DNA of 64,000 nucleotides from Hoeflea sp. (lineage in GTDB: Bacteria; Pseudomonadota; Alphaproteobacteria; Rhizobiales; Rhizobiaceae), in assembly GCF_002733955.1 (NCBI RefSeq), contig NZ_NVXQ01000008.1, positions 62,001 to 126,000 on the forward strand, in the 5' to 3' direction. Made by a program: the position numbers and the translations under genes. Below are positions 1 to 64,000 of the stretch, piece by piece. Numbering within the stretch: position 1 is the stretch's first letter; each line of letters starts with the position of its first letter. The notes beneath the pieces were generated by a model. The model saw only the letters and a program-made list of their open reading frames with translations. It had not been told where the DNA came from and did not search any database.

Positions 1-1025
1 TACTCTTCGCCACCAAGATAGCGGAATTCGAGAACCAGATTGCGCTGCAGGATGGAATGGTTGTCGTCCGACACCAGCGTGACGAAAATCTGCCCCGCAT
101 CGTCCGTGCTGACATCCAGCCCTTCCATATTGTCGATCTGGTTGCCGAAATCGGCCTCCAGCAGCACCGGCCCGTCGACCAGGTTGCCCGGGCCCAGCCG
201 GCTGCCATCGATGCGGCGGATGCGCATGCCGATGCCGCCCGCGATCGAGAACCGCCGCTCCAGCAACAGCAGATCACCGTTGGGCAGGAAATCCCCATCG
301 GTCACGTCATAGGGCGGGTGTCGCTTGACGAAGAACACGCCTTTCAGCGGCCCGGTCAGGACCGCCGCATAGATATCGCCCGCAGCGTTGAGGCTCCGCT
401 CGGTGACCACGACAACATCACCGGCCAACGGCGAAGCCTCGGGCGCCACCATCAGCGCTTCCGGCCCGCGATTGTTGCGAATCTCCGCAAGCGGGATCTG
501 CAGCGGTAGCGACCGCAAAGGCCGCGCGCTGCCCGGCGCTTTTGCCGGATAGGCATCGACACGGCTCTGGCGCTCGAAACTGACCAGCACCTCGTCGCCC
601 CGTAGAGCGATGCCCTCGGCGTCGACCCGCCATTTCTGGTCGGAGGATTCACCGTTTACGTCGAGAATCGGAGTGACCGAGAAATCCGTGACGCCGGTCA
701 GCGCGCCGTCTGCGCCGCGTTCGAAACGGCCGGCATACCAGAAGCCGGTATCCATGATCCCGAGAAAGCTGCGCCTGTCATCTGACAACCGGATGCCCGA
801 GATGGCTCCGAGCGTGGCGCTCGGCGAACTCAGCTCGATCCCGCCGACAAACTCAAAACTGCCAAACCGGCTCTCCTCGGACCCGACCTTGAAATGGCTG
901 ATCAGGCGGGAATTGATCTCGATGGACTGATCGTCAGCGCGCGGCGCAACAGCGGTGGAAACCGCCAGCACCGAAGCGAGGCCGGCGACCAGTGACAGCC
1001 GCGCGAGGGTTCGCCGCGGTGTCAC
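1..1025 (-). CDS. Exported esterase-like-activity-of-phytase protein, 3' end cut off
   Basis: Partial: the gene runs off the left edge, so its C-terminus is missing and about 341 codons are visible. The start is a GTG that shares four bases (GTGA) with the cobT stop, so it is translationally coupled to cobT. The first ~30 residues form a signal peptide (basic TPRRTLARL, then a hydrophobic stretch ending in APRA). The mature part has the beta-propeller-like pattern of the esterase-like activity of phytase family: [42 protein letters not shown]. This family is commonly found next to cobT in rhizobia. A role in phosphate ester cleavage is only inferred from the family name; no catalytic residue can be named. 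Confidence 0.8.
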
Positions 1026-2923
1026 GCCCGCTTGCGTCCGCGCCGAGCCTGGGGATCGCCGGATTCATCGGCAAACAGGGCTGCCAGCTGCTCGGTCATC
1101 GCACCGGCCAGCTCTTCCGCATCGACAATCGTCACCGCGCGGCGATAGTAGCGGGTGACATCGTGACCGATACCGATGGCCAACAGTTCAACCGGCGAGC
1201 GCGTTTCGATTTCCTCGATCACCGCCCGCAGATGGCGCTCGAGATAATTGCCCGGATTGACCGACAGCGTGGAATCATCGACCGGCGCGCCATCGGAAAT
1301 CATCATCAGGATCTTGCGCTGTTCGGGACGCCGCGTCAGCCGCGAATGCGCCCAGATCAGCGCTTCGCCGTCGATGTTTTCCTTGAGCAGGCCTTCGCGC
1401 ATCATCAGCCCGAGATTGCGCCGCGCCCGGCGCCAGGGCGCATCCGCGGACTTGTAGATGATATGGCGCAGATCGTTGAGCCGGCCCGGCGTTGCCGGCT
1501 TGCCGCCGGTCAGCCACTTCTCGCGGCTCTGCCCGCCCTTCCACGCCTTGGTGGTAAAGCCAAGAAGCTCCACCTTGACGCCGCTGCGCTCAAGCGTCCG
1601 GGCCAGGATGTCCGCGCAGGTGGCCGCAACCGTGATCGGCCGGCCGCGCATCGAGCCCGAATTGTCGATCAGCAGCGTCACCACCGTATCGCGGAAATTG
1701 GTGTCCCGCTCCATCTTGAACGACAGCGGCTGCATCGGATCAATGATCATCCGCGTCAGCCGCGCGCTGTCGAGATAGCCTTCCTCGAGATCGAAATCCC
1801 AGGCCCGGTTCTGCTGCGCCATCAGCCGGCGCTGGAGCCGGTTGGCGAGCCGTCCGACAACCCCCTGCAGATGCGCCAGCTGCTTGTCGAGGAAGGACCG
1901 CAGCCGGTCGAGCTCGGCCTCGTCACAGAGCTCTTCGGCCGAGATTTCCTCGTCGAACTCGGTGGTAAAGACGTGATAATCGACCTTTTCGTTGAGATCG
2001 CCGAAAGGATCGCTCGGCTTGCGGGTCTCGCCTGGCGTTTCGGCATCTTCGTCGCTGTCGTCGATGGTGTCGTCGTCGCCGGTTTCCGCGCCGTCCATCT
2101 CGCCGGAGTCCATCTGCTCGTCGGAGGTTTCGCTTTCCTCCGCCGGTGCGGCATCCGAGCCTGCCTCTTCCTGCGAGGACTGGTCATTGTCCTCCTCGCT
2201 GCGCGGCTGGTCCTCGTCGGAAACCTCGTCCTGCTCGTCCTGCTCCTGGTCGTCGTCGCCGTAATCCTCGGCCATTTCCATGGCCGAAAGCATTTCGCGC
2301 ACAACCCTGGCAAAGGCCTGCTGGTCTTCGAGCGAGCCTTCAAGCGTGTCGAGCGCGTTGCCGGCCTTGCCTTCGATGAATTCACGCCACAGCTCGACCA
2401 CCTGGCCCGCCGACTTCGGCGGCTTGCGGCCGGTCAGCTTCTCGCGCACCATCAGCGCCACCGCTTCTTCAAGCGGCGCATCCTCGCGCGTGACGATGCC
2501 CTGGTAATTGGCCCGCTGGTACTTGTCCTCAAGCATCGAGGTCAGGTTGTCGCCGACCCCGGTCATCCGCCGCGCGCCGATCGATTCCACCCGCGCCTGC
2601 TCGACCGCATCATAGACGGCACGGGCATCCACGCCCTCTGGCGCCATGCGCGCATGCACTGCATCATCATGGCAGGCCTTGCGCAGGGCCATGGAGTCGC
2701 CCAGGCCCCGGGTGATCGAGAAATCGGCCTGCGTCGGCCGCTTCGGCAGGTCAGGCAATCTGGCCCGGTCACCGGAAATCCCGGGACGGTCATTGCCGAA
2801 CGCGACTTCCAGCTCATGGTCGCCGGCAATCGCCCGCACGCAGCCGGTCAACGCCCGCCGGAACGGCTCGGCGTCAACAGTGCCACTTGGTCTTGATCGC
2901 GAATTGTCGCCGCGTCCGGCCAT
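1022..2923 (-). CDS. cobT: Aerobic cobaltochelatase subunit CobT
   Basis: CobT works with CobS and CobN to insert Co(II) into hydrogenobyrinic acid a,c-diamide in aerobic vitamin B12 synthesis. At 633 residues it matches the usual rhizobial size. Visible parts are an N-terminal helical domain, a very acidic linker at about residues 210-315 rich in Asp, Glu and Ser, and a C-terminal von Willebrand A domain with the metal-binding motif DNSGSM near residue 418. CobS lies directly upstream, 11 bases away, so the pair is one transcript. CobN is not in the window. The downstream phytase-like gene overlaps by four bases. Confidence 0.96.
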
Positions 2924-2934
2924 GAAGATACCCG

Positions 2935-3930
2935 TCAGGCGGTTGCGCTGAGAACGATGTTGGCGGCGCTTTCCTTCAGCTCGACGCCGAAGGCGCGTTG
3001 ATAGTGTTCAGCCACCAGCGCACGTTCCAGCTCATCGCACTTGTTGAGGAAGGTCAGCCGGAAGGCGAAGGCCACGTCACCGAAGATCGCGGCATTTTCC
3101 GCCCAGGTGATCACTGTCCGCGGGCTCATCACCGTCGACAGGTCGCCATTGATGAACGACGACCGGGTCATGTCGGCCACCCGCACCATCTTCGACACCG
3201 CGTCGCGGCCCTCGCCCTCGGCAAAGTCCTTGACCTTGGCAGCGACGATATCGACTTCCTGGTCATGCGGCAGGTAGTTCAGCGTGGTGACGATCGACCA
3301 GCGGTCCATCTGCGCCTGGTTGATCTGCTGCGTGCCGTGGTAGAGGCCGGTCGTGTCGCCAAGGCCGACGGTGTTGGCCGTGGCGAACAGGCGAAACGCC
3401 GGATGCGGCCTGATGACGCGGCTCTGGTCGAGCAATGTCAGGCGGCCCGACGATTCCAGCACCCGCTGGATCACGAACATCACGTCCGGACGGCCGGCGT
3501 CATACTCGTCAAACACCAGTGCAACATTGTGCTGATAGGCCCACGGCAGAATGCCGTCCTTGAATTCGGTGACCTGCATGCCTTCGCGGACAACGATCGC
3601 GTCCTTGCCGACGAGGTCGATACGGCTGACATGGCTGTCGAGGTTGACGCGCACGCACGGCCAGTTGAGCCTTGCGGCAACCTGCTCGATATGGGTCGAC
3701 TTGCCGGTGCCGTGATAGCCCGAGACCATAACCCGGCGGTTGTGGGCGAAGCCTGCCAGGATGGCGAGCGTGGTGTCGCGGTCAAACAGGTAATCCGGGT
3801 CAAGGTCGGGCACATAGGCGTCCCGTTCCTTGTAGGCCGGGACAGTGATGTCCGAATCGATGCCAAACGCGTCGCGCACCTTGACGGTGGTGTCTGGCAG
3901 GTTGGTGATATCGAGGTCGATCTTGCTCAT
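2935..3930 (-). CDS. cobS: Aerobic cobaltochelatase subunit CobS (AAA+ ATPase)
   Basis: CobS is the MoxR-type AAA+ motor that pairs with CobT and powers cobalt insertion by CobN. The Walker A motif GYHGTGKST is at about residues 71-79, followed by the Walker B region [11 protein letters not shown]. At 331 residues it is family-sized. Two ATG codons are adjacent; I chose the second because the GGAG ribosome site is then five bases away rather than two. The J-domain gene lies upstream on the same strand with a gap of about 70 bases. Confidence 0.96.
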
Positions 3931-3999
3931 CATGTCTCCAAGGCCTGGCTAATCTGCCTGCGGGCCGCTCTCCTGTCCGGTCCTGCTTAGACTGTTCGC

Positions 4000-4617
4000 T
4001 TAGCAGAAACCAGACTGCTTTAACAATTGGTAGGCCTGGATGACGGCGCGAAAACGGTCCTCGGAACCGCGGTCGCCGCCATTGGCATCGGGGTGGTGCT
4101 GCTTGACCAGTTCCTTGTAACGGGTCTTGATCTCGGTCGATGTCGCATTTGCGGCGAGACCGAGCGTGTCAAACGCCTTGCCCTCCAGCGTCTTGACCTT
4201 GCGGGCACGGACCGGACGGTTGGGGCGCGTCTCGTTGAAGAACCCGTGCGGATCCCGCATCCGAGCCTGCGCGCCGGCCGAACCCGACTTTGCGGTCGAT
4301 TGTGTCGGCCCGCTGGCAGCAGACCGGTCAACGCCCATTTTCCAGGTCGGACGGTTCCCCGTCAGCGCCTCTTTCTGGTAGCGCGCGATCTCGCCATCCG
4401 AAAGCCCGGAAAAATAGTTGTAGCCCTTGTTGTACTCGCGCGCGTGATCAACGCAGAACATGAAGTACTGCCCCTCGGCGTCCCGACCCACGGGCGCGCG
4501 GTGAGTCCCGGGTTTGCTGCAGCCGTCCCACTGGCATTCAGGCGCAGTTGGCTCAGCCGGTTTGGCGCCCTTGCGGCGGACCCGGATGCGATCAAAATAT
4601 TTGGAATCCAGTTTCAT
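4000..4617 (-). CDS. J-domain (DnaJ-like) protein
   Basis: The protein has 205 residues with the J domain at the C-terminus (about 145-203): it begins FDTLGLAANATSTEIKTRYKELV and carries the HPD tripeptide near residue 177, which stimulates DnaK ATPase. The N-terminal half has a conserved pair of Cys-containing segments (ECQWDGCSKPGTH, FCVDHAREYN), as in the alphaproteobacterial J-protein found beside bolA and cobS. It is divergent from bolA across about 150 bases. A co-chaperone role is secure; the client is unknown. Confidence 0.9.
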   Translation of the reverse strand: MKLDSKYFDRIRVRRKGAKPAEPTAPECQWDGCSKPGTHRAPVGRDAEGQYFMFCVDHAREYNKGYNYFSGLSDGEIARYQKEALTGNRPTWKMGVDRSAASGPTQSTAKSGSAGAQARMRDPHGFFNETRPNRPVRARKVKTLEGKAFDTLGLAANATSTEIKTRYKELVKQHHPDANGGDRGSEDRFRAVIQAYQLLKQSGFC

Positions 4618-4764
4618 AGCGACAATTATGGTGCTCTACAGGTTAGCGAACAAGGATTGACAAGGGTGATTCAAGCTGCCTACCCCGTCTCGACTTCGAA
4701 TGCCACCATGCAAATCGCAACAGTCGAATTTTGTGACCGCGCACCTTACACCAGGAGCATCTTC

Positions 4765-5067
4765 ATGTCCCGTCAGAACCGCATTGAAACAGCGCTGACT
4801 GAAAAATTCACGCCCGAACGTCTGATCGTGATCAATGAAAGCCATCTTCATGCTGGTCATCATCATTCCGGCAGCGACCATCACGAAGCGTTCGACGGGA
4901 CCGGTGAAACCCATTTCCGCATTCGTATCGTCTCGCCCGTGTTTTCCGGCATGAGCCGCATCCAGCGTCACCGCGCTGTCAACGAACTGCTCAAGGACGA
5001 GCTCGACGGCGGTCTGCATGCAATGGCCGTCGAGGCTTCGGCGCCGGGCGAGCAGACGCGCTGGTAG
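4765..5067 (+). CDS. bolA: BolA family protein
   Basis: The protein has 100 residues. The ATG at 4765 is preceded by AGGAG at 4753, which settles the start; a longer reading frame upstream has no support. The BolA fold is seen in IETALTEKF, then INESHLHAGH with a His-rich loop (HAGHHHSGSDHH), then THFRIRIVSPVF and the end of the helix-turn-helix-like segment. BolA proteins bind monothiol glutaredoxins through [2Fe-2S] clusters and act in iron regulation and morphology. It is divergent from the J-protein gene. Confidence 0.93.
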   Translation: MSRQNRIETALTEKFTPERLIVINESHLHAGHHHSGSDHHEAFDGTGETHFRIRIVSPVFSGMSRIQRHRAVNELLKDELDGGLHAMAVEASAPGEQTRW

Positions 5068-5110
5068 CCGCTGCTGTCGCCTGACCGGCAACCAGCTATC
5101 TAGGCGCCGC

Positions 5111-6406
5111 TCACGCCTTGTCCATGGGACGAATACGCAACCTGGTAATTCTGTTGCGATCGCGCTTCATGACGATGAAGCGCTTGCCGTGGAAGGTGAA
5201 CGCCTGCTTCTCCTCGGGGATGGTCTGGGATTCGTGAATCACCAGGCCGGCCACCGTGGTGGCTTCGTCATCGGGCAGTGACCAGTCAAGCGCCCGGTTG
5301 AGGTCGCGGATCGGAACCGAACCGTCAACCACGATCGAGCCGTCAGCCTCCTGCCGCACACCCTGAACCTCGGTGTCATGCTCGTCGGCAATGTCGCCGA
5401 CGATCTCCTCGAGAATGTCTTCAAGCGTCACCAGCCCCTCGACCTCGCCATACTCGTCGACGACAATGGCAATGTGCGCCTTGCGTCTCAGGAAGGCGTT
5501 GAGCTGGTCGGGCACGCTGGTCGTGTCGGGCACGAACCAGGGTTTCTGGGCGATCTTCACCACATCCATGCGGTGCGGCTCGGTCGGATTTTCAGCCAGC
5601 ACACGCAAAACGTCCTTGGCATGAACGATGCCGATGATGTTGTCGGTCGACCCGCGCCAGATCGGCATGCGGGTATAGGGGCTTTCAAGGACCGCCCGCA
5701 CATTGGTTTCCGGCGTCTCGTCGGCATTGAGCATCCGCATCGAGGTGCGGTGGATCATCACATCCGAGACTTCCAGCTCACCCAGGTCCAGAACCCCCCC
5801 CAGCCGGTCGCGGTCGGCCTTGACCACCGATCCTTCGCGGTGAAGCAGGTCCACAGCGCCGCGGATTTCCTCATGTGCGGACAGCATCGAGGTTTCGGAC
5901 GCGAAGGTCACGCCAAACACCGCCATGATCTTGCGGACGATCCAGTTGATGAAGCTCGACAAGGGCCCGACGACCACGACGAAGGCCTTGACCACCGGTG
6001 CGACGAACATGGCAAACCGGTCGGGTGTCGAAATTGCCCAGCTCTTGGGCAGCACTTCGGCAAAGATCACCAGCAGCAGGGTCATGGTCAGCGTCGCCAC
6101 CGCCACACCGGAATCGCCGAAAATCGACAACAGCACACTGGTGGCCAGCGCCGAGGCCAGAATATTGACCAGATTGTTGCCAATCAGCAGCGCCCCGATC
6201 AGGCGGTCCTTGCGCTCGATCAATGTGTTGACGGTGCCGGCACGCACATCGCCATTGGTCTCGAGCGAATGCATCCGGGCCCGCGACGCCGCTGTCAGCG
6301 CGGTCTCGGAGCCCGAAAAGAATCCCGACAACCCGATCAACGCCAGGATCGCCAGGATGGTCAGGCCGTGTTCAGCCAGGATTGCGCCGATTGTTTCCAG
6401 GATCAT
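5111..6406 (-). CDS. CNNM/CorC (HlyC/CorC) family membrane protein with CBS pair
   Basis: The 431 residues run as an N-terminal DUF21/CNNM transmembrane domain (about 10-190, with [15 protein letters not shown]), a CBS-domain pair (about 205-335, with [23 protein letters not shown] and [21 protein letters not shown]), and a C-terminal CorC/HlyC domain. The family is linked to Mg2+ and Co2+ handling; the older name hemolysin is misleading. The start ATG overlaps the aroB stop by four bases (ATGA), so it is the third gene of aroK-aroB-corC. Confidence 0.9.
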
Positions 6407-7527
6407 GATGCCCGCTTGTCCTCCAGAAATCGAAACACTTCATCCACCGGCACGTCATCAGCAACAAAGGACTGGCCGATGCCGCGCGTCAGGATGAAGG
6501 TCAGCGCCCCGCGCCGGACCTTCTTGTCCTGGGCGATGTGCTTCATCAGTATATCGGTCGGCGGCAGCTCACCTTCAATATCCGACATCAGCGTTGGCAG
6601 TCCGACTTCCTTGAGATGATGAGCGACCCTTTTGGCGTCATCGGGACTGGCAAGGTTCATCCGCGCCGAAAATTCGTGCGCCAGCACCATGCCGATTGCC
6701 ACGCCCTCGCCATGCACCAGCCGCCGCCCGTCATAATCCGTGGCCGCTTCCAGCGCGTGGCCGAATGTGTGGCCGAGATTGAGAAGCGCCCGAGCCCCGT
6801 GTTCACGCTCATCGGCAGCCACCACATCCGCCTTTGCCTGGCACCCCGTGGCAATCGCCGTAATCCGCGCCTCCCCGCCCGAAAATACCTCACGCCAGTT
6901 TTTCTCGAGCCAGGCAAAGAACTCCGGCCGGTCGATCAGGCCATATTTCGCCACCTCGGCATAGCCGGCGCGGAATTCGCGGATCGGCAACGTGTCAAGC
7001 ACATCGGTATCTGCCAACACCAGTTCGGGCTGATGAAACACGCCGATCAGGTTCTTGCCATGCGATGAATTGATCCCGGTCTTGCCGCCAACCGAGGAAT
7101 CCACCTGCGCCAGCAGGCTGGTCGGCACCTGGATGAAGCCCATGCCGCGCCGCACGATGCCCGCGGCGAAGCCCGAAAGATCCCCGATCACGCCACCGCC
7201 CAGCGCCAGCACCGCATCGCCACGCTCCAGCCGCGCACCGAGCACGTGATCACACACATGCACCAGCTCGTCGAACCGCTTGGTCTTTTCGCCCGGCTCG
7301 AGCACCAGCGGCGCCGCCTCGATTCCACTCGCGGCAAGGCTTTCAAGCAAGGTGTCGAGATGAGCCGCCGCCACATTGCGGTCGGTCACGACAGCACATC
7401 TGATGCCCGGGTTGCGGGCCGCGATCTGAGCTCCTGCTTCTGCGATCAGCCCGGGTCCGATGACAATGTCATAGCTGCGGTCTCCGAGATCGACGCGGAC
7501 GGTTTCACGGGGAGAGGTCTTGGTCAT
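6403..7527 (-). CDS. aroB: 3-dehydroquinate synthase
   Basis: AroB makes 3-dehydroquinate from DAHP, the second step of the shikimate pathway, using NAD+ and a divalent metal. Family signatures are [14 protein letters not shown] (NAD-binding), [23 protein letters not shown], and the metal ligands in [10 protein letters not shown] and LVHGEGV. It has 374 residues. It overlaps aroK upstream by ATGA and the CNNM/CorC gene downstream by ATGA, so the three genes are translationally coupled. Confidence 0.97.
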
Positions 7528-8123
7528 GAAAAGGGCACCGTATCCTGGCCCCTGTCCAGCCGGGCGAGCGCCATGACTGTTTCAGAGGCAATTACTTCCT
7601 TGTCTTCGTCACGTGACCAAACCGTCACGTCGGCCTGGCCATAGACCGGGTAACGCTGGTCGAGAAGATCGGACAGCGTCTGCCGGGGATTGGCGGTCTT
7701 CAGCAACGGTCTTGAATCCCGCTTCGACACCCGCGCCCACAATACATCAAGATCCGCCTTCAGCCACACCGACAGGCCATTCCTGAGCACCATTGTCCGT
7801 GTGGTGTCGTTCATGAACGCCCCGCCACCGGTCGACAGCACCCGCGGTCCGGTTTTCAGAAGCCGCTTGATCACCCGCGCCTCTAGAGCCCGGAACTCCG
7901 GCTCCCCATAGGCCTCGAACAGTTCCGGAATGCTCATGCGCGAAACCCGTTCGATCTCCTGATCGGAATCGACGAAGGGAATTTCGAGCATCTGCGCCAC
8001 CAGCCGTCCAATGGCCGATTTTCCGGCGCCCATCAGCCCGACAAATACCAGATTGCGTTGGCCGAGCACTCGCCGTGCCGTCTCGATATCCTGTTCCGGC
8101 GCGATAGTCTGCGGTTCAGTCAA
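7524..8123 (-). CDS. aroK: Shikimate kinase
   Basis: AroK phosphorylates shikimate with ATP. The P-loop GLMGAGKS is followed by [20 protein letters not shown] (shikimate/Mg site) and STGGGAF. I chose the TTG at 8121-8123 as the start because GGGGGAGA lies just upstream and the resulting 199 residues (beginning MTEPQTI) match rhizobial AroK; the frame stays open upstream to 8240 but that extension reads as low-quality sequence. It is the first gene of aroK-aroB-corC and is divergent from the small membrane ORF and xerD. Confidence 0.94.
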
Positions 8124-8271
8124 CTGTCTCCCCCGCCCTTCGGGCCAATGATCCGCGCCTTCTATTGGCCATGTCCGGCGGCGCGTCAAGCGCGGCCCGG
8201 TTTCCGCATCGCGCTTGAAACGGCGCGCGCACTGCCGCATAACACGTCAACACCAGTTCGCCGGAGTGCCC

Positions 8272-8415
8272 ATGCCATCCCTGTTTCGGTTCCTTTTCCT
8301 GTGCGCCGTGCTTGCCGGCATCGTCTATGGCGCCATGTTTGCATTGATCATCTATGTTGAGCCGGTGGACCGCGAGGTCACCGTGCGCGTCCCCACCGAA
8401 AAACTCAACAACTGA
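8272..8415 (+). CDS. Small single-pass membrane protein (47 aa), upstream of xerD
   Basis: The protein is MPSLFRF followed by one hydrophobic helix ([20 protein letters not shown]) and a short polar tail ([18 protein letters not shown]). The ATG at 8272 is preceded by CCGGAG. The gene ends 17 bases before xerD and is probably co-transcribed with it. Short proteins like this are conserved at this place in rhizobia, sometimes mislabelled as histidine kinase; no kinase feature is present. Function unknown. Confidence 0.7.
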
Positions 8416-8432
8416 CTGGATCCGGTCCTATC

Positions 8433-9374
8433 ATGCGCGATCTCAGCGCCGCCAATGCCGAAGCCTTCCTCGAAATGATGAGTGCCGAGCGTGGCGCTGC
8501 GGACAATACGCTGGAAGCCTACCGCCGCGACCTTGACGACGCCTCCGATGTGCTGGGCGCGCTTGGAACCTCGCTGGTCAAGGCTCAGGCCGACGACATC
8601 CGGCGCGTCATCGCCAATCTGGCCGCCCGTGGCTTCTCGCCGGCCTCCCAGGCCAGGCGCCTGTCGGCATTGCGCCAGTTCTACAAGTTCCTCCACGCCG
8701 AAGGATTGCGCGGTGACGATCCGACCGGGGTAATCGATTCCCCGCGAAAGTCCCGCGCGCTGCCGAAAGTGCTCAGCATCGATGACGTCTCGCGTCTGCT
8801 GGCGCAGGCGGAAACCGACATCGCCATGGCCCGGGACAAGGAAGAGGCATCACGCCGCATCCGCTTTCGCGCGCTGCTCGAACTGCTCTACGCCACCGGC
8901 ATGCGGGTCAGCGAACTGGTCAGCCTGCCCTACCGGGTGCTCGCCGATGACGGAAGGTTTCTGGTCATTCGCGGCAAGGGCGCCAAGGAGCGCATGGTGC
9001 CGATGTCACGCCCCTCCCGCGCAGCGCTCGATGCCTGGCTTGCGACGATCGGCGATGCCGCCGAGGAGGCCGGCTTTCTGTTTCCGGCAAACTCGGCCGA
9101 GGGGCATCTCTCCCGCCAGGTCTTCGCCCGTGAGCTCAAGGAAGTGGCCGCCCGCGCCGGCATTCCCGTGGCGAAAGTCTCGCCCCACGTCCTGCGTCAT
9201 GCCTTCGCCAGCCATCTGCTGGCCGGTGGCGCAGATCTCCGCGCGGTCCAGGAATTGCTCGGCCATGCCGACATTTCCACCACCCAGATCTACACCCATG
9301 TGCTTGATGAACGCCTGCGACAATTGGTCAATGAGCATCACCCCCTTGCAAAAGCCACAAAAAGTCGCGATTAA
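8433..9374 (+). CDS. xerD: Tyrosine recombinase XerD
   Basis: XerD resolves chromosome dimers at dif together with XerC and FtsK. It has 313 residues: an N-terminal SAM-like core-binding domain (about 1-105) and a C-terminal catalytic domain. Catalytic residues can be read: Arg in ATGMRVSEL (about 157), Lys in IRGKGAKER, HxxR in HVLRHAF (about 252), His in LGHADIS and the nucleophile Tyr in IYTHV (about 287). It is part of the core chromosome here, not of an integrated element, because no attachment repeats or cargo surround it. Confidence 0.96.
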
Positions 9375-9475
9375 GCCCGCTCGCAACACGCCAAATGAAT
9401 GCGTGACAGACATGTCGGACTAGGCTTGACTGGTTCTGGCGACGAAAAATGCGATGGCCCGCGTGGAAAAACTCA

Positions 9476-10432
9476 ATGCACAATTATCTTGATTTCGAAA
9501 AACCGATCTCCGACCTGGAAGGCAAGATCCTCGAATTGAGGAAGCTCGCCGGCGAGGACGAGAGCATCGACACAGGCGATGAAATTGCCCGGCTCGAAAC
9601 CAGGGCCCGCGACGCCATGGCCGAAATCTACGGCAAGCTCAACCCGTGGCAGAAGACCCAGGTTGCGCGCCACCCTGACCGGCCGCATTTCAATGACTAC
9701 GCCAAGAACCTGTTCGACGAGTTCACGCCGCTGGCCGGCGATCGCAAATTTGCCGAGGACGCCGCCATCCAGGCAGGTTTTGCCCGCTTCCGTGGCCAGC
9801 CGGTGGTCGTCATCGGCCAGGAAAAGGGTCACGACACCAAGACCCGCATCAAGCACAATTTCGGCTCGGCCCGCCCGGAAGGCTACCGCAAGGCCATCCG
9901 CATCATGGAGCTGGCCGACCGCTTCCAGATCCCGGTCATTACCCTTGTCGACACCGCTGGCGCCTATCCCGGCGTTGGCGCGGAAGAACGCGGCCAGGCC
10001 GAAGCCATCGCCCGCTCGACCGAAACCTGCCTCAACCTCCGCTCGCCGCTGATTTCGATCATCATCGGCGAAGGCGGGTCCGGCGGCGCCATCGCCATTG
10101 CCACCGGCAACAAGGTCTACATGCTCGAGCATTCGATCTATTCCGTCATCTCGCCTGAAGGCGCCGCGTCGATTCTGTGGCGCGATTCGACACGGGCACG
10201 CGATGCGGCCACCTCGATGAAGATCACCGCCCAGGATCTTCGTGATCTCGGCATCATCGACGACATTATTCCCGAGCCGGTTGGCGGCGCCCACCGTGAT
10301 CCCGGAAGCGTGATCGCGCGCGCTGGCGACCTGATCGCCTCCGCTCTTGAGGAAATGTCCAGCCGCTCCGGAGATGAGTTGCGCGCTGATCGCCGCAAGA
10401 AATTCCTCGAGATCGGCCGGCACATCGGTTGA
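9476..10432 (+). CDS. accA: Acetyl-CoA carboxylase carboxyltransferase subunit alpha
   Basis: AccA and AccD transfer the carboxyl group from biotin to acetyl-CoA, giving malonyl-CoA for fatty acid synthesis. The protein starts [18 protein letters not shown] and has 318 residues, the usual rhizobial size; a start 27 bases upstream is possible but adds non-conserved residues. Crotonase-fold signatures are [21 protein letters not shown] and [14 protein letters not shown]. It follows xerD after a gap of about 100 bases. No clear terminator was seen after it. Confidence 0.97.
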
Positions 10433-10727
10433 TCACCGCCCCATTCGAGCCACATTTGGAACGCCAATAAAGCCTCTGGCGCATCCAGATCAGTCCATCC
10501 AAAGGGTTTGAGTTGGCGATGAGCCCGGCCGTTCGGGCCACTTGGCGGTGGTTGCGGCGAAATATATCCGGCGCTGCCGGCGAGATACCCTGGAGCTGCA
10601 CCACGGATTGGTAATGCTTCATGAACCATGTTTGTAGTAGTGTTGCGTTGAAATGCCCGGCCCGGGATCACATCGAAGACGATCCGACAGGCCGTCGAAC
10701 TTGCCACTGCAACGTCCAAGAGACCCC

Positions 10728-11975
10728 ATGACTCCGACCCGTACGCTGCGTTTCCTCCCTGTTTTGCTCCTGGGTCTGACCGGATGTCAGGATGCGCTCG
10801 ATTCCGTTGCCAACAAGGTTGAACACCCTCTGCCTGCCAGGCTCGTCAACAAGATGAAGGCGCAGGACATGAGCACGCGCTCACCGATCATGATGCGGAT
10901 CTTCAAGGAAGAGGGCATTCTGGAGGTCTGGAAGCAGAAGGGCAATGGCCGCTACGACATCATTGCGTCCTACGAGATCTGCAAATGGTCGGGCGAGCTT
11001 GGACCCAAGTTCAAGGAGGGTGACCGCCAGGCGCCCGAAGGCTACTACCGGATCTATCCGCACCAGATGAATCCGCGTTCAAGCTATTATCTCTCGTTCA
11101 ACATGGGGTTCCCGAACAGCTACGACCGCTCCCATGGACGCACCGGCTCGAACCTGATGGTGCACGGCGCCTGCTCTTCGGCCGGGTGCTATTCAATGAC
11201 CGATGAACAGGTTCTCGAAATCTACGGTTTCGCCCGCGACGCCTTCAAGGGCGGCCAAGAATATTTCATCGTCGAGGCCCTGCCGTTCCGGATGACGCCG
11301 GAAAACATGGCCCGGCACCGCGACAGCGAGCATTTCGAATTCTGGAAGATGCTGAAGGTCGGCTACGACCATTTCGAACTGACCAGGCGGCCACCGAAGG
11401 TTGACGTCTGCGAACGGCAATATGTCTTCAACCAGATCCCCCAGATCGAAAACGCCAGCTTCCAGGCCAGTGCAGCCTGTCCCCCGGCCAGCGTGCCGAC
11501 CACCCTGGCGGTCGCCTATTCCGCTTTCGAGAAGGATTGGAACCAGAACTTCATCAAGGCGGTGGCCAAGTTCGACAACGAGGAAGCCAGGCAGATCGCC
11601 GCCAACGAAGCCCGGGCTGAAGCCGAGGCCCGGCGCGCCGAGCGGGAAGCCGAAAAAGCCGCCCGGATCGCAGCCAATGGCGGGCAATCCGCCTCGGTCC
11701 CGGTGCTCGGCCTGTTTTCGACCGGCAACCCGCTCAAGGCCCTTGCTCCCGGGACGGCCCCCGCCGCCCCGCTGACCTCCGCCCCTGCCGCCGCTGAGAC
11801 AGCGGCCACCGAGGCCGCCAGTGATGCCGGTCAGACCGCACCGGCAGCTGCCAACGCCGGCGTCCCGGTGCCGACACCCAATCCCGCCGTCCAGTCTCAG
11901 CACGCCAATGCCGGACAGGGATCGCAACCGGGCCAGTCCGACAAGCCATTCTGGAAAATCTGGAGCAGCAATTGA
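10728..11975 (+). CDS. YafK-type L,D-transpeptidase-like lipoprotein with long Ala-rich tail
   Basis: The 415-residue protein begins with a lipoprotein signal whose lipobox is LTGC (Cys at about residue 19). The catalytic domain (about 45-260) has the L,D-transpeptidase signature with His146, Ser150-Ser151 and the likely nucleophile Cys154 (HGACSSAGC). It resembles YafK/DpaA-type proteins that act on meso-diaminopimelate links between peptidoglycan and lipoproteins, so it may cut rather than form such links. The last ~110 residues are a charged Ala/Glu/Arg coiled stretch followed by Ala/Pro/Thr-rich low-complexity sequence. Its stop overlaps the next start (TTGA). Confidence 0.85.
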   Translation: MTPTRTLRFLPVLLLGLTGCQDALDSVANKVEHPLPARLVNKMKAQDMSTRSPIMMRIFKEEGILEVWKQKGNGRYDIIASYEICKWSGELGPKFKEGDRQAPEGYYRIYPHQMNPRSSYYLSFNMGFPNSYDRSHGRTGSNLMVHGACSSAGCYSMTDEQVLEIYGFARDAFKGGQEYFIVEALPFRMTPENMARHRDSEHFEFWKMLKVGYDHFELTRRPPKVDVCERQYVFNQIPQIENASFQASAACPPASVPTTLAVAYSAFEKDWNQNFIKAVAKFDNEEARQIAANEARAEAEARRAEREAEKAARIAANGGQSASVPVLGLFSTGNPLKALAPGTAPAAPLTSAPAAAETAATEAASDAGQTAPAAANAGVPVPTPNPAVQSQHANAGQGSQPGQSDKPFWKIWSSN

Positions 11976-12205
11976 GCGGCACAGACGACAGCGCGCTCGA
12001 TCTCCGGGGCCTGAAATGTCCGCTTCCCGTGCTCAAGACCCGCAAGCACATGCGCGGTCTCGCCACAGGCGCGCGCCTGCGCATCGAGACCACCGATCCT
12101 CTGGCCGTCATCGACGTGCCGCATTTTTGCCGTGAGGACGGGCATCAATTGCTCGACAGCAGTGCAGTCGAGGGCGGGCACGTTTTCATCATCGAAAAAG
12201 GCTGA
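11972..12205 (+). CDS. TusA/SirA-like sulfur carrier protein
   Basis: The protein has 77 residues with the TusA signature LDLRGLKCPLPVLKTRK: Cys in CPxP carries the persulfide in this family. The start is a TTG that overlaps the upstream stop (TTGA), so it is coupled to the L,D-transpeptidase gene. Many alphaproteobacteria have several TusA-like proteins, so a role in tRNA thiolation cannot be assumed. Confidence 0.85.
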   Translation: MSGTDDSALDLRGLKCPLPVLKTRKHMRGLATGARLRIETTDPLAVIDVPHFCREDGHQLLDSSAVEGGHVFIIEKG

Positions 12206-12211
12206 CCGGTT

Positions 12212-13357
12212 CTAGCGCCGTGCCGGCATGCCCGGAATGGCCAGGGGATTGCTTGCCAGCGCCTCGCGGTCGGGCCGCCCGACGCCCGGCACATTGGCGA
12301 AGGACGAGAACAGCTCCGCGACAAATCCCTCGGGCATATCGCGCGTGATCACCACCAGCCTGGTTTCCTCCCTCGCCCCGTCCGGCCAGGCCTTGAGCCT
12401 TACGGGCTCCGACATCAACGCCTGAACCGCATGCAGCACGAGCGGCCGCGACGGATCATCCGACAGCTTGATGATGCCTTTCATCCGCAAGAGGTTCGGC
12501 CCGTGAGCCGAGCGCACCAGATCGAGAAACATCGCCAGGGATTCGGGCGAAATCGCCTTTTCGAACACCACGGAACCCGACCTGATATGCTGGTCGTGCC
12601 GGTTCACATCATGGGAGTGCTCGTGTCCGTGGTGATGTTGCCCCCCATGCCCGTGATCATCCTGGTCGGAATTCAGCCAGCGGGCCACATCAAGCGACCG
12701 GTGAACAGGATCATAAGCGCCGGTGTCAAACAGGCTCTGCGCGCTCAGATCCGGATCATCGGCCATGACAACCCGTGCCAGCGGATTGAGCGCCTCGAGC
12801 GTTGAGCGCAGCGCATCGCGATTTTCGACCAGAGCGGTCTTGGACAGCACCAGCGTGTCAGCTACCGCCACCTGCCTGCGCGCTTCTTCGTGGGTTTCCA
12901 GCGTCGCCGTGCCGTTGACCGCGTCGACAACCGTGACAAGACCTTCCAGCCGGTAGGATTGACCAAGCGCGGGGTGTCCGATCACCGACTGCATCACCGG
13001 CACCGGGTCCGCCAGTCCCGTGGTCTCGATCACCACCCGCGAAAACGGCCGGATCTTTCCCGTCTGCATCCGGTCCATCAGGTCGGCCAGCGTGTCCACC
13101 AGCTCGCCGCGAACCGTGCAGCACAGGCAGCCATCGGAGAGTTCGATCACCCCGTCGCCGGAACTTTCGACCAGCAGGTGATCGATCCCCACATCGCCGA
13201 ATTCATTGATGATCAACGCCGCATCGCTAAGCCACGGATCGCCGATCAACCGGTTCAGCAGGGTCGTCTTTCCAGCCCCGAGAAACCCGGTGAGGATCGA
13301 AACAGGGACGCCGCTCGGCGCGCTCCAGCTGCGCTCGGATTGGGTTTCCTCTGTCAT
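12212..13357 (-). CDS. CobW/COG0523-family GTPase with His-rich metal-binding stretch
   Basis: The 381-residue protein is a G3E-family GTPase. Walker A is GFLGAGKTTLLNRL, the metal-binding motif is GCLCC, and the C-terminal CobW domain covers about residues 250-360. Between the two lies a His-rich loop (about 225-250: HGHGGQHHHGHEHSH) as in Zn-handling members. The start is the ATG at 13357; an upstream TTG is less likely. It lies 21 bases after the D,D-carboxypeptidase gene on the same strand. It is 8 kb from cobST, so a cobalamin role is not implied; zinc or iron chaperoning is as likely. Confidence 0.88.
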   Translation of the reverse strand: MTEETQSERSWSAPSGVPVSILTGFLGAGKTTLLNRLIGDPWLSDAALIINEFGDVGIDHLLVESSGDGVIELSDGCLCCTVRGELVDTLADLMDRMQTGKIRPFSRVVIETTGLADPVPVMQSVIGHPALGQSYRLEGLVTVVDAVNGTATLETHEEARRQVAVADTLVLSKTALVENRDALRSTLEALNPLARVVMADDPDLSAQSLFDTGAYDPVHRSLDVARWLNSDQDDHGHGGQHHHGHEHSHDVNRHDQHIRSGSVVFEKAISPESLAMFLDLVRSAHGPNLLRMKGIIKLSDDPSRPLVLHAVQALMSEPVRLKAWPDGAREETRLVVITRDMPEGFVAELFSSFANVPGVGRPDREALASNPLAIPGMPARR

Positions 13358-13378
13358 GTGCAAGGCTCTTTCGGAAAA

Positions 13379-14572
13379 TCAGATCTGTGGACGCGGAACC
13401 GGTATCGGCACGCCCGGCGCCAATGGAAGCACTTCCCCGGCATTGGCCGGCGCGGTAAACGCCGATGCTGCAAACGGCTCCACCTGTCCCGCCAGTATGC
13501 CGCCGGGCCGCGGAACCGGAATCGGGACCCGCGACAGCGCAATTTCGACATTCGCGCGCGGCAGCCCTGCCGGCGCCTGCACCAGCCGCGGCTCGCGCGT
13601 CATCTTCGCAAGATAGGGCGAATTGAGCACCATCTTGCCCTCGACATCGCGCCCCTCATAGCGCGCGGCGCGCGCCTTGGCGTTGCAGATCTCACCGGAA
13701 ATATCGGTGACCCGGTCACGCCCTTCGCCATAGGGCGCAAGGCTCTGCAATCTGGCGCCACCCCACGCTGTCGTCGTCAGCCCCTGGTGCAGCAAACGCG
13801 CCGATTCCTCTGCCCGTGTCTCCTGCGAAGGCGCGCCCAGCACCACGCTGACCACGGTCTTTCCGTTGCGCGTCGCCGAGGAAACCTGGTTGAACCCGGA
13901 CGCGCAGATGAACCCGGTTTTCATGCCGTCCGCGCCGGCAAAGCGGCCGATCAGCAGGTTGTAATTGGTGTAGCTCTTCTTGCCGGTGGTAAAACCCTCA
14001 TAGGCAAAATAATGCGCGAACTCGGGAAACTCGCGTCTCAGCGCAACCGCCAGCAAGGCCATGTCGCGTGCAGTTGTGTACTGGCCGTCGCCCGGCAATC
14101 CGTGCGGATTGACGAACCGCGTCGAATTCATCCCGAGCTGCCGCGCAGTCGCGTTCATCTCCCCGACGAAGGCTTCCTCCGTCCCCGACACTGCTTCACC
14201 GATGGCGACGGCAACATCATTGGCGGATTTCACCATCAGGTATTTCAGTGCCGAATCCAGCGGGAACCGCTCTCCGGGCTTGAAATACATCTTGCTCGGC
14301 GGTTCCTTGGCCGCATGAACCGACATGGTGACCGGTGTCTGCAAGCTCATCTGGCCGGACTTGACCGCCTTGAAGACAACATAGATCGTCATCAGCTTGG
14401 TCAGCGAAGCCGGATACCAGCGCTGAAACGCCTGCTCGTGTTCAATCACCCGGCCAGAGCCCACATCCACGGCAACCATCGGATTGGCGGACGCGCCACC
14501 GGAAAACACCGCCGCAAGAGCTGCGATCGCCGCTCCGGCGACCATTTGGCGCGATTGTAACTTCAGGCTCAT
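13379..14572 (-). CDS. D-alanyl-D-alanine carboxypeptidase (PBP5/6-like, S11 family)
   Basis: A periplasmic enzyme that removes the terminal D-Ala of peptidoglycan pentapeptides. The three penicillin-binding motifs are present: SLTK with the nucleophile Ser56, SAN in VKSANDVA, and KTG in GMKTGFICASG. The start at 14572 has GGAAG upstream and gives a clean signal peptide ending in GGASA; a TTG start at 14602 is possible. The C-terminus has two copies of a Pro-rich VPIPVPRP segment, an unusual ending that replaces the usual amphipathic membrane anchor. It is co-directional with the CobW gene. Confidence 0.92.
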   Translation of the reverse strand: MSLKLQSRQMVAGAAIAALAAVFSGGASANPMVAVDVGSGRVIEHEQAFQRWYPASLTKLMTIYVVFKAVKSGQMSLQTPVTMSVHAAKEPPSKMYFKPGERFPLDSALKYLMVKSANDVAVAIGEAVSGTEEAFVGEMNATARQLGMNSTRFVNPHGLPGDGQYTTARDMALLAVALRREFPEFAHYFAYEGFTTGKKSYTNYNLLIGRFAGADGMKTGFICASGFNQVSSATRNGKTVVSVVLGAPSQETRAEESARLLHQGLTTTAWGGARLQSLAPYGEGRDRVTDISGEICNAKARAARYEGRDVEGKMVLNSPYLAKMTREPRLVQAPAGLPRANVEIALSRVPIPVPRPGGILAGQVEPFAASAFTAPANAGEVLPLAPGVPIPVPRPQI

Positions 14573-14774
14573 TCCCGGCTTCCGATTTTCCAGTGTTTCC
14601 AACGGCGGCTCGATGCGATTTCAGCGCTTGACGCGATGTCCGCGATCGCCAATGCGCCGCTTTTCACTCGTCACGCTCCCCTACTTAGCTTATATGGCAG
14701 TCAGATGGCAAAAGGCGACACCAAGTTTCACCCGTTTGCCCGACATCACAATCACCAAGCCACAGAGGTGTAAA

Positions 14775-15941
14775 ATGCAGCTTGTCGAAGAAGTTGTCTC
14801 CATGAAGGATGAAGTCGCAGAATGGCGCCGGACGCTTCATGCCGACCCCGAACTGCTGTTTGACGTGCACAACACTGCAGCCTTCGTCGCCGACAAGCTC
14901 AAATCCTTCGGATGTGACGAAGTCGTCACCGGCATCGGCCGCACCGGCGTGGTCGGCATCATTCATGGCCGTCCCGGCGGCAACGGACCGGCCATCGGCC
15001 TGCGCGCAGACATGGACGCATTGCCGATCAACGAGATCACCGGTGTTCCCTGGGCATCGCGCACGCCCGGCAAGATGCATGCCTGCGGCCATGACGGCCA
15101 CACCGCGATGCTGCTGGGCGCCGCGCGCCATCTCGCCGCCACCCGCAATTTCACCGGCTCCGTGGCCGTGATCTTCCAGCCTGCCGAAGAAGGCGGCGGC
15201 GGCGGCCGCGAAATGGTCAATGACGGCATGATGGACCGCTTCGGCATCACCAAGGTCTTCGGCATGCACAACCTGCCCGGCCTCCCGGTCGGCGAATTCG
15301 CCATCTGCAAGGGCCCGATCATGGCCGCCACCGACATCTTCGATGTCACCATCACGGGCCGCGGCGGCCACGCCGCCATGCCGCACCAGACCGTCGACCC
15401 GATTGTCGCGGCTTCCGCTATTGTCACAGCACTCCAGTCGATCGCTTCGCGCAATGCCGACCCGCTCGCCTCGCTGGTGGTCTCCGTCACCAAATTCATC
15501 GCCGGATCGGCCTACAACGTCATTCCTGACAAAGTGGAAATGGCCGGCACCGTCCGCACCTTGTCGCCTGAAATGCGCGACATGGCCGAGACCCGCATCG
15601 GCGAGATTGTTCGCAGCGTCGCCGCAGCACACGGCGCCGAAGGCACGTTCAACTACATCCGCAACTATCCCGTCACCTTCAACCATGCCGACGAGACAGA
15701 TTTCGCAGCCGACATCGCCGAAAGCGTCGCAGGTAGCGGCAAGGTCGAACGCAAGCAGCCGCCGACCATGGGCGGCGAGGATTTCTCCTTCATGCTCGAG
15801 GCCCGTCCCGGCGCCTTCATCTTCATGGGCAATGGCGACACCGCAAGCCTGCACCACCCGGCCTACGACTTCAACGACGACGCCATCCCCGTCGGCGTCT
15901 CCTACTGGGTCAAGCTGGCCGAAAAGGCGCTCGCCGCCTGA
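14775..15941 (+). CDS. M20-family amidohydrolase (hippurate hydrolase-like)
   Basis: The 388-residue protein belongs to the M20D amidohydrolase/aminoacylase group. Metal-binding and catalytic segments are HACGHDGHTAMLLGAA, FQPAEEGGGGG and TMGGEDFSFML, with the dimerisation domain between (GRGGHAAMPH). It removes acyl groups from amino acids or related amides; the substrate cannot be read from sequence. It is divergent from the D,D-carboxypeptidase gene and ends in a strong terminator. Hydrolysis of N-acyl amino acids or indole-3-acetyl conjugates are alternatives. Confidence 0.9.
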   Translation: MQLVEEVVSMKDEVAEWRRTLHADPELLFDVHNTAAFVADKLKSFGCDEVVTGIGRTGVVGIIHGRPGGNGPAIGLRADMDALPINEITGVPWASRTPGKMHACGHDGHTAMLLGAARHLAATRNFTGSVAVIFQPAEEGGGGGREMVNDGMMDRFGITKVFGMHNLPGLPVGEFAICKGPIMAATDIFDVTITGRGGHAAMPHQTVDPIVAASAIVTALQSIASRNADPLASLVVSVTKFIAGSAYNVIPDKVEMAGTVRTLSPEMRDMAETRIGEIVRSVAAAHGAEGTFNYIRNYPVTFNHADETDFAADIAESVAGSGKVERKQPPTMGGEDFSFMLEARPGAFIFMGNGDTASLHHPAYDFNDDAIPVGVSYWVKLAEKALAA

Positions 15942-15967
15942 CCGGCGATCCCGCGCCGGAACATCAC

Positions 15968-16006
15968 AACCGGGTGGTTCTTCGTATTGAAGAGCCACCC
16001 GGTTTT
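15968..16006 (+). terminator. Rho-independent terminator after the M20 gene
   Basis: The left arm AACCGGGTGG and right arm CCACCCGGTT are perfect complements, extended by TTCTTC/GAAGAG, around a GTATT loop, and followed by TTTTCTGT. It lies 27 bases after the M20 stop and just before the tRNA gene. Confidence 0.85.
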
Positions 16007-16026
16007 CTGTATGCACTCTTTCGCGT

Positions 16027-16102
16027 GGTCCCGTAGCTCAGGGGATAGAGCACAGGATTCCTAATCCTGGTGTCGCAGGTTCGAATCCTGCCGGGATCAC
16101 CA
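16027..16102 (+). tRNA. tRNA-Arg (anticodon CCT)
   Basis: The cloverleaf folds as: acceptor GGTCCCG with CGGGATC, discriminator A, encoded CCA; D-arm GCTC/GAGC; anticodon stem CAGGA/TCCTG around loop TTCCTAA, giving anticodon CCT; T-arm GCAGG/CCTGC around TTCGAAT. It decodes AGG. No integrase or direct repeat is next to it, so it is not being used as an attachment site here. Confidence 0.96.
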
Positions 16103-16143
16103 CCCTCCGGCTTTTTATTTTCGCTCTGATTGCGGCAGGTGCC

Positions 16144-17364
16144 TCACGCCGGCACGGCCTCCCCCCGCCGCGCCCGGGACTTGAGCAGAATCATCACCAT
16201 GATGCCGATATTGAGGAAGTTCCAGGCGATGCCGTTCAGGAAGGCGGCCTGGTAGGATCCGGTCAGGTCGTAGATCCAGCCCGACATCCAGCCGCCGAGC
16301 GCCATGCCGATGATGGTCGCCATGATGACGAAGCCGACGCGTGCGCCAGCTTCCTTGGCCGGAAGGTATTCGCGCACCACCAGCGCATAGCTCGGCACGA
16401 TCCCGCCCTGCGACAGTCCGAAGATCAGGCTGACGATGTAAAGCGGCGCCAACCCGTCAAACGGCAGATACAGAAACAGCGCGATGCATTGCAGCGTCGA
16501 TCCGATGAGCAGCGTGATCACCCCGCCAAGCCGGTCGGCAACCAGCCCCGAAATCAGCCGCGAGACGACGCCGCCCATCAGCATCAGCGACAGCATCTCG
16601 GCGCCAACCGTCGGGCCGTAGCCAAGATCTGCGCAATAGGAGACGATGTGGACCTGCGGCATCGACATAGCCACGCAGCAACCGATCCCGGCCAGACCCA
16701 GCATCCATTGCAGCGCTGTGGGCGAAAACCGCACCGAGCGCGCATTGCTGAGCGACATCCGGTTGGCATGTGCTGTCGCCTCTTCGGGAACCCGGGTTCT
16801 CAAAAGCAGCGACAACGGAATGATCAACACCACCGGCACCACGGCCAGCACCAGATAGGCGGTGCGCCAGCCATGTTCGCTCAGCACGCCGCTCAGAAGC
16901 AGCGGCCAGATCGCGCCCGAGAGATAATTTCCGCTGGCAGCGATCGCCACCGCGATGCCGCGCCGCCGGTAAAACCAGTGCGAGATATCTGCAATCAGCG
17001 GGCCAAACCCAACGGCCGTGCCAAAGCCGATGACAAACTGCATCACCGACAGCGCAACAATCGATCCGCTGACCGCCGCAAGCCCGAAGCCCGCCGCCAT
17101 GGTCAGCGCGGAGCCGATCAGCGCGATCGTGACGCCGAACCGGTCGACCGCCCGCCCGATCACCAGATTTCCGAGCGCAAAGCCGATCATCGTCAGGGTA
17201 TAGGGCAGAGACGCATCGGCGCGCGCGACGGCAAATTCCGCCTGCACCGCCGGCATGATGACAATGATCGACCACATGCCGACATTGCCAAGCACGGCAA
17301 TCGCCAGCGTGATGCCGAGCCGGGTCCAGGAATAGCGGCTGTCGAGGGTTTCAGACTCACTCAT
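16144..17364 (-). CDS. MFS transporter (monocarboxylate/oxalate-formate-like)
   Basis: The 406-residue protein has about 12 hydrophobic helices. Motif A-like loops are IGRAVDRFGV after helix 2 and SGLVADRLGG after helix 8. I chose the ATG at 17364 (MSESETLDSRYSW); the open frame upstream reads as non-coding. It is divergent from the hydroxyacid dehydrogenase at 17523, which may share a substrate. The substrate is not known; the overall look is that of the small-organic-acid branch. Confidence 0.85.
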   Translation of the reverse strand: MSESETLDSRYSWTRLGITLAIAVLGNVGMWSIIVIMPAVQAEFAVARADASLPYTLTMIGFALGNLVIGRAVDRFGVTIALIGSALTMAAGFGLAAVSGSIVALSVMQFVIGFGTAVGFGPLIADISHWFYRRRGIAVAIAASGNYLSGAIWPLLLSGVLSEHGWRTAYLVLAVVPVVLIIPLSLLLRTRVPEEATAHANRMSLSNARSVRFSPTALQWMLGLAGIGCCVAMSMPQVHIVSYCADLGYGPTVGAEMLSLMLMGGVVSRLISGLVADRLGGVITLLIGSTLQCIALFLYLPFDGLAPLYIVSLIFGLSQGGIVPSYALVVREYLPAKEAGARVGFVIMATIIGMALGGWMSGWIYDLTGSYQAAFLNGIAWNFLNIGIMVMILLKSRARRGEAVPA

Positions 17365-17522
17365 GCCGGCCACGTTATGGGGCAAAATGATGATTGTATA
17401 GGCAAATGCGCACCGGGCCGCGCGGCAGTCTTCCAGGCTCCCGGTACGATTGGAAATTGCCACGCGGCTTTCGCATCTGTACTGCTTGCCCGCACGATCG
17501 ACCGCGGAAGAGGACACCGGAC

Positions 17523-18416
17523 ATGAAGACTTCGATTGCATTGCTCGGCACCGGATTGATGGGCCTGCCGATGGCGCGGCGGCTGCTCGGCGCCGGCCAC
17601 CAGCTCACGGTCTGGAACCGGAATGCCTCAAAGGCCGGGCCGCTTGCAGCCGAAGGCGCGCATCTCGCAGAAAGCGCTGCCCATGCGGTGAAGGGCGCGA
17701 CCCACGTCATCACCATGCTGACCGATGGTGATGTCGTCGAGAATGTCCTGTTCGAAACCGGTGTCGCCGAAGCGCTGAGCCGCGGCGCAACCGTCATCGA
17801 CATGAGTTCGATCCAGCCGCGCCAGGCCCGCGCCCATGCCGAGCGGCTGTCGGCGTTGGGTGTTCTTCACCTTGATGCACCGGTCAGCGGCGGCACCGGC
17901 GGTGCGGAAGCCGGAACGCTAGCCATCATGGCTGGCGGCGACAAGCAGGTGTTCGAGAAGGCGAAAGCCGTGCTCGAGCCCATGGGCCGCGCCATCCGGG
18001 TCGGTCCCAGCGGTGCAGGCCAGCTCGCCAAGCTCGCCAACCAGGCAATTGTCGCCATCGCCATCGGCGCGGTTTCTGAAGCAACGCTTCTGGTCTCTGA
18101 AGGCGGCGGCGACCTCGCAGCCTTCCGCGCGGCCCTTGCCGGCGGCTTTGCCGATTCGACCATCCTGCAGGTGCATGGACAGCGCATGCAGGAAGATGAT
18201 TTTGTCGCCCGCGGCCGGGCTTCGGTGCAGATCAAGGATCTCGACAACATCCTCATCGAGGCCCGCGATCTCGGCATCAAGCTGCCGATGGTCGAGGCCG
18301 TGCGTGACCGCTTCGTCCGTCTGGTCGAAGAGCTCAACGGCGGCGATCTTGACCATTCCGCGCTGTTCGTCGAATTGCTTGATCTCAACGGGCGGTCTAG
18401 AAGACCCCTCGCCTGA
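17523..18416 (+). CDS. Beta-hydroxyacid dehydrogenase (HIBADH/GlxR family)
   Basis: The 297-residue protein has the N-terminal NAD(P) motif GTGLMGLPMARRL, the substrate-binding DAPVSGGTGGAEAG and the catalytic Lys in GQLAKLANQ. The family reduces 3-carbon semialdehydes or oxidises beta-hydroxyacids, for example 2-hydroxy-3-oxopropionate reductase. E. coli YihU, the sulfolactaldehyde reductase, belongs to the same family, but this gene lies 9 kb from the sulfonate cluster and lacks the shared operator, so I do not assign that role. It is divergent from the MFS gene. Confidence 0.88.
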   Translation: MKTSIALLGTGLMGLPMARRLLGAGHQLTVWNRNASKAGPLAAEGAHLAESAAHAVKGATHVITMLTDGDVVENVLFETGVAEALSRGATVIDMSSIQPRQARAHAERLSALGVLHLDAPVSGGTGGAEAGTLAIMAGGDKQVFEKAKAVLEPMGRAIRVGPSGAGQLAKLANQAIVAIAIGAVSEATLLVSEGGGDLAAFRAALAGGFADSTILQVHGQRMQEDDFVARGRASVQIKDLDNILIEARDLGIKLPMVEAVRDRFVRLVEELNGGDLDHSALFVELLDLNGRSRRPLA

Positions 18417-18542
18417 ACCGCGTGCGGACAGCCACCCGGCATCAGGGCACCCGTTCTGCCCCGATCAGCTGACAGCCCGCACACCCGGCCATCAGGCATC
18501 CCAGGCGGCTCGACCGCAAACCCCGAGTTCCGATTGCAAAGC

Positions 18543-19730
18543 ATGAACAGCAGCCCAGTGACACCCAAACGCCGCATCTCGATCCTTGGCTCCACCGGCT
18601 CCATTGGCTGCAACACGCTTGACGTCATGACCCATCTCGGCGGCCGCGAGGCGTTTGAAGTCCCCGCCATCACCGGCATGGGAAATATCGAGCTCCTGGC
18701 CGCACAGGCGCGACAGACAGGTGCGGAATTCGCCGTCACGGCTGACCCCGACCGTTACGCAGATCTCAAATCCGCCCTTGCAGGAACCGGCATCGAGGTC
18801 GGTGCCGGCCCCGCGGCGCTGGTGGAAGCCGGCGCCCGCGAGACCGATCTGCTGATGGCGGGCATTGTCGGCATTGCCGGTCTCGCCCCGACCCTGGCAG
18901 CAGTGGCACAAGGGGCGGACATCGCGCTAGCCAACAAGGAATGCCTGGTCTCCGCCGGCGACCTGTTTCAGCAGGCCATCGCCAAGGGCGGCGGCAAGCT
19001 GCTGCCCGTCGACAGCGAGCACAACGCCATCTTCCAGGTGCTGGAACAGGACCAGCGTCACGCCGTCGACCGCATCATCCTGACCGCGTCCGGCGGTCCG
19101 TTCCGCGACTACAGCCGTGACCAGATGGCCGCCGTGACGCCGGAAACCGCCGCCGCGCATCCCAACTGGTCGATGGGCCTGAAGATTTCCATCGACAGCG
19201 CCTCGATGTTCAACAAGGCGCTCGAGATGATCGAGGCGCGGCATCTCTTCGGCATGCGGCCCGACCAGATCGAGGTGATTGTGCATCCGCAATCGATCAT
19301 CCACTCGATGGTCGGCTATACCGACGGCTCGGTCCTGGCCCAGCTCGGCGCACCGGATATGCGCCACGCCATCGGCTATGCCATCGCCTATCCAAGACGC
19401 GCCAGCCTGCCGGTCGAGCGGCTTGATTTCGCCAGACTGGCAAAGCTCGATTTCCACGCCCCTGACGAGACCCGTTTCCCGGCCCTCGCTCTTGCCCGCA
19501 CCGCCATGCAGCGCGGCGGCCTGCAGGGCGCGGTGCTCAACGGCGCCAAGGAAATCGCGCTCGAAGCCTTCATCGACGGCCAGATCGGCTTTCTCGAAAT
19601 GGCCGACATCGTCGCCGCGACGATGGACAAGCTCGATGATGGCCGCGTGGCGCAGACCATCGAAGATGTGTACGAAACCGATCGCGATACCCGTGGCGTA
19701 GCGGCTTCGCTTATAAGCAAGTCTGCCTGA
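18543..19730 (+). CDS. dxr: 1-deoxy-D-xylulose-5-phosphate reductoisomerase
   Basis: Dxr makes 2-C-methyl-D-erythritol 4-phosphate, the first committed step of non-mevalonate isoprenoid synthesis. Signatures are GSTGSIG (NADPH), ANKECLVSAG, VDSEHNAIFQ (metal site Asp-Ser-Glu), KISIDSASMFNKALEMIEA and PQSIIHSMV. At 395 residues it is full length. It stands alone here rather than in the uppS-cdsA-dxr-rseP cluster, so a second dxr may exist elsewhere, as in several rhizobia. A terminator follows. Confidence 0.95.
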   Translation: MNSSPVTPKRRISILGSTGSIGCNTLDVMTHLGGREAFEVPAITGMGNIELLAAQARQTGAEFAVTADPDRYADLKSALAGTGIEVGAGPAALVEAGARETDLLMAGIVGIAGLAPTLAAVAQGADIALANKECLVSAGDLFQQAIAKGGGKLLPVDSEHNAIFQVLEQDQRHAVDRIILTASGGPFRDYSRDQMAAVTPETAAAHPNWSMGLKISIDSASMFNKALEMIEARHLFGMRPDQIEVIVHPQSIIHSMVGYTDGSVLAQLGAPDMRHAIGYAIAYPRRASLPVERLDFARLAKLDFHAPDETRFPALALARTAMQRGGLQGAVLNGAKEIALEAFIDGQIGFLEMADIVAATMDKLDDGRVAQTIEDVYETDRDTRGVAASLISKSA

Positions 19731-19743
19731 CCCGCATGAAAAA

Positions 19744-19765
19744 GGGCGGTCCCAAAGGACCGCCC
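19744..19765 (+). terminator. Hairpin terminator between dxr and the coxM gene
   Basis: GGGCGGTCC and GGACCGCCC pair perfectly around CAAA. It lies 14 bases after the dxr stop and about 30 bases from the convergent coxM stop, preceded by an A-run, so it could end transcription from both sides. Confidence 0.8.
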
Positions 19766-19796
19766 CGCTGTCAACATTGCCGTTACCGGTTTTGAG

Positions 19797-20597
19797 TCAG
19801 CCCGCTGCGCTGACCGCCCGCTTGGCCATCACCTTGACCAGATTCGCCCGGTAGGCTGACGAGGCGTGGATGTCCGACATCAGGTCGGCATCATCGACGG
19901 TCACGCCATCGAGCGCAGAGGCGGAGAAGTTCGAAGCCAGCGCCTGCTCCATGCCCTCATGCCGGAACACGCCGTCCGAACCGGCACCGGTCACAGCCAC
20001 CCGAACCGATCCGTCGCCATGCTTGGCGACGAACACGCCGGTCATCGCATAGCGCGAGGCCGGGTTCGGGAACTTGGCGTAACCGCATTTCGACGGCGCG
20101 GTGATTTCCACCGCCACCACCAGCTCGCCATCATCAAGCGCGGTGTCGAACATGCCGGTGAAGAAATCATCAGCAGAAATCGAGCGCTTGTTGGTGACGA
20201 TGGTGGCATTGAGCGCCATCAGCCCCGCCGGATAGTCAGCCGCCGGGTCGTTGTTGGCGATCGACCCGCCGATCGTGCCCATGTGCCGCACATGCGGATC
20301 GCCGATATGCGCCGCCAGATGAGCGAGCCCCGGGCAGGCGGCCGCGATCTCCGAGGAGTTCGCAACGTCGGCATGCGGTGTCGCCGCTCCGATGCGGATG
20401 GAACCGCCGCTGACCGAGATCCCCTTCATCGACGCGATATGGCGAAGATCAACCAGATCCGAAGGCGCGGCGAGCCGCTGCTTCATGGTCGGCAGCAAGG
20501 TCTGGCCGCCGGAGATGTACTTGGCTTCGTCATTTGCCGTCGCCAGCTTGACTGCGTCCTCGACCGAGGAGGCGCGGTGATAATTGGTTGCATACAT
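19797..20597 (-). CDS. Molybdenum hydroxylase FAD-binding medium subunit (CoxM-like)
   Basis: The 266-residue protein has the vanillyl-alcohol-oxidase-type FAD fold of the xanthine dehydrogenase family: GGQTLLPTM (FAD pyrophosphate) and TIGGSIANNDPAADYPA near residue 110, with a C-terminal CO dehydrogenase flavoprotein domain. It passes electrons from the Fe-S subunit to an acceptor. It is the last of three genes (S-L-M order), 18 bases after the large subunit. Confidence 0.92.
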   Translation of the reverse strand: MYATNYHRASSVEDAVKLATANDEAKYISGGQTLLPTMKQRLAAPSDLVDLRHIASMKGISVSGGSIRIGAATPHADVANSSEIAAACPGLAHLAAHIGDPHVRHMGTIGGSIANNDPAADYPAGLMALNATIVTNKRSISADDFFTGMFDTALDDGELVVAVEITAPSKCGYAKFPNPASRYAMTGVFVAKHGDGSVRVAVTGAGSDGVFRHEGMEQALASNFSASALDGVTVDDADLMSDIHASSAYRANLVKVMAKRAVSAAG

Positions 20598-20615
20598 GGT
20601 GTCTGCCTCCCTTTC

Positions 20616-22964
20616 CTACTGTGTCGATCCGAGCGCTGCCCAGACCCGTTGCGGGGTCGCGGGCATCGTCAGGTCATTGTTGCCGATTGCGTCGGTGATG
20701 GCGTTGATCAGCGCCGGTGGGGATCCGATCGCGCCGGCCTCGCCGCAGCCCTTGATGCCGAGCGGATTGCCCGGGCAGGGTGTGTTCTGGTGCGAGACGT
20801 TGAACGACGGCAGATCGTCGGCGCGCGGCATGGTGTAATCCATGTAGCTCGCCGTCAGCAGCTGACCGGTTTCCGCATCATAATGCGTGCCTTCCAGAAG
20901 CGCCTGGCCAATGCCCTGCGCCACGCCGCCATGCACCTGTCCCTCGACAATCATCGGGTTGATGATGTTGCCGAAATCATCGGCGGCCACAAACTGGATG
21001 ACTTCGGTCTTGCCCGTTTCGGGATCGACCTCGACTTCGCAGATGTAGCATCCGGCCGGGAAGGTGAAGTTGGACGGATCGTAGAACGCGCCTTCCTTCA
21101 GGCCCGGCTCCATGCCTTCGGGCATGTTGTGCGCGGTGTAGGCGGCCAGCGCCATCTGGAACCACGGCACGCTCTTGTCGGTGCCTGCGACCTTGAGCTC
21201 GCCATTTTCGATGACGATGTCGCTTTCATCGGCTTCCATCAGGTGCGCGGCCAGCTTCTTGGCCTTGAGCTCCACCTTGTCGAGCGCCTTGACGATCGCC
21301 GACATGCCGACAGCACCCGAGCGCGAGCCGTAGGTGCCCATGCCCATCTGCACCTTGTCGGTATCGCCGTGAACGATGGAGACGGTGTCGAGACCGACGC
21401 CGAAGCGTTCCGCCACGAGCTGGGCAAAGGTGGTCTCGTGGCCCTGGCCATGGCTGTGCGAGCCGGTCAGCACTTCGATCGTGCCCACCGCATTGACCCG
21501 CACTTCCGCCGATTCCCAGAGCCCGACGCCGGCGCCGAGCGATCCCACCGCAGCCGACGGCGCAATGCCGCAGGCCTCGATGTAACAGCTCATCCCGATG
21601 CCGCGCAGCTTGCCGCGGCTCTTGGCTTCCGCCTTCCGCGCCTCGAAGCCGGCATAGTCGGAGGCCTCCATGGCGGCATTGAGCGAGGCTTCGAAATCAC
21701 CCGCGTCGTAGCACATGATCACCGGCGTCTGATGCGGGAACTCGCGCACGAAGTTGGTCTTGCGCAATTCCGCCGGAGAGACCCCGAGCTCGCGGGCCGC
21801 CGTCTCCATGGTCCGCTCGACCAGGTAGGTGGCTTCCGGGCGGCCGGCGCCACGATAGGCGTCCACCGGCACGGTGTTGGTGTAGACCGTGCGCACATTG
21901 GCGTGGATGTTGGGGATATTGTACTGGCCCGACAGCAGCGTTGCATAGAGATAGGTCGGAACAGAACTCGAAAACAGCGACATGTAGGCGCCGAGATTGG
22001 CGATGGTATCGACCTTGAAGCCGGTGATCCTGTTGTCAGCATCAAACGCCATCTTCACCGTCGAGACATGGTCGCGGCCATGCGCGTCGGTCAGGAAAGC
22101 CTCGGTGCGGTCTGACGTCCACTTGACCGGGACGCCGGTGCGCTTCGAGGCCCACAGGCAGACGATCTCTTCGGGATAGATATAGATCTTCGAGCCGAAG
22201 CCGCCGCCCACATCGGGCGCGATCACCCGAAGCTTGTTTTCCGGCGCCACATTGTAAAACGCGCTCAGCACCAGCCGCGCCACATGCGGGTTCTGCGAGG
22301 TGGTCCAGAGCGTGTAGTGATCTTCGCCCTCGTCATAGACGCCCAGTGCGGCGCGCGGCTCCATCGGGTTGGGAACCAGGCGGTTGTTGATGATCTTCAT
22401 CTCGGTCACATGCGCTGCCGAGGCAATGGCCGCATCGACAGCGGCACTGTCGCCGATCTCCCAGTCGAAGATCTGGTTGTTCTTGGCTTCCGGATGAAGC
22501 TGCGGGGCGCCGTCCTTGAGCGCCTCGACCGCCGAAGTCACCACCGGCAGTGTCTCGTACTCGATGACAACGGCTTCAGCCGCATCGCGCGCCTGCGCCT
22601 TGGTGTCGGCCACCACGATCAGCACCGCGTCGCCGACATAGCGCACGGTATCCTGCGCCAGCGGACGCCAGGCGCCCATGTTCATCGGCGAGCCATCCTT
22701 GGAATGGATCATCCAGCCGCAGATGATATTGCCGACCGCATCTTCGGCCAGCTGGTTGCCGTTGAGAATGCCGATCACGCCGGGCATCTTCTCGGCTTCG
22801 GACGTATCGATGCTCTTGATCTTCGCATGTGCGTGCGGCGAGCGGACGAAATGGGCCTGCTTCATGCCCGGCACAACCATATCGTCGGTATATTTGCCCT
22901 TGCCGGTGATGAACCGCTTGTCTTCCTTGCGCGCCACGCGGGCGCCAACGCCTTCCATTCCCAT
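20616..22964 (-). CDS. Molybdenum hydroxylase large subunit (form II CoxL-like)
   Basis: The 782-residue molybdopterin-binding subunit has the N-terminal ald/xan hammerhead domain (about 20-130) and the Mo-binding domain. The active-site loop reads AYRGAGR near residue 368, the form II type, not the Cys-containing AYXCSFR of true CO dehydrogenase. The catalytic Glu is in GCGEAGAIG near residue 740. It therefore probably oxidises an aldehyde or an N-heterocycle, not CO. An AGGAG site precedes the ATG. It is divergent, with coxS, from the TRAP transporter next to the sulfolactate operon. Confidence 0.9.
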
Positions 22965-23157
22965 GTCTCAAACTCCTCCGGTTGGGTGATGGAGAAAAGC
23001 CGATGCGGGATCTGTCGGCGGCGACGCCGGGTCAGGATCTTGAATGGGCGGCTGGACGGGATCTTGTCCCGGCCAGGGCCCTTCAGAAACCAGTCTTTTG
23101 TCGCCTCTCGATCGTCCGCATTCCCTCAGCCTTTCGCCATTGCCTGATCAGGCATGC

Positions 23158-23649
23158 CTATTCAGCTGCGACCTTTGCTCCGTCGCCCATCTTGGACGCC
23201 GCATCGAGCACTGCCTTGACGATGTTGTGGTAACCCGTGCAGCGGCAGATATTGCCTTCGAGTTCCGCGCGGACGGTTTTCTCGTCCAGCTGACCGCCAT
23301 GCCGTTCGATCATGTCGACAGCCGACATGATCATGCCCGGTGTGCAAAATCCGCACTGCAGGCCGTGGTGCTCGCGGAACGCCGCCTGCACCGGGTGCAA
23401 TTCGCCACCCGAAGACAGGCCTTCAATCGTCACAACCTCCGAGCCGTCCGCCTGCGCGGCCAGCATTGTGCACGATTTCACGGCCTTGCCGTCGACATGG
23501 ACCACGCAGGCCCCGCATTGGGACGTGTCGCATCCGACATGCGTTCCCGTCAGCCCGAGATTTTCCCGGATGAATTGAACCAGAAGAGTCCGATCCTCGC
23601 ATTGGCCGGAAACGGAGCGCCCGTTCACGGTCATAGATACATTCGCCAT
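23158..23649 (-). CDS. Molybdenum hydroxylase [2Fe-2S] small subunit (CoxS-like)
   Basis: The 163-residue iron-sulfur subunit has a plant-ferredoxin-like cluster ([10 protein letters not shown] plus a later Cys in KSCTML) and a second cluster in CGFCTPGM and [10 protein letters not shown]. The start [10 protein letters not shown] has a GGAGG site upstream. It is the first gene of the S-L-M operon; a 193-base gap to the large subunit holds no other gene that I can support. Confidence 0.92.
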
Positions 23650-23699
23650 AAAATTCCTCCCTGGGTGTACAGACCTCACTCACCCTGAAGGCATCATTT

Positions 23700-23717
23700 T
23701 CCTTTTTTCAAAAAGGA
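23700..23717. promoter_or_regulatory. Palindrome upstream of coxS, candidate operator
   Basis: TCCTTTTT and AAAAAGGA are perfect 8-base arms around TC. It lies 51 bases before the coxS start codon. It looks like a dimer-binding site, but no regulator gene is adjacent, so which protein binds is unknown. Confidence 0.4.
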
Positions 23718-24033
23718 TCAACCGCTAAACTCGGTTTTATCTTCACCCCGCAACGTGCAGACCTCGGGCAATACTGCCGAAGCCCGCTCAAGCCGGCCAC
23801 GCCGAACACGGGCATCGCCCTGCATTGGGGCGGCCCGGCGCGGTTTAGAACACGATAGTGTCGCCAAACCCGCGGCCCGCAGGCTGTTTGCCAGCAGAAA
23901 TTGGTTGCCGACGGCGATGTTGCGAATTACAAACTGACCGGACGGTCGGTTAATCTCGGACCGAAGCTGGGGGAGACTATCCAAAAGACTAAGACCGCCA
24001 TTCCGTCACAAGCTTTCCGATGCTGGTTGGAAA

Positions 24034-24048
24034 TGGCATACACTTTGC
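24034..24048 (+). promoter_or_regulatory. Sigma-54-type promoter for dctPQM1
   Basis: TGGCAT-N5-TTGC matches the sigma-54 consensus TGGCAC-N5-TTGC, with GG and GC ten bases apart. It lies about 113 bases before the dctP1 start. A 12-bp palindrome roughly 90 bases further upstream is in the usual place for an enhancer-binding-protein site. Rhizobial C4-dicarboxylate carriers are controlled in this way by DctB/DctD. Confidence 0.6.
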
Positions 24049-24160
24049 GCAGCACGGCCATGTGAAAGAGATGCGTCGAACGCTATGCAGTTACAAAAAA
24101 TGCCCCTATTTTTCGGGGGAGCCGTGATAATGACCGGCAAGATCAATCTGGGAGGATACT

Positions 24161-25210
24161 ATGAAGAAACGCAATTTCCTGAAATCCGCTGCTGTTGCAG
24201 CACTCGCCCTGTCCGCCATGGGCGCATCGTCGATCGGCGCTGCCGCGCAGGAAGTCACCCTGCGCATGCACCAGTTCCTGCCCGCGCAGGCCAACGTGCC
24301 CGCCGGCATTCTCATTCCCTGGGCTGAAAAGATCGGCACCGAATCTGGCGGCCGCATCAAGGTCGAAGTCTTTTCGGCCATGTCGCTTGGCGGCACCCCG
24401 CCACAGCTGATGGACCAGGCCCGCGACGGCGTCGTCGACATCGTCTGGACCCTGCCGGGCTACACGCCGGGCCGTTTCCCGAGCGTCGAAGTGTTCGAAC
24501 TTCCCTTCACCATGACCAACCCGGAAGCCACGTCCCGCGCCTATTGGGAACTGTTCAAGTCCGACATGGAAGAAACCGAGTTCAAGGGCGTCAAGATCCT
24601 CGCCACCTGGGTCCACGGTCCCGGCGTCATCCACTCCAAGGGCGAAGGCATCCGCAAGCTCGAAGACATGCAGGGCAAGAAGATGCGCGGACCGACCCGC
24701 GTCATCAACGGCCTGCTTGCCGAGCTCGGCGCCGAGCCTGTCGGCATGCCTGTGCCCGCCATCCCCGAAGCGCTTTCCAAGGGCGTGATCGACGGAACGG
24801 TTATTCCGTGGGAAGTCACCCCGGCCCTGAAGGTTGCCGAACTCGTGGACACTCACACCGAGTTCTCCGGTGACACCGCGCTCTACACCGCAGCCTTCGT
24901 GCTGGCGATGAACCAGGCCAAGTACGACAGCATGCCTGACGATCTCAAGAAGATCCTCGACGACAACACCGGCGCCGAGTTCTCCGCCTATGCCGGCAAG
25001 ACCATGGCAGGCTACGATGCCGGCGCCCGCGGCATTGCCGAGGCCACCGACAACGAAATTGTCGTGCTGGACGAAGCTGAAGTGGCGCGCTGGAAGTCGG
25101 CTGCCGAGGTCGTGCTCGACAACTGGTTCGAGGAAATGGACGCCAAGGGCATCGACGGCGAGGCGCTGTACGAAAAGGCCCAGGAACTGATCGCGAAGAA
25201 CTCCAACTGA
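24161..25210 (+). CDS. dctP: TRAP transporter solute-binding protein DctP (system 1)
   Basis: The 349-residue periplasmic binding protein begins with a signal peptide (MKKRNFLKSAAVAALALS..., cleavage near residue 29). The KRNFLK start resembles a Tat signal. Family features include RGPTRVINGLLAELGAEPVGMP and a conserved Arg that binds the ligand carboxylate. A strong GGGAGGA site precedes the ATG. It heads dctP-dctQ-dctM. The ligand is likely an organic anion; sulfolactate is possible because the suy operon is next door (TRAP systems are known for sulfolactate), but the promoter type differs from the suy genes. Confidence 0.92.
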   Translation: MKKRNFLKSAAVAALALSAMGASSIGAAAQEVTLRMHQFLPAQANVPAGILIPWAEKIGTESGGRIKVEVFSAMSLGGTPPQLMDQARDGVVDIVWTLPGYTPGRFPSVEVFELPFTMTNPEATSRAYWELFKSDMEETEFKGVKILATWVHGPGVIHSKGEGIRKLEDMQGKKMRGPTRVINGLLAELGAEPVGMPVPAIPEALSKGVIDGTVIPWEVTPALKVAELVDTHTEFSGDTALYTAAFVLAMNQAKYDSMPDDLKKILDDNTGAEFSAYAGKTMAGYDAGARGIAEATDNEIVVLDEAEVARWKSAAEVVLDNWFEEMDAKGIDGEALYEKAQELIAKNSN

Positions 25211-25227
25211 CGCGGTCGGATTGAAAA

Positions 25228-25265
25228 CCCCGGCGGGCCTGGCTGCAAAAGCCGTTCCCGCCGGG
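25228..25265 (+). terminator. Stem-loop between dctP1 and dctQ1 (attenuator-like)
   Basis: CCCGGCGGG pairs with CCCGCCGGG; the loop holds a second small stem GGCT/AGCC. It lies 18 bases after the dctP1 stop, followed by an AT-rich stretch. Such hairpins commonly lower expression of the membrane genes relative to the binding protein in TRAP operons. Confidence 0.55.
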
Positions 25266-25377
25266 ACATTATTGGTCCGAGATGACAACGGGTCGGCGGA
25301 CCGGATCGGCTGGTTGATGAAGATGGCCAAAGAGATCCGCAGCAAACCGCCTTCGTGGCCACACCCGGAGATTTCAG

Positions 25378-25908
25378 ATGTTTGACCGGATTGACCGCTT
25401 GATGCGGTCCCTCGCAGCTTTCCTGGCCATTCTCGGCGGGCTGGCACTAATTGCCGTCATCCTGGCGACCGTGACCTCTGTCTCCGGACGCGCCCTGCTC
25501 TGGGCCGGGCTTGGGCCGATACGCGGTGACTTCGAACTCGTCGAACTCGGGACCGGTTTTGCAGTGTTCGCGTTTCTGCCCTGGGTTCAGATCAACCGCC
25601 AGCATGCATCGGTGGAAATCCTGACCATGCATCTTGGCGACACCGCCAACCGTGTGATCGACATGGTCTCCGATCTTCTGATGCTCGCAATAGCGCTGCT
25701 TCTGACTTGGAAACACTGGGACGGCACACTCGACAAACTCGCCTATGGCGAAACCACTTTCATCATCCAGTATCCAATCTGGTGGGCCTATGCCTCCGGA
25801 CTTGTCGGGGCAATCGGATTTGTCCTGGTCAGCACCTGGTGCGTGATCCTGAGCGCCCGGGCACTGGTGAGCGGCCAGAACCAGTCCCATGGAGAGACGG
25901 TACATTGA
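25378..25908 (+). CDS. dctQ: TRAP transporter small permease DctQ (system 1)
   Basis: The 176-residue protein has four predicted membrane helices (about 12-35, 55-75, 95-115, 135-160) and the QINRQHASVEI loop typical of DctQ. It connects the binding protein to the DctM permease. Its stop overlaps the dctM start (TTGA), so the two are translationally coupled. Confidence 0.9.
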   Translation: MFDRIDRLMRSLAAFLAILGGLALIAVILATVTSVSGRALLWAGLGPIRGDFELVELGTGFAVFAFLPWVQINRQHASVEILTMHLGDTANRVIDMVSDLLMLAIALLLTWKHWDGTLDKLAYGETTFIIQYPIWWAYASGLVGAIGFVLVSTWCVILSARALVSGQNQSHGETVH

Positions 25909-27227
25909 GCAATATCGACATCGCGCTTCTCTCCTTTCCCGTTCTCCTGCTGATGATTTTCCTGCGGGTGCCGATCGGGCTCGCCATGCTGCTCGCCGGC
26001 ATCGGTGGCAGCTATTTCATCAATGGCTCGTTCCTGATGATCTTCGCCCAGCTCAAGAACCTGACCTGGGGCACATTCTCCAGCTATTCGCTCTCCATCA
26101 TCCCTCTGTTCCTGCTGATGGGCCAGTTCGCCACCCTGGGCGGCATGTCCCAGGCCCTGTTCAAGGCAGCCGAGACCTGGATGGGCCACAAGAAGGGCGG
26201 CGTTGCCATGGCCGCCGTCGGTGCCTGTGCTGGCTTTGGCGCGATCTGCGGTTCGTCGCTGGCAACGGCTGCCACCATGGGCCAGGTCGCCCTGCCCGAA
26301 CTCAAGCGCTACGGCTATTCCGGCGAGCTTGCCACCGGTGCGCTGGCAGCCGGCGGCACCCTTGGCATTCTCATCCCGCCGTCGGTCATTCTCGTCATCT
26401 ACGCCATCCTGACCGAACAGAACATCGCCAAGCTCTTCGTCGCAGCCTTCATTCCGGGCATCCTGGCGGCAATCGGCTACATGATCGCCATTGCAATCTA
26501 TGTCCGGCTCAAGCCCGGTTCTGCCGGTCAGCGCGAGCGCGCCCCCTATTCCGAGCGTTTCCGCAGCCTGATCGACGTCTGGCCGGTGCTGCTCGTCTTC
26601 ATCGCCGTCGTCGGCGGGATCTATGGCGGCATCTTCACCCCGACCGAAGCAGCTGCCATCGGTGCCTTCGGCACCGGGCTGATCGCGCTCGTCAATGGCG
26701 GCTTGAACAAGGCGACGCTGAAAACCTCGATTCTCGCCACCGCCAGCGCCACAGGAATGATCTTTCTCATCGTCTTCGGCGCGGGCGTCTACAACGCCTT
26801 CCTGGCGCTCAGCCAGTTGCCTCAGACCGCCGCCGCCTATGTCGGCAGCCAGGGCTTCAACCCGTGGCTGGTAATGGTTGCCGTGCTGCTGCTCTATCTC
26901 ATCTTCGGCTGCATCATGGACTCGCTGTCGATGATCCTGCTCACCGTGCCGATCTTCTTTCCGATCATGTCGGCGCTCGATTTCGGCCTGACGCCGGAAG
27001 AATTCGCCCTCTGGTTCGGCATCATCGTGCTGATCGTGGTCGAGGTCGGGCTGATAACGCCACCGGTGGGGATGAACCTCTTCGTCATCAATTCGATGGC
27101 CAAGGACACACCGCTCTCGGCCACCTATCGCGGCGTATTCCCGTTCGTCATGACCGACATCATCCGGGTCGCCATCCTGACCATGTTCCCGGCCATCACC
27201 CTCGTCGCCGTCAGATTGCTATACTGA
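25905..27227 (+). CDS. dctM: TRAP transporter large permease DctM (system 1)
   Basis: The 440-residue permease has 12 or so hydrophobic helices and drives sodium- or proton-coupled uptake. Family segments include GFGAICGSSLATAATMG, PPSVILVIYAILTEQNI, GGIFTPTEAAAIGAFG and the C-terminal LITPPVGMNLFVIN. The start is a TTG at 25905 that overlaps the dctQ stop; a longer open frame upstream belongs to another reading of dctQ. It is convergent with the suy operon, 42 bases from comC. Confidence 0.93.
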   Translation: MSNIDIALLSFPVLLLMIFLRVPIGLAMLLAGIGGSYFINGSFLMIFAQLKNLTWGTFSSYSLSIIPLFLLMGQFATLGGMSQALFKAAETWMGHKKGGVAMAAVGACAGFGAICGSSLATAATMGQVALPELKRYGYSGELATGALAAGGTLGILIPPSVILVIYAILTEQNIAKLFVAAFIPGILAAIGYMIAIAIYVRLKPGSAGQRERAPYSERFRSLIDVWPVLLVFIAVVGGIYGGIFTPTEAAAIGAFGTGLIALVNGGLNKATLKTSILATASATGMIFLIVFGAGVYNAFLALSQLPQTAAAYVGSQGFNPWLVMVAVLLLYLIFGCIMDSLSMILLTVPIFFPIMSALDFGLTPEEFALWFGIIVLIVVEVGLITPPVGMNLFVINSMAKDTPLSATYRGVFPFVMTDIIRVAILTMFPAITLVAVRLLY

Positions 27228-27269
27228 CGCCGGCGCGGCGGGCCGGTCACAGGCAGCAGGTAACCGGGC

Positions 27270-28274
27270 TCACGTGCCGATCGCGCGGATGGCAGCTTCC
27301 AGCTCCGCATCCACCGGGATGCCGTTCGCGAGATACTCGCTGCGGATCTGCTGCCGCCGGCGTCCGGGCACACGCGCACCTTCGGTACCGGCAACCATAT
27401 CGGCCATCAGCGCCATGCGCTCTTCGCCCCCCGCTCCGAACGCATCCGGATCAATCGCGATAATTGCCTGACCGGTGCCCGGCGGATCGCCCTTGTCATC
27501 AAAGAACGAGGTCGCCTGCCAGGCGTAGTTCGCGCCGGTCAACCCGGCGCAGAGCAGCTCCACCATCAGGGCCAGGGCCGTGCCCTTGGCGTCCCCGAGC
27601 GGGATCATTGTCCCCGCCATTGCAGCCTTGGCATCCGTCGTCGGCTGGCCATCGGGATCGAGCGCCCAGCCTTCCGGGATCGGATCGCCCTTCTGCGAGG
27701 CCGCCATGATCTTGCCGCGCGCCACCTTGGACAGCGAAATATCCACCACCACCGGCGCACCGTTGGAAACCGGTGCGGCAAAGGCGATCGGGTCGGTGCC
27801 GAATAGCGGCCGGTTCCCACCCCAGGGCGCCATCGCCGCCGGCGCATTGGCCACCATCAGCGCAGCGACCCCGCGCTCGGCCAGCGCCTCGACAATCACA
27901 CCGGCAACCCCGCAATGATGCGAGCGACGAATGCCGGCAATGGCAATGCCTTGCGCCTTTGCTGCTTCTGGCAGCCAGTCGAGCGCCAGGTCCATCGCCG
28001 GATAGGCAAACCCGTTGCCGGCATCGATTGCCAGTGCGCCGGGCCGTGTCTGTTCGGATGACGGCACCGCGAAGCCATCCACCTTTCCGGCCAGCGCCTG
28101 GGCCGAATAGGCTGCCACCCGCCGCAGGCCATGGCCGTTCTGCCCGGCAAGTTCGGCTGCCAGCAGTGCACGCGCCACCGATGCGGCATTGGCTTCCGAT
28201 GTCCGGCTCCGGGTCAGCGCCCCGGTTATCAGATCGGTGACCGCTTCCGGTGTCATTGTCAGCATGTCGCTCAC
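27270..28274 (-). CDS. comC: (R)-sulfolactate dehydrogenase-like, Ldh2/MDH family (ComC type)
   Basis: The 334-residue protein is of the Ldh_2/malate-L-lactate dehydrogenase family, with the typical SHHCGVAG (catalytic His region), GGNRPLFGTDPIAFA and VVDISLSKVARGKI segments. In sulfolactate degraders ComC reduces sulfopyruvate to (R)-sulfolactate with NAD(P)H. The assignment rests mainly on context: it is the last gene of suyA-suyB-slcC-comC and overlaps slcC by ATGA. By sequence alone it could be another 2-hydroxyacid dehydrogenase such as ureidoglycolate or malate type. Confidence 0.82.
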   Translation of the reverse strand: MSDMLTMTPEAVTDLITGALTRSRTSEANAASVARALLAAELAGQNGHGLRRVAAYSAQALAGKVDGFAVPSSEQTRPGALAIDAGNGFAYPAMDLALDWLPEAAKAQGIAIAGIRRSHHCGVAGVIVEALAERGVAALMVANAPAAMAPWGGNRPLFGTDPIAFAAPVSNGAPVVVDISLSKVARGKIMAASQKGDPIPEGWALDPDGQPTTDAKAAMAGTMIPLGDAKGTALALMVELLCAGLTGANYAWQATSFFDDKGDPPGTGQAIIAIDPDAFGAGGEERMALMADMVAGTEGARVPGRRRQQIRSEYLANGIPVDAELEAAIRAIGT

Positions 28275-29203
28275 GCCTTGCTCCCCAGCACTTCAAGCAC
28301 CTTGTCAGCAATCAGATGGCTGACCCGCTCGTTCGATTCATCCGTAACCCCGGCGATATGCGGCGTCAGCACAAGATTGCCCAGCCCCTTGAATTTCGCG
28401 CCCGCCTCGGCGGTCAGCGGTTCGGTCTCGAACACATCAAGTGCGGCCCCACCCAGCCTGCCGGCCTTCAGCGCTTCTGCCAGCGCGGCCTCGTCGACGA
28501 TGCCGCCGCGCGCCGCATTGATCAGGATCGCATCCGGCTTCATTCGTGACAGTGCGGCCGCATCGATCATGTTCCGGGTCGCATCGGTAAGTGGCGTGTG
28601 CAGAGACACCACATCTGAGAGTTCCAGCACCGCATCAAGCGACACGTTGCGGGCGATCTGCCAGCCCGGATGATCCGCCATCAAATAGGGATCACAGGCC
28701 ACGATCTGCATGCCCATCATGTGCGCCCGCCAGGCAACCTCGCGGGCAATCGAGCCATAGCCGACAAGGCCGATGGTCTTGCCGGCAAGTTCGCGGCCCA
28801 TCATCGATTGCCGCGGCCAGTCGCCCGCAGCCACGTCTGCCGAGCGCAGGAACGCGCCGCGCAACAGCATCAGCGCCGAGGTGATCACATATTCGGCCAC
28901 CGAAAGATCATTGGCCCCGGTCGCGGGAATCACTCTGACCGAGCGCGTCTTGCAGGCAGCTACATCGATATTGTCGAGCCCGACACCAAGCCGCCCGACC
29001 ACACGCAGTTTCGGCCCCATGCCCAGAAGCGTCTCGCGCACCTGGGTCCGGTTACGCACGATCAGCGCCCGCGCCGACGCAAGATGCTCATGCAATGCCG
29101 CCGGGTCATCGACCAGTTTCGGGTCGTAGACCGTGTCATGAGTCTGGACGAGGCGGCCAACCGCCGCCTCGTCCATGAATTCGGTAATGACGATATCTGC
29201 CAT
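28271..29203 (-). CDS. slcC: (S)-sulfolactate dehydrogenase-like 2-hydroxyacid dehydrogenase (SlcC type)
   Basis: The 310-residue protein is a D-isomer-specific 2-hydroxyacid dehydrogenase with NAD motif GLVGYGSIAREVA and catalytic Arg, Glu and His in NAARGGIVDE, ALDVFETEPL and LTPHIAGVT. In the Chromohalobacter type of sulfolactate pathway SlcC oxidises (S)-sulfolactate to sulfopyruvate. It sits between suyB and comC. A phosphoglycerate dehydrogenase role is unlikely because the protein lacks the C-terminal ACT and ASB domains. Confidence 0.83.
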   Translation of the reverse strand: MADIVITEFMDEAAVGRLVQTHDTVYDPKLVDDPAALHEHLASARALIVRNRTQVRETLLGMGPKLRVVGRLGVGLDNIDVAACKTRSVRVIPATGANDLSVAEYVITSALMLLRGAFLRSADVAAGDWPRQSMMGRELAGKTIGLVGYGSIAREVAWRAHMMGMQIVACDPYLMADHPGWQIARNVSLDAVLELSDVVSLHTPLTDATRNMIDAAALSRMKPDAILINAARGGIVDEAALAEALKAGRLGGAALDVFETEPLTAEAGAKFKGLGNLVLTPHIAGVTDESNERVSHLIADKVLEVLGSKA

Positions 29204-29228
29204 GCTGAACCTCGATTGTTTCGCCGAG

Positions 29229-30410
29229 TTAAGCGGAACGATAGAGCTTTGTCATGGAGAATTCACGGTGCCCCAGCGCTTCCGCTGCGGTGGCCCGGCC
29301 GTTCGAAGTACGCACGATCATTTCGATCAGCGAATCGCCGGCTTCGGCAATCGTCATTTCACGCGTCAGCACGCCGGTCACGTCCACGTCGATATGTTCG
29401 CTCATGGTGCGCAGGGTGCGCGGATTGCCCGAGATCTTGATCACCGGCACAATCGGATTGCCAACCACATTGCCCTGCCCGGTCGGGAAGGTGTGGATCA
29501 CCGCGCCACCGGCAGCCATCAGGGTGACGCATTCAGCGGCTGCCGAAGACGAGTCCATGAAATAGAGACCGTTACCGGATTGCGGGGCTTCGGCTGGCTC
29601 CAGAATGTCGATGAACTGCGAGGTGCGGCCGATCTTCTCGAGATTGCCCAGCGCCTTTTCCTCAATGGTGGTCAGGCCACCCTCGATATTGCCCTTGGTC
29701 GGCTGGCTGTCGGAAAGGTCGTCCGTCTGGTGCGCGAAGATGACGTCGTTCTGATAGGCTTCCCACATCTTGTACCAGCGCTCGCCGACGTCCTCGTTGA
29801 TCGCGCGCGTCTTGCAGATGTGCTCTGCCCCGGTAATCTCGGATGTTTCGCCGAAGAAGCCGGTGATCCCTTCGGGCAGCAGCTTGTCATACATATTGCC
29901 GACCGTCGGGCACGAACTCAGGCCCGTGGTGGTGTCACTCTCACCGCATTTGGTCGAGACCCACAATTCCGAGATCGAGCATTCCTCGCGCTGCAGCTCG
30001 GAAGCAAAGTGCACATATTCCTTGGCCACCCGGGAAGCGTCCATGATGGTCTTGAGATCGCCATTCTGCTCGATCGAGAGACCGGTCACAGGCTTGCCTG
30101 TGGCGGCGATGCCGTCGACGATCTTCTTGGTCCAGCCCGGCTCGATGCCGATCACCACCACGGCCGCAACATTCGGGTTCGATCCGGTGCCGATCATGGT
30201 GCGGAAATGGACATCAAGGTCTTCGCCGAACTGCAGCCGGCCATAGGCATGCGGGATTGCCAGTGTGCCCTTGATGTTGTTGGCCACGGCCTCGCAGGCC
30301 GCATTGGAAATGTCGTCAACCGGCAGGATGACCACGTGGTTGCGGACGCCGACACGGCCGTTCTCGCGCCGGTAGCCTTGAAACGTCATGTTTGAATATT
30401 TCGTTGCCAT
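29229..30410 (-). CDS. suyB: (R)-sulfolactate sulfo-lyase large subunit
   Basis: The 393-residue protein belongs to the altronate/galactarate dehydratase (UxaA C-terminal) family. It begins with [21 protein letters not shown], which is typical, and has conserved Cys residues in [17 protein letters not shown] that bind iron. With SuyA it cleaves (R)-sulfolactate to pyruvate and sulfite. Separate small and large subunits, together with SlcC- and ComC-like genes, favour SuyAB over altronate dehydratase. It lies 11 bases after suyA, with a GGAG site. Confidence 0.87.
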
Positions 30411-30421
30411 GATCAGGGCTC

Positions 30422-30709
30422 CTACCAGCGTTTGGTTTTCAGATTGTGTGTGTGGACGTGGGCGCCCTTTTCCACATCGGCGACAAACTTGCCGATGTCC
30501 TCGCCATACTTGATCGCAGTGTCGCCGGACTTGATGTCCTTGAGCGCGATCTTGTGGCCAATCGGCACATCCGCTTTCGAGGCCAGCTCGAAACTCGAAT
30601 TGTCATGCGTGACGACACAGAGCATCGTGGTTCCGGCCTTCAGGCCCTCGACAACGACGACGCCGACATTGTCAGCGTGGTCATGGACTAGCAAATGAGG
30701 TGTGGTCAC
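30422..30709 (-). CDS. suyA: (R)-sulfolactate sulfo-lyase small subunit
   Basis: The 95-residue protein is a SAF-domain protein like the N-terminal part of altronate dehydratase: [23 protein letters not shown], then IPLxD-like [11 protein letters not shown] and the closing [11 protein letters not shown]. The start is GTG with a perfect GGAGG seven bases upstream. It is the first gene of suyA-suyB-slcC-comC and is preceded by the 14-bp operator 52 bases before the start. Confidence 0.87.
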
Positions 30710-30760
30710 GTTTGTCCTCCAATGTGGATAAGGTGTATTCTGATGGCATTCGCCACACGA

Positions 30761-30774
30761 GTCTTATATAAGAC
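30761..30774. promoter_or_regulatory. 14-bp palindromic operator, copy 1 (suyA / gntR)
   Basis: GTCTTATATAAGAC is a perfect palindrome placed between the divergent suyA (start 52 bases away) and gntR (start 41 bases away). The TATATAA core could overlap the promoter -10 element. The same 14 bases occur at 36726, 39962 and 41973. The adjacent GntR protein is the obvious candidate ligand-responsive repressor, with self-regulation. Confidence 0.85.
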
Positions 30775-30814
30775 ATAAGATATGGTATGGACGAAAAGTC
30801 AACCGGGGCAGAGC

Positions 30815-31576
30815 ATGGAAAAGAAGAAACAGATGTCGAGCGGCGCAGAAACAGCAGCAGGCGATGCGATTGGCTTCAAGCCGCTCTATGCCCAGGTCCG
30901 CGAACAGCTGATGCGGCGACTGGTCGACGGGGCCTGGCTGCCCGGCATGCTGCTGCCCAGCGAGATGGAACTGGCGCGCCAGCTCAATGTCAGCCAGGGC
31001 ACGGTTCGCAAGGCGCTGGATTCGATGACGGCGGACAATCTGCTCCTGCGCCGCCAGGGCCGCGGCACCTATGTCGCCGAGCCGGAGGAAAGCCGGATCC
31101 TGTTCCAGTTCTTCCGTCTCTCCCCCGATGAAGGCAACCCCAGCTTTCCCGATTCAAAGGTCCTGAGCACCAGCACCGCCACCCCGACGAAAACAGAAAA
31201 GCAAGAGCTCGGCCTCAACGACACCGATGAAGTCATCCGCATCGAACGCATCCGCTCGCTGGCCGGAGAGCCGATCCTGATCGAAACCATCACGCTGCCA
31301 ACCAACCGGTTTCCCGATTTCGATCACCTGACGATCATCCCGAACAATGTCTACAGGCTCTATTCCGAGCGCTGGGGCATCACCATCGGCAGCGCCGAGG
31401 AAAGGCTCAAGGCGATTGCCGCCAGTGCCCGCGATGCCGCCAAGCTGGGATGCGAGCAGGGAGAGCCGCTGCTTCTGATCAGCCGCGTCGCCCGCGATCT
31501 GGAAAACCGCCCGGTCGAACTGCGCTGGTCACGCTGCATAAGCCGCGACATCCATTATTCGGTCAATCTGCGGTGA
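30815..31576 (+). CDS. GntR-family (HutC subfamily) transcriptional regulator
   Basis: The 253-residue protein has an N-terminal winged helix-turn-helix (about 20-85: PLYAQVREQLMRRL, LPSEMELARQLNVSQGTVRKALD, RRQGRGTYVAE) and a C-terminal UTRA ligand domain (about 100-250, with ERIRSLAGEPILIETITLP). I chose the ATG at 30815, preceded by GGGGCAGAG; an ATG at 30782 is also in frame but lies only 7 bases after the operator. It is divergent from suyA and probably controls the four operator copies. The effector may be sulfoquinovose, its phosphate or sulfolactate; this is inference. Confidence 0.9.
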   Translation: MEKKKQMSSGAETAAGDAIGFKPLYAQVREQLMRRLVDGAWLPGMLLPSEMELARQLNVSQGTVRKALDSMTADNLLLRRQGRGTYVAEPEESRILFQFFRLSPDEGNPSFPDSKVLSTSTATPTKTEKQELGLNDTDEVIRIERIRSLAGEPILIETITLPTNRFPDFDHLTIIPNNVYRLYSERWGITIGSAEERLKAIAASARDAAKLGCEQGEPLLLISRVARDLENRPVELRWSRCISRDIHYSVNLR

Positions 31577-31579
31577 GCC

Positions 31580-32665
31580 TTACAGGCTGATCGCTGCCCC
31601 GCTCTTGGCCGATTGCTCCGCCGCAAGCCCGATCCGCACCGCCTTCAGCCCATCCTCGAGAGACACTTCGGGAACGCCGCCACTGCGGATCATCTCGAGA
31701 AATTTCTGGTGCTGGAAATAGGTCGATCCGTGGTGATCACCCACCGCCAGGATCGCGGCATCGACATCGACGATCTCGCGCTGTTCGAGCTTGCTGGCGC
31801 GCGGCGACAGCACGAATTCCGAATGCCGCTCCTTGCCGTCGGCGGAAAACCGCGACGGCCCCGGCACGAAGGCCTCCGCCTTGGCGACATCACCGGTAAC
31901 GGCAATAGCCTCCTGCCAGCCTGAGCCTTCGGCAAACATGCACAGATCCAGCATGGCGCGCACGCCATTGGCGAAATCGACCACCACGAAGGCATTGTCG
32001 AGGATATCCGGACGCTGCCCGTCATAGTCCTCCTCTAGAAAGTTCACGTCAGCCCCGCCCGAGGCATAGACGCGCACCGGCTCGGCCTCGGCGATCAGCC
32101 GCATCAGATCGAAGAAATGGCAGCATTTTTCCACCAGCGTGCCGCCGGTCTTGGCTGCGAAGCGGTTCCAGTCGCCAACCTTGGCGAGGAAGGGGAACCG
32201 GTGCTCGCGGATCGAGATCATCCGCGGCGTTCCGGTTTCGCCTTTACGCACAGCCTCAAGCAACCGTTCCACCGGCGGCATGTAGCGGTATTCCATCGCC
32301 ACCCAGACCTGCGACACCCGCCCGGCGGCGCGCGCAAGGATGTCCTCGCAATCGGCCAGCGTCGTGCACAGCGGCTTCTCCACCAGCATCGGCAGATCCG
32401 CCGGCAGCACATCCTTCAGGATCCCGTGGTGCAGATGGTTCGGCGCGGCAATTACCAGCGCGTCACACAGCCCGGAATTCAGCAGTGCGGCATGATCGCC
32501 AAACTGGGCACAGTCCGCACCGGCCATGAATGCGGCACTCGCACGCATGCCCTCGTCCGGATCGCAGACCGCCGTCACCCGAGCTCCCTCGAGCAGCCTG
32601 AGTGTCCTGATATGCTCCTGCCCCATCATGCCCGAGCCGATGATGCCGTATCTGAGTTCTGTCAT
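31580..32665 (-). CDS. Gfo/Idh/MocA-family protein, candidate NAD-dependent sulfoquinovosidase or dehydrogenase
   Basis: The 361-residue protein has the Rossmann motif GIIGSGMMGQEHIRTLRLL, the family EKP motif in LVEKPLCTT near residue 95, and a substrate domain with the notable segment GGTLVEKCCHFFDLMRL. Most members are NAD(P)-dependent sugar oxidoreductases. From memory, a glycosidase family (GH188) with this type of fold hydrolyses sulfoquinovosides using NAD+; the context here makes that worth testing. It lies 27 bases after the isomerase-like gene on the same strand and is convergent with gntR, three bases apart. The exact reaction cannot be read from sequence. Confidence 0.8.
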   Translation of the reverse strand: MTELRYGIIGSGMMGQEHIRTLRLLEGARVTAVCDPDEGMRASAAFMAGADCAQFGDHAALLNSGLCDALVIAAPNHLHHGILKDVLPADLPMLVEKPLCTTLADCEDILARAAGRVSQVWVAMEYRYMPPVERLLEAVRKGETGTPRMISIREHRFPFLAKVGDWNRFAAKTGGTLVEKCCHFFDLMRLIAEAEPVRVYASGGADVNFLEEDYDGQRPDILDNAFVVVDFANGVRAMLDLCMFAEGSGWQEAIAVTGDVAKAEAFVPGPSRFSADGKERHSEFVLSPRASKLEQREIVDVDAAILAVGDHHGSTYFQHQKFLEMIRSGGVPEVSLEDGLKAVRIGLAAEQSAKSGAAISL

Positions 32666-32692
32666 GGCCAGGCCCTGATGTTGGGAAAATTT

Positions 32693-34087
32693 CTAGAGAT
32701 GAATAACCGGCAGCCCGGCGGCAGCGGCAAAACTCTCGAGCGTCGAGACATGATCCCCATAGGCGAGCGCCATGTGATGCTCGAGCCCGCTGTCGATCAC
32801 CCGCGCAAGCATCTCCTGCGCCGGGCGCTCGAATTTCACCACGCCGGAGGTGCCGGTAAACGCCATCTCGCGCTTGAGCATCTCGCCCCGCGCGATGATC
32901 AGGCTCTGCTGCCCACGCGCCTGGCTCAACCGCACGAAGGTCACTGGCCCCGGCTTGAGCGGAAACTCGAGCAGCAGCGGCATCTTGCGGTTGGTGTGGA
33001 TCGTGGCCCGCGCCACCACCTCCGGATCCGCCATCGATATCGGGGCCTGGCCGCAATGCCAGACCACACCGGTGTCATCGCTCGCATCCAGGTCCACCAG
33101 ATCGACCAGGAACACCGGCTGATCGCTCGCCGCCTGCAACAGCAATTGCGTCGCCGCACCATAGACATCGGCCTCGCAGGCGCAGGGCACCCGGCCCTCG
33201 CCCATCATCGAGGCCGGACCACAGACAGCGCCGCCATACTCAGTGAATGTTTCCGGCCAGCAACGGATGGCGAAGGCGTCGAAGCCGCCATCTGCCTTCA
33301 TCCCGTCAAGTGCCAGCTTGAGCCGCAACGAACGGTCGAGCTCCACCTGATCGACCTCGTCCATACCCGAAAGATGGCCGCCAATCTCGGCCTTCAGCCC
33401 GCGGGCAGCACTCTCGGGAGCCGATCGCGCCCGCTCAAACAGCTCCGGCAGTTCAAAGCCGGTCACCTTCATGCCGGTCAGCTTTGCCAGTTCCGCGCTG
33501 TCATAGGCGCAGGTGTCAAAGCCGTCCGGGTGCGCACCGATCCGCGCAATGCTCTTGCCCGAAAGCCCTGCCAGCAAGGCCGCACCGAATGCAGGATCGG
33601 CCTGTGAAACTTCTGCAATCAGCGGAGAAACCATCGGCGCGCCGGCAAGCAGCACCTCGATACCCGGAGTATGGGGCGCGGCATAACGCCAGGAAAACAG
33701 CCGTCTGCGCAGCCCCAGCGCGTGCGACGCCAGATTGAGGCCGCAGAAGGCATTGAGCCGCAGCCGCCCGCCGAGCCGCGGCTCCGGAACCGCCCAGATC
33801 GACAGCGGCTGAGCAAACGCATCCGAGATACGGCAGGTCATCGCGGCATCGGTGAAGGTGACCTGCAGGATGATGATGCGGTCCGGATTTTTGGCCCTGA
33901 TGTCGGCCATCGCGGCTTCGGTCGAGGCAGCATCCATCAACAGCGTCCCGGGCCCCACAAGGTGGTGGCCGGTGGCCTCGAGATCGGCCATCATGCCGGC
34001 CAGCATCTCTTCGGCGAACGCCACATCGAAGGTTGGCCGGCCCAACGGCAGGACGCCCAGGGTCAGAGTTTTACCGGACATCGACAT
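32693..34087 (-). CDS. L-fucose/arabinose isomerase-like protein, candidate sulfoquinovose isomerase
   Basis: The 464-residue protein has the look of the L-fucose/L-arabinose isomerase fold: N-terminal GVLPLGRPTFDVAFAEE, a middle part with ILQVTFTDAAM, and a C-terminal metal-site-like part with WPETFTEYGG...CGPASMMGEG and PCACEADVYGAATQLLL. Such proteins interconvert aldoses and ketoses. With a sulfofructose-kinase-like gene and a YihT-type aldolase nearby, the likely reaction is sulfoquinovose to 6-deoxy-6-sulfofructose. It is unrelated to E. coli YihS. The aldolase gene lies upstream on the same strand, separated by a gene on the other strand. Confidence 0.75.
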   Translation of the reverse strand: MSMSGKTLTLGVLPLGRPTFDVAFAEEMLAGMMADLEATGHHLVGPGTLLMDAASTEAAMADIRAKNPDRIIILQVTFTDAAMTCRISDAFAQPLSIWAVPEPRLGGRLRLNAFCGLNLASHALGLRRRLFSWRYAAPHTPGIEVLLAGAPMVSPLIAEVSQADPAFGAALLAGLSGKSIARIGAHPDGFDTCAYDSAELAKLTGMKVTGFELPELFERARSAPESAARGLKAEIGGHLSGMDEVDQVELDRSLRLKLALDGMKADGGFDAFAIRCWPETFTEYGGAVCGPASMMGEGRVPCACEADVYGAATQLLLQAASDQPVFLVDLVDLDASDDTGVVWHCGQAPISMADPEVVARATIHTNRKMPLLLEFPLKPGPVTFVRLSQARGQQSLIIARGEMLKREMAFTGTSGVVKFERPAQEMLARVIDSGLEHHMALAYGDHVSTLESFAAAAGLPVIHL

Positions 34088-34127
34088 GCCCCCTTACATC
34101 ATCAAGTAAAAACACTAGATTGCAGTC

Positions 34128-34715
34128 ATGAACCTGAACCTGCGACGTTGGCCAGCGGCCCTCATCCTCGCGGTGGCGCTGTTTGCCATTGCCCCTGTCA
34201 CACAAAGTGCTGCCACCGAGGCTGCCTGGGCCCGTCTGGCGCAGGGCGGATACACCATTCTGCTCGGCTATGCCCGCACGCCGGGCGGCGAACCGCTGAG
34301 ACCCGATCTCGGCGATTGCGAGAACCGCAAGAGCCTGACCGACCGGGGCATTCAGGAAGCCCGACGCATCGGCATGCGCTTTGCCGCCCGCGCGGTGTCG
34401 ATCAGTGCAATCTATTCCGGCGAATTCTGCCGCGCGCTGCAGACCGCACAACTGGCCTTTGGCAGCTCCAACGTCGAGACCACCCCATTCCTCAACTCGA
34501 TCGTCGACGGCGCCGACCCGAACATCATCCCGCCCGAACTGATCCTCGCCGTCGAGGAATTCTATGGCGCCGGCAACCAGCTGATGGTCACCCATCCCGT
34601 GCTGATCACGGCCATCTCCGGCACCGTGCCGCGGGAAGGCGAAGCCGTGATCATTGCGCCGGGCCTCAATCCCGGCGACACGCCGCGCGTCGTCAACCGC
34701 TTGCTGCTCGACTGA
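34128..34715 (+). CDS. Degenerate histidine-phosphatase-superfamily protein, exported
   Basis: The 195-residue protein has a signal peptide (MNLNLRRWPAALILAVALF...TQSAA). The rest resembles exported histidine phosphatases: the family's LMRHA-APG motif appears as ILLGYARTPGGEP, so the Arg-His catalytic pair is replaced by Gly-Tyr. Downstream features remain (GDCENRKSLTDRG, YSGEFCRALQTAQLAFG, LMVTHPVLITAISG). It is probably a binding protein or a dead enzyme. It lies on the plus strand between two blocks of minus-strand sulfonate genes and is antisense to any read-through between them. Start chosen at the first ATG; no strong ribosome site is visible. Confidence 0.75.
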   Translation: MNLNLRRWPAALILAVALFAIAPVTQSAATEAAWARLAQGGYTILLGYARTPGGEPLRPDLGDCENRKSLTDRGIQEARRIGMRFAARAVSISAIYSGEFCRALQTAQLAFGSSNVETTPFLNSIVDGADPNIIPPELILAVEEFYGAGNQLMVTHPVLITAISGTVPREGEAVIIAPGLNPGDTPRVVNRLLLD

Positions 34716-34729
34716 ACCAGACGCCGGCA

Positions 34730-35764
34730 TCAGCCGAAATCGCCATAGCTGTGCCGGAAACTCTCGTCCGCCGGCGCAAACCGCGCGCCATCCGGCCCGA
34801 ACACCGCATGCCTGTCCCAGGGCGTTGCCGCCTGATCGGTCAGCGCGTTGAGATCGCGCATGTAATCAACCGACCCGGTTTTCAGCCCCTCCCGCATTCC
34901 GTCCCAGTCCGGGTAAAGCCCGAAGGGTTCGAGCCAGATCGCCCGGCCCGCCAGATAGCCCGATGCGCCCGCCCGGTAGGCATGATTGAGAATATTGCGG
35001 AACTCGGCCTTGCCGGCGCCCGCTGACAGCATCACCCAGGGCCGGCCGGCAAGCCGTCCCATTTCATCAAAGGCCGCCTGCACTTGTGCGTCCTCCCCTT
35101 CGGGAACATCCTTGGCCGCAACCGGGCTTTCCAGCTTGAACACGTCGATCCCGAACTCCGGCGCGGCGAAATCCGCCACCGACTGCAACACGTGATCAGT
35201 GCGCTTGCCGGTCATCTCGACGTAGTCCGTGGTCTGGTGCGCGTCGCTCTTGAGCGGATAGACCAGAAGCTCGAACAGGAACGGAATGTCATGCCGCGCA
35301 CAGGCCTCGCCGATCCGCTTGGTGAAATCCTTCTGCTTCTGGCAAATGTGTCCGGGCGCATCGGGCCGGTACCAGGCCAGCACCTTGACCGCGTCGCCAC
35401 CCATCCGCTTGATCTTGGCCACCGACCAGTCGTCGATCTCGCTCGACAGCCGCCCCTCCGGCGTCTCCTCGAACACCGAATCCTCCAGCGTCACGATCAG
35501 CCCCTTGGCCGGAGACAGTTTGCCGATCCCGCGCGGAATGGCGTAATGCGGATCGAGCAGCATCGCCGAGGATTGCCCCTGCAACGTCTCGATCAAAAGG
35601 GTCTTGAAATCGGCCACCTCCTGCCACGGCGCTTCGGCAACCCCATGATGCTTGGCAATCGGCCCCTTGATCGGCGGCCGCTGGTCCACCGCCGTCATCT
35701 TGAACAGGCCATTGTCATCGGCCATGCGGCGCATGCCCCATAGCTTTCCCGCGCTTAGCTGCAT
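34730..35764 (-). CDS. LacD/YihT-type class I aldolase, candidate sulfofructose-1-phosphate aldolase
   Basis: The 344-residue protein is of the tagatose-bisphosphate aldolase (LacD) family, to which E. coli YihT (6-deoxy-6-sulfofructose-1-phosphate aldolase) belongs. Shared features are MTAVDQR near the N-terminus, the Schiff-base Lys in IDVFKLESPV near residue 210, and GASGYLAGRAIW near the C-terminus. It would yield sulfolactaldehyde and dihydroxyacetone phosphate. Its start overlaps the end of the kinase gene by 10 bases, so the two are coupled. It is longer than YihT (about 292 residues) because of extra loops and tail, so tagatose-bisphosphate activity is the main alternative. Confidence 0.82.
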   Translation of the reverse strand: MQLSAGKLWGMRRMADDNGLFKMTAVDQRPPIKGPIAKHHGVAEAPWQEVADFKTLLIETLQGQSSAMLLDPHYAIPRGIGKLSPAKGLIVTLEDSVFEETPEGRLSSEIDDWSVAKIKRMGGDAVKVLAWYRPDAPGHICQKQKDFTKRIGEACARHDIPFLFELLVYPLKSDAHQTTDYVEMTGKRTDHVLQSVADFAAPEFGIDVFKLESPVAAKDVPEGEDAQVQAAFDEMGRLAGRPWVMLSAGAGKAEFRNILNHAYRAGASGYLAGRAIWLEPFGLYPDWDGMREGLKTGSVDYMRDLNALTDQAATPWDRHAVFGPDGARFAPADESFRHSYGDFG

Positions 35765-36660
35765 GACTGAGCCTCTTTCATGAAGGTTTCGGTTTCTGCG
35801 CGCGTCGGATAACCGGCACGGCCATTGATCCGGGTGCATTTGATGGCGGCAACGGCGCTGGCAAAACGGATCGCCTCGGGCGGCGAGGCACCCTCGCCCA
35901 GCCGCAGGGCGAAAGCGCCGTGCCAGACGTCACCTGCCCCCAGCGTATCCAGCGGCGTAATCGCATAGGCAGGCTCAAAGCCCGACGCTGTGCCGTGCCG
36001 CCAGGTAACGCCCTTGGCGCCATCGGTCACGCACACAAACGCACCGGTTTCCGCCGCGACATCATCGAGCGCGGCGTCGAGATCCTCATGTTCTGCCCAG
36101 TCGCGCAGCCCTTGCGCTGAAAACGCGACATGACTTGCAAGATGCAGCGCCGCTTCCGCCTCGCGGATCGGCGCTTCGCCATCCAGCACGCCGGGCACGC
36201 CACGCCTGCGCGCAGTCCGCATCAGCACCTCGGCCCCGTCCGGCCATCTTGTATCTGCCAGCGCCGCATCGAAATCATCCGGAAGTGCGGCCAGCAGCCA
36301 GCCTGCATTCATCGGCAGCTCGGGATCTCGGAAATTGACGATCTGACGTTCCCCCGCCTGATCGATGAAGACCGACGAAAACGACGATCGCCGCCCCTCG
36401 AAGCGCTTCAGCATGGTGCAGTCGACGCCGTCGGCTTCAAGCCCGGCTGCAATCATGTCCGCCACCTGGTCCGAGCCGAGACGGCTCGCCAGCATCGCAT
36501 GCCCTCCCAGCCGCGCAATCGCCGCCGCCGCATTGGCTGCGCCGCCGCCGCCGGTGATTTCCGCACCCTTCGCCCGGTATTTTTCAGCCAGCCGCGGCAT
36601 CTCGTCGAGATGAAAGACGAAATCCATCACGGCGACCCCGGTGGTCACGATCTTTGTCAT
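35755..36660 (-). CDS. PfkB-family sugar kinase, candidate 6-deoxy-6-sulfofructose kinase (YihV-like)
   Basis: The 301-residue protein resembles E. coli YihV closely by eye: N-terminal TTGVAVMDFVF, GGGGAANAAAAIARLG, ADTRWPDGAEVLM (YihV has a matching ADVRWHDGA), the GAGD catalytic motif in DTLGAGDVWHGAF near residue 245, and SAVAAIKCTRINGRAGYPT (YihV: ASGVAALKCTRPGGRAGIP). It would phosphorylate sulfofructose at C1 with ATP. The start at 36660 gives a family-sized protein. It heads the kinase-aldolase unit and is preceded by operator copy 2 at 66 bases. Confidence 0.85.
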   Translation of the reverse strand: MTKIVTTGVAVMDFVFHLDEMPRLAEKYRAKGAEITGGGGAANAAAAIARLGGHAMLASRLGSDQVADMIAAGLEADGVDCTMLKRFEGRRSSFSSVFIDQAGERQIVNFRDPELPMNAGWLLAALPDDFDAALADTRWPDGAEVLMRTARRRGVPGVLDGEAPIREAEAALHLASHVAFSAQGLRDWAEHEDLDAALDDVAAETGAFVCVTDGAKGVTWRHGTASGFEPAYAITPLDTLGAGDVWHGAFALRLGEGASPPEAIRFASAVAAIKCTRINGRAGYPTRAETETFMKEAQSCS

Positions 36661-36725
36661 TGCAAGCTGGTTTCCCTGGCGCATTCACATCGCGGAGAAC
36701 ACTCTCCACATCACGACTCTACCAA

Positions 36726-36739
36726 GTCTTATATAAGAC
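36726..36739. promoter_or_regulatory. 14-bp palindromic operator, copy 2 (sugar kinase)
   Basis: An exact copy of GTCTTATATAAGAC, 65 bases before the kinase start codon. The flank on the right (ACAAG) is also shared with the copy at 39962. Confidence 0.85.
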
Positions 36740-36788
36740 ACAAGATCAAATCCGCTTCCGTGCACCGGTGAATAGGGCGGGCTCGATC

Positions 36789-38174
36789 TCAGTCCACCGG
36801 CAAGCCGCTCGGCACCCGTGCAGGCCGTCCAAGCCGCCCCTTGTCCTCGCCCGTCAACGCCTCGAGAAAGGCAATGAGATCCGAGACCTCGCGGTCCGAA
36901 AGCGACACCGGATCGATATCGACGCGCGCCCGCAGCCGCGCCCGCTCTCGTCTGTCCTCGAACGAGATGAAATCGACCCGTGCGAAGCGCTCGTCAGGCG
37001 GCAATTGCACCATCTCTGGCGTCCAGTCATCCAGTGCCGCCACGGGATCAAGATGATGCCGGACAATCCCTTCCAGGCTTGCATAGGCCCCGTTGTGGCC
37101 CCACGGCCCGGTCAACGCCACATTGCGCAGCATCGGCGTGCGGAAACTGTAGGCGTCTTCCAGCCGGTCCGATTCCGCCATCCGTCCGACATCACGGACA
37201 TAGGGATCGAACCGCCGCGTCCGGCCCGGGCCGAAATGCGGCAGCGCCAGCGCATGAAATTCCTGGTCCGACATCAGCGTGCCCGAATGACAGCGCGCGC
37301 ATTGCGCCTTGCCGTAAAACAGCTCCATCCCGGCTCGTGCCTGCGGACCAAGCGCGGCCGCATCGCCCGCGAGATAGCGGTCGAAAGCACTGTCCGTGCT
37401 GCGCCATTCGGAATTGATGAAATCACCCAGCGCATTGGCGATATGGACAATGCTCAGGTCTCCCGGCCCACCAATTTCGGGATCCGCCTCGCGGAACATG
37501 TCAACATAGTCCGCAATCCCGCGCACCCGCTCCACCAGCAGCGGCCAGACATAATCGATCCGGTCATAGGCCGCCCCGGCGATCTTGTTTTCCTCCGGAT
37601 TGCCGGCCATCTCGGTTTCCGAGGTCAGCGGAAACAGCGCCTGCGCCGCCAATATGCCCTTCAGGCCTTCCGGCAGATATTCTTCCGCCGGGGAGTTGAA
37701 GCCGTTGCCGAAAATGTCGTCGATGCTCAGCCGCCCGTCGTGAAACAGCACCCGGATCTCGCGGGCGCCGAGATTGAACAGCGCCGACGCATTGCGCGGC
37801 ACCCGCTTTTCGATCCTGTCCGCGCCTTCGCCGGTCGTCCGCTTGAGACCCAGGCCCATGCCACCTTCGCCGACACCCAGCGCCAGCCCGTCGCCTGAGG
37901 CCAGATCATGGTGGTGGCAGGTCCCACAGGAGATATTGCGATTGCCCGACAGCACCGGATCGTAAAACAGCAGCCGTCCTATCTCGGCGAGACTGGGATC
38001 ATACGCGTGAAAATCCACCTCGCGCAGGGGTTCAGGCAGCGGGGTGAGACCGGCGGCCTCGGCGGGCGTGACAAGCCCCGCCAGGCCAAGCAGGGCAGCA
38101 GCAAGCAGGGTGCGGCCAGCAGCAAGGTGGCGCGGCACATCGCTTCGCCAGGCAGGCACTCCCCTTCCGCTCAT
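36789..38174 (-). CDS. Di-heme cytochrome c peroxidase / MauG-family protein
   Basis: The 461-residue exported protein has a signal peptide (ending near TPAEA) and two heme-binding CxxCH motifs: CGTCH near residue 75 and CARCH near residue 300. The order and spacing are those of the MauG/CcpA family, which reduces peroxide or oxidises protein targets. The start at 38174 has GGAGGAACGGGAG upstream. It is divergent from a Sel1-repeat gene and lies between two operator-controlled units, but has no operator copy itself. Confidence 0.88.
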   Translation of the reverse strand: MSGRGVPAWRSDVPRHLAAGRTLLAAALLGLAGLVTPAEAAGLTPLPEPLREVDFHAYDPSLAEIGRLLFYDPVLSGNRNISCGTCHHHDLASGDGLALGVGEGGMGLGLKRTTGEGADRIEKRVPRNASALFNLGAREIRVLFHDGRLSIDDIFGNGFNSPAEEYLPEGLKGILAAQALFPLTSETEMAGNPEENKIAGAAYDRIDYVWPLLVERVRGIADYVDMFREADPEIGGPGDLSIVHIANALGDFINSEWRSTDSAFDRYLAGDAAALGPQARAGMELFYGKAQCARCHSGTLMSDQEFHALALPHFGPGRTRRFDPYVRDVGRMAESDRLEDAYSFRTPMLRNVALTGPWGHNGAYASLEGIVRHHLDPVAALDDWTPEMVQLPPDERFARVDFISFEDRRERARLRARVDIDPVSLSDREVSDLIAFLEALTGEDKGRLGRPARVPSGLPVD

Positions 38175-38279
38175 CTCCCGTTCCTCCACGGACGGCCACC
38201 CCCTCGGCTCATCATCTTGCCACCCCTGATGCACCACCCCTATTGTCGGCATCGGGAATCCAGATCGAAAGAATGGCAA

Positions 38280-38777
38280 ATGAACCTTCCGCTTGCAAAC
38301 GCCAAACACGGCCTCATCGCTCTTGCCGTAGCGTTGGCCATCGCCGTCCCGGCACAGGCCGAGATCGAAAAGGGCCGCGTGCTGATGGAAAGCCACAGGT
38401 TCGAGGAAGCCATGGCCGAGTTCCTGCCCGCCGCCCGTTCCGGCAATGCCGATGCGGAGGAACTGATCGGCGTCATGTACGCCATGGGACTGGGCGTCGA
38501 ACGCGACGATGAACGCGCGTTTGAATGGTATCTGCGCGCCTCTATGAAGGGTCACCCCGGCGCGCAATCGGGCGTCGGCTGGTACTTCGAGGTCGGCCGC
38601 GGCACTGCAGTCGATCTGGTGCGCGCCTATCTCTGGTACGGCCTTTCGGCCATCGGCGGCGATCCGGATGCGGCCATTTCGATTGAGGAAGTGGCAAAGA
38701 AAATGACGCCCGACCAGATCCGCCGCGCCGATGTGCTGATCAATGATTACCGGCCCTGGATGTACCCGTTCCGCTGA
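38280..38777 (+). CDS. Exported Sel1-repeat protein
   Basis: The 165-residue protein has a signal peptide (cleavage near PAQA, residue 26) and two to three Sel1-like repeats of the form A..LIGVMYAMGLGVERDDERAFEWYLRAS and AQSGVGWYFEVGRGTAVDLVRAYLWYGLSA. These helical repeats mediate protein contacts. It is divergent from the di-heme peroxidase across about 105 bases and ends in a strong terminator. Function unknown. Confidence 0.85.
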   Translation: MNLPLANAKHGLIALAVALAIAVPAQAEIEKGRVLMESHRFEEAMAEFLPAARSGNADAEELIGVMYAMGLGVERDDERAFEWYLRASMKGHPGAQSGVGWYFEVGRGTAVDLVRAYLWYGLSAIGGDPDAAISIEEVAKKMTPDQIRRADVLINDYRPWMYPFR

Positions 38778-38797
38778 ATCAGCCGTCCAACAAAAAA

Positions 38798-38819
38798 CCG
38801 CCCGGCGTGAACCGGGCGG
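38798..38819. terminator. Hairpin terminator between Sel1 gene and dctP2
   Basis: CCGCCCGG and CCGGGCGG pair perfectly around CGTGAA. An A-run precedes it (a T-run on the minus strand), so it is best placed to end the convergent dctP2 transcript and may also act on the Sel1 gene. Confidence 0.8.
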
Positions 38820-38846
38820 CTTGCATTTCAGCCTTGGCCGACGGCC

Positions 38847-39926
38847 TTACTGCATGTCCTTCATCGCACCGTTGTCGATCATCTCGGAAGCCTTTGCGGC
38901 TTCGGCGACCAGCAGGTCATAGAAGGTCGCGCCGCCCTGGACATTGGTCTTGAACCATTCGAAGACCGGCGTTGCGGCTTCCTTGAACTGGGCTTTTTCT
39001 TCCATCGTCGGCACATAGACCGAACCGCCGTCCTCGGTGAAGGCCTTGTAGGCCTCGATCGACTTGCGCTTGGGCGAGGCGAATGTCGCCTGCTGCAGGG
39101 CGGCAAAACCATCGACCACGACCCGGCGCAGGTTCTCGTCCAGCCCCATGAAGCGGTCATTGTTCATGTACCACAGCGCGCCCATGTAGGAGTGACCGTC
39201 AAGCGTGAGATACTTCAAGCCGGCATCTGGGAACTTCATTCCCATGATGTCGGTGATGCCGTTCTGGGTGCCTTCAACCACGCCGGTCTGGAACGAGGTG
39301 AACAGTTCCGGCCACGGGATCGGCGTCGGTGAAGCGCCCATCGAGCGCACCAGTTCCTGCGGCAGGTCGGCAACCACGGTGCGGATCTTCAACCCTTCCA
39401 TGTCGGACGGCGATCGGATTTCGCGCTTGGTGTTGGCAAAATTGCGCCAGCCACCGGTGTTGCCGATGGTCATCAGCCGGATCATGTCGCCGGAATCGGC
39501 CAGCATCTGCTCGCGCAGCGCCCGGGTGAAGGTACCTTCGGTCAGCACGGCTTCGGCAATACGGTCATCACGCAGCAGGTAGGGCAGATCCAGCACCTGC
39601 ACGTAAGGGAAGATCCCCGACGCGCCGCCGGAGGTGGAGATGTAGATGTCGATCGAGCCGTCGGCGATGCCCTGCAGGCATTCGGCCCCGGTCGAGCAGA
39701 GCTGTGTTCCAATGAACAGCTCCACTTCGATGGCGCCGTTCGAAGCCTTCTCGACGTAATCCTTGAACACGATGAGACCGTCATAGTCCTCGTCGTTTTC
39801 ATTCGAGTTTGCCGTGGCCCGCAGCTTGATGTCGGCCGCCTGTGCAGCCGATATCATGCCGCCCGCCAGAACCGTCAGGCCCAGTGCAGCCGCCGTCAGT
39901 GTTTTCATTGCCTGTTTCAAGATCAT
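38847..39926 (-). CDS. TRAP transporter solute-binding protein DctP (system 2)
   Basis: The 359-residue binding protein starts at the ATG at 39926 (MILKQAMKTLTAAALG...), with GGGAGG upstream and signal cleavage near AQAA. Family features include YVEKASNGAIEVELF, and the later EGTQNGITDI and GLKYLTLDGHSYMGALWYM. Two Cys (LCSTGAEC) could form a disulfide. It has its own promoter with operator copy 3, 35 bases upstream, although it follows dctQ2-dctM2. The ligand is likely the substrate of this cluster, sulfoquinovose or a glycoside of it; this is inference. Confidence 0.9.
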   Translation of the reverse strand: MILKQAMKTLTAAALGLTVLAGGMISAAQAADIKLRATANSNENDEDYDGLIVFKDYVEKASNGAIEVELFIGTQLCSTGAECLQGIADGSIDIYISTSGGASGIFPYVQVLDLPYLLRDDRIAEAVLTEGTFTRALREQMLADSGDMIRLMTIGNTGGWRNFANTKREIRSPSDMEGLKIRTVVADLPQELVRSMGASPTPIPWPELFTSFQTGVVEGTQNGITDIMGMKFPDAGLKYLTLDGHSYMGALWYMNNDRFMGLDENLRRVVVDGFAALQQATFASPKRKSIEAYKAFTEDGGSVYVPTMEEKAQFKEAATPVFEWFKTNVQGGATFYDLLVAEAAKASEMIDNGAMKDMQ

Positions 39927-39961
39927 CGATAACCCTCCCGTTGAGACCTGTTTGTGTTCTT

Positions 39962-39975
39962 GTCTTATATAAGAC
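39962..39975. promoter_or_regulatory. 14-bp palindromic operator, copy 3 (dctP2)
   Basis: An exact copy of GTCTTATATAAGAC, 35 bases before the dctP2 start, in the gap after dctM2. It gives the binding-protein gene a promoter of its own, under the same control as the upstream permease genes. Confidence 0.85.
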
Positions 39976-40047
39976 ACAAGATTGATGACGCGTCTGGTCT
40001 TGTCAACCGCACGTCTTGCCCGACCTTCGATGTCGCCCGCATGACAC

Positions 40048-41337
40048 TCACCGGGCAAAGCCGAACAATTGCGGCATGAACAGCGAGATCTGCGGAATGA
40101 AGGTGATCAGGAAGATCACCACCACTTCCACCAGCAGGAAGGGCAGAATTGCCTTGGCAATGGTTTCCACCCGTTCACCCGACACGCTGGAGGTGACAAA
40201 CAGCACCAGCCCCATCGGCGGCGTCGCCAGCCCGACTGTCAGGTTGACACTCATGATGATGGCGAAATGCACCGGGTGAACCCCGAGATCGGTAAAGATC
40301 GGCCCCAGGATCGGCCCCAGGATGATGATCGCCGGCCCGGCATCGAGAAACATCCCGACGATGAACAAGAGCACATTGATCAGGAACAGCAGAATATAGG
40401 GATTGTCCGACAGGCCGAGAATGAAATTGGCCAGAACTTCCGGCGTGTGCGACAGGCTGACCACGGTCTTGAACGCCATCGCAGCCCCCACCAGAAGCAG
40501 CACCACCGACGTGGTCATCGCGGCCTTGGTCAGCACCTTCGGAAGATCCGCCCATCCCATGGTCTTGAGGATGAACATTGCCACGATCAAGGCATAGACG
40601 GCGGCGACCGCGGAGGCTTCCGTCGGCGTGAACACCCCGCCCAGGATACCGCCCAGTATGATCACCGGCGTCAGCAGCGGGAAGAAGGCCTTCAGGCTCG
40701 CCTGACCGCGTTCGGGCCAGGTCGCCTTGTGCGCGGCAACGGGAAATCCGTGCCGCCTGGCAAGAAAGCCGACGACGCTCATCAGGCCGACGCCGACCAG
40801 AACGCCAGGCACGATGCCGGCGAGGAACAGTGCCGCAACGGATTCCCCCATCACATAGGCATAGATGATCATGATCCCAGAGGGCGGGATGATCGGCCCG
40901 ATCACCGATGATGCCGCCGTCACCGCAGCCGCGAACTTGCGGCTGTAGCCGTTCTTTTCCATCGCCGGGATCAGCATTGACCCCAGTGCCGAAACATCCG
41001 CGACAGCCGAACCGGAGAGGCCAGCAAACAGCATCGAGGACAGAATATTCACATGCGCCAGACCGCCCTTGAGGTGCCCGATCATCGCCTGGCTGAACTC
41101 GACGATCCGCATGGTGATGCCGCCGCGGTTCATCAGCTCGCCCGCCAGCATGAAGAATGGGATCGCCATCAAGGGGAACGAATCCATACCGGTGTAGACA
41201 TTGCGGTAAAGCAGCGCCAGATCGCGCTCCTGGCCATTGAGCCAGAGCAGGAAACCGGGCGCTGCCAGCATGCCGAAGAACACCGGCAGGCCGATCATCA
41301 GAAAAATCAGGAACAGCGGCAGGAAGAAGAACAGCAT
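40048..41337 (-). CDS. TRAP transporter large permease DctM (system 2)
   Basis: The 429-residue permease has about 12 helices and family segments SGSAVADVSALGSMLIPAM, GPIIPPSGIMIIYAYVMGESVAA, GGVFTPTEASAVAAVYA and NLTVGLATPPMGLVLFV. It lies 3 bases after dctQ2 and so belongs to dctQ2-dctM2. Confidence 0.92.
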   Translation of the reverse strand: MLFFFLPLFLIFLMIGLPVFFGMLAAPGFLLWLNGQERDLALLYRNVYTGMDSFPLMAIPFFMLAGELMNRGGITMRIVEFSQAMIGHLKGGLAHVNILSSMLFAGLSGSAVADVSALGSMLIPAMEKNGYSRKFAAAVTAASSVIGPIIPPSGIMIIYAYVMGESVAALFLAGIVPGVLVGVGLMSVVGFLARRHGFPVAAHKATWPERGQASLKAFFPLLTPVIILGGILGGVFTPTEASAVAAVYALIVAMFILKTMGWADLPKVLTKAAMTTSVVLLLVGAAMAFKTVVSLSHTPEVLANFILGLSDNPYILLFLINVLLFIVGMFLDAGPAIIILGPILGPIFTDLGVHPVHFAIIMSVNLTVGLATPPMGLVLFVTSSVSGERVETIAKAILPFLLVEVVVIFLITFIPQISLFMPQLFGFAR

Positions 41338-41340
41338 GGC

Positions 41341-41934
41341 CTATTCCACCGCCACGATCATGCGGTCACGATCATCGGGCAGGTCTGCCTCCGGATTGAT
41401 GATATGGGCACAGGCCTTGAGGCACAGCTCGACATTGACAAGGCACATCAGCAACAGCCCGACCGGCAACGACATGTACATCCAGGCCAGCTTGATCCGC
41501 ACCAGCCCCAGCCCAAGAAACTCAAGCGGCAGCTTCAGCGAGCTCGAGTTGAACAACCAGCCCGACTTGACGTGATTGAGTCCGAGCTGGAACCCGTAAA
41601 CCAGCACGGTCAGCGATACCGCCAGTAGGCAGAGACCCAGAAACGCACCGATCCGCGCCGGCAGCAGGTCCTTGACCATCTCGATCGAGACGAAACCGCC
41701 CCAGCGATAGGCAGACGGCGCGATCAACGCCGTCATCCACAACATCAGGAAGCGCGCGCCCTCGTCCGGCCAGGCAAGCGCACTGCCGACAATGTAGCGG
41801 AAGAACACCTGCAGGATGATGATCAGCACCATCAGGCCCATGGCCACCCAAGCGAATGTCCGCCCCAGGCGCAAGAACAGCGTGTTGAGAGCCGCCAGCG
41901 GCTTGAGCAACGCCAGAATAACCGTCATGGTCAT
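41341..41934 (-). CDS. TRAP transporter small permease DctQ (system 2)
   Basis: The 197-residue protein has four membrane helices and the family segment YIVGSALAWPDEGARFLMLW. It is the first gene of dctQ2-dctM2 and is preceded by operator copy 4 at 39 bases. Confidence 0.88.
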   Translation of the reverse strand: MTMTVILALLKPLAALNTLFLRLGRTFAWVAMGLMVLIIILQVFFRYIVGSALAWPDEGARFLMLWMTALIAPSAYRWGGFVSIEMVKDLLPARIGAFLGLCLLAVSLTVLVYGFQLGLNHVKSGWLFNSSSLKLPLEFLGLGLVRIKLAWMYMSLPVGLLLMCLVNVELCLKACAHIINPEADLPDDRDRMIVAVE

Positions 41935-41972
41935 GGTCCTCCCCAGGCCCAGCCGCCAGAACTTGTCAAACG

Positions 41973-41986
41973 GTCTTATATAAGAC
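41973..41986. promoter_or_regulatory. 14-bp palindromic operator, copy 4 (dctQ2)
   Basis: An exact copy of GTCTTATATAAGAC, 38 bases before dctQ2 and about 55 bases after the stop of the epimerase gene. It marks the promoter of the dctQ2-dctM2 unit. Confidence 0.85.
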
Positions 41987-42039
41987 CCGTATCATGGGCT
42001 TCTATTTCACAGCGTCTGTCAAGTCTTCACACGCGCGTT

Positions 42040-43050
42040 TCAGCTCCGGATGAACACGTGTTCGGTGTGCTGAACCCGCTTTTCGCTCGGCCGCAGCACC
42101 GCGCCGGCAAAGCCAACATGGTTGGGACTGTCGGGCCAGCTCTGGGTTTCGAGACAAAGCCCAGCGCAGGCTGAATAGGGCTTCCCAGCCAGCCCGGCAA
42201 CCGGCGTCGCGACCTTGAAGCCCGTATAAAACTGCAGCCCTGGCTCGGTAGAGCGCAGCTCCATGGCAAGGCCCGAGCGCATCGACCTGAGCAGGGCAAT
42301 CGTGCGCACTGCTTCGCGCTCGTGCGACAGGCAGAAATTATGGTCATAAGCCACCTGCTGACCGTCCGCCCCCTCGCGGCGGATCGGGCGCAACTCGCGG
42401 AAATCGAAATCGGTACCTTCCACCGCCCGGATCTCGCCCGTCGGAATCAGATCCTTATCGACCGGCAGATAATGATCGGCTGCCATCATCAGTTCATGGT
42501 CGAGGATGTCGTCGGCATCATCGAGCGTGAAATAGCTGTGATGTGCAACATTGACCAGTGTCGGCCGGTCGGTGACGCTGGTATAGGTGATCGCCATGCA
42601 GGCGCCTGGACGCAGCTCATAGCGCGCCTCGATCTTCGCGGTGCCGGGATAACCCGACTGGCCATCGGGGTCGACAATCGAGAACACCGCGAAATCACTG
42701 CCATGGCTTTCCAGCGTCCATAGCCGTTTGGCAATGCCGGCGCTGCCGCCATGAAGATGGGCCACACCCCCCTCGTTGCATTCGAGCTGGTAGGTCGTTC
42801 CATCCAGAACGAAGCGTCCGTGCGCAATCCGGTTGGCATGCCGGCCCGCGGTCTGACCGAAATAGGGTGAATGCGCGGGATAGCTATCGAAATCCGGAAA
42901 TCCGAGCGTCAGCGGCGCGGCGTGGCCTTCGAGCCGGAGATCCTGAAGCGTGGCCCCCCAAGACATGATCTTCGCGGTCAGGCCGCTGCCCGAGATCGTG
43001 ATCCGGTGCACGGTCTCGCCGTTTGCCGTCTGGCCGAATGGCTCGATCAT
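42040..43050 (-). CDS. Aldose 1-epimerase (mutarotase)
   Basis: The 336-residue protein is a galactose mutarotase-like enzyme: FGQTAGRHANRIAHGRF, NEGGVAHLHGGSAG, VNVAHHSYFTLDD (catalytic His), and the conserved Glu in the C-terminal GLCLETQSWPDSPNHV. It interconverts alpha and beta anomers. E. coli's sulfoquinovose cluster also contains a mutarotase (YihR), so it fits the pathway. It is upstream of dctQ2 on the same strand but has no operator copy in front of it; its own promoter region at 43051-43129 shows nothing distinctive. Confidence 0.92.
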   Translation of the reverse strand: MIEPFGQTANGETVHRITISGSGLTAKIMSWGATLQDLRLEGHAAPLTLGFPDFDSYPAHSPYFGQTAGRHANRIAHGRFVLDGTTYQLECNEGGVAHLHGGSAGIAKRLWTLESHGSDFAVFSIVDPDGQSGYPGTAKIEARYELRPGACMAITYTSVTDRPTLVNVAHHSYFTLDDADDILDHELMMAADHYLPVDKDLIPTGEIRAVEGTDFDFRELRPIRREGADGQQVAYDHNFCLSHEREAVRTIALLRSMRSGLAMELRSTEPGLQFYTGFKVATPVAGLAGKPYSACAGLCLETQSWPDSPNHVGFAGAVLRPSEKRVQHTEHVFIRS

Positions 43051-43129
43051 CTTGGCTGTCTCCCGTCAATCAGATTGGAACGTCCCGACGAAAGCCATGC
43101 CCCGCTTTCGGGTGCGGCGCAAGCCTTCG

Positions 43130-44314
43130 TCAGCGTGTCAGCTGGCGCGTTGCCGCTTCCAGCCCGGCCAGCGTCATCGGAAACATCCTGTCGCCGAACA
43201 GCTGCCGGATCAGGGCTGTGGAATGGGTGTGCTGCCAATAGGCTTCCGGTGTCGGGTTGAGCCAGGCCACCTTGTGGAAATGGTTGAGCACACGCGTCAG
43301 CCAGACCTGGCCTGGCTCCTCGTTCCAGTGCTCCACCGATCCGCCGGGGGAGACGATTTCATAAGGGCTCATGGCGGCGTCGCCGACAAAGATCACCCGG
43401 TAATCCGAGCCGTAGGTGCGCAACACTTCCGCCGTCGGCAGCAACTCTTGCCGCCGCCGGCGGTTGTCACGCCAGACCCCCTCGTAGAGGCAATTGTGGA
43501 AGTAAAAATATTCCATGTACCGGAATTCGGCGCGCGCTGCCGAGAACAGCTCCTCGACCACCTTGATATGGTCATCCATCGACCCGCCGATATCGAAAAA
43601 CATCAACAGCTTGACCGCGTTGCGCCGCTCCGGCCGTGTCTTCACATCGAGCCAGCCATGTTCGGCCGTCGACTGGATGGTGCCGGGAAGATCGAATTCC
43701 TCCGCAGCCCCTTCGCGCACCCAGCGCCGTAGCCGCCGCAAGGCCACCTTGATGTTGCGCGTGCCGAGCTCGACCTTGTCGTCGAGATTCCGGAATTCAC
43801 GCTTGTCCCAGACCTTGACCGCGCGGCGGTGCCGGCTTTCCTTCTGGCCGATCCGCACGCCTTCGGGATTGTAGCCATAGGCGCCGAATGGCGAGGTCCC
43901 GGCGGTGCCGATCCACTTCGACCCACCTTGGTGCCGTTTCTGCTGTTCCTCGAGCCGTTGTTTCAGCGTCTCCATCAGCTTGTCGAACCCGCCAAGCGAC
44001 TCGATCAGCTTCTTCTCGTCTTCGCTCAGATGCTTTTCCGCCATCCGCCGAAGCCATTCCTCCGGCAGGTTCTGCGCATCGACGCCGCTCTCGCCGCTGA
44101 TTGCCTCGACCCCGCGGAAATAATGCGAAAACACTTGGTCGAAGCGGTCGATGTGACGCTCGTCCTTCACCAGCGCCGCCCGCGCCAGGTAATAGAACGC
44201 CTCGACATCATATAGCGACAGCCCCGCCTCCAGCCCCTCCATCAGGGTGAGGTATTCGCGCAGCGAGACCGGAACTTTGGCGGCTTTGAGCTCTAGAAAG
44301 AATGGCAGAAACAT
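43130..44314 (-). CDS. CoxE-like von Willebrand A domain protein
   Basis: The 394-residue protein has an N-terminal helical part (LREYLTLMEGLEAGL), a charged middle with a coiled region, and a C-terminal VWA-like domain. The metal-binding motif is DIGGSM near residue 240, a variant of DxSxS in which the first Ser is Gly. Such proteins work with a MoxR ATPase to mature or remodel enzymes. The partner is probably the MoxR gene at 48111, about 3.8 kb away, with unrelated genes between. Confidence 0.87.
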   Translation of the reverse strand: MFLPFFLELKAAKVPVSLREYLTLMEGLEAGLSLYDVEAFYYLARAALVKDERHIDRFDQVFSHYFRGVEAISGESGVDAQNLPEEWLRRMAEKHLSEDEKKLIESLGGFDKLMETLKQRLEEQQKRHQGGSKWIGTAGTSPFGAYGYNPEGVRIGQKESRHRRAVKVWDKREFRNLDDKVELGTRNIKVALRRLRRWVREGAAEEFDLPGTIQSTAEHGWLDVKTRPERRNAVKLLMFFDIGGSMDDHIKVVEELFSAARAEFRYMEYFYFHNCLYEGVWRDNRRRRQELLPTAEVLRTYGSDYRVIFVGDAAMSPYEIVSPGGSVEHWNEEPGQVWLTRVLNHFHKVAWLNPTPEAYWQHTHSTALIRQLFGDRMFPMTLAGLEAATRQLTR

Positions 44315-44408
44315 GCACGCGACATTAGCCGCAATGCGGGTCCGTTGCCAACCGGTTTAGCAGCCATCTGGCTACCAGCCGAAAACAAAGATGTTTGGTT
44401 CGCTCACG

Positions 44409-44789
44409 TCACGATTCGACCGTATTGGCCCTTAGCCAGGCATCAAGTTTGTCCTTGGTGAAGGTACCCGTCTCGATGCTTCGTAAAATGAAGCTGAGAG
44501 TATCGGCTTCCGAGGCAGCAATACGCACCCCATTCAGACGCAGGAACACGTAGACACTGGCAAAACCGACCCGCTTGTTGCCGTCGACGAAACAGTGGTT
44601 CATCGTCAGGCTTTCCCAAAGTGCGGCCGCCTGTTCAAAAATATCGGCATAATAGCCCGATTGCGGACGGTTGATCGCAGCATCCAGCAATCCGGCATCG
44701 CGAATTCCGTCAGCGCCGCCGAATCTCTCAACCTGACGAGCGTGAAGAGCCAGCACGTCGGCCATATCCAGGTAGAGGATCTCGCTCAT
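44409..44789 (-). CDS. doc: Doc-type toxin (Fic/Doc fold)
   Basis: The 126-residue protein has the Fic/Doc motif in NHCFVDGNKRVGFAS (HxFxDGNKR). Doc phosphorylates elongation factor EF-Tu and stops translation. It follows its antitoxin by 9 bases. All motif residues are present, so it looks active. Confidence 0.9.
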   Translation of the reverse strand: MSEILYLDMADVLALHARQVERFGGADGIRDAGLLDAAINRPQSGYYADIFEQAAALWESLTMNHCFVDGNKRVGFASVYVFLRLNGVRIAASEADTLSFILRSIETGTFTKDKLDAWLRANTVES

Positions 44790-44798
44790 CGTCCGAGG

Positions 44799-45029
44799 CT
44801 ACTTGGCCAGTTCTTCGTAGAGACCGCCGAATTGCTCGATACTTTCCTCGTGATAGCGGCGCACCAGTTCCTGCTTGGAGGTCTGGGCAATCCTGCGGTC
44901 GTACTCGGCCTTCGACACCACGACAGCCACATCCCGGCCGTTCTTGCGAATGACAACAGGCTCCGACGCAGAGCTTTCCAGCAGCTCGCCAAAGCGGTTC
45001 TTGGCTTCACTTGCCTGCATGACTTTCAT
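44799..45029 (-). CDS. phd: Phd-type antitoxin
   Basis: The 76-residue protein has the Phd/YefM N-terminal DNA-binding part (MQASEAKNRFGELLESSASEPVVIRKNGRDVAVVVS) and a C-terminal helix that covers the toxin. It precedes doc in one operon and should repress it from the palindrome upstream. Confidence 0.9.
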   Translation of the reverse strand: MKVMQASEAKNRFGELLESSASEPVVIRKNGRDVAVVVSKAEYDRRIAQTSKQELVRRYHEESIEQFGGLYEELAK

Positions 45030-45064
45030 CGCTGCTCTCCATTCAACAACCGGCCCCGTTGGAC

Positions 45065-45078
45065 ATTTTAGCTAAAAT
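45065..45078. promoter_or_regulatory. Palindromic operator of phd-doc
   Basis: ATTTTAGCTAAAAT is a perfect 14-bp palindrome, 35 bases before the phd start, inside an AT-rich patch. This is the usual place for self-repression by the Phd-Doc complex. Confidence 0.75.
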
Positions 45079-45124
45079 AGCCAATTGAGCCAAAATATTC
45101 AAGCGGGCAGCGTCAGGCTGCGTC

Positions 45125-45589
45125 TCAGCGGCTGTACTTGATAAATGGCGTCAGCGTGGCGATGCGGTCATAGAGCTTGCGTGCCGTGGCGTTAAATTCC
45201 TGCGTCATCCAGTAGACGCTTGGGCAGCCATCGGCATCGGCTTGCGCATAGACAGCCTCGATCAGCGCCCGGCCGACACCGGTGCCGCGCACGTCGGGCG
45301 ATGCGTAGAGATCCTGGAGATAGCAGACCGGCTCGATCTTCCAGCCATGCCGATGGTAGATGTAGTGCACCAGTCCGTGGGGTTTTCCGTCGACCAGTGC
45401 CAGCATGCCGCGCGGCTCGTAAAACGAGGCTTCGCCAACCTCATGCGCCCCGGCAATCCGCGACAAGGTGCTCTGGTAGACCTCCTCGGGCACACTCGAC
45501 TCGTAGAATTCGAGGTACAGGGTCCAGAGTCGCCTCCATTCGGCCTCATCGGCTGCCGTGATCGGCCGAATTTCCAAATTGGCGGTCAT
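45125..45589 (-). CDS. GNAT-family N-acetyltransferase
   Basis: The 154-residue protein has the acetyl-CoA binding signature in LYASPDVRGTGVGRALIEAVY near residue 100 and the late MTQEFNATARKLYDRI segment. The start MTANLEIRPI is preceded by AGGAGACTGAA. The acetyl acceptor is unknown. Confidence 0.88.
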   Translation of the reverse strand: MTANLEIRPITAADEAEWRRLWTLYLEFYESSVPEEVYQSTLSRIAGAHEVGEASFYEPRGMLALVDGKPHGLVHYIYHRHGWKIEPVCYLQDLYASPDVRGTGVGRALIEAVYAQADADGCPSVYWMTQEFNATARKLYDRIATLTPFIKYSR

Positions 45590-45714
45590 TTCAGTCTCCT
45601 TTAAGCCCCACGCGTCCACTGGTCTGCGCGAAAGACAGCAAATCTGTAATCACACGCGCCGGTTATGGGTCAAATCAAACTCTGTGATCGCTTCGCCTGT
45701 CAGCCGGCGGCGCT

Positions 45715-46632
45715 CTACCGGTCCTCGCCGATCTCCTGGATGTCGAAAGGCGTGGTCTGATAAACCTGGTTGATCCAGTTGCCGAACAGCAGGAAGGCAT
45801 GGCTGCGCCACCGGTTTGACGGCACTTTCTTCGGGTCGTCATCGGGAAAGTAATGATGCGGCGGCTTGATCGGCTTTCCCGCCTCGACGTCGCGGAAATA
45901 CTCTTCCGCCAGCGTGCCGGAATCATATTCGATGTGATTGAAGATGTAGAGCCGGTTGGCGAACGCTTCGTGCAACAGGCAAAGCCCGGTCTGCTCGCTT
46001 TCCATCAGGACATCGAAATCCGGCGTCAGATCCTCGCGCCGGACCTCAGTCCAGCGCGAAACCGAGACCTGAAAATCGTCCGAGAACCCCATCAAATAGG
46101 GCGAGGCAGGGTTGAGATTGCGGTGCCGGTAGACCCCGAATGCCTTCTCGTCGAGCGCCCGCTTGGGAACCTTGTGGAAGTGCCAAGCGGCCGCCATCGC
46201 CCCCCAGCAGACAAAGAAGCTCGAATGCACGTGAGTGGTGGTCCAGTCCAGGATCTGTTCCATTTCCTGCCAGTAGGTCACATCCTCGAATGGCAGGGTT
46301 TCGATCGGTGCGCCGGTGATGATGAAGCCGTCGAACTTGCGGTGCTTCACCTCGTCCCAGGTATGGTAGAAATTGATCAGGTGCTCTTCCGAGGTGTTCT
46401 TGGCCGTGTGCGATCCGATCCGCACCAGCGTCAGTTCCACCTGCAGGGGTGACGCGCCGATCAACCGGGCAATCTGGGTCTCCGTGGCGATCTTGTTGGG
46501 CATCAGGTTCAACAGCCCGATATGCAACGGACGAATATCCTGCCTTATGGCAATTGATTCATCGAGGATTTGCACGCCCTCGCGCACCAGTGCATCACGG
46601 GCAGGAAGACCATCGGGGATACGGATCGGCAT
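45715..46632 (-). CDS. metA: Homoserine O-acyltransferase MetA (acetyl type predicted)
   Basis: MetA acylates homoserine in the first step of methionine synthesis. The 305-residue protein has the catalytic Cys in [12 protein letters not shown] (about 142) and the His and Glu in [15 protein letters not shown]. Residue 111, which is known to set acyl-CoA choice, is Glu ([12 protein letters not shown]); Glu111 goes with acetyl-CoA and Gly with succinyl-CoA. So it is probably an O-acetyltransferase. A SAM-II riboswitch lies in the leader. I chose the start MPIRIPDGL. Confidence 0.94.
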
Positions 46633-46703
46633 GACGCTCACTCCAACAAAAAACCGGCCGCGAAATACAACGCTACCGGTCCGGTGGGAACACGCCCCGT
46701 CGG

Positions 46704-46757
46704 CCATTTAGCGAGTTGTTTAACGTGGCTGCAAGCCGGCCGGCCAAATCACCACAG
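46704..46757 (-). ncRNA. SAM-II riboswitch before metA
   Basis: On the minus strand the leader reads TGGTGATTTGGCCGGCC, then GGCTTGCAGCCACGTTAAAC and TCGCTAAA. These are the conserved blocks of the SAM-II (metA) motif, which forms a pseudoknot when it binds S-adenosylmethionine and lowers metA translation. The end lies about 72 bases before the start codon, with a GC-rich stretch between. Confidence 0.92.
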
Positions 46758-46763
46758 GCCCCA

Positions 46764-46791
46764 ATCTAGTGACGCGCGCCACCAAGGTCAA
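46764..46791 (-). promoter_or_regulatory. metA promoter
   Basis: TTGAC and CTAGAT are separated by exactly 17 bases on the minus strand, matching the rhizobial consensus CTTGAC-N17-CTATAT. Transcription would start close to the 5' end of the riboswitch. Confidence 0.7.
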
Positions 46792-46821
46792 TCTTGTCCG
46801 GCGGCCCACGGCGCAGCACGG

Positions 46822-48036
46822 TCAAGCTGGCCCACATGGCATTGCGAAGGCAGTCTCGCGCCGGTTCATCCGGGCCCCGGTTAGCGCTGCTGGCTCTGCT
46901 CTCCTGACTAGGTTCCGGCCATCATTCTTGGCCTGATAGACCGCGGCGTCGACCTCGGCCATCGCCGTCATCAGGTCATGATCGGGATCGAGCCGTGAAT
47001 ACCCGAAACTTGCCGTCAGGCGCAGCGGTTGATCCCCGGTGGCAATCTTCATGCGCTCGACCGCGCCACGCAGATGAATTGCCTGAAGCCGGATGCTTTC
47101 GTCGGTTGCCCCGGCAAGTATGATGCAGAACTCCTCGCCGCCTAGCCGTGTGCAAATCGCGGAGGCCGGCGTTTCGCGCTCCAGCAGCCGGGAAAATGCT
47201 TTCAGGGCCCGGTCGCCAACTTCGTGCCCATGGCTGTCATTGATCCGCTTGAAGTGGTCGATATCGCAAATGATCAATCCGGTCGAAAGCGGCGCGGAGG
47301 CTTCTCTCAGCGCCTGTACCCTGGCTTCAAAGGCACGGCGGTTGAGCAGACCGGTCAAGGGGTCCGTCTCGGCAAGGCGCTGCAACTGCTTCACCAAAGT
47401 CACGGAGTAACGCGCGAACAGGGCAAGACCGATGGCAATGGCGAACACCGCGTTCTCGGTCTGCATCGAGGCTGCGAAGGACGAACTCTTGAAATCGTGG
47501 TGGGTGGTCAGATCCAGCCCCGACGTCTGCACAAGCTGCACCCGGTTCAAGGTGACAAGCACCTGAATGAGAAACAGCGCAGCGACAACACTATCGACGC
47601 GGTGGCTTCTGGCCCGCCAGACCAGACCACAACACAGCAGATAGACATATGCCGTGAAACCGCTCACCGCGGCATAGCGCAGCCAGAACATCGCCCCGTT
47701 GTACGTCGAATAGATGGCGATGCTTGCGGCAATGACAGCCGCAAGCCAGTAGGCCAGCTGCGGCACCTTCCTCCCGAAAAGCGAGGCAACACCCCAAATC
47801 AGCATGAAATGACCGGAAAAAAGCGAAGTCAGGACCACAGCCTGGTAGGCGGGGTGAATATCGGCATCCCCCAGCATGACGGCAGCATACCCGACCGCCG
47901 AAAGCAGAAAAGCGCCGGCCAGTCTCAGCGCGGCCCGCTGTTTCCGGTCGTGCAGATACAGCAGCAAAAAGGCCCCACCCGCCGACACGAAGATGGCGGG
48001 GCCGAGAAATTCATACGAGAGATATGCATACTGCAA
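46822..48036 (-). CDS. Membrane-bound diguanylate cyclase (GGDEF)
   Basis: The 404-residue protein has an N-terminal part with six or so hydrophobic helices (about 10-215) and a C-terminal GGDEF domain that makes cyclic di-GMP: AETDPLTGLLNRRAFE, DIDHFKRINDSHGHEVGD and the active site RLGGEEF. The inhibitory RxxD motif before the active site is absent, so product feedback is unlikely. Start TTG at 48036 (LQYAYLSYEF) is uncertain. The last bases hold the upstream promoter zone of metA, which is co-directional. Confidence 0.88.
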   Translation of the reverse strand: MQYAYLSYEFLGPAIFVSAGGAFLLLYLHDRKQRAALRLAGAFLLSAVGYAAVMLGDADIHPAYQAVVLTSLFSGHFMLIWGVASLFGRKVPQLAYWLAAVIAASIAIYSTYNGAMFWLRYAAVSGFTAYVYLLCCGLVWRARSHRVDSVVAALFLIQVLVTLNRVQLVQTSGLDLTTHHDFKSSSFAASMQTENAVFAIAIGLALFARYSVTLVKQLQRLAETDPLTGLLNRRAFEARVQALREASAPLSTGLIICDIDHFKRINDSHGHEVGDRALKAFSRLLERETPASAICTRLGGEEFCIILAGATDESIRLQAIHLRGAVERMKIATGDQPLRLTASFGYSRLDPDHDLMTAMAEVDAAVYQAKNDGRNLVRRAEPAALTGARMNRRETAFAMPCGPA

Positions 48037-48110
48037 CTGGAGTGGCCTTGAAACGATCCGGACGCGGACACGCTATCAGCCAAACCTAGTCAATTAATTA
48101 CCAGTGAAAA

Positions 48111-48953
48111 TTAAGTGCCCCGCTGCCGCGCCAGAAACGCCAGCCGCTCGAACAGATGCACGTCCTGCTCGTTCTTCAACAGCGCGCCGTGCAGTTTCGG
48201 AAGCGCGTTCTTCGCATCACCGCGCAACGTTTCCGGCTCCACATCGTCGGAAACCAGCAGCCGGATCCAGTCGAGCGCTTCCGATGTCGACGGCTTTTTC
48301 TTGAGCCCCGCCGTCTCGCGCACCTCGTAGAATTGGGTCAGGGCTTCCCGTACCAGCGCCTGCTTGATGCCGGGGTAATGCACATCGACGATGCGCTGCA
48401 GCGTCTCCATGTCTGGGAAGCGGATATAGTGGAAGAAACACCGGCGCAGGAATGCGTCGGGCAATTCCTTCTCGTTGTTCGACGTGATGATCACGATCGG
48501 CCGGTGACGGGCGCGGATGGTTTCGCCGGTCTCGTAGACAAAGAACTCCATGCGGTCGAGTTCCTGCAGCAGATCGTTCGGAAATTCGATGTCGGCCTTG
48601 TCGATCTCGTCGATCAGCAGCACGGTTCTCTTCTCGGCAGCGAACGCTTCCCACAGCTTGCCGCGGCGGATGTAGTTGGAAACATCATTGACCCGCTCGT
48701 CGCCGAGCTGGCTGTCGCGCAGCCGGCTCACCGCATCATACTCGTAAAGCCCCTGCTGCGCCTTGGTGGTGGATTTCACCGACCATTCGATCAGGTCCAG
48801 GCCAAGCGCCTGGGCAATCTGGATGGCAAGCTCGGTCTTGCCGGTCCCTGGCTCGCCCTTGACCAGAAGCGGCCGCTCGAGCTTGATGGCCGCATTGACC
48901 GCTACGGTGAGATCCTTTTCCGCCACATAGGCCGAAGTGCCTTCAAACTGCAT
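48111..48953 (-). CDS. MoxR-family AAA+ ATPase
   Basis: The 280-residue protein has Walker A GEPGTGKTELA near residue 37 and Walker B VLLIDEIDKAD near residue 115, followed by sensor 1 IVIITSNNEKELPDAF. MoxR ATPases act with VWA proteins such as the one at 43130 to assemble or activate enzymes. No gene that it may serve is adjacent. Confidence 0.92.
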   Translation of the reverse strand: MQFEGTSAYVAEKDLTVAVNAAIKLERPLLVKGEPGTGKTELAIQIAQALGLDLIEWSVKSTTKAQQGLYEYDAVSRLRDSQLGDERVNDVSNYIRRGKLWEAFAAEKRTVLLIDEIDKADIEFPNDLLQELDRMEFFVYETGETIRARHRPIVIITSNNEKELPDAFLRRCFFHYIRFPDMETLQRIVDVHYPGIKQALVREALTQFYEVRETAGLKKKPSTSEALDWIRLLVSDDVEPETLRGDAKNALPKLHGALLKNEQDVHLFERLAFLARQRGT

Positions 48954-49123
48954 GTATCCTCCATGTGCCGCATTTCAGGCGGCTTGGTTCCGTAGTGTCT
49001 TCAACACCATACTCGGGCCCGTGACGCAACCCGCTGGCGCGGTTTGCGCCAGATCAAGGCGGCGTCGCGAACGGCGGCACAGGATGAGTGTGAACTCGGC
49101 AATTGTTTATATCGGAGAACGAG

Positions 49124-49498
49124 ATGACGCTCTATCACATCCATCTGGTCATGGCCCGCAACAAGGAATTCCCCGATGGCAATCTGCATCGCGGCTACGA
49201 CATCCATGCGCCGCTGGATGCGGACGGCCATCTCGACAAGCAAGCCTGGGAAAAATCACCTTCCTCGTCGACAGTCATGCGCTTCTGGGATGGTGAACGC
49301 TCGGAGCTGGGGTATCTCGTCCATCATCCCAAAGGTGGCTGGGCCTTCGATTACGATCCCGCCGACGACAATGATGATGAAACCGGCTACCGGCTTTCCA
49401 ACCACGTCTTCAAGACCGGGGAATACATCTCGATCCGCGATCACGGCGCGGATGAACTCCACACCTTTGTCATCGCCTCGGTGACAGAGGCAGCCTGA
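49124..49498 (+). CDS. Conserved hypothetical protein, 124 aa
   Basis: The protein starts MTLYHIHLVMARNKEFPDGN and is acidic in the middle (YDPADDNDDE). The ATG at 49124 follows GGAGAACGAG; an upstream TTG is less likely. No signal peptide or membrane helix is seen. I do not recognise a domain with a known function. It is divergent from the MoxR gene and convergent with the ABC-F gene. Confidence 0.75.
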   Translation: MTLYHIHLVMARNKEFPDGNLHRGYDIHAPLDADGHLDKQAWEKSPSSSTVMRFWDGERSELGYLVHHPKGGWAFDYDPADDNDDETGYRLSNHVFKTGEYISIRDHGADELHTFVIASVTEAA

Positions 49499-49506
49499 CA
49501 GCAAGC

Positions 49507-49538
49507 GCTGCGCCCGGATGCAAGCATTTGGGCGCAGC
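49507..49538. terminator. Hairpin terminator between the hypothetical gene and the ABC-F gene
   Basis: GCTGCGCCC pairs with GGGCGCAGC around a 14-base loop. It sits between two convergent stops, 8 bases from each side, and may serve both. No strong T-run follows. Confidence 0.5.
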
Positions 49539-49546
49539 AGTCAGAT

Positions 49547-51382
49547 TCAGCTGCCTTCGATTTCCTCGCGGATCATCTCCAGCTCCAGCCATTCGCCTTC
49601 CATTGCCTCGATCTCGGCCTTGAGCGAGTCATGGGTCTTGGCGCGGGCGGCAAACCCGTTCGGGTCCTTGGCAAACAGCGCAGGATCCGCCATTTCCGCC
49701 TCGATCTTGGCAAGCTTGGCTTGCGCCTCCTCGATCTTCACCGGCAGTGATTCCAGCGCGAATTTCTGCTTGTAGGAGAGCTTGCGCGCGTTGTCCCTGC
49801 CTGCAGCCTGAGCTTTGGGCGCGGCCGCAGAGCGGCTGGCAGCCTCCTGCGCAGACCGCGCTTTCTTTTCCTTGGCCTCGGTTCCGCGCTGGGTCAGCAT
49901 GTCGGAATAGCCGCCGGCGTAGGCAATCCAGCGCCCGTCGGGGTCCATTGGATTGGCCGGCGCCAGGGTCGAGTTCACCGTGCGGTCAAGAAAATCACGG
50001 TCATGGCTGATCAGGATCACCGTACCCGGATAGGAGGCAACGACTTCCTGCAACAGGTCCAGCGTCTCCATGTCGAGATCGTTGGTCGGCTCATCAAGGA
50101 TCAGCAGGTTGGATGGACGTGACAGGATCCGCGCCAGCACCAGCCGGGCCTTCTCGCCGCCCGACAGGTTGCGGATCGGCGTGCGCGCCTGCTCCGGCTG
50201 GAACAGGAAGTCCTTCATATAGCCGGTGACATGCTTGGCCTCGCCATTGACGATCAGGCTGTCGCCGCGCCCGTCGGTGAGATAATGCGCCAGCGTCTCG
50301 TCCGGATTTAGCACCTCGCGGCGCTGGTCCAGCACCGCGATGTCGAGCTTCGATCCATGCCGGACAAAGCCGGTGTCAGTTTCAAGCTCCCCGATCAGCA
50401 TTTTCAGCAGCGTCGTCTTGCCCGCACCATTGGGGCCGACAATACCGATGCAGTCGCCACGGTTGATGCGGATGGAGAAGTCGCGCACCACCGGGTCCGC
50501 ACCGTCATAGCTCTTGGAAATGCCTTCAGCCTCGATCACCAGCTTGCCGGAATCACGGCCCTCGGCGACTTGCGCATTGATCCGCCCCTGCGGGCCCTTG
50601 TGGCCGCGATGCTCGGCCCGCATGGTCTTGAGGTCGGACAACCGCCGCATGTTGCGCTTGCGCCGCGCCGTCACGCCGTAACGCAGCCAGTGTTCCTCGC
50701 GCTCGATCTGGCGGCCCAGCTTGTGCTGCTCAAGCTCTTCGGCTTCCAGCACCGTATCGCGCCAGGCTTCGAAATGCTCAAAGCTGCGGTCGAGCCGCAG
50801 CGACCGGCCGCGATCGAGCCAGATGGTGATCCGGCTGACCCGCTCGAGAAAGCGCCGGTCATGCGAAATCACCAGCAGCGCACTTCGGGTCCTGAGCAAT
50901 TCCTCTTCCAGCCATTCGATGGTCGGCAGATCGAGATGGTTCGTTGGCTCATCCAGCAGCAGAATATCGGGCTCCGGCGCCAGCACCCGCGCCAGCGCGG
51001 CCCGCCGTGCTTCCCCGCCCGAAAGCGTCTGCGGATCAGCGTCTCCGTCAAGCCCCAAGTGCTCGAGCAGATAGGTCACCCGGTAGACATCGTCATTCGG
51101 GCCCAGCCCTGCTTCCGCATAGGCCTGGACGGTGTCGAACCCTTCGAAGTCCGGCGCCTGCGGCAGGTAACGGATGGTCGAGGACGGATGCCGGAAGATC
51201 TCGCCCGACTGCGGCTCCACCTGCCCGGCGGCAATCTTCAGAAGTGTTGATTTGCCCGAGCCGTTGCGGCCGACAAGACAGATCCGGTCGCCGGGCTCGA
51301 CCTGCAGCTCGGCCCCGTCAAGCAGCGGCGTGCCGCCAAAGGAAAGGCCGATATCGTCGAGTTTCAGAATGGGAGGCGCCAT
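49547..51382 (-). CDS. ABC-F family ATPase (Uup-like)
   Basis: The 611-residue protein has two ABC domains without membrane helices: Walker A GRNGSGKSTLL near residue 40 and GPNGAGKTTLL near residue 325, with signatures LSGGEARRAAL and LSGGEKARLVL, a linker between, and a C-terminal coiled coil (about 540-605). ABC-F proteins act on the ribosome or, for Uup, in DNA metabolism. It starts three bases after the thiamine pyrophosphokinase stop, so both are one transcript. Confidence 0.93.
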   Translation of the reverse strand: MAPPILKLDDIGLSFGGTPLLDGAELQVEPGDRICLVGRNGSGKSTLLKIAAGQVEPQSGEIFRHPSSTIRYLPQAPDFEGFDTVQAYAEAGLGPNDDVYRVTYLLEHLGLDGDADPQTLSGGEARRAALARVLAPEPDILLLDEPTNHLDLPTIEWLEEELLRTRSALLVISHDRRFLERVSRITIWLDRGRSLRLDRSFEHFEAWRDTVLEAEELEQHKLGRQIEREEHWLRYGVTARRKRNMRRLSDLKTMRAEHRGHKGPQGRINAQVAEGRDSGKLVIEAEGISKSYDGADPVVRDFSIRINRGDCIGIVGPNGAGKTTLLKMLIGELETDTGFVRHGSKLDIAVLDQRREVLNPDETLAHYLTDGRGDSLIVNGEAKHVTGYMKDFLFQPEQARTPIRNLSGGEKARLVLARILSRPSNLLILDEPTNDLDMETLDLLQEVVASYPGTVILISHDRDFLDRTVNSTLAPANPMDPDGRWIAYAGGYSDMLTQRGTEAKEKKARSAQEAASRSAAAPKAQAAGRDNARKLSYKQKFALESLPVKIEEAQAKLAKIEAEMADPALFAKDPNGFAARAKTHDSLKAEIEAMEGEWLELEMIREEIEGS

Positions 51383-51384
51383 GT

Positions 51385-52038
51385 TCAGGCTCCGGAAAAA
51401 TCATGAGGACGGGCAATGATCAGGGCGCGACCGGCGCCAAGGCTGGCGGTCACCGGCCCTTCGGCCACATTGGAGATGGTGCGCGACGCGCCAAATGCAA
51501 TATCGGCCTGATCAAGCGGGTATTTCGCGCCGGTCAGGCTGAGCCCGGCCAGATCGGTGAAGGCCACGACGGAAAACAGCGATCCGGCCGGCAGTTCGAG
51601 CTCCCGCGAACCCGGCAGCAACGGCACGGCCTCTTCCTGTCCCGATGTCAGCACCACCTCGAACCCGCGCTCGGCCAAGGTCACCGCCAGCAGCAGGTGT
51701 GACAGCGAATGGTCGGTCCGTTCGCCGCCGAACGACCCGATCAGCACCAGCCGGGTAGCCCCGCGCTCAATAGCTTCTTCGATGGCCAGCTCACCGTCGG
51801 TGAAGTTCTTCTCCGCTGGAAACGGCATCCGCGGTGTCGCGGCGTGGAATTCGGACAGCCCGTCCGGGGTCGAATCGAAGTCACCTACCCAGACTTCCGG
51901 CAGCACACCGAGAGCCTGGGCGTGCCGCATGCCGCCATCGGCCGCGATCACCCGCGCACCCTGCAACAGCTCCAGAACACGGTCATCAATCTCAAGCGTC
52001 CCGCCCAGCAGGACTGCGAATGTTGAATTGGATATCAT
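51385..52038 (-). CDS. Thiamine pyrophosphokinase
   Basis: The 217-residue protein converts thiamine to thiamine pyrophosphate using ATP. Motifs are AADGGMRHAQALGVLPEVWVGDFDS (nucleotide and Mg site), FPAEKNFTDGELAIEEA and GGERTDHSLSHLLL. The C-terminal part carries the thiamine-binding beta sandwich. It is divergent from thiBPQ, so import of thiamine and its conversion to the cofactor sit side by side. Confidence 0.93.
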   Translation of the reverse strand: MISNSTFAVLLGGTLEIDDRVLELLQGARVIAADGGMRHAQALGVLPEVWVGDFDSTPDGLSEFHAATPRMPFPAEKNFTDGELAIEEAIERGATRLVLIGSFGGERTDHSLSHLLLAVTLAERGFEVVLTSGQEEAVPLLPGSRELELPAGSLFSVVAFTDLAGLSLTGAKYPLDQADIAFGASRTISNVAEGPVTASLGAGRALIIARPHDFSGA

Positions 52039-52068
52039 GGCGCAAGCCAATAGCAGTTTTGGCCGTAC

Positions 52069-52096
52069 TTGCCAGCGTCTGGAAGAAATTCTATGT
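52069..52096 (+). promoter_or_regulatory. thiBPQ promoter
   Basis: TTGCC and CTATGT are separated by exactly 17 bases, close to the rhizobial consensus CTTGAC-N17-CTATAT. The start of transcription would lie about 10 bases before the riboswitch. Confidence 0.6.
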
Positions 52097-52106
52097 CTTG
52101 TCTCGC

Positions 52107-52199
52107 TCTAACGGGGTGCCGGGCGTTTGCGTCAGGCTGAGAGACCAGTTGGTCAACCCGAAGAACCTGATCCGGTTTGTACCGGCGGAGGGATTAGAC
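52107..52199 (+). ncRNA. TPP riboswitch (THI element) before thiB
   Basis: The leader has the conserved blocks of the thiamine pyrophosphate aptamer: ACGGGGTGCC, GGCTGAGAGA, AACCCG, GAACCTGATCCGG and CGGCGGAGGGA. A GGAGG ribosome site follows 38 bases later, just before the thiB start. Binding of the cofactor should shut off the transporter operon. Confidence 0.95.
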
Positions 52200-52249
52200 G
52201 TGCCTATCGCGCCTATTCCTGTCATTTCTGATCAAAGGAGGCGCGATCC

Positions 52250-53260
52250 ATGCGCATATCTCGTTTTATTCCCGCTGCTCTTGCAGCTGTCGTCCCGTTC
52301 CTCGCAAGCCCCGCCAGCAGCGCCGACAAGGCGTTGACGGTCTATACCTATGAAAGTTTCATTGCCGAATGGGGCCCCGGCCCGAAAATCGAGGCCGCCT
52401 TTGAAGCTAAGTGCGATTGCGACCTCACCTGGGTCGGCGTCGCCGATGGCGTGGCGCTGCTCAATCGCCTCAAGCTGGAGGGCGACAAGGCCGAGGCCGG
52501 CATTGTACTCGGTCTCGACACCAATCTCGTTGCCGAAGCCAAGGCCACGGGCCTGTTTGAAGCCCATGGTCTTGACACCAAGGCTGTTTCGGTTCCGGGC
52601 GGCTACAGCGACGACACCTTCATTCCCTATGACTACGGCCATTTCGCTGTCATCTACGACACCGAGACGATTGCCAATCCCCCCGCAAGCCTCAAGGACC
52701 TGATCGAGGGTGACCCGGACCAGAAGATCGTCATTCAGGATCCGCGCACCTCGACGCCGGGTCTGGGACTGCTGCTCTGGATGAAGTCGGTCTATGGCGA
52801 CGATGCAGCGGCCGCTTGGGAGAAGCTCTCCAGCCGCGTCCTGACAGTGACGCCGGGCTGGTCGGAAGCCTATGGCCTGTTCACCTCGGGCGAAGCACCG
52901 ATGGTTCTGTCCTACACCACCTCCCCCGCCTACCACATGGTGGCGGAAGAGACGAACCGTTATCAGGCAGCCGAGTTCTCGGAAGGCCACTATCTGCAGA
53001 TTGAGGTCGCCGGCCTGCTCGCCAACGCACCCGACAAGGATCTGGCCCGGGAATTCCTCGACTTCATGATGACGCCGGGCTTCCAAAACGAGATCCCCAC
53101 CAACAACTGGATGCTGCCGGCCGCCGCCATCACCATGGAGCTCCCCGAAGCCTTCGGCAAACTGGTCTCTCCGGAAAAGACCTTCCTCTACACACCCGAA
53201 GAAGTGGCAGAAGACCGGGCCGCCTGGATCGACGAATGGCTCGGCGCCATGAGCCGCTGA
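52250..53260 (+). CDS. thiB: Thiamine ABC transporter substrate-binding protein
   Basis: The 336-residue periplasmic protein has a signal peptide (cleavage near PASSA, residue 24) and the ThiB features [29 protein letters not shown] and [10 protein letters not shown]. It binds thiamine and its phosphates. It is the first gene of thiB-thiP-thiQ under the TPP riboswitch. Confidence 0.95.
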
Positions 53261-53276
53261 TCCGGATATCGCCAAC

Positions 53277-54899
53277 ATGCTGACCCGGGCCGAGCATCGC
53301 GCATCACGCATGGCGGGTCTCGCCGCGCTGATGGCGATCGGCCTGGCCTTGGCGGTGCCGGTCACCGTACTTCTGTCCCATGGCGGCGCCAGCGACCTGT
53401 CTTCGAGCCAGAGCAATTATCTCGTCCGAATCACCCGATTCACCCTGCTGCAGGCCGGCCTGTCGACGCTGCTCAGCTTGGTCTTCGCGGTACCACTGGC
53501 CCGCGCACTTGCCCGCCGCCCTGCCTTTTTGGGGCGGCGCTGGCTGCTCAACCTGTTTGCCGTGCCGCTCGGCCTGCCGCCGCTGGTCGCAGCCCTTGGC
53601 CTGATCGAGGTCTGGGGCCGCAATGGTGTCGCCAACAAGGGGCTCGGGCTGCTGGGAGCCGAGACCCCGTTCTCGATCTATGGCCTGAGCGGCATTCTTC
53701 TCGCGCACGTCTTTTTCAACCTGCCGCTCGCCGTCCGGCTGATCCTGCCGGCGCTCGAGCGCCTGCCGCCGGAATACTGGAAGACCGCCGCCAATCTCGG
53801 CATGGGCGGGTTCTCGCTGTTTCGCCGGGTCGAATGGCCCGCCATGCGCCGGTCCGCGGCAAGTGCAGCCGGGCTGGTGTTCATGCTCTGCGCCACCTCG
53901 TTCACGCTGGTGCTGGTGCTCGGCGGCGGACCGGCGGCAACCACGCTGGAAGTCGCCATCTACCAGTCACTGCGGTTTGACTTCAATCCGGGCCGCGCCG
54001 TGCTGCTCTCGCTCATCCAGATCAGCATGACGCTGATCGTGATGCTGGCTCTCAAATTCATCGGCACACCAGCCGAGGCGGGCGAGACCAAGGGTGGCGG
54101 AACCAGCCGCCCGGATGTTCCGGGCGGGCTGCAGATTCTGCCCGACGTCGTACTGATAGGCCTGGGCGGGCTTTTCGTCAGCGCGCCGATGGCCGCGGTG
54201 ATTGTCTCCGGATTGAGCGCTGACCTCTCCCGGCTGCTCACCGACACCCTGTTCTGGCGCGCGGCCGGCACCAGCCTTGCAATCGGCGTCGCCGCTGCCG
54301 CAGTTTCAGTACTGCTCGCTGCATTTCTGGTCCGTGCGCGTTACTCCGCTGGCCAGCGGCCGGGCTCTCCCGCGCTGGGGCTGCTGGCAGGCCTGTCGGG
54401 CGCGGCAGGCTCTCTGACCCTGCTGGTTCCGCCCGTGGTGCTTGGCGCCGGATGGTTCCTGCTGCTTGGTGGCGGCACGGGGCAGCTGCTCGCCCCGTTG
54501 ATGGTCATTGTGCTGATCAACGCGCTGATGGCGCTGCCCTTCGTCATGCGGGTTCTCGAGCCCGCACACCAGAGCACCCTCGAGCGCAACGGGCGGCTGG
54601 CTGTCTCGCTCGGCGTCGTCGGCAGACACCGTCTTCGGCAGGTCGACATTCCGGCCATGCTGCCGGCTTTGGCCACCGGCTTTGTCTTTGCAGTGGCACT
54701 GTCGCTCGGCGATCTGGGCGCCATCGCGCTGTTTGGCAGCGACCGGATTGTGACCCTGCCCTGGCTCCTGTATCAGAAACTGGGAAGCTACCGCACAGCC
54801 GATGCCGCGGGCCTGGCATTGTTGCTCGGCGCAATCACCATGGCCCTGATGATTGTGGCGGAGAAACTCGGCACCCGGAATGGAAGCATGTACCGATGA
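53277..54899 (+). CDS. thiP: Thiamine ABC transporter permease
   Basis: The 540-residue permease has two fused halves with about 12 membrane helices, each with an EAA-type loop (ERLPPEYWKTAANLGMGGFSLFRRVEWP and RNGRLAVSLGVVGRHRLRQVDIP). It follows thiB by 16 bases and overlaps thiQ by four (ATGA). Confidence 0.94.
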   Translation: MLTRAEHRASRMAGLAALMAIGLALAVPVTVLLSHGGASDLSSSQSNYLVRITRFTLLQAGLSTLLSLVFAVPLARALARRPAFLGRRWLLNLFAVPLGLPPLVAALGLIEVWGRNGVANKGLGLLGAETPFSIYGLSGILLAHVFFNLPLAVRLILPALERLPPEYWKTAANLGMGGFSLFRRVEWPAMRRSAASAAGLVFMLCATSFTLVLVLGGGPAATTLEVAIYQSLRFDFNPGRAVLLSLIQISMTLIVMLALKFIGTPAEAGETKGGGTSRPDVPGGLQILPDVVLIGLGGLFVSAPMAAVIVSGLSADLSRLLTDTLFWRAAGTSLAIGVAAAAVSVLLAAFLVRARYSAGQRPGSPALGLLAGLSGAAGSLTLLVPPVVLGAGWFLLLGGGTGQLLAPLMVIVLINALMALPFVMRVLEPAHQSTLERNGRLAVSLGVVGRHRLRQVDIPAMLPALATGFVFAVALSLGDLGAIALFGSDRIVTLPWLLYQKLGSYRTADAAGLALLLGAITMALMIVAEKLGTRNGSMYR

Positions 54900-55621
54900 G
54901 CCAACACCCCGCGATCGAGTTTGACGGCGTTGCCTATGGCATGGGGGATCTGAGCGCCGAGTTCGCCTTCGAGCGTACGGCGGGAACGGTGACCGCCATT
55001 CTCGGCCCGTCCGGCGCCGGCAAGTCCACCCTGCTCAATCTCGCCGCCGGCTTTCTGGCACCGGCCAGCGGCAGGATAATTCTCGACGGCCGGGACGTTG
55101 TCGGCCTGGCGCCGTCCGAACGCGGCATCTCGATGGTGTTTCAGGACAACAACCTGTTTGCCCATCTCGATATCCGGACCAATATCGGCCTAGGCCTCGA
55201 CCCGGAGCTGAAGCTTGACAGAGCCGCCTGGTCGCAGGTCGACAAGGCGCTCGAGCACGTCGGCCTCGCAGGATTCGGCAAGCGCATGCCGGGCACGCTC
55301 TCGGGCGGCGAGCGGCAACGCGTGGCGCTCGCCCGCGCCTTCGCGCGCCGCCGTCCGCTACTGCTGCTCGACGAACCTTTCGATGGCCTCGGGCCTGGCC
55401 TGGCCGCAGATATGCTCGGATTGATGCTGGAGATCCGCGCCGAGGTTGGCGCCACCGTACTGATGGTCACCCATGATCCCGATGAAGCCCGCGCTGCCGC
55501 CGACGAGATCCTGTTCATTGCCAAAGGCCGCATCGCCGCGGATGCGCCTGCAGCAGGCTTTTTCGAACGCCAGGACCTTCCGGATCTGCAGGCCTATCTT
55601 GGCAGCACCGGCGGAAAATAA
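54896..55621 (+). CDS. thiQ: Thiamine ABC transporter ATP-binding protein
   Basis: The 241-residue ATPase has Walker A GPSGAGKSTLLN, signature TLSGGERQRVALARA and Walker B LLLLDEPFDGL. It ends the thiBPQ operon. No clear terminator was seen between it and the M48 gene. Confidence 0.94.
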   Translation: MSQHPAIEFDGVAYGMGDLSAEFAFERTAGTVTAILGPSGAGKSTLLNLAAGFLAPASGRIILDGRDVVGLAPSERGISMVFQDNNLFAHLDIRTNIGLGLDPELKLDRAAWSQVDKALEHVGLAGFGKRMPGTLSGGERQRVALARAFARRRPLLLLDEPFDGLGPGLAADMLGLMLEIRAEVGATVLMVTHDPDEARAAADEILFIAKGRIAADAPAAGFFERQDLPDLQAYLGSTGGK

Positions 55622-55791
55622 GGCCGCGCCACAATTTCGACGCGAGTGTTTGCCACTGGAGAAGCGGCGCGAATTGGGATAGACCGGTGCGACATGCTTC
55701 GGCTTGCGATTTTTTTCAGCTTCCGTCCCGGCATCACTATGACAAAACAATAGACCGGACCATGGCCAAGATAGCAGCGCCCCATCCAAAG

Positions 55792-57273
55792 ATGAACACC
55801 TCCACCCGCAACAAGCTTCGCCTCGCGTTGGTTGCCTGCGGTGGCGCGCTGCTGCTCTCCGGTTGTCAGACACTTGGCGTTGATGTTTACGAGCCTTCGG
55901 TCAGGCCGTCTTCCACTCCGCAAACGGCAGAAAAGGCCGGCGCATCCGATCCGCGAACCCGCATCGGCGCCAACGAACATCCACGGATCATTGCCAGCTA
56001 CGGCGGTGAATTCCGCGATGCCAAGACCGAACGCCTGGTGGCGCGCATCGTCGGCGCGCTGACGCTGGTGTCGGAAAATCCGAGCCAGGCCTATCGCATC
56101 ACCGTGCTCAATTCGCCCGCCGTCAACGCCTTCGCCCTGCCCGGTGGCTATCTCTATGTCACCCGCGGCCTGCTGGCCTTGGCCAATGACGCTTCGGAAG
56201 TGGCAGCCGTGCTGTCGCACGAGATGGCCCACGTTACCGCCAATCATGGCCTCGAGCGCCAGCGCCGCGAGCAGGAAGTCGAGCTCGCAGGCCAGGTCGC
56301 GGAGGAGCTGTTCGCCAATTCCATCGACGGCCGCCGGGCTGTGGCGCGGGGCAAGCTTTCGCTCGCCGCCTTTTCCCGCAATCAGGAACTTCAGGCCGAT
56401 GTCATCGGCGTGAGAATGCTCGGTGAAGCCGGCTACGATCCCTATGCAGCGCCACGTTTCCTCGAATCCATGAACGCCAACCAGCGCTTCAATTCGGTTG
56501 ATCCGGAGACCGACGCCAGCCTCGACTTTCTTGCCAGCCACCCCAATGCGCCGCAGCGGGTTGAGCTTGCCAGAAGCCACGCCAGGGCCTTCGGCCAGGA
56601 AGGTGTGGGCGACCGCGGTCGCGAGTATTATCTTGAAGGCATCGACGGGTTGCTGTTCGGCGACAGCCCGAACGAGGGCTATGTCCGCGGCACGGAGTTC
56701 CTGCATCCGGTTCTTGGCGTGAAGTTTCGCGTGCCGTCAGGCTTCCGCATCGACAACAATGCCGACGCCGTGATCGCAACCGGCCCGAATGAACTGGCGA
56801 TCCGCTTTGACGGCGTGACCGATGACAGTCGCCAGTCGCTTGCCGATTACGTCGCATCCGGCTGGGTGACCGGTCTTGATCCGAACTCCATTCGCGAAAT
56901 CCGCATCGACGGCATGCCCGCGGCCACTGCGCGCGCCAGCGCGGACCGTTGGGATTTTGATATCACCGTGATCCGGGTGAAGGATCGCATCTACCGCTTC
57001 CTGACGGCCGCCGAGAGCGGCAGCGCCGAGCTCCAGGCCACCGCTTCGGTGGTGCGCGCCGGCTTCAAGCGAATGTCGGCTCGGGAGATCCGCGAACTGC
57101 AGCCGCTCCGCATCCGCATCGTCACGGTCGCGCCGGGTGATACCGTGGCCTCGCTGGCCGCAAGAATGAGAGGTGTGGAACGCAGGGTAGAACTGTTCAA
57201 GCTTCTCAACGCGATTTCATCCGGAACCACACTGACCCCGGGTCAGAAGGTCAAGATCGTCAGCGACCGGTAA
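55792..57273 (+). CDS. M48-family zinc metalloprotease, lipoprotein, with LysM-like C-terminus
   Basis: The 493-residue protein starts with a lipoprotein signal and lipobox LLSGC (Cys near residue 24). The catalytic motif is HEMAH (HExxH) near residue 144, and the third zinc ligand is in the ELQADVIGVRML segment. The C-terminus (about 445-493, VAPGDTVASLAARM...LTPGQKVKIV) resembles LysM, so it may bind peptidoglycan. This matches BepA/YfgC-like outer-membrane quality control. The start at 55792 is chosen for the signal peptide; 55762 is an alternative. Confidence 0.88.
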   Translation: MNTSTRNKLRLALVACGGALLLSGCQTLGVDVYEPSVRPSSTPQTAEKAGASDPRTRIGANEHPRIIASYGGEFRDAKTERLVARIVGALTLVSENPSQAYRITVLNSPAVNAFALPGGYLYVTRGLLALANDASEVAAVLSHEMAHVTANHGLERQRREQEVELAGQVAEELFANSIDGRRAVARGKLSLAAFSRNQELQADVIGVRMLGEAGYDPYAAPRFLESMNANQRFNSVDPETDASLDFLASHPNAPQRVELARSHARAFGQEGVGDRGREYYLEGIDGLLFGDSPNEGYVRGTEFLHPVLGVKFRVPSGFRIDNNADAVIATGPNELAIRFDGVTDDSRQSLADYVASGWVTGLDPNSIREIRIDGMPAATARASADRWDFDITVIRVKDRIYRFLTAAESGSAELQATASVVRAGFKRMSAREIRELQPLRIRIVTVAPGDTVASLAARMRGVERRVELFKLLNAISSGTTLTPGQKVKIVSDR

Positions 57274-57286
57274 AACTACAGCGAGC

Positions 57287-57308
57287 GCGCGGGGGAAGAT
57301 CCCCGCGC
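57287..57308. terminator. Hairpin terminator between the M48 gene and rpoH2
   Basis: GCGCGGGG and CCCCGCGC pair perfectly around GAAGAT, between two convergent stops. There is no strong T-run, so the efficiency is uncertain. Confidence 0.55.
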
Positions 57309-57320
57309 TTGCGTCTGCGC

Positions 57321-58184
57321 TTACAGGCTGGCGATTTCCGGCGTCTGGGTGGTCAGCACGCTCCGAAGCTTCTCAAGTGCCCGGTTTTCGATCTGCCTGA
57401 CCCGTTCCTTGGATATGCCGAGTTCCGATCCGAGCGATTCGAGCGTCGCACCGTCCTCGCTCAAACGGCGTTGCCGGATGATCCGCAGTTCACGCGGATT
57501 GAGCGTGTTGAGAGCGTCACCCAGCCATACATGCCGGCGCTCTTCGTCGATCATGGTCGACACTTGCTCGTCCGGTAGTGGATCATCACTCTTGAGGAAT
57601 TCCATGCGATCGGACGACGTCCCCTCGTCACCGCCCGACATCGGCGCGTTGAGCGAGGAATCCGATCCCGAGAGCCGTGCATCCATCACCGCGACGTCCT
57701 TGGCATGGACGCCAAGCGTATTGGCGATTTGCGACTGAATGGCTGTCTCTGAGAGGGACGGATCGTCCTGTGCCAGCCGCGCCCGAAGCCGCCGCAGATT
57801 GAAGAACAGGGATTTCTGCGCCGAACTCGTACCGCCGCGCACGATTGACCAGTTCCGCAGAACATAATCCTGTATCGAGGCCCGGATCCACCAGGTTGCA
57901 TAGGTCGAGAAACGAACTTCGCGCTCGGGGTCAAACCGGGCTGCGGCTTCCAGCAGACCGACATGACCTTCCTGGATCAGGTCACTCATCGGCAGTGCAA
58001 AATTGCGAAACTTGGCGGCCATGGAAATCACCAGCCGCATATGCGACATGGTGATGCGGTGAAGCGCGTCCTGGTCCTTTTCGTCTTTCCAGCGCACGGC
58101 GAGATCATGCTCCTCATCGCGCTCCAGATAGGGTGCAGCCATCGCTGCTCTTACCATCTGCCTGTTTGCTGCAATCGCTTTCAT
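57321..58184 (-). CDS. rpoH2: RNA polymerase sigma factor of RpoH type (RpoH2-like)
   Basis: The 287-residue sigma-70-family protein has region 2 (SHMRLVISMAAKFRNFALPMSDLIQEGHVGLLEAAARFDP, YATWWIRASIQDYVLRNWS), the RpoH box QKSLFFNLRRLR, and region 4 (LESLGSELGISKERVRQIENRAL). In rhizobia the second RpoH copy acts in oxidative and photo-oxidative stress. The number 2 is inferred from the neighbouring carD and from overall look. The start MKAIAANRQM has GGAGGG upstream. Confidence 0.9.
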   Translation of the reverse strand: MKAIAANRQMVRAAMAAPYLERDEEHDLAVRWKDEKDQDALHRITMSHMRLVISMAAKFRNFALPMSDLIQEGHVGLLEAAARFDPEREVRFSTYATWWIRASIQDYVLRNWSIVRGGTSSAQKSLFFNLRRLRARLAQDDPSLSETAIQSQIANTLGVHAKDVAVMDARLSGSDSSLNAPMSGGDEGTSSDRMEFLKSDDPLPDEQVSTMIDEERRHVWLGDALNTLNPRELRIIRQRRLSEDGATLESLGSELGISKERVRQIENRALEKLRSVLTTQTPEIASL

Positions 58185-58641
58185 ACCACCCTCCGGCGTT
58201 TTTGCTCTTCGGTTAGCTCTACGCGCGCCAAACGAGAACAGATCACCACGCCCGACGAGAAGCTTTGACGGCACCCCACGCAGTGGGGCTCACCAAAGCG
58301 CTGTGAATGAAAGCCGTGAAAGACGAAATGGTTCCGCAAAAATCCTGAAAAGGCCGCAGGCGAGCGGATAAAGCTCCATACTCGGAGTATGCAGGACCCG
58401 GTTCCGGGTGCTCTTTGTCGGCCCGCTGACACTGGAGGCAACCGATCCCAGGCACCAGCGCGCGCACCCAGGAGCAGCTGCAAGATCGTTTGAAGAACTG
58501 TGAAATGACGCATGTCCCGACCGACCGGCGTCCTCGCTCCTGGCAGGGTAAGGTCACAAGCTGCGCACCACGACCGGGGCGTGATCAGACCGAGGTGACG
58601 GCCGTCCCGACGCTGCGAGAACGGCCAAGAGCATTTGCGGC
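58185..58641. other. Gene-free structured region between rpoH2 and carD
   Basis: No gene is supported in these 457 bases; a 154-codon frame on the minus strand has no family look. Three small hairpins can be read: CCCCAC/GTGGGG at 58274-58288, CATACT/AGTATG near 58379, and ACCCGG/CCGGGT near 58397. A GGAAC at 58331-58335 on the minus strand with a TT about 17 bases on could be an RpoE2-type promoter for rpoH2. It may be a long leader of rpoH2 or hold a small RNA. Confidence 0.45.
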
Positions 58642-58648
58642 ACAAAAA

Positions 58649-58676
58649 AGCCCGGGCACGTCAGACGGCCCGGGCT
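58649..58676 (-). terminator. Rho-independent terminator of carD
   Basis: On the minus strand, AGCCCGGGC and GCCCGGGCT pair around CGTCTGACGT and are followed by TTTTT. It lies about 30 bases after the carD stop. Confidence 0.88.
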
Positions 58677-58704
58677 AAGATATCAAGATGATGGAAGGCG
58701 AAGC

Positions 58705-59274
58705 TTAGGCTGCCTCTTCCTGTGCACCATCCTCGTCATTGGCCTTGCCGCGCTTCGGGCCCTTGTTGAGATTGACCTCAATCAGGCGCACCGCTTCGGT
58801 GTCGGACATCTTGTTGACGGCACCGAGTTCACGCGCCATCCGGTCGAGGGCCGCTTCATACAGCTGGCGCTCCGAATAGGACTGCTCGGGCTGGTTTTCG
58901 GCGCGGTAAAGATCGCGAACCACTTCCGCGATCGAAATCAGATCGCCGGAATTGATCTTCGCGTCATATTCCTGCGCACGGCGCGACCACATGGTGCGCT
59001 TGACCCGGGCACGGCCCTGAACAACCTTCAGAGCCCGCTCGACAAAATCGGTTTCCGACAATTTGCGCATGCCGATGCTCAATGCCTTGGCAACAGGCAC
59101 CTTGAGACGCATCTTGTCTTTTTCAAAATCAATCACAAACAATTCAAGTTTGTGGCCTGCAACTTCCTGTTCTTCGATGGCAACGATCTGTCCAACGCCA
59201 TGGGCTGGATAAACGATTGATTCACCGGTCTTGAAACCCTGTCTCTGTGAAGGCTTTTTCTGCTGGGTTGTCAT
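58705..59274 (-). CDS. carD: CarD/CdnL-family transcription regulator
   Basis: The 189-residue protein has the RNA-polymerase-interaction domain (about 14-70: FKTGESIVYPAHGVGQIVAIEEQEVAG) and a C-terminal helical DNA-binding domain (WSRRAQEYDAKINSGDLISIAEVVRDL). CdnL stabilises the open promoter complex at growth genes. It has a charged tail (KGPKRGKANDEDGAQEEAA). It ends in its own terminator. Confidence 0.94.
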   Translation of the reverse strand: MTTQQKKPSQRQGFKTGESIVYPAHGVGQIVAIEEQEVAGHKLELFVIDFEKDKMRLKVPVAKALSIGMRKLSETDFVERALKVVQGRARVKRTMWSRRAQEYDAKINSGDLISIAEVVRDLYRAENQPEQSYSERQLYEAALDRMARELGAVNKMSDTEAVRLIEVNLNKGPKRGKANDEDGAQEEAA

Positions 59275-59691
59275 GCGTTTTCAAAACTCCCTGTTACGGA
59301 AACGGACACTGGGAGCCGGGCATGGGTTGCCCGGACAGGTCCTGCGACGGCCGGCAGGCATATCGCGCTGACAACGCTTTCAAGAGCTGGACAAGGCAAA
59401 AGATTAAAGGCAATCATCGCGCGGAAAATGTCAAACCGACAGCATGGAGCTGCAAGGAAAGGGCTACCGCTATGAGGGACGTTTGCTTCCGTTTTTGCTT
59501 CTTGTTTCGCCCTGACGGCGCCTTGAAGATGTCAGTAATATGGAATGTATCACAAAAAATGGTGTAAATCAATGATTTGCGCGCGCAACCAAAAGCTGCG
59601 CGGGAAAACAAGTTACGTTTTGGTTAACCATGCGGCAGCGCACAGCTCTATCCACCGCATAGCAGCAATATCAAACTGAAATCCGAAGTGC
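59275..59691 (-). promoter_or_regulatory. carD upstream region, no gene seen
   Basis: This 417-base stretch shows no convincing gene. A candidate promoter is TTGATT-N17-TACATT on the minus strand at 59544-59572, in an AT-rich patch about 270 bases before carD, which would give a long leader. The rest shows nothing distinctive. Confidence 0.45.
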
Positions 59692-60030
59692 TCAGTCACC
59701 TTCGCCGGGTTCGGGGGAGAAGTACAGCTCGTACTTGCCTTCCTTGCCGTCATATTCCTTGGCGTCGTCCGGCGGATCACGCTTGATGGTGATGTTGGGC
59801 CACTTGTCGGCAAACTCGGTGTTGACCTCGAGCCATTTCTCGAGCCCCGGCTCGGTGTCCGGCTTGATCGCTTCTGCCGGGCATTCCGGCTCGCACACGC
59901 CGCAGTCGATGCACTCGTCAGGATGAATGACCAGCATGTTGTCGCCCTCGTAGAAGCAGTCTACCGGGCAGACCTCAACGCAATCCATGTATTTGCAGCG
60001 AATGCAATTGTCAGTCACCACATAGGTCAT
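59692..60030 (-). CDS. fdxA: Ferredoxin FdxA (7Fe type)
   Basis: The 112-residue protein starts [17 protein letters not shown], with Cys in [17 protein letters not shown] and [11 protein letters not shown]. This is the [3Fe-4S][4Fe-4S] pattern of FdxA. The start is preceded by AGGAGAGACGT. It carries single electrons; the partner is not known. Confidence 0.94.
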
Positions 60031-60303
60031 ACGTCTCTCCTGAGGCTCCATGCATGCCCCGCTCCGGGCTCGTTCTGGCGGACCGGACATGCATCATTTC
60101 AGAGCATTACAGCTTTTGTGACGACCAGTGCAGGACGCCACGCACTATAGCAAACAACGGCGCTGAGGTACCGGCTTTGACCGCGCATTGCAAGACTTCA
60201 GATTTCGCCAAAGCGCCGCAGCCGCACGGCGCTGGGCAAACCTCGCGGCCACATCCGGTTTCGGCGAATGAGCTTCTCAAGACCGGCCGCGGTCAAGGGA
60301 TTT

Positions 60304-60693
60304 TCATGCGCCGTCCTCGGGATTGCGGAACTGATCTATTTTTCGCCTGTCCCGCTTTGTCGGCCGCCCCGAGCCAGGCTCCCGCTGCGCCGCCACCGGC
60401 TCGGCCTCGCTGGCTGCGACCGGCTTGGGCGTGATGTCTTCATAAAGCAGTTGCGCTTCAGGCGCCGGTCCCCGCCGCTGTCCGCAGCCAAGGATCCTGA
60501 GCACCAGTATGCGACGCTCCTGGGTGATGGTCAGCACGTCGCCCGGCTTGATCAGAAAGCTGGCCTGGTCGATCTTATCGCTGTTGACCCGGACATTGCC
60601 GGCAGCCGCAAACTTGCCCGCCAGGGTCCGCGACTTGATGACGCGGGCGAAGAACAACCACTTGTCGATCCGCTGCCGCGTCGTCTGCTCCAC
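60304..60693 (-). CDS. S4-domain RNA-binding protein (Hsp15-like)
   Basis: The 129-residue protein has an N-terminal S4 domain (about 8-65: RIDKWLFFARVIKSRTLAGKFAAAGNVRVN, LIKPGDVLTI) and a basic C-terminus (RPTKRDRRKIDQF). Hsp15 binds stalled 50S subunits with peptidyl-tRNA. It starts with GTG, 11 bases after the helicase stop. Confidence 0.9.
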   Translation of the reverse strand: MEQTTRQRIDKWLFFARVIKSRTLAGKFAAAGNVRVNSDKIDQASFLIKPGDVLTITQERRILVLRILGCGQRRGPAPEAQLLYEDITPKPVAASEAEPVAAQREPGSGRPTKRDRRKIDQFRNPEDGA

Positions 60694-60704
60694 CGGATCG
60701 GAAC

Positions 60705-63700
60705 CTATTTTTTCAACTGGTCACGCAAGGCCGCGAGTGCTGCGAAAGGTGAATCCGGATCCAGTGGCTTCTCCTTGCGCTGGGGCCGCTCGTTGCGGCT
60801 GCCGCGATTGGCTTCGCCGCCTTTACCGTGACCGCCACGGCCCGGCGCACCCTTGCCTGCACCGCCCTTGCCGGGATGGCCCGGCTTTCCGCGATGACCC
60901 TTGCCTTGCCGGCCTTCGCCCTCCTGCTGTTCGCCGGAGCGGGCATTGCGGTTTCCGCCCTCGCGCCGTCCACGGCCTTCACCGGGCGCATTGCGCGGAC
61001 CGCGCTGCGCATCCTGGCGCCCGCCGGGACGCCACAGCAGCACCGGACGCGGTGCTTCCGTTTCTTCCGTGCTTTCCGCGGCAGCATCAGCCTTGGGCGC
61101 TTCGCCGGCAGTGCTCTCGTCGGACGCGGCGGCAACCGCCTCGGTGGCCACAGGCTGCGCGGTAGCCTCGGCGGGCGCGGCGCCCGCTTCTTCGTTCGTC
61201 ACGGGCTGCTCGGTTGCGACCAGCGTTTCGCTGGCGCCCGAAGCCGCAGCGTTGTCCACTGGTTCAGCAGTCTGCTCTCCGGTCGCCGCGGCGGCAGGCT
61301 TGTGCGGCCGGTCGGCAGCAGTGCGCGCGACCACGACCTCGACAACGGGGCCGTTGCCATCCTTGCCACCGGCTTCAGGCTGCTGCGTATCAAGAGCAGC
61401 GATATGGGCCTGCGCTTCTTCGGCAGGCACCGCATCGGCGCGGTAGCCCAGGCCCTTGAGGATTTCCTCGATGTCGTCCTGCGTTGCCCCAAGAATGGAC
61501 AGCATGCCTGTTGTGGTGATGAACCGCCGGCCGTCATAGGCAGCTTCCGGACGCGCGCCCTGCGTGCCCGGCTTCCACTGCAGCGCCGGACGGATCAGGT
61601 CGGCCAGCCGCTCGAGAATATCGATGCGGACGGCGCGCTTGCCCAGGAACCGGAAGCCCGCGAGGCGATAGAATTCGCGATCGATTGCCGGGTCGGTCGC
61701 CACCGAGGTGCGCCCTGCCGCCAGCAATGGCGTCACGTCGCCATAGCCCGGCTTCGAAAACCCGTCATTGGCGAGCGCCCAGAGCAGCGTCACCAGTTCG
61801 GCCGGTGCGGGCTTGAGCAGCGCCGGCATGAAAATGTGGTAGGCGCCGAAGCGGATGCCGTATTTGCGCAGACCCGCGCGCGCCGACTGGTCGAGATCCT
61901 TGATCATCTCGGCCACGTCACGACGGAACAGCACACCGAGATTTTCGGCAAGCCGGAACGCGACGCCGCGTGCCAGACCATCCAGATCCTCGGCCCGGGT
62001 CAGATCGTCGAGCGGCTTGAGAACAGTCGCGATATGGTGATTGACGAAACGGTCGATGCGAGCGGCGACAAAATCCCGGGCGCTGCCGGTCAGTTGCTCA
62101 TCGGCCAGCAGGATCGTCCGCGGCTTGAGAATATGATCACCACTCGCAAGCTTGGCGACCGGGTCGCCCAGCCAGCGCACCGTTCCATCCGCACCGATGG
62201 CAAAGTCGGAATTGCCGGACGCATGCAGCCGCGCGGCGCGCGCTTCAAATTCCAGCGCCAGCGCCTTTTGCGCAGCAGCCAGCACCGCCTTGGCATCCGG
62301 CCCGTCGGCCGACGCATCGGCCATGAACCGGAATCCGGCCAATTGTCCAACATGATGTCCTTCGACAAAGACATCACCGTTTACACTGATTTCAGCTTCG
62401 AGCATCGCGTTCTCTCTCAGGCGCCTCATGAGCACAGATGTCCTGCGGTCAACAAAGCGTTTCGTCAACCTTTCATGCAACGCATCGGACAATCGATCCT
62501 CAATTTCGCGCGTCTTTTCCTGCCAGTGTGTCGGATCGGCAAGCCATTCAGGTCTGTTGGAAATGTAAGTCCAGGTCCGGATCTGTGAAATCCGGGCGGA
62601 CAATGTGTCGATTTCTCCATGGGTGGAATCGGTTCTGCGCACCTGTTCTGCGAGAAAATCCTCGTTGACTTCACCGGTCCGGATCAGGTCACGGTAAATC
62701 GTGGCAATCAGATCGGCATGTTGCGCCGGAGCAATCCGCCGGTAATCGGGCAAAGAGCAGACATCCCACAGTGTCGCAACATTTTTCGGCGTGCTGGCCA
62801 GGTCCCGCACTTCGAAATCATTGACCAGGTGCTCGAGCGCCCGCTGGTCCACCGCCGGCACCGCCCGCGTCAGCCCCTGAATCGCCGGGATCTGGTCCAG
62901 ACTGGCCTGCAGGTTTCTCAGCGTTGAAAAGTCCAGCTGCTTGGAGCGCCATTGCAGGATCTTCACCGACTCAAACACATGGCTTTCCAGCCGCTGCACC
63001 AGCTCTTCGGGCAAGGGCTGGACCTGGCCTGTCACGCCAAATGTTCCGTCCCGCAAATGCCGCCCTGCCCGTCCGGCGATCTGGCCGAACTCCGAGGCCG
63101 TCAGCTGCCGGTAGGAATAGCCATCGAACTTGCGGTCCTGGGCAAAGGCCACGTGATCGACATCCAGATTGAGCCCCATGCCGACCGCGTCGGTGGCCAC
63201 CAGGTAATCAACATCGCCGTTCTGGTAGAGCTCGACCTGGGCATTGCGGGTGCGTGGGCTCAGCGCCCCGAGCACCACGGCGGCACCACCGCGCTGCCGC
63301 CGCACCAGTTCAGCGATCGCGTAGACCTCGTCGGCCGAAAACGCCACGATCGCCGAGCGCCGCGGCAGCCGGGTGATCTTCTTCGATCCGGCATAATGCA
63401 GTTCCGACAGGCGCGGACGCTCGACAATGGTAATGCCGGGCAGCAATTGCTCAAGAATGCCGCGCACCGTCGCCGACCCCAGAAGCAGGGTTTCCTCGCG
63501 GCCGCGCAGCGACAGGATCCGGTCAGTGAACACGTGCCCGCGCTCGAGATCGCCGGCGATCTGCACTTCATCGATGGCAACAAAGGCCGCATTGGTTTCC
63601 TGCGGCATCGCCTCGACAGTACAGACCGAATAGCGCGCGCCCGGCGGCGTGATCTTCTCTTCGCCGGTGATCAGCGAAACATGGCTCACCCCGACCTTCT

Positions 63701-63887
63701 CCACCATTCGGCCATAGACTTCGCGCGCCAGCAGTCTCAGCGGCAGCCCGATCACGCCGGAAGAGTGCGCCGCCATCCGCTCGATCGCGAAATGGGTCTT
63801 GCCGGTATTGGTCGGCCCCAGCACGGCGGTGACACCACGTCCGGAGAGGATCAACGGCTTTGGGGAATGGCTGCGGGAAGCGGGCAT
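60705..63887 (-). CDS. Suv3-like superfamily 2 RNA helicase with low-complexity tail
   Basis: The 1060-residue protein has the helicase motifs GPTNTGKTHFA (near 25), AIDEVQ (near 103), GSATVRG, and QIAGRAGRH (near 275). A large middle part is alpha-helical, as in mitochondrial Suv3 and the alphaproteobacterial MgpS family. The last ~190 residues are Ala/Glu-rich, then Gly/Arg/Lys-rich (GKGHRGKPGHPGKGGAG), likely RNA-binding. It precedes the S4 gene in one operon. No gene is supported in the remaining 113 bases of the window. Confidence 0.9.
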   Translation of the reverse strand: MPASRSHSPKPLILSGRGVTAVLGPTNTGKTHFAIERMAAHSSGVIGLPLRLLAREVYGRMVEKVGVSHVSLITGEEKITPPGARYSVCTVEAMPQETNAAFVAIDEVQIAGDLERGHVFTDRILSLRGREETLLLGSATVRGILEQLLPGITIVERPRLSELHYAGSKKITRLPRRSAIVAFSADEVYAIAELVRRQRGGAAVVLGALSPRTRNAQVELYQNGDVDYLVATDAVGMGLNLDVDHVAFAQDRKFDGYSYRQLTASEFGQIAGRAGRHLRDGTFGVTGQVQPLPEELVQRLESHVFESVKILQWRSKQLDFSTLRNLQASLDQIPAIQGLTRAVPAVDQRALEHLVNDFEVRDLASTPKNVATLWDVCSLPDYRRIAPAQHADLIATIYRDLIRTGEVNEDFLAEQVRRTDSTHGEIDTLSARISQIRTWTYISNRPEWLADPTHWQEKTREIEDRLSDALHERLTKRFVDRRTSVLMRRLRENAMLEAEISVNGDVFVEGHHVGQLAGFRFMADASADGPDAKAVLAAAQKALALEFEARAARLHASGNSDFAIGADGTVRWLGDPVAKLASGDHILKPRTILLADEQLTGSARDFVAARIDRFVNHHIATVLKPLDDLTRAEDLDGLARGVAFRLAENLGVLFRRDVAEMIKDLDQSARAGLRKYGIRFGAYHIFMPALLKPAPAELVTLLWALANDGFSKPGYGDVTPLLAAGRTSVATDPAIDREFYRLAGFRFLGKRAVRIDILERLADLIRPALQWKPGTQGARPEAAYDGRRFITTTGMLSILGATQDDIEEILKGLGYRADAVPAEEAQAHIAALDTQQPEAGGKDGNGPVVEVVVARTAADRPHKPAAAATGEQTAEPVDNAAASGASETLVATEQPVTNEEAGAAPAEATAQPVATEAVAAASDESTAGEAPKADAAAESTEETEAPRPVLLWRPGGRQDAQRGPRNAPGEGRGRREGGNRNARSGEQQEGEGRQGKGHRGKPGHPGKGGAGKGAPGRGGHGKGGEANRGSRNERPQRKEKPLDPDSPFAALAALRDQLKK

Positions 63888-64000
63888 TGGCGTCCGAATT
63901 CAGGTCATGACGGAAGTTACCTAACACATTGAAGCAGGCGAAACAGGGGCTAATCTGAAAGTCTCCGATCGCTTGCATTTTAACGAATGGAACAGTGGCG

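Follow-up and report, generated by a model that had tools for sequence, protein, structure and literature searches.

Sulfolactate sulfo-lyase (SuyAB) prefers (R)-sulfolactate, and the route from sulfoquinovose, a plant sulfolipid sugar, gives the (S) form. In 2010 Denger and Cook reportedly described a SlcC/ComC/SuyAB sulfolactate system in Chromohalobacter salexigens together with the activities of SlcC and ComC, and Roseovarius nubinhibens is said to have a bifurcated sulfolactate pathway with an exit through sulfoacetaldehyde acetyltransferase that is not coupled to sulfosugar genes. The sections of the literature cited here describe SlcC, ComC and SuyAB of C. salexigens as racemising and cleaving sulfolactate (PMC9594981, PMC6303947, PMC5812351), with slcHFG named as its transporter genes (PMC5812351). 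In the window, by which we mean the whole 64,000-nucleotide stretch of Hoeflea sp. DNA that was analysed, both dehydrogenase roles likewise adjoin suyAB; however, whereas the C. salexigens genes are coupled in those sections to the sulfolactate importer slcHFG, the window has TRAP transporters and a sulfosugar module (Table 1).

As in the tandem sulfofucolytic-sulfolactate sulfolyase pathway of Paracoccus wurundjeri, sulfosugar genes and SlcC/ComC/SuyAB are found in one cluster and, going by the parts of that report cited here, a sulfolactaldehyde dehydrogenase gene was found in neither cluster (PMC12421959). P. wurundjeri is a published precedent for a tandem route, although it uses Entner-Doudoroff enzymes for sulfofucose where the window has GH188 with an isomerase, a kinase and an aldolase (PMC12421959). 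The actinobacterial GH188 "Y160" cluster, as far as the cited sections describe it, shares with the window GH188, fucose isomerase, SF kinase, SFP aldolase and both sulfo-lyase subunits, and its "D-3-phosphoglycerate dehydrogenase" is perhaps, as a guess, SlcC-like (PMC11465081). ComC is not named in those sections, in which the "sulfolactate dehydrogenase" mentioned may be the SLA dehydrogenase, whereas the window has ComC; the Y160 cluster has SLA dehydrogenase and ABC transporters where the window has a TRAP transporter, and the window GH188, unlike the Y160 enzyme, has Leu at the variable sulfonate position (PMC11465081). The window also resembles the sulfo-EMP (Yih) and sulfo-EMP2 (SqvD) pathways, including their hybrids, in having the sulfo-EMP kinase and aldolase families with a SqvD-type isomerase; the by-product of those pathways is given in the cited text as DHPS or sulfolactate, whereas the window cluster adds genes for C-S cleavage (PMC9594981).

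Table 1. Features of the sulfosugar and sulfolactate gene cluster (coordinates are those of the window).
Feature	Position	Strand	Assignment
Second TRAP transporter (TRAP1)	24161..27227	+	Convergent with comC; DctP PF03480; DctQ and DctM by position and size
comC	27270..28274	-	Ldh_2 family; proposed to reduce sulfopyruvate to (R)-sulfolactate, as an (R)-sulfolactate dehydrogenase
slcC	28271..29203	-	2-hydroxyacid dehydrogenase family; proposed to oxidize (S)-sulfolactate to sulfopyruvate, as an (S)-sulfolactate dehydrogenase
suyB	29229..30410	-	Sulfolactate sulfo-lyase large subunit; PF20629/PF04295
suyA	30422..30709	-	Sulfolactate sulfo-lyase small subunit, SAF domain; PF08666
GntR/UTRA regulator	30782..31576	+	Divergent from suyAB; PF00392, PF07702
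sqgA	31580..32665	-	NAD+-dependent sulfoquinovosidase, GH188, Gfo/Idh/MocA fold
SqvD/SftI-like sulfosugar isomerase	32693..34087	-	Fucose isomerase fold, PF02952
LacD/YihT-type aldolase	34730..35734	-	Proposed sulfo-ketose-1-phosphate aldolase
PfkB kinase	35755..36660	-	Proposed sulfofructose kinase, YihV-like
TRAP transporter (DctP, DctM, DctQ)	38847..41934	-	PF03480, PF06808, PF04290; adjoins sugar genes; proposed to import sulfosugars or their glycosides
Aldose 1-epimerase (mutarotase)	42040..43050	-	PF01263, 256 bits

The window probably encodes a tandem sulfoquinovose pathway in which SlcC and ComC invert sulfolactate ahead of SuyAB; families, gene order, conservation, co-occurrence and mutual exclusion were computed, stereochemistry is taken from the literature, and the substrates and the sugar as main source are what we infer from them. 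SqgA would release sulfoquinovose from glycosides. Mutarotase and SqvD-like isomerase would together convert it to sulfofructose, the PfkB kinase would phosphorylate the latter, and the aldolase would give DHAP and (S)-sulfolactaldehyde. Oxidation of this aldehyde to (S)-sulfolactate would fall to an aldehyde dehydrogenase from outside the cluster. SlcC would then oxidize (S)-sulfolactate to sulfopyruvate, ComC would reduce sulfopyruvate to (R)-sulfolactate, and SuyAB would cleave this product to pyruvate and sulfite.

The best PDB matches of SqgA are 8qc2, 8qc3 and 8zn9 (381.5-392.1 bits; next protein 70.7 bits), the first of which is named as GH188 in the section cited (PMC11465081). Its sulfonate triad R-x3-L-x-K (Arg166, Leu170, Lys172) is intact in 45/45 distinct homologues, window included, and SqgA also has Lys107, Tyr136, Glu189, His193 and His321, as read by eye from the 8qc2 alignment with an assumed chain offset of 13 and a residue set taken from part of PMC10755693. 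The best PDB match of the PfkB kinase, among 51, is sulfofructose kinase 7ag6 at 202.7 bits, followed by a match at 154.1. The isomerase missed the cut-off of the sulfoquinovose isomerase model NF048012 (258.8/700 bits), and its action on sulfoquinovose is proposed by context only. The aldolase, for which the scan used a start further upstream (35839), matches tagatose 1,6-diphosphate aldolase PRK12858 at 341.5 bits (cut-off 184), and YihT structures are the last three of its 13 PDB matches. With the isomerase this far under its cut-off and the aldolase filed with tagatose-1,6-bisphosphate aldolases, sulfoquinovose is a candidate sugar only. It is conceivable, if rather unlikely, that the sugar is instead another 6-sulfohexose, such as sulfofucose degraded via sulfotagatose, which would leave the inversion the same and is compatible with the main pathway in all but the name of the sugar. 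The filing of the aldolase and the fucose-isomerase fold would agree with this, whereas the sulfoquinovose-binding residues of GH188 are aligned and conserved. P. wurundjeri can use sulfofucose for growth, and its cluster includes kinase and aldolase genes of these two families, but in the parts of the report cited here these two showed no significant increase on sulfofucose, and it was the Entner-Doudoroff enzymes that did the work (PMC12421959).

The composition of SuyAB, with a SAF-domain small subunit adjoining a GD_AH large subunit, is that expected of sulfolactate sulfo-lyase. We compared its surroundings in 80 SuyB loci, a non-random set made up of the 80 best of at least 593 confirmed (82-92% identical); presence was scored by tblastn at identity thresholds of our choosing, the simple gene caller skipped genes in AT-rich loci, and counts by gene family are lower bounds. 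A suyA homologue lies immediately upstream of suyB in 80/80 of these best loci, and 28 of the 80 have slcC. In 27 of those 28 a comC homologue follows slcC, with 0-84 bases between match ends, the sole exception among these best loci (L038) being a 4.6-kb contig that ends ~0.8 kb past the slcC start; the pairing is far beyond chance. HpsN is an (R)-DHPS dehydrogenase that yields sulfolactate from (R)-DHPS, and its gene is present in 43 of the 80 best loci, compared with 28 for slcC and a single locus for both (Fisher p 5e-12, for loci that are related and thus non-independent). This exclusion, counted at the SuyB loci of these genomes, holds among the 53 loci of the best 80 that have full flanks (p 4e-9, again for related, non-independent loci). 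The two-enzyme inversion through sulfopyruvate suggested in the initial annotation gains support from this exclusion and from the apparent distance between SlcC and SerA, and annotators can use the exclusion as a simple guide to the C3 sulfonate enantiomer that probably enters a suyAB cluster. Counting against the inversion logic, an hpsP homologue is also present in most hpsN loci of the best 80 and might supply (S)-sulfolactate too; judging from the part of PMC11131964 cited here, (S)-sulfolactate could alternatively arise from (S)-DHPS via HpsP and GabD-2. We rejected comC as a marker of the inversion, in that 27 of the 80 best loci lack slcC but have a weaker comC homologue (40-56% identity), 24 of them with hpsN, which makes slcC, not comC, the discriminating gene. 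The mutarotase family was detected in at least 8 of the 80 best loci, every one with slcC, and is frequent in related sugar clusters.

It had been argued from the gene pair that it makes sense only with an (S) or racemic substrate and hence supports a sugar origin. This is too strong, because the pair is also found in loci with a TTT importer and no sugar genes, in C. salexigens, and in the congener G644. Among the slcC loci of the best 80 of at least 593, the flanks of 22/28 are without a sugar module. A sugar origin is likely on account of co-occurrence and of neighboring genes that the initial annotation did not cite, for a sulfoquinovosidase, an isomerase, a kinase, an aldolase and a mutarotase, rather than of the pair. 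Within the family, slcC is present in 45/50 genomes with the isomerase and 33/344 without (p 4e-32, the genomes being related and non-independent), or 24/26 and 11/83, respectively, when counted by genus; both searches were taken as covering the same 394 genomes, and a separate check covered the 45 genomes with both genes. In 32 of these 45, slcC is ~10 kb or nearer to the isomerase, and in 13 it is not within ~10 kb, in some owing to contig ends. The remaining 5 of the 50 isomerase genomes are without slcC, meaning that some sugar clusters lack it. The 2025 text cited describes it as unusual for a single bacterium to combine sulfosugar breakdown with C-S cleavage (PMC12421959); an isomerase in 50 of 394 family genomes, 45 of them with slcC, suggests that complete single-cell mineralization of sulfosugars is common in alphaproteobacteria.

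We consider it unlikely that the pair serves imported external sulfolactate, racemic or (S), for example through TRAP1, with the sugar genes as coincidental neighbors whose products are excreted or otherwise used. The isomerase is missing from 33 of the 78 slcC genomes of the family, and 10/28 slcC loci of the best 80 (of at least 593) have a TTT importer of the sulfolactate (slcHFG) type, as this explanation would have it. It would also account for G644, which keeps slcC-comC-suyAB and TRAP1 and in which GH188, isomerase and aldolase were not found at the locus, nor the isomerase genome-wide; it does not account for the close association of slcC with the isomerase described above, or for ten operons in which slcC comes straight after sugar genes. 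TRAP1 is a possible linked importer of organic acids or sulfolactate, but its dctP homologue is present in 7/7 congeners, including G441, which has no slcC, indicating that TRAP1 is not tied to sulfolactate. For the transporter adjoining the sugar genes, a dctP homologue is located upstream of these genes in 5/5 congeners having the isomerase.

The open reading frames of comC and slcC, downstream of suyAB on the same strand, have the coordinates first assigned to them. They do overlap by 4 bases, as had been noted, but the shared letters are GTGA, in which comC begins (GTG) and slcC terminates (TGA), and not ATGA; the next in-frame ATG of comC is nine bases further in, and the overlap is gone if comC starts there. 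That the two belong to unrelated families is borne out, with ComC matching PF02615 Ldh_2 at 315.6 bits (cut-off 38.8) and SlcC matching the 2-Hacid_dh families PF00389/PF02826 at 79.9/189.9 bits. In both PDB and NCBIfam, SlcC has its best matches among phosphoglycerate dehydrogenases. However, SlcC scores 272.4 bits with the phosphoglycerate dehydrogenase model TIGR01327, under its 454-bit cut-off, whereas SerA of the host genome (L092) scores 670.7 bits, and a V-R-N-x-T motif, in which R-N replaces the R-S of SerA, is found in 72/72 distinct SlcC homologues. In a quick tree, SlcC forms its own group (72 rows, SH-aLRT branch support 96) with long branches to five of this genome's seven 2-hydroxyacid paralogues, L097 and L098 having been filtered out. 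Two genomes from another class of the same phylum (G383 and G308; order suyB-TTT-slcC-comC) fall inside the group. The label "suyAB type" in the tree is loose for G438, a 76% complete genome in which SuyB was not found, for G262, where a contig breaks off, and for G453, whose suyB lies on a different contig. On these sequence comparisons SlcC is separate from the host's own SerA, and is predicted to act on (S)-sulfolactate with the corresponding handedness.

ComC missed the cut-off of the NCBIfam L-sulfolactate dehydrogenase model NF040650 (183.2/500 bits), a model that may not cover bacterial ComC, so that the result weakens its name and not its role. Among its 13 PDB matches, L-sulfolactate dehydrogenase 2x06 is fourth and piperideine-2-carboxylate reductase is the best solved relative. 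The charged residues E41, H48, R52, K64, D84, H120, E129, D178, R186, K230, E239 and R301 are at least 97% conserved in 57 homologues of at least 56% identity, and ComC is predicted to act on sulfopyruvate and (R)-sulfolactate, handedness included. It is highly improbable that neither gene has a role in sulfolactate metabolism, with slcC encoding a dehydrogenase for phosphoglycerate or some other hydroxyacid and comC one of the malate/ureidoglycolate type, since the database matches that would allow this stand against a separate SerA in the genome, a sub-cut-off score and distinct motif in SlcC, tight linkage to suyAB and the mutual exclusion of slcC and hpsN.

For the conversion of sulfolactaldehyde to sulfolactate, no linked gene was found within the 64-kb window. 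In at least 6 of the 80 best SuyB loci (of at least 593), comC is followed by a same-strand gene for an SSADH-like ALDH; no such gene was found in the window cluster, and the closest ones elsewhere in the host genome are unlinked (59%, and 63% over 388 aa). Sulfolactaldehyde resembles glyceraldehyde, and a molybdenum hydroxylase at 20616-22964, whose best NCBIfam match is glyceraldehyde dehydrogenase alpha (661.5/790 bits), was therefore considered for this step and rejected as a pathway-specific gene. Matches to it (E 1e-200 or better) occur in 49/54 genomes, including G441, which is without isomerase and slcC, and outside the genus they are on other contigs or >80 kb from the cluster.

The ten operons in which slcC directly follows related sugar genes have neither comC nor suyAB. 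The sulfopyruvate decarboxylase ComD was detected in 8/10 of these genomes and in 0/42 others, 5 of which (G768, G738, G565, G673 and G621) have ComD-like matches of 79-108 bits, below the cut-off. The presence of ComD fits with SlcC making sulfopyruvate, and SlcC may therefore feed two alternative C-S cleavage exits. We lean toward a model in which SlcC is the shared alphaproteobacterial sulfosugar gate with interchangeable exits, namely ComC and SuyAB, giving pyruvate and sulfite, or ComDE and Xsc. Through the latter, sulfopyruvate would be converted to sulfoacetaldehyde and then to acetyl phosphate and sulfite, a one-cell sulfosugar route in which chiral inversion would be unneeded. This exit would resemble the one reported for R. 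nubinhibens, except that the ten operons are sugar-linked. The flip itself is already known; what appears to be new is a second finishing route in related bacteria that needs slcC alone of the pair, and the two-exit pattern is a directly testable prediction. Xsc was rejected as a marker specific to the second exit, being over the cut-off in 9/10 slcC-only genomes and in 9/12 genomes of the window type.

On the minus strand of the window, suyA, suyB, slcC and comC follow one another in that order, with a GntR regulator gene oriented divergently. The initial annotation described slcC and comC as members of unrelated families that overlap by an ATGA; the Pfam assignments agree with the first point and the four shared bases are present, but their sequence is GTGA.

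Features of the window cluster and its surroundings
Feature	Coordinates	Strand	Basis of assignment
Molybdenum hydroxylase set	19797-23679		large subunit nearest glyceraldehyde dehydrogenase alpha, 661.5 bits against 790
comC	27270-28274	-	Pfam
slcC	28271-29203	-	Pfam
suyB	29229-30410	-	Pfam
suyA	30422-30709	-	Pfam
GntR regulator	30782-31576		Pfam
Predicted GH188 NAD+-dependent sulfoquinovosidase	31580-32665		Gfo/Idh/MocA oxidoreductase by Pfam; nearest structures and sulfonate triad
195-aa ORF	34128-34715	+	weak PRK06193-type match, 59.3 bits against 178
MauG-like di-haem protein	36789-38138		best NCBIfam match TIGR03981, 255.2 bits against 340

A phosphoglycerate dehydrogenase model scores SlcC at 272.4 bits, under its 454-bit cut-off, and gives 670.7 bits for SerA of the window genome (L092). 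The Chromohalobacter salexigens SlcC is reported to lie inside or next to the SerA subfamily and not to accept 3-phosphoglycerate, and the same source describes an Arg-Ser motif, the arginine of which binds phosphate (PMC6303947). At this motif position, all 72 distinct SlcC homologues (at least 49% identity) read V-R-N-x-T, and SerA of the window genome reads I-R-S-A-T. In a quick maximum-likelihood tree with long intervening branches, the 72 form one group separate from five paralogues of the window genome (SH-aLRT 96). ComC is an Ldh_2 protein that reaches 183.2 bits with the NCBIfam sulfolactate dehydrogenase model (cut-off 500), and its nearest solved relative is piperideine-2-carboxylate reductase, with L-sulfolactate dehydrogenase 2x06 ranking fourth of 13. 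Its function therefore rests on context, and the sulfolactate dehydrogenase role of both proteins is assigned from their genomic setting.

The strongest support for the stereochemical logic proposed for the pair, inversion of (S)- to (R)-sulfolactate ahead of SuyAB, comes from the company that suyAB keeps. HpsN is reported to convert (R)-DHPS to sulfolactate (PMC11131964). Should SuyAB require the (R) form, SlcC is expected to be dispensable where HpsN supplies the cluster and necessary where supply comes from the (S) side. Among the best 80 of at least 593 SuyB loci, slcC is found in 28, hpsN in 43, both in one and neither in 10 (p = 5e-12), and the exclusion holds in the 53 full-length loci alone (p = 4e-9), although the loci are related to one another and both p-values exaggerate independence. 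Here hpsN is named by context, from PF00815 in one representative and adjoining SDR and zinc-dehydrogenase genes. Weaker comC homologues occur in 27 slcC-less loci of the same 80, 24 of them bearing hpsN, and comC alone says little about inversion. Clusters with hpsN may need slcC too, because HpsP with GabD-2, reported to take (S)-DHPS to sulfolactate (PMC11131964), presumably yields the (S) form. In L080, the sole locus of the 80 with both, slcC/comC lie side by side with a DHPS gene set of the hpsN type around one suyAB.

The pair had also been taken as a sign of sugar origin, for which it is insufficient on its own. Among the best 80 of at least 593 SuyB loci, six of the 28 that contain slcC have two or more of the four sugar genes in their flanks, and 10 have a TTT transporter; a TTT named slcHFG is reported to serve sulfolactate in C. 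salexigens and Roseovarius (PMC5812351). The isomerase is missing from 33 of the 78 slcC genomes of the Rhizobiaceae. In the congener G644, the locus (L289) retains comC, slcC, suyAB, gntR, the TRAP transporter convergent with comC, and kinase and mutarotase homologues; it has no match to GH188, aldolase or the second TRAP transporter (DctP), nor to the isomerase, which has no match anywhere in that genome. It has the appearance of a partial deletion that arose naturally. Four slcC loci (L075, L076, L080 and L081) combine a TTT importer with an enolase-superfamily protein, and all except L080 carry a tartrate-dehydrogenase-like gene; another hydroxyacid or a sulfosugar-acid is a possible substrate there.

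What does point to a sugar origin is the neighboring module, together with the co-occurrence of slcC and isomerase. The oxidoreductase gene next to gntR matches structures 8qc2 (392.1 bits), 8qc3 (391.8) and 8zn9 (381.5), after which the next structure drops to 70.7. 8QC2 is a GH188 enzyme with a reported sulfonate site of R166, L170 and K172 (PMC11465081); all 45 distinct homologues carry the corresponding R-x3-L-x-K triad, and five sugar-contact residues reported in PMC10755693 align in an alignment read by eye. From its sequence, the gene is predicted to encode a GH188 NAD+-dependent sulfoquinovosidase. The kinase has sulfofructose kinase as its best solved relative (202.7 bits; next 154.1), the isomerase is distantly related to the sulfoquinovose isomerase model (258.8 bits against a cut-off of 700), the aldolase groups with LacD/YihT-type enzymes, and a TRAP transporter and mutarotase come next. 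Of 394 genomes of the family, 50 have the isomerase, and 45 of these also carry slcC; among the 344 that lack the isomerase, 33 do (p = 4e-32). Counted by genus, the figures are 24 of 26 versus 11 of 83, and in 32 of the 45 genomes having both genes, slcC lies within about 10 kb of the isomerase. Between aldolase and isomerase, on the strand opposite to that of the operon, is a conserved 195-aa ORF retained in G644 (81%) and G441 (76%). The MauG-like protein, encoded between the kinase and TRAP genes, has homologues in part of the related sugar clusters.

SlcC/ComC racemisation, SuyAB, the sulfo-EMP enzymes, GH188 and a tandem sulfosugar-sulfolyase pathway are already published. In most sequenced Paracoccus, slcC and comC are reported to adjoin suyAB (PMC9594981), and an actinobacterial cluster described in PMC11465081 holds most of these genes. 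The slcC-comC pair is real and ordinary in kind, and the window cluster is a new variant. The part deserving follow-up is a two-exit pattern: in literature largely without subscription journals, judged mostly by article listings, and in passages of PMC12330013, we found no account of sulfosugar operons that end in ComDE.

In ten genomes (G692, G468, G401, G458, G417, G533, G539, G511, G478 and G067, the last from a different family than the other nine), slcC follows sugar genes with no intervening suyAB. Downstream comC was not found in the available stretch, which contig ends restrict in some, G468 most, and five of these genomes gave no SuyB match. TIGR03845, sulfopyruvate decarboxylase alpha, is matched above cut-off in eight of the ten versus none of 42 others examined, five of which have weaker matches. 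In four, comD follows slcC within about 125 bases in an operon lacking comC and suyAB (L199 in G067, L181 in G511, L178 in G533, and G539); it is on a separate contig in the remaining four. The beta subunit gene comE comes next, above cut-off, in both loci tested (L199 and L181). All ten SlcC proteins nest within a larger suyAB-type group, nine in one weakly supported set with two suyAB-type rows and the tenth elsewhere. Xsc is above cut-off in nine of the ten, and also in nine of 12 window-type genomes. The simplest reading is that SlcC converts sugar-derived sulfolactate to sulfopyruvate in both settings, with ComDE and Xsc replacing ComC and SuyAB. Two genomes speak against this reading: G401 and G417 both lack ComD above cut-off as well as adjacent suyAB, their SuyB genes being elsewhere, and in G417 Xsc is not above cut-off.

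No linked gene for sulfolactaldehyde oxidation to sulfolactate was found at the window cluster, a gap that the P. wurundjeri study is reported to have faced as well (PMC12421959). The neighboring molybdenum hydroxylase was rejected as a pathway-specific candidate for the missing dehydrogenase because its large subunit has strong matches in 49 of 54 genomes searched. An SSADH-like aldehyde dehydrogenase is missing from the window cluster, with its closest homologues elsewhere in the genome. Such a gene follows comC on the same strand in six of the best 80 of at least 593 SuyB loci (one was scanned), and a seventh, L041, carries it on the opposite strand.
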